A DNA stretch of 34,672 nt from Minwuia sp. (GTDB lineage Bacteria; Pseudomonadota; Alphaproteobacteria; Minwuiales; Minwuiaceae): contig JARGNO010000042.1 in the NCBI GenBank assembly GCA_029213165.1, positions 1 to 34,672 on the forward strand, in the 5' to 3' direction. This document shows positions 1-34,672 of this stretch, one piece after another (the first letter of the stretch is position 1; every line of letters starts with the position of its first letter). A program made the translations under genes and the position numbers. The notes beneath the pieces were generated by a model. It was not told the origin of the DNA. It saw nothing but the letters and a program-made list of their open reading frames with translations, and made no database searches.

Positions 1-597
1 CGTCTCCGACCGGTTGTCGACGATGGCGGTGCCGGTGCGCACCACGGCAGGCACGAAACCGAAGACCAGGCTGAAGGGATCGGTGACGATATCCACGACC
101 TTGCCGGCCGTATCACGCGCATTGGACGGGCCGAACAGCGGCAGCATCAGGTAGGGACCGGAATCCGTACCCCAGACCGCCAGCGTCTGGCCGAAATCTT
201 CCTTGCGCCGTTCGAAATTGCCTTCGGTCGTGATGTCGAACAGGCCGCCCAGGCCAACGGTCGTGTTGATCATGAAGCGCATGAAGGTGTTCCAGCCCGC
301 CTCCGCATCGCCCGGAAGGATGTTGTTGAGCAGGGTCTGCGGCTCGGTCAGGTTCTCCAGCGCGTTCGAGAGACCGCTGCGCAGCGGCGCAGGCGTGACG
401 GTGCGATAGCCGCGCGAGACCGGGCGGATCACGCCCCGGTCCAGCCCCAGATTGAACTGGAAGATATCGCGGTTGGTTTCCTCGTAGGGGTCGCGCAGCG
501 TGTCGGCGAATGTCGGCGCGGTCGCAACCAGCGTCGCGAGGCCAACAGCCCCCGCCAGGATCATTGATCGAATACCGGTCCCAGTCGTCATCCGCAT
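1..597 (-). CDS. mlaA: MlaA/VacJ-family phospholipid transport protein (partial, C-terminus off the left edge)
   Basis: MlaA sits in the outer membrane and, with the MlaFEDB-MlaC system, removes misplaced phospholipids from the outer leaflet. The 199 visible codons carry the family hallmark DPYEETNRDIFQFN at about residues 36-49, the NNILPGDAEAGW region, a GGLFDITTE stretch and the GPYLMLPLFGPS block. The start at 597 has GGAG five bases upstream; a second in-frame ATG lies at 591. The N-terminus is a hydrophobic leader ending TAPTFADT with no cysteine, so it reads as a signal peptidase I leader rather than the lipoprotein signal usual for this family. The gene continues beyond base 1, where mlaC-like genes often follow. 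The family assignment is firm; the missing lipobox is seen directly, but its consequence is inference. Confidence 0.93.
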   Translation of the reverse strand, partial: MRMTTGTGIRSMILAGAVGLATLVATAPTFADTLRDPYEETNRDIFQFNLGLDRGVIRPVSRGYRTVTPAPLRSGLSNALENLTEPQTLLNNILPGDAEAGWNTFMRFMINTTVGLGGLFDITTEGNFERRKEDFGQTLAVWGTDSGPYLMLPLFGPSNARDTAGKVVDIVTDPFSLVFGFVPAVVRTGTAIVDNRSET

Positions 598-761
598 GTC
601 TGCTCCGCCCTGTCCGCCATCGGCCCGCGCAACAAGATTGCGAATCAGGGCCGGTCAAATCATTGAAGCCTTAACCTATTTGGCCATTTTGACGCGATCT
701 TACAAGCAGACAGTTAGGGAAGTGTGACCATCAGCATTAACCTTTTTCCGGCCTGCCTGCC

Positions 762-1325
762 CTACGGCAGGAAACCGCCGATGCCATCCCAAAGCAGTTT
801 CAGCGCGGTCACGACCAGCAACAGGTAACAGGCCCGATAAGACTGTTGCTGGTTCAGGCGCGCATGCAGGACCCACCCCGACCAGACACCAAGTGGTATC
901 GCAATCAGGCTGAGCGCCATCAGTTGCAACAGTTCAGCGTCCAGGCTGGCCAGCAGCAGCCAGGGTACAGCCTTCACCAGGTTGCCAACCGAGAAGAAGA
1001 TACTGGTAGTGCCTGCATACCTCGCCTTCGACAGGCCAAGCGGCAGCAGGTACATCGCCAGCGGCGGCCCGCCGGAATGCGCGACCATCGAGGTCACGCC
1101 GGAGGCAAGTCCGGCCCCGACCGCCCGGACCGAGGATCGCGGACGCACCTTCGTCTCACCACCACGGCGGAACCTCAGGCCCGCGAACACCAGCGTGATG
1201 GCAGCCATCGAAGAAATCACCCGCGCTGACTGCATGTCACGCAGCCTTCCGACACCATGGACAAAGCGGGCCGCAATCGCGGAAGCTGCCCGGGCATGAG
1301 CAACCGAATGGGGAGGAAGCGTCAT
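762..1325 (-). pseudogene. TauE/SafE-family membrane permease, N-terminally truncated remnant
   Basis: TauE/SafE proteins are inner-membrane permeases of about 250 residues built from two related halves, often linked to export of sulfonate-derived anions. This frame covers only the second half. The recognisable part starts near residue 31 and includes the second-half signature VTSMVAHSGGPPLAMYLLP, followed by a GTTSIFFSVGNLVK segment and a C-terminal LKLLWDGI motif. The first half is absent. The roughly 30 residues before the homology (through SVAHARAASAIAARF) do not look like TauE. The longest possible start (1325) overlaps the start and ribosome-binding site of the divergent dehydrogenase gene. 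No first half was found elsewhere nearby. It is most simply a deletion remnant, although expression of a half-size protein cannot be excluded. Confidence 0.7.
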
Positions 1326-2199
1326 GGGATACCGGTCGATCTACAGGGACGGTCTTTTCACGGGACAGACCATCATCGTCACAGGCGGCGGCTCGGGGAT
1401 CGGTCGCTGCACGGCACATGAACTCGCGTCACTTGGCGCCACTGTCGCGCTGATCGGTCGGCGGGTCGAGAAGCTGGAGGCCGTGGCCGCAGAGATCACC
1501 GAGGACGGTGGCAAAGCCATCATTCATGCCTGCGACCTGCGCGATGAGGATTCGGTGGCGGCCATGGTCGCGGACGTGATTGCCCGAACGGGCCGCGTTG
1601 ACGGCCTGGTCAACAACGCAGGCGGACAGTTCACCAGTCCCGCCGCCGACATGAACCAGAAGGGCTTCGAGACCGTGGTCCGCAACAACCTGGTCTCCGG
1701 TTTCACAGCCGCCCGCCAGTGCTTCGTGCAGTGGATGCGCGACCATGGCGGTGCCATCGTCAACATCGTGGCCGACCCGACCAGCGGCACCCCGGCAATG
1801 GTCCATACCGGTGCGGCACGTTCCGGCATGATGAGCGTCACCGAGACCCTGGCTGTCGAATGGGCCCCGTCTGGCGTGCGGATCAACGCTGTGGTGCCTG
1901 GCTATATCGCCTCATCAGGCATGGACACCTACAGCCCGGAAATGCAGGAGAAATTCCGCGAGAACACCAGAAAGATGCCGTTCAAGCGGATGGGGACGGA
2001 ATCGGAAGTGTCTTCCGTCATCTGCTTCCTGCTGTCGGAAGGCGCATCCTATGTCACCGGCGCGAGCTACTATGTGCATGGTGCCAGCCTCTCGATCCGC
2101 CAGGACTGGACCGTGCCCGACCATGACCGCGCGAAACCCTATCAGGGCTTCCACCGCTACAGCGCGCCGCGGATGCTGACGGGCGCTTCGGACGACTAG
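1324..2199 (+). CDS. Short-chain dehydrogenase/reductase, PECR (trans-2-enoyl-CoA reductase)-like
   Basis: This is a 291-residue NAD(P)-dependent classical SDR. The Rossmann dinucleotide site TGGGSGIG is at residues 20-27, GRR follows the second strand (45-47), and NNAG is at 97-100. The usual catalytic YxxxK is replaced by HTGAAR at 161-166. As I recall the family, peroxisomal trans-2-enoyl-CoA reductase and related bacterial dehydrogenases show the same HxGAAR pattern, so this marks a subfamily rather than a dead enzyme. The downstream EVSSVICFLLS and YVTGASYYVHG motifs also fit. The start has GGGAGGAAG six to seven bases upstream. The C-terminal tail of about 40 residues is longer than usual. 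The acyl-CoA or terpenoid substrate cannot be read from the sequence. Confidence 0.88.
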   Translation: MGYRSIYRDGLFTGQTIIVTGGGSGIGRCTAHELASLGATVALIGRRVEKLEAVAAEITEDGGKAIIHACDLRDEDSVAAMVADVIARTGRVDGLVNNAGGQFTSPAADMNQKGFETVVRNNLVSGFTAARQCFVQWMRDHGGAIVNIVADPTSGTPAMVHTGAARSGMMSVTETLAVEWAPSGVRINAVVPGYIASSGMDTYSPEMQEKFRENTRKMPFKRMGTESEVSSVICFLLSEGASYVTGASYYVHGASLSIRQDWTVPDHDRAKPYQGFHRYSAPRMLTGASDD

Positions 2200-2203
2200 A
2201 ACG

Positions 2204-2221
2204 TTCCATCATATGATGGAA
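2204..2221. repeat. Perfect 18-bp palindrome between convergent genes
   Basis: TTCCATCATATGATGGAA reads identically on both strands. It fills most of the 39 bases between the stop of the dehydrogenase gene and the stop of the cpdR-like gene. It has no loop and no following T-run, so it is a poor intrinsic terminator; a protein-binding site or an end-of-transcript hairpin is equally possible. Confidence 0.6.
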
Positions 2222-2238
2222 TCGCACTGGGAAAGAAC

Positions 2239-2598
2239 TCACGCCTGCAAGGCGTCGTCCACCTTCAGGATGATCTCATCGACCGTGAAGGGCTTCACCA
2301 CGATGTCGTGGATCAGCAGATCGAGGTTATGGGCGCGGTCACGTTCATTGGCATAGCCGGTCATCATCAGGATGCACATGTCCGGCCATGACTTGCCGGC
2401 CTTCAACGCCAAGGCAACGCCGTCCATGATCGGCATGACAATGTCCGTCAGCAACAGGTCATAGGCGTCCTGGTCCAGACGTTCCAGCGCCGCCGCGCCG
2501 TCGGACGCCACATCGACCTCATGGCCCGCATGACGCAATGCGCGCGAGACAATATCCCGGATATCCGGTTCGTCATCGACGACGAGAACCCTTGCCAT
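2239..2598 (-). CDS. cpdR: Single-domain response regulator, CpdR-like
   Basis: This is a 119-residue stand-alone receiver domain. The acidic pair is D8-D9, the phospho-acceptor D52 lies in LLLTDIVMP, the switch Thr is T80 in MMTGYA, and the conserved Lys is K102 in VVKPF. The stretch MTGYANERDRAHNLDLLIHD closely resembles what I remember of Caulobacter CpdR, the regulator that, when unphosphorylated, primes the ClpXP protease and is controlled by the CckA-ChpT relay. The open frame extends upstream to 2727, but the receiver fold begins at the ATG at 2598 (MARVLVVDDE), so that start was chosen. It lies 85 bases downstream of the zinc-ribbon gene in the same direction. A generic CheY-like regulator is the alternative. 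Confidence 0.8.
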   Translation of the reverse strand: MARVLVVDDEPDIRDIVSRALRHAGHEVDVASDGAAALERLDQDAYDLLLTDIVMPIMDGVALALKAGKSWPDMCILMMTGYANERDRAHNLDLLIHDIVVKPFTVDEIILKVDDALQA

Positions 2599-2683
2599 AC
2601 CTAGCGCACCCTGAAACCCAAGCCACGGCGCATGATAACCTTCGCCTCGCTGGCTGGAAAGCGGCCCATTGCCAGTGACCGGT

Positions 2684-3631
2684 TCAGTGGTCCGACCCCG
2701 ACCCGGTCTCGCCTTCCGCACTGACACTGGTCACTACGGCAGGAACATCGCTCAACCGCAGCGCCATGACGCGGCTCTCCTTCGGGGCGAGCGGCTGGTC
2801 CGAAGGCAGCCTGATCCGCTCCGTCTTCTCCGTCTCACCGTCGGCGCGCAGCAAATGCAGTACGGCAATGGGCAGCGGTTGCCGCAGATCGGTGGAATTC
2901 GTCAGGCGGATCAGCAGGTTCAACTGCCGTTTGCCATGGTCGTCCACAAGTTCGGAGCTTTCGAGCGCCAGTGCGACAGCAGCATCCTCATGCGCATTGT
3001 CGGGCTGTCCCGCAGCACCCGTCCCGACCGTATCGTAGAGCCGCTGCAATGGTGGCCATGCCTCCACCAGCGGACCACGCAACAGCAGCAATGCCGCTGC
3101 CAGTCCGCAGATGCAGGCCAGCAGGACGACCCAGCCGATCCAGACCCATACCGGGGTGCGCCTGCGACTTGCACGTGCCGCGGGTTTGCTCCCTGCCCCT
3201 GCTTTCTCCGGCCTGGCCCTCCCTGGTTTCGCCTTCTTTCCCGCTTCCGGGCGAGGGTCGGCGGAAAGGACCGGCGCGGCTGAAGTCTCCGCGTCGTCGT
3301 CTTCGTCGGCGGGTTCGGCATCGACTTCGGGAAGCCCGTCGTCTGCCAGTGTCCCGATCCCGTCGCCGGCTTCCGCACCATCCATGCCGGGAAGGTCATT
3401 CAGACCGAAACCAACCTGCTCGGCGGCAGGGGCCGGGGGCCGCGATTCGGCCTTCGGCTTCGGCGCCTCGGTCTGCAGGTCCATGCGCGCATCGACTTCA
3501 TCGACCGCATCGCTGCCGTCGGTGGTCCAGCTGTGGCTGCACCGTGCACAGCGCACTTCGCGCGTGCCGACCTGAAACACATCGTCGCCAATCACGTAGC
3601 GCGTTGCACAGGCTGGACAGGTCAATATCAT
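2684..3631 (-). CDS. Zinc-ribbon (MJ0042-type) single-pass membrane protein with DUF3426-like tail
   Basis: The 315-residue protein begins with an MJ0042-type zinc ribbon: Cys5, Cys8, Cys28 and Cys31 in CPAC...CARC, then the usual SHSW. An acidic, Ala/Pro-rich linker spans about residues 45-150, followed by a basic RASRRR stretch and one transmembrane helix at about 160-184. The last 90 residues look like the beta-rich extracytoplasmic domain common to this family (NLLIRLTNST...LAPKESRVMALRL). A TTG at 3658 would add nine residues, but the ribbon starts right after the ATG at 3631, as is typical. It is divergent from ftsE across about 150 bases, an arrangement I believe recurs in alphaproteobacteria. 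Its function is not established; a role alongside FtsEX is inference. Confidence 0.85.
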   Translation of the reverse strand: MILTCPACATRYVIGDDVFQVGTREVRCARCSHSWTTDGSDAVDEVDARMDLQTEAPKPKAESRPPAPAAEQVGFGLNDLPGMDGAEAGDGIGTLADDGLPEVDAEPADEDDDAETSAAPVLSADPRPEAGKKAKPGRARPEKAGAGSKPAARASRRRTPVWVWIGWVVLLACICGLAAALLLLRGPLVEAWPPLQRLYDTVGTGAAGQPDNAHEDAAVALALESSELVDDHGKRQLNLLIRLTNSTDLRQPLPIAVLHLLRADGETEKTERIRLPSDQPLAPKESRVMALRLSDVPAVVTSVSAEGETGSGSDH

Positions 3632-3783
3632 TCGCGGGCTCGTCTGCCAGTCGTCCAACCCGGTCGACAGCCGGGCGATGAGGCCATATAGGCACTGAAT
3701 GATCCGCCGTTCAAGGCGGCGACCCCCGCGCGGGTCTGAACATCGGGCCAGAGAGAGTTCACAGCAGGCAAGGCGAGACAGAC

Positions 3784-4494
3784 GTGCAACAGCAGGGGAC
3801 AGACGGAACCGGCGAACCGCTGGTCGCCATGCGCAATGTCGGGTTGCGCTATGGCACCGGACCGGAAGTCCTGCGTGATCTGGACCTGGAACTGGCCGAA
3901 GGTTCCTTCCATTTCCTCACCGGACGCTCCGGTGCGGGCAAGTCGTCGCTGCTCAGCCTGCTGCATCTCAGCCGCCGCCCCAGCCGCGGACTGATGCGGG
4001 TCTTCGGCCACGACATGCAGGACATGCCTGCCCGGGAAGTGCCCGTCCTGCGCCGTCGCATCGGCGTGGTTTTCCAGGATTTCCGCCTGCTTGACCATCT
4101 CTCGGCGCAGGAGAACGTGGCCCTGCCGCTGAAGGTCGCCAACAGCATGGATAGCGACCGGATCGACGAGATCGTGCAGGAACTGATCGAATGGGTCGGC
4201 CTCAGCCAGCAGGCCCAGGCGCGCCCGCCCACCCTTTCCGGCGGTGAGAAGCAACGCGTCGCCATCGCCCGCGCCGTCATTTCCAGTCCGCGCCTGCTGC
4301 TGGCCGATGAGCCGACCGGCAATGTCGACCAGGAGATGGGGGAGAGGCTGATGCGCCTGTTCGTGAAGCTCAACTCCCTCGGCACGACCATCGTGATTGC
4401 GACCCATGATCTCTCCCTGCCCGGACGGTATGGCTATCCCCTGCTGCATCTGGAGGATGGAAGGCTGAGCAACGAATCGGGGGGAGCGGCCTGA
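3784..4494 (+). CDS. ftsE: Cell-division ABC transporter ATPase FtsE
   Basis: This is a 236-residue ABC ATPase that pairs with FtsX at the septum and drives FtsX to activate peptidoglycan hydrolases. Walker A GRSGAGKS is at 47-54, the Q-loop VVFQDFRLL at 95-103, signature LSGGE at 151-155, Walker B LLLADE followed by PTGN at 171-180, and the H-loop His at 208. The FQDFRLL and PTGNVD wording is typical of FtsE rather than LolD. The start is a GTG at 3784 with AAGGCGAG upstream; the next in-frame ATG (3829) would cut into the first strand of the domain. The stop is directly adjacent to the ftsX start, so the two are translationally coupled. Confidence 0.95.
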   Translation: MQQQGTDGTGEPLVAMRNVGLRYGTGPEVLRDLDLELAEGSFHFLTGRSGAGKSSLLSLLHLSRRPSRGLMRVFGHDMQDMPAREVPVLRRRIGVVFQDFRLLDHLSAQENVALPLKVANSMDSDRIDEIVQELIEWVGLSQQAQARPPTLSGGEKQRVAIARAVISSPRLLLADEPTGNVDQEMGERLMRLFVKLNSLGTTIVIATHDLSLPGRYGYPLLHLEDGRLSNESGGAA

Positions 4495-5349
4495 ATGTCC
4501 GTCTCCGAACTGTCACTGGATAGAGACCCCTCAAGCCGCTTCGTCCCCTGGATCGTCGCGGCGCTGTCGCTGATGTGCGCGATCGCGCTCGGGACGGCCT
4601 TTGCACTCGCCTCCATGACCGCAGACTGGGGCCGGGCGGCCAGTGATCAGGTCACCCTGCGGGTGGCAACCGGAGATACCGACATCCCCGCGCTGGTGGA
4701 TCAGGTCGCGCGCCTGGAGGCCGTGAGCCGGATCGAACACCTGCCGAGAGAGCAGGTCGCACGCATGCTGCAACCCTGGCTGGGCGATGTCGCTCAGGTT
4801 GATACCGCACTTCTGCCCCTGCCCGCCCTGATCGACGTCAGGCTGAAACCCGGCGCAGATACATCGGAGCTGCGCGCGCTGATCGCGGACCGGTCGGAGA
4901 TCACGCTGGATTCCGCCGACGCCTGGCTCGCACCACTGCAGGACCTTGCCGGACTGGCGCGACTGGTGGCCTGGGTGCTGGCGGCAGTGGCTGTCGGGGC
5001 CATCATGCTGGTGACCGTTTTTGCCACGCGCTCGGCCCTGGTGAACCAGCGCCAGACCGTCGATCTGTTACGGCTGATCGGTGCTGCTGACGGCTATATC
5101 GCCAAACGGTTCCAGCGCCACGGGCTGAGGCTGGCGCTGTTCGGCGGGATTGCCGGCACTGTGCCCGGTCTCATCGTCATCTTCTTTGCAACAGCGGCGG
5201 CACGCCTGCAGGGCGCGGCACTGCTGAACGGGCTGACACCTTCACTGGCGGGCTGGCTGGCCATCGCCGCGCTGCCGTTGATCGTCGCGCTGGTCGCGAC
5301 CTTCACGGCCCGTGTCACCGTCCTGAAGTTGCTCCGTGCGAGTTGGTGA
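4495..5349 (+). CDS. ftsX: Cell-division permease-like protein FtsX
   Basis: This is the 284-residue membrane partner of FtsE. It has four predicted transmembrane helices at about 17-41, 157-178, 212-236 and 251-273, with a large extracytoplasmic domain of about 110 residues between the first two. This is the FtsX topology, in which the periplasmic loop contacts hydrolase activators. The cytoplasmic stretch VDLLRLIGAADGYIAKRFQRHG between helices 2 and 3 is the conserved family segment that couples to the ATPase. The ATG follows the ftsE TGA with no gap, and GGGGGAG lies just upstream inside ftsE. The stop overlaps possible GTG/TTG starts of the next gene, continuing the operon. Confidence 0.93.
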   Translation: MSVSELSLDRDPSSRFVPWIVAALSLMCAIALGTAFALASMTADWGRAASDQVTLRVATGDTDIPALVDQVARLEAVSRIEHLPREQVARMLQPWLGDVAQVDTALLPLPALIDVRLKPGADTSELRALIADRSEITLDSADAWLAPLQDLAGLARLVAWVLAAVAVGAIMLVTVFATRSALVNQRQTVDLLRLIGAADGYIAKRFQRHGLRLALFGGIAGTVPGLIVIFFATAAARLQGAALLNGLTPSLAGWLAIAALPLIVALVATFTARVTVLKLLRASW

Positions 5350-5354
5350 ACCGC

Positions 5355-5948
5355 ATGAAGACCCTGTTCCGCATCATCCTTGTTCTGGTGGCCCTCTGGT
5401 TCGGCGGCCTGATCCGCTTCGTCGGCGACATCCAGACCATGCGTCAGACCAATGTTGCCGCGGATGCGATCGTCGTGCTGACCGGTTCGCAGGGACGCGT
5501 GACCGAAGGACTGGAACTGCTGGCCCGTGACCCGAGCCGCCGGATGCTGATTTCCGGCGTCGATACGCGCACGGACAAGGCCGCCCTGGCCAGTGCCTAT
5601 CCGGCATCCGCGGCCCTGATTGCCTGCTGCGTCACACTGGGGCCGGACGCCAAGGACACGGTCGGAAATGCCGAGGAAATTGCACGCTGGGCCATCCGGG
5701 AGGGCGTGCAGTCCATGATCGTTGTCACCGCCGCCTATCACATGCCACGCAGCCTCGTGGAACTGAAACGCACCACCGGCAACTTCCGGCTGGAACCATG
5801 GCCGACACGTACCGGCCGGGATGACCCGGACCGATGGGCGGAGGACCGCCGCACCTTCCTGCGTCTGGTCATCGAGTATCACAAGTATGTCTTCAGCCTG
5901 CTGCGCGCACGTCTGACGGAGGACATCGGCAATGTGAGGCCCCGATGA
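5355..5948 (+). CDS. YdcF-family (DUF218) membrane-anchored protein
   Basis: This 197-residue protein has an N-terminal membrane anchor (about residues 3-24) and a DUF218/YdcF-type domain. The family signature is seen as DAIVVLTGSQGRVTEG near residue 37, followed by MLISGVD, the NAEEIARWA helix and VVTAAYHMPRS. Members include SanA and ElyC, linked to envelope integrity and lipid-carrier metabolism; the biochemical activity is not settled. The ATG at 5355 was chosen. In-frame GTG (5346) and TTG (5343) starts overlap the ftsX stop and cannot be excluded. It overlaps plsC by four bases (ATGA). Membership of an ftsEX-plsC operon suggests an envelope biogenesis role, which is inference. Confidence 0.87.
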   Translation: MKTLFRIILVLVALWFGGLIRFVGDIQTMRQTNVAADAIVVLTGSQGRVTEGLELLARDPSRRMLISGVDTRTDKAALASAYPASAALIACCVTLGPDAKDTVGNAEEIARWAIREGVQSMIVVTAAYHMPRSLVELKRTTGNFRLEPWPTRTGRDDPDRWAEDRRTFLRLVIEYHKYVFSLLRARLTEDIGNVRPR

Positions 5949-6670
5949 CCAGTCTGGTCCGCGCCACGCTGTTCAATCTATGGTTCTTCGGCTGGACCAT
6001 CGTGGCCCTGCTGGTCTTCATTCCTGCCCTTGCACTGCCCCGGCAGGCCGTGATGTTCGGCCAGCGTGTCTGGGCGCGGGGGGTGAACTTCGGGATGAGA
6101 TGGCTTGTCGGCCTGCGCTACGAAGTCCGGGGCAAGCACAACCTGCCGCCCGGCCCTGCCATCATCGCGTCAAAGCATCAGTCCGCCTGGGACACGATCA
6201 TCTGGCATCTGGAGGTGCCGGACCCGGCGGTGGTCATGAAGCGCGAACTGCTTCGCATCCCCGTCTACGGCTGGTACTGCCGCCACACCCGCCAGATCCC
6301 GATTGATCGCGGCGCAGGTGCAAGCGCGCTGAAGAACATGCTGCACAGCGCCGCCGCAGCCCGCGACCTGAACCGCCACATCATCATCTTCCCGGAGGGG
6401 ACCCGCGTCGCGCCAGGGCAGAGCGGCAGTTATCATCCGGGTGCCGCCGCCCTGTACCGGCACCTTGATATTCCGGTGGTCCCCGTCGCGGTGAATTCGG
6501 GTCTGTTCTGGGGACGCAATGCCTTCCGCAAACGCCCCGGCACCATCGTGCTGGAATACCTGGAACCCATTCCGCCCGGAATGGACCGGAAGGCATTCCA
6601 TGCCCGGCTGCAGGACGCGATCGAGACCGCGACGCATCGTCTGGAGCAGGAAGCCAGGCCGGAAGGCTGA
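5945..6670 (+). CDS. plsC: 1-acyl-sn-glycerol-3-phosphate acyltransferase (PlsC family)
   Basis: This is a 241-residue inner-membrane acyltransferase that makes phosphatidic acid from lysophosphatidic acid in phospholipid synthesis. Motif I HX4D is His78 to Asp83 in KHQSAWD, motif III is FPEGTR at 149-154, and IPVVPVAVNSG is the motif IV region. The N-terminal hydrophobic helix (about 8-31) anchors it. The frame opens further upstream (5834), but ATG 5945 overlaps the preceding stop as ATGA and has GTGAGG about seven bases before it. The gene ends 20 bases before the stop of the convergent methyltransferase gene; a weak CCTGA/TCAGG inverted repeat occupies that junction. It is probably the last gene of the ftsE operon. 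Confidence 0.93.
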   Translation: MTSLVRATLFNLWFFGWTIVALLVFIPALALPRQAVMFGQRVWARGVNFGMRWLVGLRYEVRGKHNLPPGPAIIASKHQSAWDTIIWHLEVPDPAVVMKRELLRIPVYGWYCRHTRQIPIDRGAGASALKNMLHSAAAARDLNRHIIIFPEGTRVAPGQSGSYHPGAAALYRHLDIPVVPVAVNSGLFWGRNAFRKRPGTIVLEYLEPIPPGMDRKAFHARLQDAIETATHRLEQEARPEG

Positions 6671-6690
6671 TACGAAAGCCTGACCGCAGA

Positions 6691-7527
6691 TCAGGGTCTG
6701 TTGGCGGTCACGCACCAGATGGCGGCCCCAAGGCGCACGCCCTCCGGAGTCGCGAATTCCGACAGCTTGCCTGCCATCGCCTTGTGCAGCGCTTCCTGCG
6801 TCGGCGCATCTGCGTCATTGGCGACCGATCCGACCGGTCCGACCTCCATGGCCGTCTGAATGGCCTCGTCAACCGTATCACCCATGACCATCGCATGGTC
6901 GTAGGGCTCGATGCGGATATCGGTGAAACCGCCGCTGGTCAGGATCCGGCTCACACGTTCCGGATTGGCGAAGGAAAACGGCCCCGGCTCCTCCGGTCCC
7001 GGCCGGGCAGGAAGTTCGATGAAGTCCTTCGCGACCAGCACAGGCACAAGCATCCAGGGGTTCTCCGACAGCGGGCGCCAGCAGGCGAATGCAACGCGGC
7101 CACCCGACCGGACAGCCCCGCCGATATGGGCAAAGGCCCTGTCCGGATCAGCAAAGAACATCACGCCGAAGCGGGAGAACACCAGATCAAAGGCATTCCG
7201 GTCGAAAAGGTGGTTCGACGCATCAGCCTCGACAAACTCCACCGGCAGGTCGGTCGGCACCGATTTCGCGACCTCCAGCATCGGACGGGAGACATCGACC
7301 CCGACCACGCCGCCGGACGCGCCGACCCGGGCACCCAGATCCAGACTGGTCGAACCACAGCCGCAGCCAATGTCCAGAACATACTCACCTGGACTCACGT
7401 CAGCCACATCGATCACGTGGCGGCTGAACGCGCCGAGTGTCCGGTCCATGCGCTGCTGGTTCCGCACCCACTTCTGACTGCTGGGTCCGTTCCAGTATTC
7501 GATCTGATCTGCGTTGCCGTCTGCCAT
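6691..7527 (-). CDS. Class I SAM-dependent methyltransferase
   Basis: This is a 278-residue Rossmann-fold methyltransferase. Motif I is YVLDIGCGCGSTS at 49-61, the acidic strand-2 end is VVGVDVSRPML, and the motif II/III region contains FDLVFSRFGVMFF. The opening IEYWNGPSSQKW is a phrase I associate with a bacterial UbiE-like or arsM-like methyltransferase group of unknown substrate. The start at 7527 has GGAAGCAAGG just upstream; the open frame extends to 7566 without homology. It lies 70 bases downstream of a polysaccharide polymerase-like gene on the same strand and may be its distal operon partner, but nothing in the protein points to sugar methylation specifically. Confidence 0.87.
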   Translation of the reverse strand: MADGNADQIEYWNGPSSQKWVRNQQRMDRTLGAFSRHVIDVADVSPGEYVLDIGCGCGSTSLDLGARVGASGGVVGVDVSRPMLEVAKSVPTDLPVEFVEADASNHLFDRNAFDLVFSRFGVMFFADPDRAFAHIGGAVRSGGRVAFACWRPLSENPWMLVPVLVAKDFIELPARPGPEEPGPFSFANPERVSRILTSGGFTDIRIEPYDHAMVMGDTVDEAIQTAMEVGPVGSVANDADAPTQEALHKAMAGKLSEFATPEGVRLGAAIWCVTANRP

Positions 7528-7597
7528 CCTTGCTTCCCCCCCGGTCGGAACCCCGCCTCCGACCACCTGTCTGCACCTGGATCACGCCGACCGCTGA

Positions 7598-8923
7598 CTA
7601 CCAGCCGTCACGGCCCGAAAGCGCCTCTGCCATCTGCTGTTCCTTCTGCCGCCTACGATGATCCGCACGCAACCGGGCCCGTTCGGCCTGACGCATCATG
7701 GCCCAGACTGCGATGGAGACCGCAATGAAAAACATCATGAAGGGCATGGGCCGCAACGACAGCCCGTTGCCGATCATGCCGGTGACGAAGACAGGTGCGA
7801 AGAGACAGATGCCCGTCCGACCGAGGGCCATCATCATCATCAGCAGAGCCCCCCAATAGGCAAAGAAGCCGATGATCCCGTTCTCGATGATCATCGTCAG
7901 ATAGGTGTTGTGGGACGTCGTCTCCTTCAGGCGCCAGATGATCGATGACATGTTGTCGGAGCCGATGCCGGTGCCCAGCCAGATCTCGCCCGCAGGGCGC
8001 GCGCTGATGATATCCAGACGCTCCATCCAGGTGCCAAGGCGACCGGACCCCAGTTCCTCGATCTTCACATTGGTATCGACGCGCACCTCTGCCTTGCGCT
8101 GCTCGTTCTCGACCAGGATGAACAGCATGCCACCGATACCGACGGCCACGACAACAGCCTTGAGCGGCTTCGATATGCGGGTCGAGAACATGCCGTAGGC
8201 ACCGAAGTAGACCACGGCACCGATCAGCACCTGGGTCGAAAAGCAGCCGATGATGTAGATCATTGCCAGACCGACGAAGCCCGCCATGACCTGCCAGCGC
8301 AGCAGGCCCGCCAGCCAGGCCTGATGCACGACCATCATCAGGGCGAGCGACATGTAGCCACTGGAATGCGGGTTATCGAAGCCGCCATGATAGGGGGCCA
8401 ACCGTCCGTTGCCGAAGACACCGGCCCACCAGCCAGGCACCGGTTCCGCCACGCCGGTCTCACCGGAATGAAGGTACAGCGGTTGCGAGAACGACCAGAC
8501 CATGACCCAGACAATGGCACCACAGGCCAGCCAGGCGGCCAGACGTACCGGAAACCGGTCTGCATGACCCAGCACCAGGACACCGAGATAGAAGCCGCCG
8601 AGATACCTCAGCATTTGCGGGAAATCGATCTCCTGGCGCAGCACCAGATGCGCGACCAGCCAGACAAAGGGAAGCACGGTGATGACAAAGAACAGCCGCC
8701 AGCGCCACCAGTTCGGACGGGCCAGGATACTGACGCCCGCAAGCACCGTCTGCCCCCCGAACAGCGCCGCCGCAATGGGCGTCAGTGCGCCCTCCGGCAA
8801 GGCGTTGTAGAAAGCGCCGTAGAAGAAATCGAGCACGATGAAGAAAGGCATGGCCAGTTCGACGAGGTCGATACGTGTCGCCCCCGACCTGTCCGTCCCT
8901 GTATCGCCGTAGCCCGCAGCCAT
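7598..8923 (-). CDS. O-antigen polymerase/ligase family membrane protein (Wzy-like)
   Basis: This 441-residue protein has ten or more hydrophobic segments. The Wzy_C-type features are a large polar loop with GSGRLGTWMERLD, then WLGTGIGSD and TSHNTYLTMIIENGIIG near the C-terminus. The family links undecaprenyl-carried repeat units (Wzy) or transfers the finished chain (WaaL); motifs alone do not separate these. The cytoplasmic tail is strongly basic (RARLRADHRRRQK). The chosen ATG at 8923 has AGAGG nine bases upstream; a TTG at 8971 is the only longer start. It follows the phosphatase gene by 88 bases in the same direction, so the two are probably co-transcribed. A second family member lies about 3.6 kb away on the opposite strand. 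Confidence 0.85.
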   Translation of the reverse strand: MAAGYGDTGTDRSGATRIDLVELAMPFFIVLDFFYGAFYNALPEGALTPIAAALFGGQTVLAGVSILARPNWWRWRLFFVITVLPFVWLVAHLVLRQEIDFPQMLRYLGGFYLGVLVLGHADRFPVRLAAWLACGAIVWVMVWSFSQPLYLHSGETGVAEPVPGWWAGVFGNGRLAPYHGGFDNPHSSGYMSLALMMVVHQAWLAGLLRWQVMAGFVGLAMIYIIGCFSTQVLIGAVVYFGAYGMFSTRISKPLKAVVVAVGIGGMLFILVENEQRKAEVRVDTNVKIEELGSGRLGTWMERLDIISARPAGEIWLGTGIGSDNMSSIIWRLKETTSHNTYLTMIIENGIIGFFAYWGALLMMMMALGRTGICLFAPVFVTGMIGNGLSLRPMPFMMFFIAVSIAVWAMMRQAERARLRADHRRRQKEQQMAEALSGRDGW

Positions 8924-9011
8924 CCGAATGCGCCTCTGGTCCAGAATGAAGCAACCCTTGCCCGTGGCCAATGACGAAGCAAGTCCCGCACCACGCCGCG
9001 ATGGCTTGGGT

Positions 9012-9788
9012 TCAGGTGGAAAGAAACCGCCGCGTCCCGCCTTCCAGAACCAGCGCCGTCAGGTGACCGCTGAAGAACGCGCCGGTATCGATGCTGATGC
9101 GGTTCGCGCGGACCTCCGGTGCCAGCATCGGGGTATGACCATGCACGATGACCTTGCCGAAGTCGTCGCGGGATTTCAGGAAACTGTTGCGGATCCAGAT
9201 CATGTCGTTGCCGTCCTGGCGGTCCAGCGGCACGCCCGGCCGCACACCGGCGTGGACGAACATGTAGTCACCGATCCAGTAATTCAGGCGCAGGCCGCGC
9301 AGGAAGGCCAGATGTTCCGGCGGCATGTTGTGCTGCAGGGTCGCCTTCGCCTCCAGCAGGCTGTCGATCGTCACCCCGTTGCGTTGCAGGCGCACGCCAT
9401 AGGACGCAAGCGTCGTCTCGCCGCCGAACTTCAGCCAGTCGCGGGCAATCTCCGCATCCTGAAGGAACTGCAGCAATACCGCTTCGTGATTGCCGATCAG
9501 ATGGATCGACCGAAATCCGACCAGCGCATGATGCACCAGGGTGTCCAGAACTTCACGGTTGTGCATGCCCCGGTCAATGTAGTCGCCGAGGTAGACAATG
9601 ATCCTGTCGCCGTCCCAATCGGCGGCGTCATCACGGATCATGCGATGCAGTTCGTCCAGCAGGTCGGCCCGCCCGTGGATGTCGCCGATCGCGTAGACGC
9701 GCAATCCTTCGGGGACCATGGCGGCATGGTCCCGCTTCACGGCCATGCTCTCGACCGCACCATCCGACCGCTTCATCCAGGGTAGCAT
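9012..9788 (-). CDS. PPP-family metallophosphatase (bacterial serine/threonine phosphatase type)
   Basis: This 258-residue protein has all five metallophosphatase blocks: GDIHGR (35-40), GDYIDRG (68-74), GNHE (99-102), HAGVRP (179-184) and HGHTP (216-220). The order and wording match bacterial PrpA/PphA-like enzymes and diadenosine tetraphosphatase relatives, which bind two metal ions. The start is uncertain. ATG 9788, 9776 and 9746 are in frame without a convincing ribosome-binding site, and all precede the first motif; the longest ATG was used. It is the first gene of a minus-strand set with the Wzy-like gene. Its substrate is unknown. The location next to an exopolysaccharide kinase locus makes phosphoprotein control possible, but this is inference. 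Confidence 0.88.
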   Translation of the reverse strand: MLPWMKRSDGAVESMAVKRDHAAMVPEGLRVYAIGDIHGRADLLDELHRMIRDDAADWDGDRIIVYLGDYIDRGMHNREVLDTLVHHALVGFRSIHLIGNHEAVLLQFLQDAEIARDWLKFGGETTLASYGVRLQRNGVTIDSLLEAKATLQHNMPPEHLAFLRGLRLNYWIGDYMFVHAGVRPGVPLDRQDGNDMIWIRNSFLKSRDDFGKVIVHGHTPMLAPEVRANRISIDTGAFFSGHLTALVLEGGTRRFLST

Positions 9789-9866
9789 GAGGTTTGCATT
9801 CGATCCGGCATGGCGGGCAATTCTGTTCCTCTTTGCTGGATTTCTTACCGGCAACCTGCATTTCCT

Positions 9867-9881
9867 ATCGCATCTTGCGAT
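9867..9881. promoter_or_regulatory. Inverted repeat in a divergent intergenic region, possible operator
   Basis: ATCGCATCTTGCGAT has six-base arms around a three-base centre. It lies in the 195 bases between the divergent phosphatase and Sel1-repeat genes, where promoters for both must lie. The core CGCA-N3-TGCG recurs in the leader region of the wzc-like gene (17182-17192). No convincing promoter hexamers were identified beside it. Confidence 0.35.
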
Positions 9882-9983
9882 TTGCGGGAAAGGAAAAATG
9901 GTGATCCGTCAACAGGTCAGAACCCGTGCCGAAGCACCTGATATGGTGATGAACCAGGACGCTGACATGCAAGGAGCATGATG

Positions 9984-10991
9984 ATGTACAGATTGGGAAT
10001 TCCTGCAACTGCACTCCTTCTCCTGTCCTGCCTGCTGATGCCGCAGACCCCTGTCGTCGCACAAACGGTAGAAGAGGAGATCGTGAAGTTCGAGACCCTG
10101 ACACCTCTGGCGGAGGCGGGCGACGCGGATGCCCAGTATGGCCTGGGGGTGATCTATCAGGAAGGCATCGCGGTCAAGAAAAGCTCCCTGCGCGCCACCC
10201 TCTGGCTGCAGAAAGCTTCCGACCAGGGACACAAGCAGGCGACCAACAGGCTTGCCTGGCACTACCGCAATGGCATCGGCGTCGTTCACAGCCCGGCAAA
10301 GGCGGAGGAACTTTACCTGAAGGCCTATGATCTGGGCGTCGTTGGTGCCTCGATCCCGCTGGGCGCCATCTACCGTTCCGGCGAACCCGGGGTGAAGGAG
10401 AACCACGCAAAGGCCGTGAAATGGGCCCGCATCGGTGCAGAAGCGGAGATCGATCGCGGCGAGAACCTGCTCGGTGAACTCTATCGCGACGGGAAAGGCG
10501 TGAAGCAGAGCTTTGCCACGGCCCTGGAATGGTTCGAGAAGAGCGCGGCCCAGGGCTTTCACCTCGCCTATTTCAATGCCTCCGTCATCCTGCGCGAAGG
10601 GGTCGGCGTGGAGAAGGACATGGAACGCGGCATGGAGTATCTGCGGATCGCAGCCGACCTGGGCCACGCGGGTGCCATGATCGACCTGGCGATGTCGTAT
10701 GCGGAGGGTGTCGGCGTCCCACAGAGTTATCAGGAAGCGCTCAACTGGTTCACCAAGGCGGCGCGGCGCAACGACTCCAGCGCCATCCGCCTTGCCAAGG
10801 CCTATGAACGCGGGCAACTCGGCGACAAGGACTTTGATCGCGCCTTCATGTGGTATTACATCGCTGCCCAGCGCGGGCTGATCGAGGGCAATGTCGGCAT
10901 GGCCTCCATGAGCCCCAGGATCAGCGAACAGCAAAAGGCCAAGGCCAAGGCGGACGGCGATGCGTGGCTGGCGGTGCCCCCGACTTCCTGA
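9984..10991 (+). CDS. Secreted Sel1-like repeat protein
   Basis: This 335-residue protein begins with a signal peptide (hydrophobic core ALLLLSCLLM, likely cleavage after VVA before QTVEEE). The rest is a run of about eight Sel1-like repeats, each of about 36 residues, with the typical A..G...A...LG..Y..G.GV......A..W...AA..G pattern; AGDADAQYGLGVIYQEG and HAGAMIDLAMSYAEGVGV are clear examples. Sel1 repeats form alpha-solenoids that scaffold protein contacts and are frequent near exopolysaccharide and envelope genes. Three ATGs occur in a row (9978, 9981, 9984); AAGGAG at 9971-9976 gives the best spacing, seven bases, to the third. It precedes the sugar phosphotransferase gene, suggesting a periplasmic scaffold for polysaccharide assembly, which is inference. 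Confidence 0.9.
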   Translation: MYRLGIPATALLLLSCLLMPQTPVVAQTVEEEIVKFETLTPLAEAGDADAQYGLGVIYQEGIAVKKSSLRATLWLQKASDQGHKQATNRLAWHYRNGIGVVHSPAKAEELYLKAYDLGVVGASIPLGAIYRSGEPGVKENHAKAVKWARIGAEAEIDRGENLLGELYRDGKGVKQSFATALEWFEKSAAQGFHLAYFNASVILREGVGVEKDMERGMEYLRIAADLGHAGAMIDLAMSYAEGVGVPQSYQEALNWFTKAARRNDSSAIRLAKAYERGQLGDKDFDRAFMWYYIAAQRGLIEGNVGMASMSPRISEQQKAKAKADGDAWLAVPPTS

Positions 10992-11018
10992 GTCCAGCCC
11001 GGGACAACCGTCAAAACA

Positions 11019-11048
11019 CTGACACACCAGCCACTTTGGCGATATAAG
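11019..11048 (+). promoter_or_regulatory. Candidate sigma-70 type promoter for the exopolysaccharide genes
   Basis: CTGACA (11019-11024) and TATAAG (11043-11048) each match the -35 and -10 consensus at five of six positions, with an 18-base spacer. The -10 box ends 44 bases before the start of the phosphotransferase gene, inside the 101-base gap after the Sel1-repeat gene. Confidence 0.5.
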
Positions 11049-11092
11049 ATGCGCCAGCGTCCCAAATTGATCGATGCGAGCGGCATGAAGCG

Positions 11093-12529
11093 ATGACAGC
11101 GGCGACCAGCAGACAGAGCAGGCGGCTTCGGATGGTGGCTTCGTCACCGTCCATCGTGCTTGGCTCGACCCGCGTGATGGATCTGCTGATCATCCTCGTG
11201 GTCGGCTGGGCCGCATACTGGATCCGGCATGACACGGCCAATCCACCCGTGATCTATTTCTCGGCCATCGGCCTGTCGATGTTCTTTGCGGCCAACGCCT
11301 TCCATTTCGCAGGCCTGTACCGGCTGGACACGATCCGCAACATCGGTGGGCAGTTGACCCGACTTCTGGGCGCATGGATAGCGGTCGCGATCCTGCTGCT
11401 GGTGATCGGCTTCTTCTCCAAGACCTCAGCGGAATATTCCCGTATCTGGCTGGCGACATGGCTGGTGCTGGCCTCGTTCGGGCTGACACTGTTCCGCACA
11501 TGGCTGACATGGCAGGTGCTGGCCTGGCAGCGCTCGGGCCTGCTGCAACGCAATCTGGTGGTCGTGGGCGTCGGCAATTCGGCGCGCCGGCTGATCGGGC
11601 ATGTGCAGTCCAGCGGCAAGGAAAGCGGCGTGCAACTGGTAGGCGCCTTCGCCGTTGACGATGATGAAACCGCGACCGAAGTCGCGGGCCTGTCCGTTCT
11701 GGGCGATCTGGATGACCTGCTGCTCTACGTTCGCGCCAATCCGGTAGACGAGATCGTGGTCGCGATCTCCTGGGCGCGGGAGGAGCGCATATCAAAGGTG
11801 CTCGACCGACTGCGCGAGGCGCCTGTCGATGTCTCCCTGGCACCGGAACCCCTGGCCTATCGCCTGGCCGACCGCCGGGTCGACAAGGTCGGTGGCCTGC
11901 CGCTGACCGTGGTGCAGGAACGACCGCTGACCGGCTGGAGCTACATCGTCAAGGCGATCGAGGACCGGACCCTTGCACTGCTGATCCTGATCCTGATCTC
12001 GCCGATCCTGTTGCTGATCGCGATCCTGATCCGGCTCGACAGCCCCGGTCCGGCGCTGTTCCGCCAGCAACGCTACGGTTTCAACAACAATGTCTTCACG
12101 GTCTACAAGTTCCGCAGCATGCGCAATGATGCCGGCGACACGCGGGGCGGCAAGCAGGCCACCAAGGGGGACGCCCGCATCACCCGCATCGGTGCCTTCC
12201 TGCGGAAGAGCAGCCTCGACGAACTGCCACAGCTGTTCAACGTGCTGCAAGGCGACATGTCGCTTGTCGGCCCCCGCCCCCATGCGGTTGCCCATAACGA
12301 GGAATATGCCGGAATCATCGACCAGTACCTTGGCCGCCACAAGGTGAAGCCCGGCATCACCGGCTGGGCCCAGATCCACGGTCTGCGGGGTGAAACCGAT
12401 ACCCCGGACAAGATGGAAATGCGTGTCCAGTACGACCTCTACTACATCGACAACTGGTCCCTGTGGCTGGACCTGAAGATCCTCGTGCGTACCCTGTTCG
12501 TGGGCTTCGTGAACCAGAATGCCTACTGA
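11093..12529 (+). CDS. Undecaprenyl-phosphate sugar phosphotransferase (exopolysaccharide initiation)
   Basis: This 478-residue polyisoprenyl-phosphate hexose-1-phosphate transferase attaches the first sugar phosphate to undecaprenyl phosphate. Four N-terminal transmembrane helices lie between about 28 and 140. A Rossmann-like CoA_binding_3 domain follows (VVVGVGNSARRLIG at about 157-169), then a re-entrant hydrophobic helix at 292-315 and the catalytic bacterial sugar transferase domain with KFRSMR (339-344), SLDELPQLFNVLQGDMS (374-390) and GPRPH (393-397). The layout is that of WcaJ/TIGR03023-type enzymes, for which glucose-1-phosphate is the usual donor; the sugar here is not proven. The ribosome-binding site is weak (GAAG). 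The next gene starts 27 bases downstream, probably in the same operon. Confidence 0.93.
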   Translation: MTAATSRQSRRLRMVASSPSIVLGSTRVMDLLIILVVGWAAYWIRHDTANPPVIYFSAIGLSMFFAANAFHFAGLYRLDTIRNIGGQLTRLLGAWIAVAILLLVIGFFSKTSAEYSRIWLATWLVLASFGLTLFRTWLTWQVLAWQRSGLLQRNLVVVGVGNSARRLIGHVQSSGKESGVQLVGAFAVDDDETATEVAGLSVLGDLDDLLLYVRANPVDEIVVAISWAREERISKVLDRLREAPVDVSLAPEPLAYRLADRRVDKVGGLPLTVVQERPLTGWSYIVKAIEDRTLALLILILISPILLLIAILIRLDSPGPALFRQQRYGFNNNVFTVYKFRSMRNDAGDTRGGKQATKGDARITRIGAFLRKSSLDELPQLFNVLQGDMSLVGPRPHAVAHNEEYAGIIDQYLGRHKVKPGITGWAQIHGLRGETDTPDKMEMRVQYDLYYIDNWSLWLDLKILVRTLFVGFVNQNAY

Positions 12530-12556
12530 CGTGCAGGCCAGCGAAGGCCGGGCAGG

Positions 12557-13933
12557 ATGATCACGATCCTGATCGACAGGTTCATGCTGTTCAGCCTGCT
12601 CTTGATCATGGCTCTGGCGCCCCTGCCGCTGGGCAGCAACCGCCCTGCAAGCTGGAGCCTGGCGGCGCTGGCGGTCGGTGGCCTGATCATCGCATGGGGT
12701 CTGTTCGCCTCCGTCCGCCCGACACTCTTCCGGCTTCAGGGCCGTGACGCGCTCTGGCCCGCTTTGCTTTGGGGCCTGCTGATCACCTGGCTGCTGTTCC
12801 AGGCATCAGGCCCGCAGTTCCTCTGGCATCCGTTCTGGGATCTCGCAGCCGGGCTGGGAGAGCCGACCCGCGGTGCGATCTCCGTCGCCCCCTTTGACAC
12901 CGGCACCGCGGCAATGCGGATGATGGCCTACGGCGGCATCTTCTGGCTGGCGGTACAGACGGGGCGGGACAGCGACAATGCCCATGCCCTCAGTCTCGGT
13001 GTCCTGCTGGTCGGCCTGTTCTACGCGCTCTACGGCCTCGCCAACGAACTGCTGGGTACCGACAGCATTCTCTGGTTCGAGAAGTGGGCCTATCTCGATG
13101 CCCTGACGTCCACCTTCGTCAACCGCAACAGCTTTGCCACCTTCGCCGGCCTTTCCATGGTGACCGGGCTTGGCATGGCCCTGCGTATCCTGCGCCGTGA
13201 CGAAGCGGAGCCGATCATCCGCAAGCGCCGCACCGACCTGTCGCGCGTCGGGGCCGGCCTGATCCTGATGGCTGTTGTCGTCATCGGCATTGCCCTGATC
13301 CTGACCCATTCACGGGCAGGACTGTTCGCCACCGGTATCGGCATGGCAACCCTGGTGGCCGCTCACATGTGGCGCTGGCGGCGAATTCCAGGCTGGGGAA
13401 TGGTCGCTGGCGGTGTGGTCCTCGGCGCGTCCGTCCTGCTGTTCGCGGCGGGCACCGGCACATTCGAACGCAAGGTCGACAAGGCGGAGGCAGGCGAGCT
13501 TGGCGGGCGCACCTGGCTGTTCCAGCGTACCATCAGCGCCATCGCAGATGAACCGCTGACCGGCCATGGGGCCGGTGCCTTCGAGAGCTATTTCCAGCGC
13601 TACAAGAACGCGGATTTCGGTGGCGTCTATTCGATCTCCAAGGCCCACAACAGCTATCTGGAATTCGCCGCCGACGCCGGTATCCCTGCCCTGATCCTGG
13701 TCATCATCGTGATCGGCGGGATCGCCCTGTCGAGTCTGGCCGGAATGCGACGACGGAAGCAGGACGCGTCCTACCCCGCAATAGGGTTTGCCGCCACGGC
13801 CCTCGTCGCGCTGCACTCCCTCGTCGATTTCAGCCTGCAGATCCCGGCCGTGGCGATCATGTACGCCACCATCCTCGGCATCGGATACGCCCAGGCCTTC
13901 CCCACCGGCGGCGGGCGGCACAACAGGCTGTAG
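12557..13933 (+). CDS. O-antigen ligase/polymerase family membrane protein
   Basis: This 458-residue protein has about ten transmembrane helices. The Wzy_C/O-antigen ligase region is recognised by FVNRNSFATFAGL, LTHSRAGLFATG, a large loop with GGRTWLFQRTISAI and LTGHGAGAFESYF, then KAHNSYLEFAADAGIPALIL and HSLVDFSLQIPA. These are typical of bacterial exopolysaccharide ligase/polymerase-like proteins linked to a WcaJ-type transferase. The likely ribosome-binding site GGGCAGG ends right at the ATG, so a start at 12587 (ATGCTG) is a possible alternative. The gene ends 38 bases from the stop of the convergent hypothetical gene; a weak GGCGC/GCGCC hairpin (13948-13963, no T-run) lies between. Which of the two family members polymerises and which ligates cannot be told from sequence. 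Confidence 0.88.
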   Translation: MITILIDRFMLFSLLLIMALAPLPLGSNRPASWSLAALAVGGLIIAWGLFASVRPTLFRLQGRDALWPALLWGLLITWLLFQASGPQFLWHPFWDLAAGLGEPTRGAISVAPFDTGTAAMRMMAYGGIFWLAVQTGRDSDNAHALSLGVLLVGLFYALYGLANELLGTDSILWFEKWAYLDALTSTFVNRNSFATFAGLSMVTGLGMALRILRRDEAEPIIRKRRTDLSRVGAGLILMAVVVIGIALILTHSRAGLFATGIGMATLVAAHMWRWRRIPGWGMVAGGVVLGASVLLFAAGTGTFERKVDKAEAGELGGRTWLFQRTISAIADEPLTGHGAGAFESYFQRYKNADFGGVYSISKAHNSYLEFAADAGIPALILVIIVIGGIALSSLAGMRRRKQDASYPAIGFAATALVALHSLVDFSLQIPAVAIMYATILGIGYAQAFPTGGGRHNRL

Positions 13934-13971
13934 CGGAAAAGACCTCCGGCGCGCGCAAGCGCCAGCAAGCC

Positions 13972-14715
13972 CTACAGCGGCGGACGGTAGCCTGGGGTGC
14001 GGCGTTGCAAGTAGACGTCAAGGAAGGCGCGCATCAGGTCCGGGTCATTGGCCAAAGCCTTCTGGACCAGCGGCAGGGCGCCACGGTGCAGCACGGTCTC
14101 GGCCAACATGCGGGCATTGTAGCGGGCCAGCCCCCTTATCTGGGCCAGCACGCGTTCCTGTTGCCTCTCGTCCAGAACCGGCCAGAGGATGAGGCCCAGG
14201 ATGACCCTGGGCTTCATCAGACCGATCACCTGTGGTCCGGTCTCCAGCGACATGGCGAAGGCGAAGGCTGAGCGGGCGCCGACACCATCCTGCATCAGTT
14301 CCGCCTGTGCCAGCCGCAGCCAGACATAGGGTTGTGCCGGGTTGTTGCCGAGTGACAGACGTCCGGCACCGATGGAGCGGTTGATCGCATCCTTCCATTC
14401 ATCGGAGCCGGAAGGCAGCGCCCGTGCTGCAACCAGTTCGATCAGCGCCAGATCACGATAGGCACGGTAGTCGCGCGGGATCGATCTGGCGGCAGTGGCG
14501 AAAGCCTTGCGCGCGCGCTCGATTGCCGGTGCGCCAAGTGTCTCCCCCCGCTTCAGCTTCTCGATTGCGGGTTCGCCAGCGGTCGCATTCACCGCCCCGA
14601 TCAGGCGCGGGCCACTCATCACCACAAGCAGGGCACCGGCAGCCGCAATCAAGAGGCCGCCGGTGGAGGAACCAAAGGGAATGCCGCCCGAACGCCTGCG
14701 GCGTTTACGTGCCAT
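13972..14715 (-). CDS. Membrane-anchored protein of unknown function in the exopolysaccharide locus
   Basis: I do not recognise a named family. The 247-residue product starts with a very basic cytoplasmic tail (ARKRRRRS), then one transmembrane helix at about 18-34 (GLLIAAAGALLVVMSGP). A mostly helical extracytoplasmic part contains TPR-like segments (AIERARKAFATAARSIP; PYVWLRLAQAELMQDG). The ATG at 14715 has GGAAAG six bases upstream and lies inside the last codons of the wzc-like gene, an 11-base overlap implying translational coupling. The ORF extends slightly further upstream (14754) without homology. Coupling to the tyrosine kinase suggests a role in chain-length control or assembly; this is inference from position only. 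Confidence 0.75.
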   Translation of the reverse strand: MARKRRRRSGGIPFGSSTGGLLIAAAGALLVVMSGPRLIGAVNATAGEPAIEKLKRGETLGAPAIERARKAFATAARSIPRDYRAYRDLALIELVAARALPSGSDEWKDAINRSIGAGRLSLGNNPAQPYVWLRLAQAELMQDGVGARSAFAFAMSLETGPQVIGLMKPRVILGLILWPVLDERQQERVLAQIRGLARYNARMLAETVLHRGALPLVQKALANDPDLMRAFLDVYLQRRTPGYRPPL

Positions 14716-17041
14716 AATACTTTCCGTAACCCCGATAGTAGTAGTAGGAGTCACTGTAGTTATACTTCTGGTGGCGGCGAATATCGACCCGCGTCATGGC
14801 CACTCCGGCGAGATCGCCATTGGCTTCCTGAACCTGACGGATACCGGCCAGCACGGCCTCCCGCCTGGTCGAGCCCCAGCGCACCAGGAAAACGGACTTG
14901 TCGACGTGGCGCAGCAGGACCAGCGCGTCGGAGACCGGCAGCACCGGCGGGGTATCAAGGATCACGAGATCGTAGCGGCGGGTCAGTTCGTCAATCAGTT
15001 GACGCATCGCGTTGGACCCCAGCGCGTCCGGCGGGTTCGGAACCTTTGCACCGGCAGTGATGTAATGCAGGCCGGATTTCAGATCGATCTCCACCGCATC
15101 GTCGATTTCCACCGCACCCGTCAGGATTTCGGCAACGCCCTTGCCATTCGGCACACCAAGCGACTCGTTGACCGATGGTTTGCGCAGGTCGCAATCGATC
15201 AGGATCGTCCGCTGCCCTGCCTTGGCCGAGGCCCGGGCAACCGACACCGCCGTGGAGGTCTTGCCCTCCGCCGGCACCGATGAAGTGAACATGACGGAGC
15301 GCGGGCGCTGGTCGATACTGGATAGCATCAGCGATGTTCGGATCGTTCGTATCGCTTCCGAATATAGCGAATTCGGTTCGTCGATCACGAAGTCCTCAGG
15401 TGTCGAGCGGCGGCTGTCGAGCATCGACAGGCGGGGCACCAGACCGAGGGCCGGAACATAGGCGAGCTGCTGCAACTGCTGCAGGGAGCGGAAGCCGGTA
15501 TCCATGTATTCGATCAGGAAGACCACCAGGACACCCAGGATGGCGGAACCGACCAGGGCGGCCGCGATTGTCAGGCTGCGGCGCGGGAAGCTCGGCTCCA
15601 GCGGGGTGCCGGCGCTGTTGATCACGCGTGCGCTTGCCTGCTGCGGGCTGCGCTCCTGCAGATCGACTTCCTTGAAGCGGCTGAGGATGGTGTCATAGAG
15701 CTGCTTGGCTGCATTTCGCTCGGATTCCAGCGACCGCAGGGTCACTTCGGAGTCAGTCTGTTCGGCGACCTGGAACGCCAGCGCCTCGATTTCCGTGTTC
15801 AGGTTCTCGACCTTCACCCGCGACAGTTCCAGCTTGTTGTCGAGCGCGATGACGATCTTGGTGATCTCGGAACGGATGGCGACCTGGAGGTCGGCCAGTT
15901 CGGCGCGCTTCAGCTGCAGCCGGGGATGCTGGTCACGCAATTGGGTGCGCAGTTCCGCGATCTCGCGCAGCACCTCTGCCTCCTGCTCCCTCAGGCGGAC
16001 GATCAGGGTGGAATCGAGCACCGCAGTCACGCTCTCGATGCCGTCGGCACCTTCATTCAGCAGCCGCTTGACCTGGGCAACACGTGCCTCCGCTTCGGCC
16101 TGCAACTCCCTGGCACCGACCCGCTGGCGGTTCAGTTCCGCGAGCTGTTCCTGCAGCAGGGTCGTCTGATTGCGGTAATCCACGACGCCATGGTCACGAC
16201 GGAACTGCTCCAGCGCCTGCTCGGAGGACAGATAGTCAGCCTTCAGCCGCTCCGCCTCGCTGCCCAGGAAACTGGAAGCGTTGGACGTGGCCTCGCTCTT
16301 CTCTGTCCGGGTCGAGTCGACATAGACCTGCGCAAAGGCATTCGCGATCTCCCTTGCGAAACCCGGCTTGTCGGAGACGAAACTGATGGAGATGGTGCGT
16401 GCCCGCTCCGACGGATCGACACCCAGGTTGCCGAGCAGGCCCTTCAGCACGGCCTGTTGTTCGAATGTGGCACGCTCCTCCGGTGTCATGCTCTCGAGCA
16501 GGGAAAGCTTCGGACTTTCCTGTGACCCGCCACGCAGGGTGTCCAGCGCGCCACGCACACCCTCCACGACCGGATCAGGCAGAACGCTCTTCACCGCGGC
16601 CTTGATGCCGTCGAACAGGGAAGCCTTGTCCTGATCCCCCCACCAGAGTGCGGAAGGATCCTCGAACAAACCCATGCGCTTGGCCACTTCCTCCGCCGCG
16701 AACGTGGAGGAGATGATCGCCGCCTGGGTCTCGTTGAAATAGAAGTCCTGCTGCCCCTGCTGCAACACATCCTGAATGTTGACGACGCGCTGGTCCTGGA
16801 TGCCGATCTCGACCTCGGCTGTCGCGACATAGAGCGGGGTCCGGGTCTTGACCCAGTAGTAGGCAATGGCTGTGACGAACAGCATGATGGCGAGGATGAT
16901 CAGCTTCCGCCGCCAGACAACACCAAAGACATGGCGAAAGCTGATCAGCGACTGATCGCCCTGCGACTGCGCCATGAATGGCGGCAGTTCTGAGGAATCA
17001 TCCATGTGCTGTGCCTGCTGCAGATAACTCACGCTTGCCAT
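14705..17041 (-). CDS. Polysaccharide co-polymerase / BY-type tyrosine autokinase (Wzc/ExoP-like)
   Basis: This 778-residue inner-membrane protein controls chain length and export of polysaccharide through cycles of tyrosine phosphorylation. It has an N-terminal Wzz domain with a first transmembrane helix at about 46-63, a long periplasmic coiled-coil region (about 250-440), a second helix at about 490-511 preceded by PLEPSFPRR, and a cytoplasmic BY-kinase domain. Walker A is PAEGKTST (590-597), Walker A' ILIDCD (613-618) and Walker B VILDTPP (693-699). The last 18 residues hold nine tyrosines (YNYSDSYYYYRGYGKYYGT), the expected autophosphorylation cluster. The ATG at 17041 follows GGACAGG; in-frame alternatives are 17089 and 17005. 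No Wza-type export partner is in the window. Confidence 0.95.
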   Translation of the reverse strand: MASVSYLQQAQHMDDSSELPPFMAQSQGDQSLISFRHVFGVVWRRKLIILAIMLFVTAIAYYWVKTRTPLYVATAEVEIGIQDQRVVNIQDVLQQGQQDFYFNETQAAIISSTFAAEEVAKRMGLFEDPSALWWGDQDKASLFDGIKAAVKSVLPDPVVEGVRGALDTLRGGSQESPKLSLLESMTPEERATFEQQAVLKGLLGNLGVDPSERARTISISFVSDKPGFAREIANAFAQVYVDSTRTEKSEATSNASSFLGSEAERLKADYLSSEQALEQFRRDHGVVDYRNQTTLLQEQLAELNRQRVGARELQAEAEARVAQVKRLLNEGADGIESVTAVLDSTLIVRLREQEAEVLREIAELRTQLRDQHPRLQLKRAELADLQVAIRSEITKIVIALDNKLELSRVKVENLNTEIEALAFQVAEQTDSEVTLRSLESERNAAKQLYDTILSRFKEVDLQERSPQQASARVINSAGTPLEPSFPRRSLTIAAALVGSAILGVLVVFLIEYMDTGFRSLQQLQQLAYVPALGLVPRLSMLDSRRSTPEDFVIDEPNSLYSEAIRTIRTSLMLSSIDQRPRSVMFTSSVPAEGKTSTAVSVARASAKAGQRTILIDCDLRKPSVNESLGVPNGKGVAEILTGAVEIDDAVEIDLKSGLHYITAGAKVPNPPDALGSNAMRQLIDELTRRYDLVILDTPPVLPVSDALVLLRHVDKSVFLVRWGSTRREAVLAGIRQVQEANGDLAGVAMTRVDIRRHQKYNYSDSYYYYRGYGKYYGT

Positions 17042-17097
17042 GTTGCCTGTCCGTCTCGGTTGAACGAGCCCGGCCTGAAAACGAATCACAAACTACG

Positions 17098-17126
17098 ATC
17101 ATAGACCTGAATTCACAATTCTTTCA
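17098..17126 (-). promoter_or_regulatory. Weak candidate promoter for the wzc-like gene
   Basis: On the minus strand TATGAT (17098-17103) matches the -10 consensus at five of six positions. The sequence 17 bases upstream, TGAAAG (17121-17126), is a poor -35 box. Transcription would start near 17090, about 50 bases before the chosen ATG. The region is notably AT-richer than its surroundings. Confidence 0.3.
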
Positions 17127-17172
17127 GAACCTTACCGGATCATTCTGATATCTGAGCGCAAGATTACGTTAC

Positions 17173-17197
17173 AGAGCGGTTCGCAATTTGCGGCTCT
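17173..17197. repeat. Bulged inverted repeat in the wzc leader region
   Basis: AGAGC (17173-17177) pairs with GCTCT (17193-17197), and CGCAA (17182-17186) pairs with TTGCG (17188-17192) around a single T, leaving GGTT as a one-sided bulge. The inner CGCA-N3-TGCG element also occurs in the phosphatase/Sel1 intergenic region. It may be an operator upstream of the candidate promoter. Confidence 0.35.
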
Positions 17198-17340
17198 ACA
17201 CCAATCTTTCACAACATGTAGCAGTTCCAAATCACCGCCACACCAGATAACGTGCCTGATCCGATCTCTCTACCAAGTGTTAAGCAACCGTTATGCCAGA
17301 CTCGTCGGAGGCAGATGAATTGCCGCCGGAATGCAGCAGA

Positions 17341-17362
17341 TCAGTGTGACAATCCGCACTGA
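17341..17362. repeat. Hairpin-forming inverted repeat downstream of the flagellar operon
   Basis: TCAGTGTG and CGCACTGA form an eight-base stem with one G-T pair and a six-base loop. A second repeat, CAGCAC/GTGCTG with a seven-base loop, follows at 17375-17393. They lie 45-97 bases past the last stop of the minus-strand flagellar operon. They could shape the end of its transcript, but neither has a T-run. Confidence 0.3.
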
Positions 17363-17437
17363 ATCGTCCCGATCCAGCACGGACCGTGTGCTGCAACGAC
17401 TGGAATCAGGACAGGCGGCAGGTTGACGGGACGTGGA

Positions 17438-20407
17438 TCAATTGATGGCGCTCAGCGGCCTGTCGCGCAATCTGTCACGATATGAGGTCATGAACGCCTC
17501 GAATTGGTCAACCTGGGCAATTTCCGCAGCCAGATTGCGAAACTCGGCGCTGTCACGGCGGTCTTCGGAAGTCACGACCTGAAACGAAGGCCACTCCGGC
17601 TGGCCCTGCATCCGCTCGCCGAACGACCGGCGCAATTCGGCCAGCGCGGTGCGGTCCCCTGCCAGGGAACTGGCAATGGCGAAGCGCAGGATGTCGCGAC
17701 GGGCATCCTTGTTCAGTGGCTGCGATCCCGACCTGAGGGATTCGAGCTTCGGCGCCAGCGAGATGGCGGCCCGTGCCCACTTGCGGGCGCGCCACAGGAT
17801 CTCGGTGCGGACGTTGTCCACATCGTCACCCGAAAGTCCGGCGAGCAGGATCAGGGCACGGTCGTAGCTGCCGATCTCGGTCTGGGCCCGCGACTCCAGC
17901 AGCAGGCGTTCACGCCGCATGCCTTCATCCATCGAGAGGTTGCGTGTTGTCCGCAGGGCTTCGATCGCATCCTTCGGACGTCCATCCAGCAGGTTGAGCA
18001 CGGCAAGCCGTGTACCCACCCGCGCCTTCTCGTCGCCGGACAGCCTGTGCAGGATCTGGTGCTCCAGCAGTTTCGATGCCTCACCCAGCAGTTCCACTGC
18101 CGCCAGCCGGTCCGCCAGCCGCCGGATCATCCGGTCACCACGTTCCCCGTCCGGCGTCAGTTCCCGGAACTCGTAATAGAGCGCCATGGCCGTGACGGGC
18201 GACATCTCCGCACCCTCTCCACGTTCGAACAGCTCGGCGAAGACTTCCTTCATTTCACCTGCCAGTGCCTGTGCTTCCGGCATGCCGGGGAATTGCTCGA
18301 CAGTCTGGCGCATGGTCATCAGACCCTTGCGGAACTGTCCGTCCTGCACATACAGGCCGGCCAGGCGCTGCATCAGTTCGAATTCGAACACATCCCCGCG
18401 CCAGGCAAACCGCAACCGCTCCAGCCGCTCGATGGCCTCCGCCATGTCGATGCGTTCCTCATCCAGCAGCAGATTGGTCTCCGCATAGATGGCCCGTGCA
18501 CGAACCGGGCGATAGGGGCTCTGGGCCAGTTCGGAATAGAGGGTGCCGGCTTCTTCCATGTCGCCCGACAGCGCATGGATGCGGGCGGCGAGCAGTTTTG
18601 CTTCCTCCCGCCGGGATTCCGTTCCGGAATGCCGCAACAGGGCAGAGACCTGTTCCCCGGCCAGTTTCGGGTCGTGCAGGGCCAATGCTGTCTCGGCCAG
18701 CGCCAGTCGCAATTCCGGCTGCATCTCATCGGGCATCTTGGACATCATCGGCATGCCGCCTGTGAACTCCCGTCGTGCCTCGGAAAACTCCCGGCGCTTG
18801 GCCGCCAGCAGGCCACGGAAAAGGGCAACGTCCTGCGCGTGCTGCAGTTTCGGGTGACGCAGGTCGGCTGCCGCCTCCCCATACTTGCCCGCGAACAGCC
18901 GGGCAACGCCGCGCAGTGCACGATATGACGGATCCGTATCGGCGTATTTGTCCTCTGCCTCAATCCGGTCCATCACACCCAGCGCTTCCTGTGCCAGACG
19001 GTGTCCGACCATGAAGCGGGCCAGCGCCAGTCGTTCCCCGTTGCGGGCCGCCGGGGTGGCGACCGCGATGCGGTACATCAGTTCCTGTCGCTTCTCGTCG
19101 ACATCGTAGTCCCCCTTCCATGCAGCCAGATCGAAGACAGTGGTCGGTCCCGTGCTTTCCGTACCACCGGTAATGCCTGGCGGCTGACCGGCAGACTTTC
19201 CTGACGCATCGTCACTTTCTTCCGCCAGGAACAGGGTCTCACGACCGCCGATCGACAAGCCGCGCTCGGTCGTGTCGATGTTCAGCGCCTCTGCGTGGAA
19301 TCGAATGGCGATACCCTGCTGCGTCGGGGGCAGGTCGAAGAGAACATAGCGCCGTGCAGGATGCACACCCAGTCCGGCCTCCAGAACCGGCACCAGAGCC
19401 AGTCGGTCGCCAACGATCGGATCGTCGATCAGGATCGGTGTTCCCGCATCCGCAATGGGCGCGAATATCCGTGGGCCGGACGGGGCGTCGGCTTGCGCCT
19501 CCAGCCGGATCGCGGTTTCTGCGCGCCCCCGACCGCCACCAATATCGACGACCCAGTCGTTGCCATCGACATTGACGGACAGCGCCGCCCCTGCCGCAAT
19601 GTCGATGCGAACCACCGAACCGCTGGCGGACGGTTCAGTCACCACGCGCTCCACCGGCCCCTGGGCAATTGCGCCCTGCGGCCCGGGTTCGACCTTCCGG
19701 TCGGAACCGAATGCCAGCCAGACATGTTCACCGCGATGCACCGCCACGGCCGCCACCCGTTCCGGCCACCGGAAGCGCATGATCGTGCGCCCGGGACGCA
19801 GGTCATAGGTCACCGGTACCACATCCGGATCAATCGGTGCGACCGCAGCCACATCCGGCGCGGATCCCGCCGTCGCAGATGCCGTGGCAGGTGGGCGGAA
19901 GGATGGACGCTGACTGATCTTCGGTGCAGGTGCAGGCTTCGCCTGCGGCCGGGCGGCAACAGCCGGAGCCTTCACGACCGGGGCCTTGCTGGCGGCAGGC
20001 TTCGGCGCGTTCCTGTTCGCCACGGCTGTGGAACCCGCCGTTTCGGATACATCCAGGACGACCTTGCCACCGGCCTTGAAATGCTTGCCGAGACTGCCGC
20101 CCTTCAGCAGCAACCGGACCGTGCGCCCATCGTCCAGCACCTCGACCGCACGGATTGCCCTGGCGCCGATGGTGCGGAATGCGGAGAGATCGAAGTCCGC
20201 TGCACGGGCGAATGTCACATCGATGGCATCAGCATTGGCCGAGACCTCGTAGGATGCGGCCTCCGGCCAATCGAACACGACACGGCTGAAGCCGGGATGA
20301 TCACCGAAGCGGACACGCACATTGTCCGCCGCCTGTGCCAGACCCGCCATCATCGCCAGCCCGAGCACAAGCATGAACGAGGTGAAACGCAGCATTCTGA
20401 TGGTCAT
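17438..20407 (-). CDS. Large secreted AMIN-like / TPR-like protein in the flagellar motor operon
   Basis: This 989-residue protein has a signal peptide (cleavage likely after AQA at residue 26). A first AMIN-like beta domain spans about 29-120, with SRVVFDWPEAASYEV and a KVVLDV end strand. A disordered Ala/Pro/Lys linker follows (about 128-190), then a second related region starting near 200 (TIMRFRWPERVAAVAVHRG). From about 435 to the end it is helical and TPR-like; AKLLAARIHALSGDMEEAG and AEAIERLERLRFAW are examples. AMIN domains commonly bind peptidoglycan or secretin-type envelope structures, and TPRs mediate protein contacts. The ATG overlaps the stop of the preceding MotB-like gene by four bases, the last junction of the fliL operon. 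I know of no assigned function; a periplasmic scaffold around the motor is inference. Confidence 0.87.
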   Translation of the reverse strand: MTIRMLRFTSFMLVLGLAMMAGLAQAADNVRVRFGDHPGFSRVVFDWPEAASYEVSANADAIDVTFARAADFDLSAFRTIGARAIRAVEVLDDGRTVRLLLKGGSLGKHFKAGGKVVLDVSETAGSTAVANRNAPKPAASKAPVVKAPAVAARPQAKPAPAPKISQRPSFRPPATASATAGSAPDVAAVAPIDPDVVPVTYDLRPGRTIMRFRWPERVAAVAVHRGEHVWLAFGSDRKVEPGPQGAIAQGPVERVVTEPSASGSVVRIDIAAGAALSVNVDGNDWVVDIGGGRGRAETAIRLEAQADAPSGPRIFAPIADAGTPILIDDPIVGDRLALVPVLEAGLGVHPARRYVLFDLPPTQQGIAIRFHAEALNIDTTERGLSIGGRETLFLAEESDDASGKSAGQPPGITGGTESTGPTTVFDLAAWKGDYDVDEKRQELMYRIAVATPAARNGERLALARFMVGHRLAQEALGVMDRIEAEDKYADTDPSYRALRGVARLFAGKYGEAAADLRHPKLQHAQDVALFRGLLAAKRREFSEARREFTGGMPMMSKMPDEMQPELRLALAETALALHDPKLAGEQVSALLRHSGTESRREEAKLLAARIHALSGDMEEAGTLYSELAQSPYRPVRARAIYAETNLLLDEERIDMAEAIERLERLRFAWRGDVFEFELMQRLAGLYVQDGQFRKGLMTMRQTVEQFPGMPEAQALAGEMKEVFAELFERGEGAEMSPVTAMALYYEFRELTPDGERGDRMIRRLADRLAAVELLGEASKLLEHQILHRLSGDEKARVGTRLAVLNLLDGRPKDAIEALRTTRNLSMDEGMRRERLLLESRAQTEIGSYDRALILLAGLSGDDVDNVRTEILWRARKWARAAISLAPKLESLRSGSQPLNKDARRDILRFAIASSLAGDRTALAELRRSFGERMQGQPEWPSFQVVTSEDRRDSAEFRNLAAEIAQVDQFEAFMTSYRDRLRDRPLSAIN

Positions 20408-21003
20408 GTTTTCGGCTCCCGCGGCTGTCGCACCGCAATCTCGAGACGGAAGGCATCCAGACCGGCCCCGACGCGGGTCTCTATAGGAACCGAGCCGTCC
20501 AGTCCGGCACCCAACGCGCGGGCTGCCGCCTGCGCCCGGACCAGGCCAGTGTCATAGACACCGAACCCGGACGCACGGGCTGCGGCGTCGGCCGGGAACA
20601 TTGCCCTGACCGAAACGTGGAGGCCCGAACCGGCCAGGTAGTCACCCAGCAGCGGCAGGAATTCTGCCGTCCTGTCATCTGTTCCCGTCGGGCGCAGCAG
20701 CACGCCCTGGTCGGTCGGGCGGACACTCAGTGGCCAGTTGCCCGCCTGCGCCTCCGACCGGATCACCGTGGCGAGATAGCGGTTATTGCCCGGAATGTCC
20801 TGCATGTCCCGCAATACGCCAGTGGCAGGCACCGGCGGTTCGTCCTGCACCAGGCTCCAGGCGCCTTTGACCTTGCCGAGATCATCCAGCAGATCCTCCA
20901 CGCGCGGCGTGTCGAACTCCGACATCGACAGCATCAGCACGAAGAATCCGGTCAACACGGCGGCCAGGTCGGCAAAGGCCATGAGCCAGGACGACCGGTT
21001 CAT
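20404..21003 (-). CDS. MotB-like single-pass protein with conserved transmembrane Asp
   Basis: The 199-residue protein opens with SWLMAFADLAAVLTGFFV, which aligns with the MotB transmembrane helix SWKIAYADFMTAMMAFFL. Asp12 falls on the ion-binding Asp32 of E. coli MotB, and the FF and following Met also match. The periplasmic part (about 100-195) is a shortened OmpA-like fold. VYDTGLVRAQAAARAL resembles the NxxLSxxRAxAV helix but lacks most of the peptidoglycan-binding consensus. It overlaps the preceding gene and the following gene by four bases each. The nearest described relatives are MotB and, more distantly, TolR/ExbD. No MotA-type partner is present here, so whether it conducts ions is open. 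Confidence 0.85.
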   Translation of the reverse strand: MNRSSWLMAFADLAAVLTGFFVLMLSMSEFDTPRVEDLLDDLGKVKGAWSLVQDEPPVPATGVLRDMQDIPGNNRYLATVIRSEAQAGNWPLSVRPTDQGVLLRPTGTDDRTAEFLPLLGDYLAGSGLHVSVRAMFPADAAARASGFGVYDTGLVRAQAAARALGAGLDGSVPIETRVGAGLDAFRLEIAVRQPREPKT

Positions 21004-21719
21004 GTCGTACCCTCCCCGTTCCGGGTCAGGACAAGACGCAGATCGGAATCCGTACCCTGATCCTCGATCCGCACGGCAAATGCGGAAGCATCGACACCCG
21101 CACGCACCAGATCACGACCAAGGGCAGCAGCCCGGCGGATCGCAAGATCGGACGACTCGCCCGGGGGCACCACCAGGGTAAGGGACAGGTTGTCGGCCCG
21201 GCCGATACCGGCCAGCACTTCCGCCATACGTCGCATGACGGACAGGCGCTGGGTGCGGAGCACGGCAGTACCCTGCTGAAAGACGCGGCGCAGCGGCAGG
21301 CGGACCACCAGATCGCCGTCGGCTGTTGCAATCACGCTCAGGTCCGGTGCCAGTTCCCGCTGAAAGATCTCGCCCAGGCGCTGTTCCAGCTCGTTCGCGA
21401 CCAGCGTCATCGGGCGCTGGACCACAGCCGGGCGCGGCTGCACCGGCAGTCCCAGACCAGCCAGCACCGCCTCCGTCCTGACGGTGGAGATCTCGGCCCT
21501 GGCGTTGAGGACGATGAAGAAGGCGAACAGGATCAGGTAGAGCGAGAGGAAAAGGATGTTGTTTCCGGTGGCACGCCGTTCTGCCGGATCCATGACGGAG
21601 ACCAGGCCGTCAAGCGGTTCAGGTACCCACTGCGGCACAGGCTCGGGCGCTTCCGGATTGTCATCCGGTGCCTGCGCGTCCTGTCCAGTGCTGCTGGTGA
21701 TCTCGCGGACCATGGCCAT
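21000..21719 (-). CDS. MotB-like OmpA-domain protein without the transmembrane Asp
   Basis: This 239-residue protein has a Pro/Glu-rich cytoplasmic N-terminus, one transmembrane helix at about 54-72 (NNILFLSLYLILFAFFIVLN) and a periplasmic OmpA-like domain. The domain is seen as DLVVRLPLRRVFQQGTAVLR, then a helix pair and DLAIRRAAALGRDLVRAG. The helix aligns with MotB (AFFIV against AFFLV), but the ion-binding Asp position is Leu or Ser. The start at 21719 has AGGAAGG six bases upstream; the longer ATG at 21764 has no ribosome-binding site. It overlaps the second MotB-like gene (ATGA), implying stoichiometric synthesis. The two may form a heterodimer; this is inference from coupling and matching architecture. 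Confidence 0.83.
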   Translation of the reverse strand: MAMVREITSSTGQDAQAPDDNPEAPEPVPQWVPEPLDGLVSVMDPAERRATGNNILFLSLYLILFAFFIVLNARAEISTVRTEAVLAGLGLPVQPRPAVVQRPMTLVANELEQRLGEIFQRELAPDLSVIATADGDLVVRLPLRRVFQQGTAVLRTQRLSVMRRMAEVLAGIGRADNLSLTLVVPPGESSDLAIRRAAALGRDLVRAGVDASAFAVRIEDQGTDSDLRLVLTRNGEGTT

Positions 21720-21787
21720 GCCGGGCCTTCCTGAAAAAGGTGGAGCCGCATCATCGCCGGTCATGGTTAAGAAGCAGTGAAAGGCGC

Positions 21788-22477
21788 TCAGTTCTGCTTG
21801 ATCACGCTTTCGATGGCCTTCCGGTCAGCCAGCTCGATCGTCAGTTCCTGTGCCCGGCGCGGCGTCATGTTGGCCATGATCGCGGCGATCTTGTTCTCCT
21901 TCATGCCCCCGGCAACCTCCAGCAGCACTTCCATGTCGATTTCCTCGAAGATGCGGGCAGCATCCTTCGGCTTCATGCTTTCGTAGACCTTGACCAGCCT
22001 GCGCATCTGCTCCGTCTCGGCGGCGTCATGGCGCTCGACGAATGTCTCGATCCGGGTCTCCAGCGCCTGCAGGGTCTCGATCTTCTCGTCTATCCGCCGC
22101 TCGGTCGCCTCCAGCAGGTTCTCGCGCACATCCAGTCCGCGCGCGCGTTGCTCGATCTCGTCGCGACGCCGCGCCAGGTTCTCCAGCAGCGCAATCTCGG
22201 CCGGCGAAAAGGTTGAGGGGTCACGATTTGCCAGGCTGTCCGGCGGGTATGGCGAAGCCTTCTCGGACTCCTCGGCCTCCACTGCTTCCCCGGTCGCAGC
22301 CGCGGCCATCCTGGTTTCCATGGCCGGTGCCGGATCATCCGCGGCGACCGCCTGCGGCAGCCCGATCACGGGCGATACCACGCCCTCGCTGTCCACCAGG
22401 TAGGTGACCTTCAGGCCAAGGACCAGTGTGGCCGCAACCAGGGTGGCAGGCAGAATTCGAACGCCGGGAAGTCGCAT
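21788..22477 (-). CDS. motE: Motor protein MotE (MgtE-N/FliG-like domain)
   Basis: This 229-residue protein is anchored by an N-terminal helix (about 9-28). An acidic linker and a coiled coil (about 85-150) follow, then a C-terminal MgtE-N-like superhelical domain. Its markers are KVYESMKPKDAARIFEEID, LLEVAGGMKENKIAAIM and MTPRRAQELTIELADR. In Rhizobium, MotE is described as a periplasmic chaperone for the motility protein MotC; related proteins sit between fliM and motor genes across alphaproteobacteria. The ATG lies four bases after the DUF6468 stop, with AGG-rich sequence upstream. The neighbours it could stabilise here are the two MotB-like proteins and the large AMIN/TPR protein, which is inference. 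Confidence 0.88.
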   Translation of the reverse strand: MRLPGVRILPATLVAATLVLGLKVTYLVDSEGVVSPVIGLPQAVAADDPAPAMETRMAAAATGEAVEAEESEKASPYPPDSLANRDPSTFSPAEIALLENLARRRDEIEQRARGLDVRENLLEATERRIDEKIETLQALETRIETFVERHDAAETEQMRRLVKVYESMKPKDAARIFEEIDMEVLLEVAGGMKENKIAAIMANMTPRRAQELTIELADRKAIESVIKQN

Positions 22478-22481
22478 GGGA

Positions 22482-22940
22482 TTACCTAACCTGTCTCAGT
22501 GCCTTGAGGAGTTTCGATTCCGCGTCGCCACGGCCTTCACGTTCCGTGCGGGCCGGTTTGCCGTCGGCAGCTTGCTCGGCGGACCGCGCCGCCGGTGCGG
22601 CAGTCGCCGAAGCCTTGCGGCTGTCCACACCCTTCTCGATCCGGTCCGCGACCCGCTCACCCGATGTGGTGACCCGTTGCAGCTCATCCAGCATGCTCCG
22701 CGCCTTGGCCACCCTGGCCTCCAGCTCCATGCCGACAGCACCGGCGGTGTTCTTCAGTTCGTCGATGCTGGACCGCGCCCGCTCCGTCGACTGGTCGAAG
22801 GACTGGACCAGAGCCGCCATGTCGCCTTGGGCATTGCGCAGCTGGCCAAGCCGACGGTTCAGCATGAAGCAATAGATCACCGTGGCAGTCAGCAGCACGA
22901 CCAGCAGCACATCCAGCAGCAGGTTCATGTCCATGATCAT
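22482..22940 (-). CDS. DUF6468 single-pass coiled-coil protein of the flagellar operon
   Basis: This 152-residue protein has one N-terminal transmembrane helix (about 6-26, LLLDVLLVVLLTATVIYCFM) and then a helical segment starting LNRRLGQLRNAQGDMAALVQ. A long predicted coiled coil runs to about residue 105, followed by an Ala/Lys/Glu-rich tail ending KLLKALRQVR. The LNRRL...LR opening is what I associate with DUF6468, found between fliM and motE in Rhodospirillales. The start overlaps the fliM stop as ATGA, with GGGAGAC inside fliM as ribosome-binding site. Function is unknown. Position and topology suggest a membrane-linked motor accessory facing the C-ring, which is inference. Confidence 0.82.
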   Translation of the reverse strand: MIMDMNLLLDVLLVVLLTATVIYCFMLNRRLGQLRNAQGDMAALVQSFDQSTERARSSIDELKNTAGAVGMELEARVAKARSMLDELQRVTTSGERVADRIEKGVDSRKASATAAPAARSAEQAADGKPARTEREGRGDAESKLLKALRQVR

Positions 22941-23980
22941 GATCCGTCTCCCAGTTTGCGATAGGCGCGATCGATCTTCACGGAAATGCTCTGTCCCCGG
23001 CGGCCCATGTTGCCGGCAGCCATCGGGATCCCGCCGCAGTTCAGGCGGATCGCGCTTTCGGGCGAGGCATTCAGCATCATGGTGTCACCGACCTTCATGC
23101 GCATGACCTTCGACAATGGCAGGGTCTGTTCGTCCAGCACCGCGACCAGGTCCACTTCGGTCTTCCACAATTCCGTGGCCAGATGGTTTTCCCAGATCGA
23201 GTCACGACCGAACTTCTCACCCATGAACATCTGCAGCAGCAGTTCACGAATGGGCTCCAGCGTGGCGTAGGGCAGCAGCACGTCCAGCCGTCCGCCACGG
23301 TCCTCCATGTCGATCCGCAGCTTGATGACGATGGCGGCATTGGCGGGGCGGGCGATCGTGGCAAAACGCGGGTTGGTCTCGACCCGGTCGAAGTTGAAGG
23401 CCACCGGCGACAGCGGCTCGAAAGCAGCAGACATGTCAGCCAGCACCACGGCCACCATCCGCTCCACCAGGTTACGTTCGATGGTGGTGTAGGGCCGCCC
23501 CTCGATCCGCATCGCCGCCGTTCCGCGGCGACCGCCGAGCAGCACATCGACGATGGAGTAGATCAAGGATGAATCGACGGTGATCAGGCCGTAGTTGTCC
23601 CATTCGACGGCGCGGAACACCGACAGGATGGCAGGCAGCGGGATCGAGTTGAGATAGTCGCCAAACCGGACCGAGGTGATGTTGTCCAGCGCGACCTCGA
23701 CATTGTCGGACGTGAAGTTTCGCAGGCTGGTGGTCATCATGCGGACCAGCCTGTCGAACACGACCTCCAGCATCGGCAGGCGTTCGTAGTTGACCAGCGC
23801 CGAGTTGATGATTGCCTTGATGCCGGATTTCTCGCCGTCATCATCACCGTCGGCGTCAAAGCCGAGCAGGCTGTCGATCTCGTCCTGGTTCAGGATCCGG
23901 TTGTTTGCCCCGAAGGAGCTTTCCAGTTCGGCGTCTTCGCCATCGAACTCAACCGCTTCGGCCTTGTCTTCTTCAGCCAT
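22937..23980 (-). CDS. fliM: Flagellar motor switch protein FliM
   Basis: This is the 347-residue C-ring protein that binds CheY-P and sets rotation direction. The N-terminal CheY-P binding peptide is ILNQDEIDSLLGF (29-41), preceded by an unusually acidic lead. The CheC-like middle domain includes VFDRLVRMMTTSLRNFT and the dimer region, and the C-terminal SpoA (FliN-like) domain covers about 255-340 (VDLVAVLDEQTLPLSKVMRM). The ATG at 23980 has AGAAGG ten bases upstream. It is second in the operon, 51 bases after fliL, and its stop overlaps the DUF6468 start. FliN and FliG are not in this window. Confidence 0.96.
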   Translation of the reverse strand: MAEEDKAEAVEFDGEDAELESSFGANNRILNQDEIDSLLGFDADGDDDGEKSGIKAIINSALVNYERLPMLEVVFDRLVRMMTTSLRNFTSDNVEVALDNITSVRFGDYLNSIPLPAILSVFRAVEWDNYGLITVDSSLIYSIVDVLLGGRRGTAAMRIEGRPYTTIERNLVERMVAVVLADMSAAFEPLSPVAFNFDRVETNPRFATIARPANAAIVIKLRIDMEDRGGRLDVLLPYATLEPIRELLLQMFMGEKFGRDSIWENHLATELWKTEVDLVAVLDEQTLPLSKVMRMKVGDTMMLNASPESAIRLNCGGIPMAAGNMGRRGQSISVKIDRAYRKLGDGS

Positions 23981-24031
23981 TCAAAAACGCCTTCTGCATT
24001 TTGTGGTTACGAACTCTGGTTCCCCGATCCA

Positions 24032-24679
24032 TCACTGGATCAGCATTTCCTTGAACAGGACATCGCGCACCCGGGCCGGGCGCACCGACTGGTTCACGCG
24101 GATCATCAGTTCTTCCTTCAGGCGATAGACACCGGCAGATCCCTGCAGATCTTCCCGCCGCAGTTCGCGCAGATAGACCTGGAAGTGATCAACGATGCGC
24201 GGCATCACCTTCTCGACACGCTGCACGATGCTGCGGTCACCGAACTCCAGTGCGACCCGGATCTTCAGGTAACGCGGCTGGCGGCCATCCGTATTCAGGT
24301 TCACCAGCATGTCGGGCAGTTCATAGAAGATCAGGTCACTGCCAGCATAGGTAACCTTGCCAAAGCTTGCTGACCCACCACCGCCACCATGTCCGCCGCC
24401 GCCATGGTCACCGCCATCGTCGGCTGCGGCCTCAGCATGACCGCCGCCGTGGCCGTCGTCTTCCTTGGGAGCATGGCTGGAACTGGCGGCCTGCGCCTCA
24501 CCGCCCGAGCCACCGCCCAGCATCATGAAGGCCGCGCCGCCACCACCCAGCAACACCAGAACCGGCAGCGCCACGAACAGGACCAGCACCTTTCCGCTCA
24601 GCCTCCGCTTCTTCGGCTGATCGTCAGCAGCCCCTTCTGCGCCTTCGGCGACAGCAGCTTCTTCCATCTCGTCAGCCAT
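24032..24679 (-). CDS. fliL: Flagellar basal-body protein FliL with a Gly/His-rich linker
   Basis: This 215-residue inner-membrane protein surrounds and supports stator units. It has a short acidic cytoplasmic part, a basic KKRR, a transmembrane helix at about 30-52 and a stomatin-like periplasmic FliL domain from about 105 (YELPDMLVNLNTDG, then RYLKIRVALEF and the terminal VRDVLFKEMLIQ). Between helix and domain lies a low-complexity stretch (55-104) dominated by Gly, Ala and Asp with five His. The start at 24679 has GAGG nine bases upstream; longer in-frame starts (24703, 24739) lack one. It is the first gene of the minus-strand flagellar operon, divergent from flgF. Confidence 0.94.
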   Translation of the reverse strand: MADEMEEAAVAEGAEGAADDQPKKRRLSGKVLVLFVALPVLVLLGGGGAAFMMLGGGSGGEAQAASSSHAPKEDDGHGGGHAEAAADDGGDHGGGGHGGGGGSASFGKVTYAGSDLIFYELPDMLVNLNTDGRQPRYLKIRVALEFGDRSIVQRVEKVMPRIVDHFQVYLRELRREDLQGSAGVYRLKEELMIRVNQSVRPARVRDVLFKEMLIQ

Positions 24680-24731
24680 GATACGGACCTCGCGCGGGTT
24701 CATTGAACTGGCGTGAAGGTAGGCTGTCTCG

Positions 24732-24760
24732 GTTAACAAAGTGTTGGGATTGCCGTTAAC
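24732..24760. promoter_or_regulatory. Pair of GTTAAC palindromes in the fliL-flgF control region
   Basis: Two copies of GTTAAC (24732-24737 and 24755-24760) lie 23 bases apart, close to two helical turns, 53-81 bases upstream of the fliL start. The spacing would suit a dimeric regulator bound on one face, but no named factor was recognised and six-base palindromes also occur by chance. Confidence 0.25.
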
Positions 24761-24833
24761 ACATCGCCAACCGGCAGGACTTGCCCACTGACCCTCCCCC
24801 TTCTTGCCGCCTGCCGGATGTCCAAAATATAAA

Positions 24834-24846
24834 AATCAATCAATTC
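24834..24846 (+). promoter_or_regulatory. Possible IHF site upstream of the flgF promoter
   Basis: AATCAATCAATTC matches the IHF core WATCAANNNNTTR at all but the last position. It lies in an A/T-rich tract 13 bases before the sigma-54 type -24 element. IHF bending commonly assists sigma-54 promoters, so the pairing is sensible but unproven. Confidence 0.35.
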
Positions 24847-24859
24847 AATAGGTTAATTC

Positions 24860-24875
24860 TGGCACACCGGATGCA
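24860..24875 (+). promoter_or_regulatory. Candidate sigma-54 promoter of the flgF-flgG-flgA-flgH operon
   Basis: TGGCACACCGGATGCA carries the -24 element TGGCAC and the -12 element ATGCA (consensus TTGCA) with five bases between, so the invariant GG and GC are exactly ten bases apart. Transcription would begin near 24887, about 30 bases before flgF. Sigma-54 control of middle flagellar operons is well known in Caulobacter. Confidence 0.7.
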
Positions 24876-24918
24876 TTGCCCCTGACCAGCAACGTTTCAG
24901 GAGCTTTCGGCAAACGCC

Positions 24919-25644
24919 ATGGGTATCGAAAACGCAATTCTGGTCGGACTTTCCCGTCAGGTGGCCCTCAGCCGCCAGATGGACATCGTCGCAAACAACA
25001 TCGCCAACATGAACACCGTGGGTTTCCGGGCCGAACAGGTCATGTTCCGCGAGTTCCTGGTCGATACCAAGGAAGGCGACAGCATCTCCTACGTGCAGGA
25101 CTATGGCGTTGCCATGGACGTGTCCGACGGGCCGCTGCAGTCCACTACCAACCCGCTGGATGTTGCCATATCCGGCAAGGGATACCTGGTCGTGCAGACC
25201 CCTGACGGTGAGAAATACACCCGCAACGGCCACCTGCGTCTGGATGATCAGGGTCGGCTGGTGACCATGGACGGCAACCCGCTGCTGGATATCGAGAACA
25301 AGGAAATCGAATTCGCTGACCCGACCGTCGCTGTCGATATCGCACGGGATGGCACAATCACGGCAGCGGATGGCGAGACCTTCCGCCTGCAGCTGGTCGG
25401 CTTTGACAACGAACAGGACCTGGAGAAGGCGGAGGGTGGCCTCTACGAGACCGATCAGGCCCCCTTCGAGATCGAGGATCCGCAGATCCTGCAGGGCATG
25501 CTGGAATCCAGCAACGTCAATTCCATCACCGAAATGACCCGGATGATCGCCGTGCAGCGGGCCTATGAGGCCATGCAGCAGATGGTGAAATCCGACCACG
25601 ACATTCAGCGGGACGCCATTGGCCGTCTTGGCCAGGTCACCTGA
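24919..25644 (+). CDS. flgF: Flagellar proximal rod protein FlgF
   Basis: This 241-residue rod protein is exported by the flagellar type III system and so has no cleaved signal peptide. The N-terminal rod motif is seen as RQMDIVANNIANMNTVGFRA, the central region contains NPLDVAISGKGYLVVQTPDG, and the C-terminal coiled-coil segment is ITEMTRMIAVQRAYEAMQQM. At 241 residues and with a degenerate MGIENAILVGLS start it is FlgF rather than FlgG. The AGGAG upstream is 15 bases from the ATG, rather far, so initiation may be weak or depend on leader structure. First gene of the plus-strand operon; flgG follows after 24 bases. Confidence 0.94.
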   Translation: MGIENAILVGLSRQVALSRQMDIVANNIANMNTVGFRAEQVMFREFLVDTKEGDSISYVQDYGVAMDVSDGPLQSTTNPLDVAISGKGYLVVQTPDGEKYTRNGHLRLDDQGRLVTMDGNPLLDIENKEIEFADPTVAVDIARDGTITAADGETFRLQLVGFDNEQDLEKAEGGLYETDQAPFEIEDPQILQGMLESSNVNSITEMTRMIAVQRAYEAMQQMVKSDHDIQRDAIGRLGQVT

Positions 25645-25668
25645 GCAGTCCCCGAGGAGTATTGAGCA

Positions 25669-26454
25669 ATGCGTAGTCTTTCCATCGCTTCCACCGGCAT
25701 GCTGGCGCAGCAGCTGAATGTCGAGGTCATCTCGAACAACATCGCCAACATGAACACCACCGGGTTCAAGCGCCAGCGCGCTGCCTTCCAGGACCTGCTC
25801 TATCAGAACGTCCGCCGGGTCGGTTCCAGTTCCTCCGACGCCGGGACCATCGTCCCCTCCGGCGTGCAGATCGGTGTCGGCGTCAAGGCCGGCTCGGTCT
25901 ACCGCATCACCGAACAGGGTGACATCGCGATCACCGACAACCCGCTGGACCTGGCCATCAACGGTCGCGGCTTCTTCCGCGTGACCCTGCCGACGGGTGA
26001 GGATGCCTACACCCGGTCCGGCAACTTCTCGGTCGGTGCGGATGGGCAGCTGGTGACCCAGGACGGCTTCGTTGTGGCACCAGGCATCACCGTGCCGAAC
26101 AACGCGCAGGACCTTTCGATCAACGCGAACGGTGAAGTCCTGGCAAAGATTGCCGGGCAGACCGCGTTCCAGAACCTGGGCCAGTTCGAACTGGTCACCT
26201 TCTTCAACGATGCGGGCCTGGAGGCCGTGGGTGACAACCTGTTCCTGGAAAGCCCGGCATCCGGCGCGGCCACGACCGGCATTCCCGGTCAGGCCGGTTT
26301 CGGGTCGATCCAGCAGGGTTTCCTGGAAACCTCCAACGTGAACCCGGTGCAGGAGATCACGGATCTGATCACCGCGCAGCGTGCCTATGAAATGAATTCC
26401 AAGGTCATCACCGCATCCGACGAGATGATGGCCGCAATCAACACCCTGAGGTGA
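25669..26454 (+). CDS. flgG: Flagellar distal rod protein FlgG
   Basis: This 261-residue distal rod subunit has the usual length for FlgG. It begins MRSLSIASTGMLAQQLNVEV with SNNIANMNTTGFKRQRA, and carries the FlgG-specific QNVRRVGSSSSDAGTIVPSG region. Then come NPLDLAINGRGFFRVTLP in the middle and LETSNVNPVQEITDLITAQR with AYEMNSKVI at the C-terminus. GAGGAG about ten bases upstream is the ribosome-binding site. The stop overlaps a possible GTG start of flgA (GTGA), but flgA more likely starts at the ATG six bases after the flgG stop. Confidence 0.96.
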   Translation: MRSLSIASTGMLAQQLNVEVISNNIANMNTTGFKRQRAAFQDLLYQNVRRVGSSSSDAGTIVPSGVQIGVGVKAGSVYRITEQGDIAITDNPLDLAINGRGFFRVTLPTGEDAYTRSGNFSVGADGQLVTQDGFVVAPGITVPNNAQDLSINANGEVLAKIAGQTAFQNLGQFELVTFFNDAGLEAVGDNLFLESPASGAATTGIPGQAGFGSIQQGFLETSNVNPVQEITDLITAQRAYEMNSKVITASDEMMAAINTLR

Positions 26455-26459
26455 TCGCC

Positions 26460-27440
26460 ATGAACCGCGCGCTTGCAAATCTGATTGCCGCCGGGGCCTT
26501 CATGGCCGGCATGGCACTCTCCACCGCCGCCATTGCCGTGGAACCGATGATGGCAACCCTGAAGCAGGGCATCATCATCGACCGGCCGGTGATCACCCTG
26601 AACGATCTTCTGGATGGCGCGGAACAGGCAGGCGAGCTGGTGGTTGCCCATGCCCCGGCACCGGGCGAGCGTCTTGCCCTGAACCCCATGGCCATAGCCC
26701 GCATCGCCGCCAGCCGCGGTGTGCGCTGGCTGCCGCCCGCGGGGATGCACCGCATCACCGTGACCCGCGCCAGCCGCATCGTGCCGATGGCCGACATCAT
26801 GGCCGAGGTCGAACTGGCCCTGAGCGTCAATACCAACGGCGAGGACCTGCAGATCGAACTGGCCGGTCACCGCTCCACCCTGCATGTGGCCACCGACAAG
26901 CTGCCGACCGTCGAAGTCATCAGCATGGACTATGCACCGCGCACCGGTCGCTTCACCGCCATCGTCGCCTCCCCCGCCGGGGACCCGGCGGCACAGCGCG
27001 AACGCCTGCATGGCCGCGCCTGGGTCATGACCGAGGTTCCGGTGCTGTCCCACCCGGTGCGTCCGGGCGACGAGATTTCCCACGACGACATCAGCTGGCA
27101 GCGGGTACGCCAGGACCGCGTGCGCCGCCAGACCGTCGTCAACATCGGTGAACTGGTGGGCATGAGCCCCAAGCGCCACATCGCCGCCAATCGCCTGATC
27201 CGGGTTTCCGACCTGCAGACCCCGGTGATGGTGTCGAAGGGCGCCGCCGTCACCATGGTCTACCGCCACGGCGGGTTGCTGCTGACCGCATCGGGCCGCG
27301 CCATGGAGAACGGTGGCCGCAATGACGTCATCCGCGTGATGAATGACCGCAGCCGACTGACCATCGAGGCCCGCGTGGCCGCCCCAGGACAGGTCAACGT
27401 GATCCCGGCCAGCACCCGCCTGTCACAGCTTACCCGCTGA
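26460..27440 (+). CDS. flgA: Flagellar P-ring assembly chaperone FlgA
   Basis: This 326-residue periplasmic protein assists polymerisation of FlgI into the P ring. A signal peptide occupies the first 29 residues or so (core LIAAGAFMAGMAL, cleavage likely AIA before VEP). The C-terminal third is the SAF/FlgA domain: PVRPGDEISHDDISWQRVR, the NIGELVGMSPKRHIAANRLI stretch and VSKGAAVTMVYRHGGLLLT. The protein is longer than the enterobacterial form, as is usual in alphaproteobacteria. ATG 26460 is preferred over GTG 26451 because GAGGTGA sits five to six bases before it. Its client FlgI is not in this window. Confidence 0.93.
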   Translation: MNRALANLIAAGAFMAGMALSTAAIAVEPMMATLKQGIIIDRPVITLNDLLDGAEQAGELVVAHAPAPGERLALNPMAIARIAASRGVRWLPPAGMHRITVTRASRIVPMADIMAEVELALSVNTNGEDLQIELAGHRSTLHVATDKLPTVEVISMDYAPRTGRFTAIVASPAGDPAAQRERLHGRAWVMTEVPVLSHPVRPGDEISHDDISWQRVRQDRVRRQTVVNIGELVGMSPKRHIAANRLIRVSDLQTPVMVSKGAAVTMVYRHGGLLLTASGRAMENGGRNDVIRVMNDRSRLTIEARVAAPGQVNVIPASTRLSQLTR

Positions 27441-27511
27441 ACCCGACCAAGAAGCTCCCCGCCCGGCAAAAACTGCCGCAGAAGCATCCGCTCCCTGAAG
27501 GACAAAATGTC

Positions 27512-28261
27512 ATGAAAAGCACCCTGATCCGCAGCCTGGCAATTCTCGCCGCCGCCGCCGCACTGACCGCCTGCTCTGCTGTCGACCGCATCGAGAACAT
27601 CGGCAAGGCACCGGACCTGACGGAGATCAAGGACCCGCGGGCGGAAACCGGCTATCGCACCGTCAGCCTGCCGATGCCGCGGCCGGAGCCGACGATCCGC
27701 CAGGCCAACTCGCTCTGGCGTCCCGGTGCCCGCGCCTTCTTCAAGGACCAGCGTGCTTCCCAGATCGGCGATATCCTGACCGTCCAGGTGGAGATCAACG
27801 ATCAGGCGCAGCTGAACAACTCCACCTCCCGCGCCCGCGCCGCCTCCGAGGACACGGATGCCACGTCGCTTCTGGGCTTCCAGAGCAACTTCGGGAACTT
27901 CCTGCCGGACGCGGTTGACCCGACCAGCCTGGTCAGCGTCGGCAATACCAGCAACCACACCGGCACCGGCACCGTCGACCGCGACGAGACCGTGAACCTG
28001 GAAGTCGCGGCCCTGATCGTCGACCGCCTGCCGAACGGCAATCTGGTCATCGCCGGTCGCCAGGAAGTACGCGTCAACTTCGAAGTCCGCGAACTGCTGA
28101 TCTCCGGCGTCGTCCGCCCGCAGGACATCACCGCCACCAATACGGTCAGCCACAGCCAGATCGCCGAAGCCCGCATCGCCTACGGCGGACGCGGCCAGCT
28201 CACCGACGTGCAGCAGCCCCGCTATGGCCAGCAGTTGCTCGACGTGATCCTGCCCTTCTGA
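27512..28261 (+). CDS. flgH: Flagellar L-ring lipoprotein FlgH
   Basis: This 249-residue outer-membrane L-ring subunit is a lipoprotein: the leader ends LTAC with Cys21 as the lipid-attachment residue. Family motifs are SLWRPGARAFFKDQRASQIG, then DILTVQVEIND, the Gly/Thr-rich NHTGTGTVDRDETV segment, and the C-terminal NLVIAGRQEVRVNFEVRE and YGGRGQLTDVQQPRYGQQL. AAGGA lies about nine bases upstream of the ATG. It is separated from flgA by 71 bases with no obvious gene. It is the last gene of the operon, as a strong terminator follows at 28349. Confidence 0.96.
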   Translation: MKSTLIRSLAILAAAAALTACSAVDRIENIGKAPDLTEIKDPRAETGYRTVSLPMPRPEPTIRQANSLWRPGARAFFKDQRASQIGDILTVQVEINDQAQLNNSTSRARAASEDTDATSLLGFQSNFGNFLPDAVDPTSLVSVGNTSNHTGTGTVDRDETVNLEVAALIVDRLPNGNLVIAGRQEVRVNFEVRELLISGVVRPQDITATNTVSHSQIAEARIAYGGRGQLTDVQQPRYGQQLLDVILPF

Positions 28262-28348
28262 TCAGGGTCGCACCGAACAAGGAAACACTGAAACACACCA
28301 ATCCCTCCGTCCAGACCATCCCCCAAAGGATCTGAAGACAGGGAACTA

Positions 28349-28385
28349 GGGCCGGTACCCCAACAGGGTGCCGGCCCCTTTTCTT
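28349..28385 (+). terminator. Intrinsic terminator of the flgFGAH operon
   Basis: GGGCCGGTACCC (28349-28360) pairs with GGGTGCCGGCCC (28366-28377) over 12 base pairs with one G-T pair, a five-base CAACA loop, and CTTTTCTT directly after. It lies 87 bases past the flgH stop. In the other direction only a weak TAGTT follows, so it may act poorly for rmuC. Confidence 0.9.
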
Positions 28386-28463
28386 GTGGAAGCCGCGGCG
28401 ACAGAGCCTGTCAGCAAGGGCAGGTCATCCGGCAACTTCTGCTACTCCACTCCGCCCATGGCA

Positions 28464-28477
28464 CCCAGTTTACTGGG
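28464..28477. repeat. Inverted repeat downstream of rmuC
   Basis: CCCAGTTTACTGGG has six-base arms around TT. It lies 53-66 bases past the rmuC stop on that gene's strand and could form the end-of-transcript hairpin, although no T-run follows on the minus strand. The rest of the 268 bases between flgH and rmuC shows no gene apart from the flgH terminator. Confidence 0.4.
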
Positions 28478-28529
28478 CAGGGCCACGTCCAATTCCAGAT
28501 CCGTCCCTGTTCGCGGCGCCGTCGCGGCC

Positions 28530-29969
28530 TCAGTCAGTTGCATCCACCTCATCCGGCCCCTCGATGGCCGTCGCCCCCGCCGCCTCGACCATCGCCTGCG
28601 GCAGTTCCTTCTTTGCCTTGGCGCCGAGGGTCTTCAGCTGGGTGGCCTGGGTGATCAGGTTGCCGTTGCCTTCGACCAGCTTGCCGACTGCCGCCTGCTG
28701 GGACTTGGCGGCGCGGTCGAGGTGGCGGCCGATGTCGGTCACGTCATCGACGAAGCCCGCGAACTTGTCGTAGAGCAGGCCGGCGCGGTTGGCGATGTCC
28801 TCCGCGTTCTTCTGCTGGCGTTCCACCTGCCACAGGCTGCCGACGGTGCGCAGCAGGGTGATCAGGGTCGTCGGCGTGGCCATGGTGATGTTCTGGCCGA
28901 TGGCGAAACCGGTCAGGTCGGGGCTTTCCTGCAGGGCGGCGGCGAAGGCGCCTTCGATGGGCACGAACATGATCACATAGTCGGTCGTGGCCCCGGTGAT
29001 GCGGGAATAGTCCTTCGATGACAGGCCACGGATGTGCTGGCGCAGGGACTCGACATGGCGTTTCAGGGCCGCCGCCTGCTCCGCCTCCGTCTCCGCGTTC
29101 ACATAGGCCTCGAAGGCCACCAGCGAGACCTTGGAGTCGATGATGATCTTGTGCTCGTTCGGCAGGTTCACCACCACGTCGGGGCGCAGCCGCTCCCCGC
29201 TGTCGATGGTTTCGCTCTGCTGCGTGGAGAACTCCTCGCCTTCGCGCAGGCCGGATTTCTCCAGGATCGTGGCGAGGATCATCTCGCCCCAGGCCCCCTG
29301 GGTCTGGGTCTTGCCCTTCAGCGCGCGGGTCAGATTCAGGGTTTCCTGGGTCATCTCGCTGCTCTGCTTCTGCAGCGACTCGATCTGCTGTTTCAGGGCC
29401 GCGCGCCCCTCCGCCGCCTGGCGCTGCGCGTCGGTCATGCCGGTCTGGAATTCCACGATCTTCTGCCGCAGCGGGTTCAGCAGCCCGTCAAGCTGTTCCC
29501 GGTTCTGTTCCTTGAAGGTCGTGGCGTGGCCCTTCAGCACCGTGTCGGCCAGTTCCCTGAACTCCTTCGTCATCCGCTCACGCGCGTCGGTCAGTTCCTT
29601 CAGGCGTTCCTCCGCCCGCGCCTGATCCTTCTCCTGCGCCTGTTTCAGGCGCGCGTGTTCGACCTTCAGGTCCCCCAGTGCGGCGGTTTCCCGCTGCAGG
29701 TCGGCACGCAGCCGCTCCAGCGTCTCATCCCTCTCCACCAGTCGTCTTGCGGCATTGGCGCTGTCAGCCTCCAGCGTGGCAATGCGCCGGTCCTTCTCCG
29801 CGTTCTCCGACCGGACCTGCTGCAAGGCAGCTTCCGCCTGATCCCGTGCGGCAACAATGGCCGCGTCCGGATCCTGCTGCACGGTGCTGCGGCGGATGAC
29901 GATGACGGCGGCGAGGGCGACAATGATCGCGCCGCCCAGGGCGACGGCGACCAGAAGGGCTGGTTCCAT
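28530..29969 (-). CDS. rmuC: DNA recombination protein RmuC
   Basis: This 479-residue protein has an N-terminal transmembrane anchor (about 4-26) and a long coiled coil (about 35-200, many E/K/R/A heptads). The RmuC nuclease-like domain contains KGKTQTQGAWGEMILATILE, an RPDVVVNLPNEHKIIIDSKV stretch, DYVIMFVPIEGAFAAAL and PTTLITLLRTVGSLWQVERQ. RmuC is described as a limiter of DNA inversions at short inverted repeats and a putative endonuclease. The acidic residues in DSKVS fit a PD-(D/E)XK-type site. The ATG lies directly after the stop of the PAS-domain gene, three bases apart, so the two are co-transcribed. Confidence 0.94.
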   Translation of the reverse strand: MEPALLVAVALGGAIIVALAAVIVIRRSTVQQDPDAAIVAARDQAEAALQQVRSENAEKDRRIATLEADSANAARRLVERDETLERLRADLQRETAALGDLKVEHARLKQAQEKDQARAEERLKELTDARERMTKEFRELADTVLKGHATTFKEQNREQLDGLLNPLRQKIVEFQTGMTDAQRQAAEGRAALKQQIESLQKQSSEMTQETLNLTRALKGKTQTQGAWGEMILATILEKSGLREGEEFSTQQSETIDSGERLRPDVVVNLPNEHKIIIDSKVSLVAFEAYVNAETEAEQAAALKRHVESLRQHIRGLSSKDYSRITGATTDYVIMFVPIEGAFAAALQESPDLTGFAIGQNITMATPTTLITLLRTVGSLWQVERQQKNAEDIANRAGLLYDKFAGFVDDVTDIGRHLDRAAKSQQAAVGKLVEGNGNLITQATQLKTLGAKAKKELPQAMVEAAGATAIEGPDEVDATD

Positions 29970-29972
29970 GAA

Positions 29973-30575
29973 TCAGGACTCGTGCTGGCTGGTTGAACGG
30001 TCATCATCTGCCTGATCGGGAGGATTCGGAACTCCAAAGCCCACATCCAGGTAATCCCGCTCGGGAATGTGGAACAGTTCGACCGGACGCCGCCTCTGGT
30101 CCAGGTCATAGTTCTCCTCCTCCACCAGATCATCCAGAAACAGCATCAGGGGGCCCCCGGTATTGTGATGGCGCAGCGGGAAGCCCACTGCCTCCGCTAT
30201 CGTCCACTTGCCGGACTGATAGCGCGCGTGGTTGATCACCCGCATGCCGCAGGGATGTGTCGCGGTGGAATAGAGGTGATGGTAGGCCTCCGCCTGGCGT
30301 TCGGAACTGACAAAATCAAGATAGTTCCGCCCGGTCGGATCGACCCCGAACCGCGCCGCGATCGCAGTGCCGACCAGGCGAAGAACGGATTTTCCCGGTG
30401 TCGCCAGGTCGTGGATCACCAGATAGGGCAACAGGGGCTTGATCTGGCCCGGGTCGATCATTGCACGGGTCGGCACGTCGTCAGGTGTCTCGGCCCGCAG
30501 GTTCCACCAATAGTCACTCAGCGCCTGACACCGCGGGCTGCGAAACGCTGTCTTGTGACTCTTCTGCTGCACCAT
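29973..30575 (-). CDS. PAS_5-type PAS domain protein
   Basis: This 200-residue cytoplasmic protein reads as the alphaproteobacterial PAS_5 family. LSDYWWNLRAET comes near the start, then the FxxLLPYLVIHDL-like strand (KPLLPYLVIHDL), RLVGTAIAARFGVDPTGRNY as the PAS core, and GPLMLFLDDLVEEENYD at the end. No output domain is fused; the C-terminal 30 residues are charged and probably disordered. AAGGA is three bases before the ATG. The family is abundant in Rhodospirillales and has no general assigned function; ligand or cofactor cannot be inferred. Coupling to rmuC is seen directly, but whether it reflects a shared function is unknown. Confidence 0.85.
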   Translation of the reverse strand: MVQQKSHKTAFRSPRCQALSDYWWNLRAETPDDVPTRAMIDPGQIKPLLPYLVIHDLATPGKSVLRLVGTAIAARFGVDPTGRNYLDFVSSERQAEAYHHLYSTATHPCGMRVINHARYQSGKWTIAEAVGFPLRHHNTGGPLMLFLDDLVEEENYDLDQRRRPVELFHIPERDYLDVGFGVPNPPDQADDDRSTSQHES

Positions 30576-30612
30576 GTTCCTTACGCCCTACACGAACACA
30601 GGCCGACCGTCG

Positions 30613-30627
30613 GCTCACCGGTTGAGC
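30613..30627. promoter_or_regulatory. Inverted and direct repeats between divergent genes, possible operator
   Basis: GCTCACCGGTTGAGC has five-base arms around CCGGT. The element ACCGGTTG is repeated at 30641-30648, 24 bases further on. Both lie in the 145 bases between the PAS-domain gene and the aminotransferase gene. No confident promoter hexamers were found. Confidence 0.3.
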
Positions 30628-30720
30628 AATACTGTAGCATACCGGTTGCATTTCTCAGGTGACAGGCGGCACGGCGCGGCTACTCTGCCGGAAGATACTG
30701 CCGCAGACGGAAACCTCCCC

Positions 30721-31935
30721 ATGACCACACGCCCCGGACGCCAGTTCCTTCAGGTTCCCGGCCCGACGAACATTCCCGATCGCATCCTGAATGCCATGCA
30801 CCGTCCGGCGCTGGATTTTGCCAGTCCCGGTTTCATGGACATCGCCATCGACTGCTTCGAGAAGGTGAAACCGCTGTTTGGCACGGACGGTGAAGTCTTC
30901 TTCTACACCGCCTCCGGTCACGGCGCGTGGGAAGCGGCCTTCGTCAACCTGTTGGAGAAGGGCGACACGATCCTGATGCCGGAAACGGGTCGCTTCTCCC
31001 TGACCTGGGGCGAGATGGCGAATTCCTTCGGCCTGAAGATCGAGACCATTCCGAACGACTGGCGCACCGCCATCGATATCAATGCACTGGAAGACATCCT
31101 GCGCCGCGACACCGACCACCGGATCAAGGCCGTGCTGGCAGTTCACACGGAGACCGCGACCGGCGTCACCTCCGACGTGCGGGCCATGCGCACCGCGATC
31201 AATGCCGCCGGGCATCCGGCGCTGCTGGTCATCGACGCCATCGCGTCCTTCATGACAACCCCCCTGCCGATGGACGAGTGGGGCATCGATGTGGTGATCG
31301 CCGCTTGCCAGAAGGGGCTGATGATGCCCCCCGGCCTGTCCTTCACCGCCGCCGGACCAAAGGCACTTGCGGCCACGCGGCGTGTTGGCACCCTGCGCGA
31401 CTACTGGTCGTGGGATGCGCGGCTGGGGATGGAGCAGTACCGCCGGTTCTGCGGCACCGCGCCGGAGCATCTGATCTTCGGCCTGCGGGAATCCATCGCC
31501 ATGCTGAACGAATGGGGCCTGGATGCCGTCTTCGCCCGCCACGAGCGCTTGGCCGGTGCGGTCCGGGCCGCGGTGACCGAGTGGAGCCGTGGCGGTGCAC
31601 TGGAATTCAATGCCCTGCACCCGGAACAGCGGGCGTCGTCCCTGACCGTGGTGCGACGGACGGATGGCGGTGACGCCGACGAGATCCGCCAGACAGCACG
31701 GGAAGTCTTCGATGTCGCCGTGGGCGGCGGGCTGTCGCATCTCGCGGGGCTGGTGTTCCGCATCGGGCACATGGGCGACCTGAACGATCCGATGATCCTC
31801 GGCGCGCTGGCCGGAATCGAGGCAGCACTGATGCAAGCCGATGTGCCACACGAAAGCGGCTTGAGAGCCGCCACCGCGCATCTTGCCGCCACCGCGCCGG
31901 TACTGGAGAACCGGGATACCAGACGGATCGTCTGA
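30721..31935 (+). CDS. Class V aminotransferase, alanine/serine-glyoxylate aminotransferase type
   Basis: This 404-residue PLP enzyme has the family opening QVPGPTNIPDRIL (11-23), FYTASGHGAWEAA (61-73) for cofactor phosphate binding, HTETATGV (142-149), the PLP-ring Asp172 in VIDAIASF and the Schiff-base Lys198 in AACQKGLMMPPGL. It most resembles serine-glyoxylate or alanine-glyoxylate aminotransferases of the serine cycle and photorespiration-like routes; a purine-linked ureidoglycine transaminase is the main alternative. The open frame begins at 30574, but homology begins right after ATG 30721, preceded by CGGAAA. The C-terminal 30 residues extend past the fold without clear similarity. It is convergent with proC, 15 bases apart. 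Confidence 0.88.
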   Translation: MTTRPGRQFLQVPGPTNIPDRILNAMHRPALDFASPGFMDIAIDCFEKVKPLFGTDGEVFFYTASGHGAWEAAFVNLLEKGDTILMPETGRFSLTWGEMANSFGLKIETIPNDWRTAIDINALEDILRRDTDHRIKAVLAVHTETATGVTSDVRAMRTAINAAGHPALLVIDAIASFMTTPLPMDEWGIDVVIAACQKGLMMPPGLSFTAAGPKALAATRRVGTLRDYWSWDARLGMEQYRRFCGTAPEHLIFGLRESIAMLNEWGLDAVFARHERLAGAVRAAVTEWSRGGALEFNALHPEQRASSLTVVRRTDGGDADEIRQTAREVFDVAVGGGLSHLAGLVFRIGHMGDLNDPMILGALAGIEAALMQADVPHESGLRAATAHLAATAPVLENRDTRRIV

Positions 31936-31950
31936 GACCTCGCCGCGCCC

Positions 31951-32763
31951 TCAGCCTCCCAGTTCGCGACTGCGTTTCGTCGCCGCCCCGACGGCACGGT
32001 GCATCAGCGGGGCAAGCCCGTCGTCGGCCATCAGCACCTCCAGCGCGGCCTGCGTCGTGCCTCCGGGACTGGTGACGTTCTTGCGCAATGTACCCGGATC
32101 CTCCGCAGCGGCATGAGCCAGTGCGCCCGCCCCGTAGACGGTCTGCGATGCAAGCTGCGCGGCCAGTTCTTCCGGCAGACCGGCATCGACACCGGCCGCT
32201 GTCATGCATTCGATCATGTAGAACACATAGGCCGGTCCCGAACCGGAAACCCCGGTCACGGCATCCATCAGGCCTTCATCCTCGATCCAGGCAACCGCGC
32301 CGACCGCAGACAGCAGTTCATCGGCCCGCACCCGCATGGCCGCCGTCACATGGGCGTTGGCGCAGGCCACCAGCATGCCCTTGCCCACCGCGGCAGGCGT
32401 GTTCGGCATGGTGCGGACAATCGCAGCCTGTTCGCCGAGTACGCCCTCGAAGAAGCCGATGGTCGTGCCCGCCGCAATGGACAGGAACTGGGTCTGCGGC
32501 CCGACAAAGCGGGCAAAATTCCCCGTCACCTCGGCCATCATCTGCGGCTTGACCGCCAGGACAATACAATCGGGCCAGAAGCCTTCGGGAATATCATCGG
32601 CAGAGGCGACCGCCATGACACCGCGTGCCTGCAATGGTGACCGCAGGGCCTCCGTCGGTTCGACCACGACCACACTCGCCGGATCAGTGCCCTGATCCAG
32701 CCAGCCTGACAGCATCGCGACGCCCATCTTGCCGCAACCGACCAGCAACAGTCCCTCAGCCAT
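31951..32763 (-). CDS. proC: Pyrroline-5-carboxylate reductase ProC
   Basis: This 270-residue enzyme performs the last step of proline synthesis, reducing pyrroline-5-carboxylate with NAD(P)H. The Rossmann site GCGKMG is at 9-14, followed by VVVVEPTEAL, LAVKPQ (69-74), the RTMPNTP motif (117-123), VSGSGPAYVFY (172-182) and the C-terminal VTSPGGTTQAAL (230-241) that lines the active site. All expected residues are present and the length is normal. GGGAGAA stands about seven bases before the ATG. It follows the reductase gene by 18 bases on the same strand and is probably co-transcribed. Confidence 0.95.
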   Translation of the reverse strand: MAEGLLLVGCGKMGVAMLSGWLDQGTDPASVVVVEPTEALRSPLQARGVMAVASADDIPEGFWPDCIVLAVKPQMMAEVTGNFARFVGPQTQFLSIAAGTTIGFFEGVLGEQAAIVRTMPNTPAAVGKGMLVACANAHVTAAMRVRADELLSAVGAVAWIEDEGLMDAVTGVSGSGPAYVFYMIECMTAAGVDAGLPEELAAQLASQTVYGAGALAHAAAEDPGTLRKNVTSPGGTTQAALEVLMADDGLAPLMHRAVGAATKRSRELGG

Positions 32764-32781
32764 GTGGATTCTCCCGGAAAA

Positions 32782-33804
32782 TCAGTTCCAATTCGGGTCG
32801 TCGCCAACCTTGATCACGCGCTTGCCGAAATTCTCGCCCGCCAGCATTCCGATGAAGGCAGCGGGAGAATTCTCCAGCCCGAACATCATGTCCTCCGCCA
32901 CCGCCATGGTGCCATCGGCGATATGTCCTGCAGTCTCGTCAATGAACTGCTCGATCAGGTGCGCATGATCCCTTACCACGAAGCCGCGCATGTTGAGGCG
33001 CTTGGAAACCACCTCATTCACGTGTTTCAGATGATAGGGTTCGGCGAGATTGTACTGGCTGATCATGCCGCAGACAGCGATCCGGGCAAAGGGATTGGCA
33101 TGGGCCAGCACGGCGTCCAGGGTCTCCCCGCCCACATTCTCGAAATCGACATCGATGCCGTCACTGCAATGCAGCCGCAGCGCCTCCAGCACGCTGGGGG
33201 CGATGCGGTAGTTGAAGCCATCGTGGAAGCCGCATTCGCCGGTGATGAAACGGACCTTCTCATCGCTGCCGGCACTGCCGACCACGCGCGCGCCGGCGAT
33301 CCGTGCCAGTTGCCCGGCCACCTGACCGACGGCGCCGGAGGCGGCGGAGACGAAGACTGTCTCCCCGGGCTTTGGCTCCCCGATCAGCATCATGCCGACA
33401 TAGGCGGTGAGACCCGGAAAGCCCAGCGTGCCCAGATAATACGACAGCGGCGCGCGTGCGGAATCGACACGGCGCAGGCTTTCCCCGCCCTTCGCCACGG
33501 ACCAGTCGGCCCAGTCCAGCATACCGTAGACGAAGTCCCCTTCCCTGAAGTCGGGATTGCGGCTCTGCGCCACCTCACCGATGACCCGCCCGAAAAGCGG
33601 CTGGCCGATCTCGAACCCCGCCGCATAGGCGACACCGCCGCCCATCAGGCCGCGCATGTAAGGATCGACGGACATGTAGATATGCCGGACCAGCACATCC
33701 CCTTCGCCGAGATCGGGCGTGACCGCCTCCTGCATCGCAAAATTCTCTGGCAGCACGACCGTTTGCGGTCGGCTGTAGAGTGTTACCTGTCGTGTCGTTG
33801 GCAT
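32782..33804 (-). CDS. NADP-dependent zinc-free medium-chain oxidoreductase (CurA/LTB4DH-like)
   Basis: This 340-residue MDR protein belongs to the group of leukotriene B4 12-hydroxydehydrogenase, prostaglandin reductase and bacterial CurA, which reduce alpha,beta-unsaturated carbonyls. Seen are YMSVDPYMRG near residue 43, LGFPGLTAYVGM, the nucleotide-binding SAASGAVGQVAGQLARI, a VGSAGSDEK strand end, DVDFENVGGETLDAVL, and MRGFVVRDHAH. No zinc-ligand set is present, as expected. GGGGGGGA precedes the ATG by about six bases. Downstream is proC after 18 bases. The natural substrate is unknown; detoxification of reactive enals or enones is the usual family role. Confidence 0.9.
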   Translation of the reverse strand: MPTTRQVTLYSRPQTVVLPENFAMQEAVTPDLGEGDVLVRHIYMSVDPYMRGLMGGGVAYAAGFEIGQPLFGRVIGEVAQSRNPDFREGDFVYGMLDWADWSVAKGGESLRRVDSARAPLSYYLGTLGFPGLTAYVGMMLIGEPKPGETVFVSAASGAVGQVAGQLARIAGARVVGSAGSDEKVRFITGECGFHDGFNYRIAPSVLEALRLHCSDGIDVDFENVGGETLDAVLAHANPFARIAVCGMISQYNLAEPYHLKHVNEVVSKRLNMRGFVVRDHAHLIEQFIDETAGHIADGTMAVAEDMMFGLENSPAAFIGMLAGENFGKRVIKVGDDPNWN

Positions 33805-33875
33805 GGGATTCCCCCCCGGATTTCATGTCATGACGACGTGTCAGGCCCCAGTGTGACAGGTCCGGACGGGAAGCC

Positions 33876-34672
33876 TCAAGTCTGCTGAACACCTGGCGGC
33901 ATCCAGCGCAGCGCCATGATGGTGATGTCATCGGACGCGGGGGCGCCGTCAGCATGGCGTTTGACGTCTTCGTAGAGGGTCAGGTTGAGTTCTTCCGACA
34001 CCGCCCCCGGCTGCAACCGGCCGATCAGATCATGCAGGCGATCATTGCCGTAGAGTTCGCCCGCGTCATTCATCGCCTCCCCGATACCGTCGGAGGTGAT
34101 AAGCATCATCTCCCCCGGCGCCAGGTCAACGCTGTCGGCCATGTACATGAAGTCATCAAGCACGCAGACCGGGGGGCCGCCTCCCCCTTCCAGCACGCGA
34201 ATGCCGTCGGTCCCGGGCGTGAAGATGAGAGGCGGTTCATGACCGGCGTTGCAGTAATCCAAGTGTCCGGTGCGCAGATCGAGAATGCCCGCGAACAGCG
34301 TCACGAACAGCATGTTCGGGTTCTCCCGGCTGATCTCCTCGTTCGCGGCGGTCATGATGTCGTCGATCTGCTGGCGATCCCGCAACACAGCCGACTTGTA
34401 GAGTGCCTTGGAGATGGCCATGAACAGGCTTGCCGGAACGCCCTTGCCGGATACGTCACCAACCGACAGGAACAACCTGTCCTCATCGACCATGAAGAAG
34501 TCGAACAGGTCACCGCCGACATCGCGCGCCGGTTCCAGCATGGCCGCCAGTGAAAGCTGGCTGCTTATGTCAGGCAGGCTGTCCAGCCCGGGCAGCAGAC
34601 CGAGCTGGATTTCCCGCGCGGCATCCAGTTCACCCTGCAGCCGGGCCCTTTCCTCCCGCTGCAACTGCAGGT
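33876..34672 (-). CDS. SpoIIE/PP2C-type serine phosphatase (partial, N-terminus off the right edge)
   Basis: The visible 264 codons hold a complete SpoIIE/RsbU-type PPM phosphatase domain. A coiled-coil lead (ARLQGELDAAREIQLGLLP) is followed by DVGGDLFDFF and VGDVSGKGVPASLFMA with the metal-binding aspartates, then TLFAGILDLRTGHLDYCNAG, the GHEPPL motif and LITSDGIGEAMN. This lead is the usual linker from an N-terminal receiver, GAF or HAMP sensor, which must lie beyond the window. The apparent start at 34664 is a TTG inside the coiled coil, not a real start. Such enzymes dephosphorylate anti-sigma-factor antagonists; no partner gene is visible. It is the upstream neighbour of the reductase gene, 71 bases away. 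Confidence 0.92.
   Translation of the reverse strand, partial: LQLQREERARLQGELDAAREIQLGLLPGLDSLPDISSQLSLAAMLEPARDVGGDLFDFFMVDEDRLFLSVGDVSGKGVPASLFMAISKALYKSAVLRDRQQIDDIMTAANEEISRENPNMLFVTLFAGILDLRTGHLDYCNAGHEPPLIFTPGTDGIRVLEGGGGPPVCVLDDFMYMADSVDLAPGEMMLITSDGIGEAMNDAGELYGNDRLHDLIGRLQPGAVSEELNLTLYEDVKRHADGAPASDDITIMALRWMPPGVQQT

Follow-up and report, generated by a model that had tools for sequence, protein, structure and literature searches.

What is encoded by an alphaproteobacterial flagellar operon in which genes for a DUF6468 protein and MotE lie between fliM and two MotB-like genes, and which ends with a gene for a large AMIN/TPR protein? The operon lies in a 34,672-nucleotide stretch of DNA from Minwuia sp., a marine alphaproteobacterium (contig JARGNO010000042.1; the window). 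Its gene order on the minus strand is fliL-fliM-DUF6468-MotE-MBL1-MBL2-AMIN/TPR (MBL, MotB-like), and coordinates and profiles confirmed the placement of DUF6468 and MotE reported in the initial annotation. The first gene, fliL (24032..24679; PF03748, FliL, 7.9e-21), has an in-frame ATG at 24679, while the listed reading frame opens upstream with a TTG at 24739; in its product, a His/Gly-rich stretch separates the membrane helix from the FliL domain. The second gene, fliM (22937..23980), encodes the C-ring switch protein (PF02154, 2.6e-66; TIGR01397, 2.5e-96, above cut-off). According to the coordinates, fliM and DUF6468, MBL1 and MBL2, and MBL2 and the AMIN/TPR gene each overlap by 4 bases.

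This arrangement is shared by other genomes. DUF6468 lies no more than 3 kb from MotE and on the same strand in 96/96 class genomes that have both. Moreover, among 80 named loci fetched via the AMIN/TPR gene, MBL1 and MBL2 are found upstream in 60, while the others have MotE without the pair (8), one MBL gene (3) or no upstream part (9). In total, these two observations argue that the gene order is not due to chance. The loci L101-L140 give no estimate of the frequency of the pair because they were fetched by their MBL2 match, and the named and class sets partly coincide (by contig and position, G206 is the same as G002). The exact 4-base overlap between MBL1 and MBL2 is present in 63 of 112 loci, a count that, like that of the 80 named loci and the residue counts below, includes the same or near-same loci (e.g. 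L147/L021, L150/L022, L166/L110 and L175/L101). The possibility that relatives have motA in the space separating MotE from MBL1 was considered and rejected; the loci inspected hold cheY and/or cheZ there.

The 989-residue AMIN/TPR protein (17438..20407) gave AMIN-like (2.7e-4) and TPR (1.2e-4) matches that are both below the Pfam cut-offs as well as weak sequence matches to the AMIN domain of PilQ (E 0.0034 and 0.0049). In an AlphaFold2 model (mean pLDDT 86.2), a signal-like helix (residues 2-20) is followed by a beta-sandwich (28-122), a disordered linker (~123-195; pLDDT <50 over most of 126-189), further beta domains (196-387) and a TPR superhelix (~427-982). Except for the additional beta domains, this is the set of features of the MotK/PflA spoke proteins, i.e. 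signal, AMIN-type beta-sandwich, linker and TPR superhelix. Among 350,542 chains searched with Foldseek, the best match (E 2.4e-10 over 912 alignment columns; runner-up, E 3.9e-8) was 9hmf_K, a chain of the periplasmic scaffold of the Campylobacter jejuni flagellum, and 9hmf_L from the same scaffold ranked 33. We take chain K to be PflA based on its length of 773 residues and the description of the scaffold (PMC12222027). The TM-scores were low (0.16/0.20), as may occur with a flexible C-alpha trace, and the best 50 rows of a VIA-align comparison of the model did not include 9hmf and contained TPR-type proteins (NprR, Rap, LGN and others). Together, the modelled structure and its match suggest that the AMIN/TPR protein is of the MotK/PflA spoke type and would have a corresponding function.

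This assignment bears on the proposal in the initial annotation that the AMIN/TPR protein is a functional analogue of MotC with MotE as its chaperone. Cereibacter sphaeroides is described as lacking MotC and as having MotK, an AMIN and TPR protein with MotE and MotB2 as binding partners; MotE likewise binds MotB2 (PMC10954123). A relationship of MotC, MotK and CC_2058 of Caulobacter crescentus to PflA, the spoke protein of C. jejuni, has been proposed (PMC13023049). Rhizobial motC is located directly downstream of motB; here, the AMIN/TPR gene follows MBL2. In the genome of the window (G000), canonical motB is followed by the gene for a 448-aa protein (locus L049, 8362-9708), which we take to be AarF/UbiB-like and not MotC-like. 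Similarly, no MotC-like gene was seen following motB on the G020 contig, and in the plasmid flagellar cluster of Azospirillum a TPR gene that is not named MotC adjoins motAB. Thus, the part of the proposal that puts the AMIN/TPR protein in the place of MotC is supported, also by the co-occurrence described below, and is largely in print, having already been published for MotK; the chaperone part fared less well.

MotE (21788..22477) has an N-terminal membrane or signal segment, a coiled coil and an MgtE_N/ARM-like head. It matched PF03448 (MgtE_N) at 7.7e-6 (26.8 bits, above the cut-off of 25.9) and NF047368 (collar_FlbB) at 1.4e-8 (34.8 bits, far below the curated cut-off of 110). All of the 14 aligned MotE members matched collar_FlbB (E up to 0.01, best 4.9e-10), and because their scores cannot come near 110 bits, this indicates a relation to the FlbB family and not FlbB equivalogs. 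Among PDB sequences there was no meaningful match to MotE, only weak matches to coiled coils and helices (best E 0.063). According to a published rule, MgtE_N together with a flagellar neighbourhood identifies a FlgY homologue, and MotE is encoded in a flagellar gene cluster, behind fliM and between DUF6468 and the MotB-like genes. Judged by sequence and neighbourhood, MotE is a member of the FlgY/FlbB E-ring family.

In favour of MotE being a periplasmic chaperone that serves the AMIN/TPR protein and is not itself a motor part, loss of MotE in Sinorhizobium meliloti is reported to lead to degradation of MotC (PMC13023049). Consistently, MotE and AMIN/TPR are found together in 101 of 192 genomes, with MotE only in 4 and AMIN/TPR only in 7. 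However, cryo-electron tomography shows rings for the family members FlgY and FlbB (PMC13023049), and in C. sphaeroides MotK is described as stable without MotE while MotE is unstable without MotK, and MotE is found at the flagellated pole (PMC10954123). Because MotE is regarded as a structural ring in published work, which also connects MotC and MotK with PflA (PMC13023049), a role of MotE mainly as a chaperone is the weaker reading, and we regard it as improbable. Instead, MotE dimers would assemble into an E-ring that encircles the MS ring, as in the family to which it belongs, and the AMIN/TPR protein would be a spoke that extends outward from the E-ring and keeps the stators in place.

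The DUF6468 protein (22482..22940; PF20072, 1.5e-19) has, in an alignment of 16 members, one N-terminal membrane helix followed by a coiled coil and a loosely conserved C-terminal end. By the positive-inside rule, the coiled coil is predicted to be cytoplasmic. Among 14 control genomes (4 with FliM), PF20072 was only detected in Caulobacter vibrioides. In C. sphaeroides, the order is fliL-pflI-motE (PMC10954123), and locus L096 has a similar order. Based on its domain and gene position, the DUF6468 protein is probably a PflI homologue. A membrane anchor with a cytoplasmic coiled coil facing the C ring would fit the link to the C ring suggested in the initial annotation, and the likeliest role of the protein would be in motor assembly or placement.

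DUF6468, MotE and AMIN/TPR might also be functionally untied flagellar parts that share a conserved operon. All three track FliM, being present in 97, 101 and 105, respectively, of 112 FliM-positive class genomes, and their co-occurrence in flagellated genomes therefore says less than the raw table. Nevertheless, the associations of MotE with AMIN/TPR (p 1.3e-6) and of DUF6468 with MotE (p 1.9e-6) persist within the FliM-positive class genomes, with the caveat that raw Fisher p-values overstate because the genomes are related. Moreover, binding of MotK to MotE has been published (PMC10954123). We therefore consider an operon of unrelated parts to be very improbable.

Known systems resemble the operon in part. 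In the C. sphaeroides Fla2 system, a periplasmic AMIN and TPR gene, motE, fliL and pflI also lie in an operon; by contrast, the order described is fliL-pflI-motE-motA-motK, i.e. the operon includes motA, and a MotB-like pair is not reported for it (PMC10954123). Furthermore, MotK has 652 aa while the protein here has 989 aa and extra beta domains, and the gene for MotA', the MotA homologue described below, is elsewhere. In C. jejuni, the FlgY E-ring and the PflA/PflB spoke-rim likewise combine an MgtE_N/ARM ring protein with a beta-sandwich-linker-TPR spoke protein; differently from PflA, the linker here is followed by the beta domains at 196-387, and no PflB counterpart adjoins since the operon holds a single TPR protein. 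By description, CC_2058/CC_2059 of C. crescentus are also adjacent genes of the PflA and MotE types; according to a published proposal, they account for the E-ring that was originally observed in 1979 (PMC13023049). The E-ring/spoke assignment is thus largely in print; in the window, it gives a recognised scaffold and allows two "unknown" genes to be named.

In the literature searched, by contrast, we found no description of a fixed, unequal pair of MotB-like proteins. MBL1 (21000..21764) and MBL2 (20404..21003) are both MotB/PomB homologues. MBL1 of the window had no Pfam match; however, the profile of its family matched PomB (3.6e-14), 34/44 family members matched MotB_plug, and the periplasmic half of the MBL1 model matched OmpA-type domains with MotB among the first. 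MBL2 matched MotB_plug (7.9e-8), and its family profile matched MotB (9.2e-21). In profile searches, the OmpA domain was recognised in neither MBL1 nor MBL2 of the window, and OmpA Pfam matches were found in 3/11 MBL2 and 4/44 MBL1. The ion-binding Asp in the single N-terminal helix is present in all 113 MBL2 members with a letter at this column, near-copies included. By contrast, MBL1 has Ser at this position in 79, Gly in 20, Ala in 10 and Asp in only one of 110 members (G048, locus L117), again with near-copies included, and in the window it has Ser. Because Asp is replaced in 109/110, we conclude that MBL1 is a MotB homologue and not a functional MotB. In a tree of 39 rows, MBL1 formed a single clade (support 100/100) with long branches. 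An origin of MBL1 from a recent duplication of MBL2 is not favoured, MBL1 being a separate clade, with the position of the root unsure because of the long branches.

The loss of Asp, the separate clade and its long branches would also fit an ordinary stator of MotA' and an MBL2 homodimer, in which MBL1 is a regulator or plug-like antagonist. Against this, MBL1 retains the MotB-type helix and an OmpA-like fold, and it is closely coupled to MBL2 even where the pair has moved: in G045, the two genes are outside the operon and still paired. We regard an MBL2 homodimer, beside which MBL1 only stands by or has a regulatory role, as a possible, if doubtful, arrangement.

A candidate A subunit is encoded on another contig. 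This protein, MotA', is PomA-like (3.6e-73) and is encoded without a partner between fliN and flbD. The genome also has an ordinary, canonical MotAB. The initial annotation was silent on the orphan MotA' as well as on the key-residue difference between MBL1 and MBL2. Across 192 genomes, 51 have both MotA' and MBL2, 1 has only MotA', 4 have only MBL2 and 136 have neither. MotA' was counted at ≥250 bits (lowest, 254.5; next, 237.1) and MBL2 at ≥68 bits, with the addition of G114, which scored 40.7 bits and was confirmed from its locus. Below 68 bits, MBL2 scores run on without a wide gap among the matches listed (to ~31 bits); 12 rows (67.3 to 48 bits) were not counted, since each adjoins its own MotA'-family match, i.e. 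is a plain motAB (positions compared by eye). In the only MotA'-only genome, G052, AMIN/TPR starts at the contig edge and no FliM was found. The genomes with MBL2 and no MotA' match, G064, G119, G121 and G164, consist of ~80 to 440 contigs, and BAL199 likewise has no match. In the named set, MotA' is present in 15/16 genomes with the pair and in 0/3 without it.

To allow for the relatedness of the genomes, a quick FliM tree was built from 41 rows with both and 42 rows with neither. The first group comprises G029 of the relatives set and 40 class genomes out of the 51 that have both; the second comprises G033 of the relatives set, in which lack of the pair is based on its locus alone, and 41 class genomes out of the 58 that have FliM and neither of the two. 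L100 (G064), G052, G119, G121 and G164 were not included. On this quick tree, presence or absence of MotA' and the pair changed jointly 17 times, at least 5 of which are forced by starred branches.

Altogether, we consider it likely that the operon encodes an inner-membrane-proximal motor scaffold together with the B components of a second stator. MBL1 and MBL2, made together from overlapping genes, would form a heterodimeric B subunit with MotA' as its A subunit, and because only MBL2 has the ion-binding Asp, each stator would combine a single conducting B chain with a chain that has no Asp. This second stator would be docked on the E-ring/spoke scaffold. Alternatively, MBL1 and MBL2 could be non-conducting, FliL- or MotX/Y-like accessory proteins that anchor MotAB to the spoke and the cell wall, MotA' having another role. 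The lack of a recognisable OmpA domain in both proteins of the window, the genome's own MotAB, which may do all torque work, and the coupling of the pair to the spoke gene (exact 4-base overlap in 47/114 loci, near-copies included) are consistent with such a scaffold. However, a scaffold would not need the invariant Asp of MBL2, MotA' follows the pair, and in other genomes (G010, G016, G029 and G037) MotA'-family genes adjoin MBL2-like motB genes in plain motA-motB pairs. A purely scaffolding pair is therefore unlikely in our view.

The heterodimeric stator differs from known motors. As in MotAB/PomAB (MotA5B2), MotA' is PomA-like and MBL1/MBL2 are MotB/PomB-like; by contrast, the A and B genes are in separate operons and one of two B genes lacks the ion-binding Asp. 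AglRQS of Myxococcus also has one A-type and two B-type subunits and differs in being a gliding motor. Models of the MotA5B2 motor assume two equivalent B chains whose two acids are used in turn. The pair, a natural and conserved one with one acid removed, therefore matters more than the E-ring/spoke part: it would make the question of whether two acids are needed directly testable and would tie stator composition to a periplasmic scaffold, and a one-acid motor, if true, would put to the test the current model of 5:2 rotary motors, in which two acids alternate. More generally, many alphaproteobacteria might have a second, PomA-like stator encoded over two operons, with an obligate B heterodimer, a single Asp and MBL1 tying the stator to the E-ring and spoke, a generalization to which we give even chances. 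Of the 112 class genomes with FliM, 51 have the pair together with MotA', and the pair is also present in cultured genera, e.g. Terasakiella, Thalassospira and Kiloniella.

In the window, fliL, fliM, DUF6468 (22482-22940), MotE (21788-22477), the MotB-like genes MBL1 (21000-21764) and MBL2 (20404-21003), and a gene for an AMIN/TPR protein (17438-20407) follow one another in this order on the minus strand, while flgF, flgG, flgA and flgH have the opposite orientation. Gene order and profile matches bear out the coordinates and gene names in the initial annotation of the DUF6468/MotE operon. The genome, of which the window is contig G000:C113, comprises 4.12 Mb in 120 contigs. Named relatives of the AMIN/TPR gene at 75-89% identity belong to records labelled Minwuia thermotolerans, Minwuia sp., 'Kordiimonadales bacterium IMCC3096' and an uncultured alphaproteobacterium. 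Of 80 named loci retrieved with the AMIN/TPR gene as query, eight have MotE without the MBL pair, three have MBL1 or MBL2 alone and nine show no upstream part; because both MBL genes lie upstream of AMIN/TPR in the other 60, we conclude that the operon order is old. Moreover, exact 4-base overlaps join MBL1 to MBL2 in 63 of 112 loci and MBL2 to AMIN/TPR in 47 of 114 (longest ORFs, near-copies counted), and the coupling of the three genes is therefore tight. In many relatives (loci L026, L027, L031, L036, L100-L105 and others), cheY and/or cheZ lies between MotE and the MBL or AMIN/TPR genes; neither gene occupies this place in the window or in the relatives closest to it (L021-L025).

The initial annotation had proposed that the AMIN/TPR protein could be a functional analogue of MotC with MotE as its chaperone, and had named their co-occurrence with DUF6468 as a test. 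Among 192 genomes of the class, each at least 90% complete, FliM was detected in 112, DUF6468 in 99, MotE in 105 and AMIN/TPR in 108, the last count including some partial or TPR-only matches. The co-occurrence is affirmed: DUF6468, MotE and AMIN/TPR were present in 97, 101 and 105 of the 112 FliM-positive genomes, respectively, and in two, four and three of the 80 FliM-less genomes. DUF6468 and MotE were neighbours in all 96 genomes with both, and in 80 of the 101 with MotE and AMIN/TPR these two shared a strand and were no more than 12 kb apart, the other 21 being contig breaks or true separations.

MotE contains an MgtE_N domain by profile search, and all 14 aligned members matched the FlbB collar model (window MotE, 34.8 bits; cut-off 110). 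According to the available parts of PMC13023049, PMC11870540 and PMC10954123, MotE, FlbB and FlgY constitute one E-ring family, with MotC, MotK, CC_2058 and PflA as TPR partners; the core idea of the initial annotation is thus already in print for MotK and PflA. The predicted model of the 989-residue AMIN/TPR protein is good (mean pLDDT 86.2) and consists of a signal-like helix, a beta-sandwich (28-122), a disordered linker, further beta domains to 387 and TPR helices to 982. Foldseek against 350,542 PDB chains ranked 9hmf_K first (E 2.4e-10; next match 3.9e-8) and a second chain of the same Campylobacter scaffold 33rd. In the accessible part of PMC12222027, 9HMF is the flagellar scaffold of Campylobacter, and PflA has an N-terminal beta-sandwich, a linker and 16 TPR motifs. 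TM-scores against 9hmf_K were low and 9hmf was not among the best 50 VIA-align rows, which limits the claim: as judged from the model, the likeness is one of family-level architecture, not close homology. On an Azospirillum brasilense plasmid (NZ_CP059453.1; L146 8275-12577), an AMIN/TPR-related TPR gene directly precedes motA-motB, beside flgFGAH, in a flagellar cluster with R-body genes beyond.

The name 'DUF6468' was not found in the literature searched. The available part of PMC10954123 gives the C. sphaeroides order as fliL-pflI-motE-motA-motK, and locus L096 reads fliL-DUF6468-MotE-motA. Of 14 control genomes, four contained FliM and only Caulobacter vibrioides contained PF20072. From gene order and the PF20072 distribution, we regard DUF6468 with fair confidence as a probable PflI; in the accessible part of PMC11236974, PflI is a polarity factor that TipF recruits. 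By the positive-inside rule, the coiled coil of DUF6468 is predicted to be cytoplasmic, whereas that of MotE is periplasmic, so that direct contact of the two would not be expected. Among 16 aligned members, the C-terminus (LLKALRQVR in the window) follows a loose pattern with nearly invariant L, A and R positions behind a freely varying linker, and is a candidate docking peptide. Most of the DUF6468 protein also aligned with NF046118, a Brucella family named after BAB2_0123 and labelled 'type IV secretion effector' (1.3e-5, 25.5 bits; cut-off 100). Five of the 16 members matched this family at E up to 0.01, and the Brucella protein may descend from a flagellar protein of the PflI type.

What was not expected is a mismatched pair of MotB-like genes that is linked to a MotA' encoded at a distance. 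MBL1 by itself had no Pfam match in the profile search of the window protein; its family profile matched PomB (3.6e-14), 34 of 44 family members matched MotB_plug, and its predicted model matched OmpA-type domains, MotB among the first. MBL1 forms one clade (support 100/100; tree of 39 rows with several long branches). In the ion-binding Asp column, all 113 MBL2 rows with a letter carry D (three rows have none), whereas MBL1 has S in 79, G in 20, A in 10 and D in one of 110 (two rows without a letter), near-copies being counted in both. The single MBL1 with Asp (5301-6059 of locus L117, genome G048) looks like a natural contrast case in which both B chains would be conducting. No report of such a pair was present among the matches listed from a mainly open-access literature on MotB heterodimers or paralogues, second stators and Magnetospirillum stators, or in the available part of PMC12505986.

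On another contig, the window genome carries an ordinary motA-motB (C5:42.3-44.2 kb) and the orphan MotA' (C5:19542-20324; PomA-like, 3.6e-73), flanked by fliN and a flbD-like gene. In the 192 class genomes, MotA' was detected in 52 at >=250 bits (next score 237) and MBL2 in 55 (54 at >=68 bits, plus G114, confirmed by locus); 51 had both and 136 neither. MotA' without MBL2 occurred only in G052, in which the AMIN/TPR gene begins at the edge of a contig and FliM was not found, and MBL2 without a MotA' match in G064, G119, G121 and G164. In a named set partly overlapping this sample, MotA' was present in 15 of 16 genomes with the MBL pair (the miss being BAL199) and in none of three without it. 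In G045, MBL1 and MBL2 lie outside the operon, still together. The joint MotA'/MBL2 label requires 17 changes on a quick tree of 83 FliM rows, at least five of them being forced by starred branches; we therefore conclude that the two loci were gained or lost together several times. Moreover, a MotA'-family gene directly precedes an MBL2-like motB in G010, G016, G029 and G037. Families, gene order, residue pattern and correlated history are established by this analysis. We infer a stator with unequal B chains, in which MotA' would join MBL1 and MBL2 and only one of the two B chains would carry the acid; the E-ring and the spoke protein would hold this stator at the motor.

Directly behind the flagellar operon lies an exopolysaccharide cluster (11093-17089; sugar transferase, O-antigen ligase and Wzc-like tyrosine kinase). 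The Wzc-like gene keeps its place in the nearest relatives L005 and L021-L023, whereas L024, L025 and the more distant loci compared showed no such gene at that position. Finally, FliL (24032-24679) has a His/Gly-rich stretch, GHGGGHAEAAADDGGDHGGGGHGGGGG, between membrane helix and FliL domain that could serve in metal binding or pH sensing.
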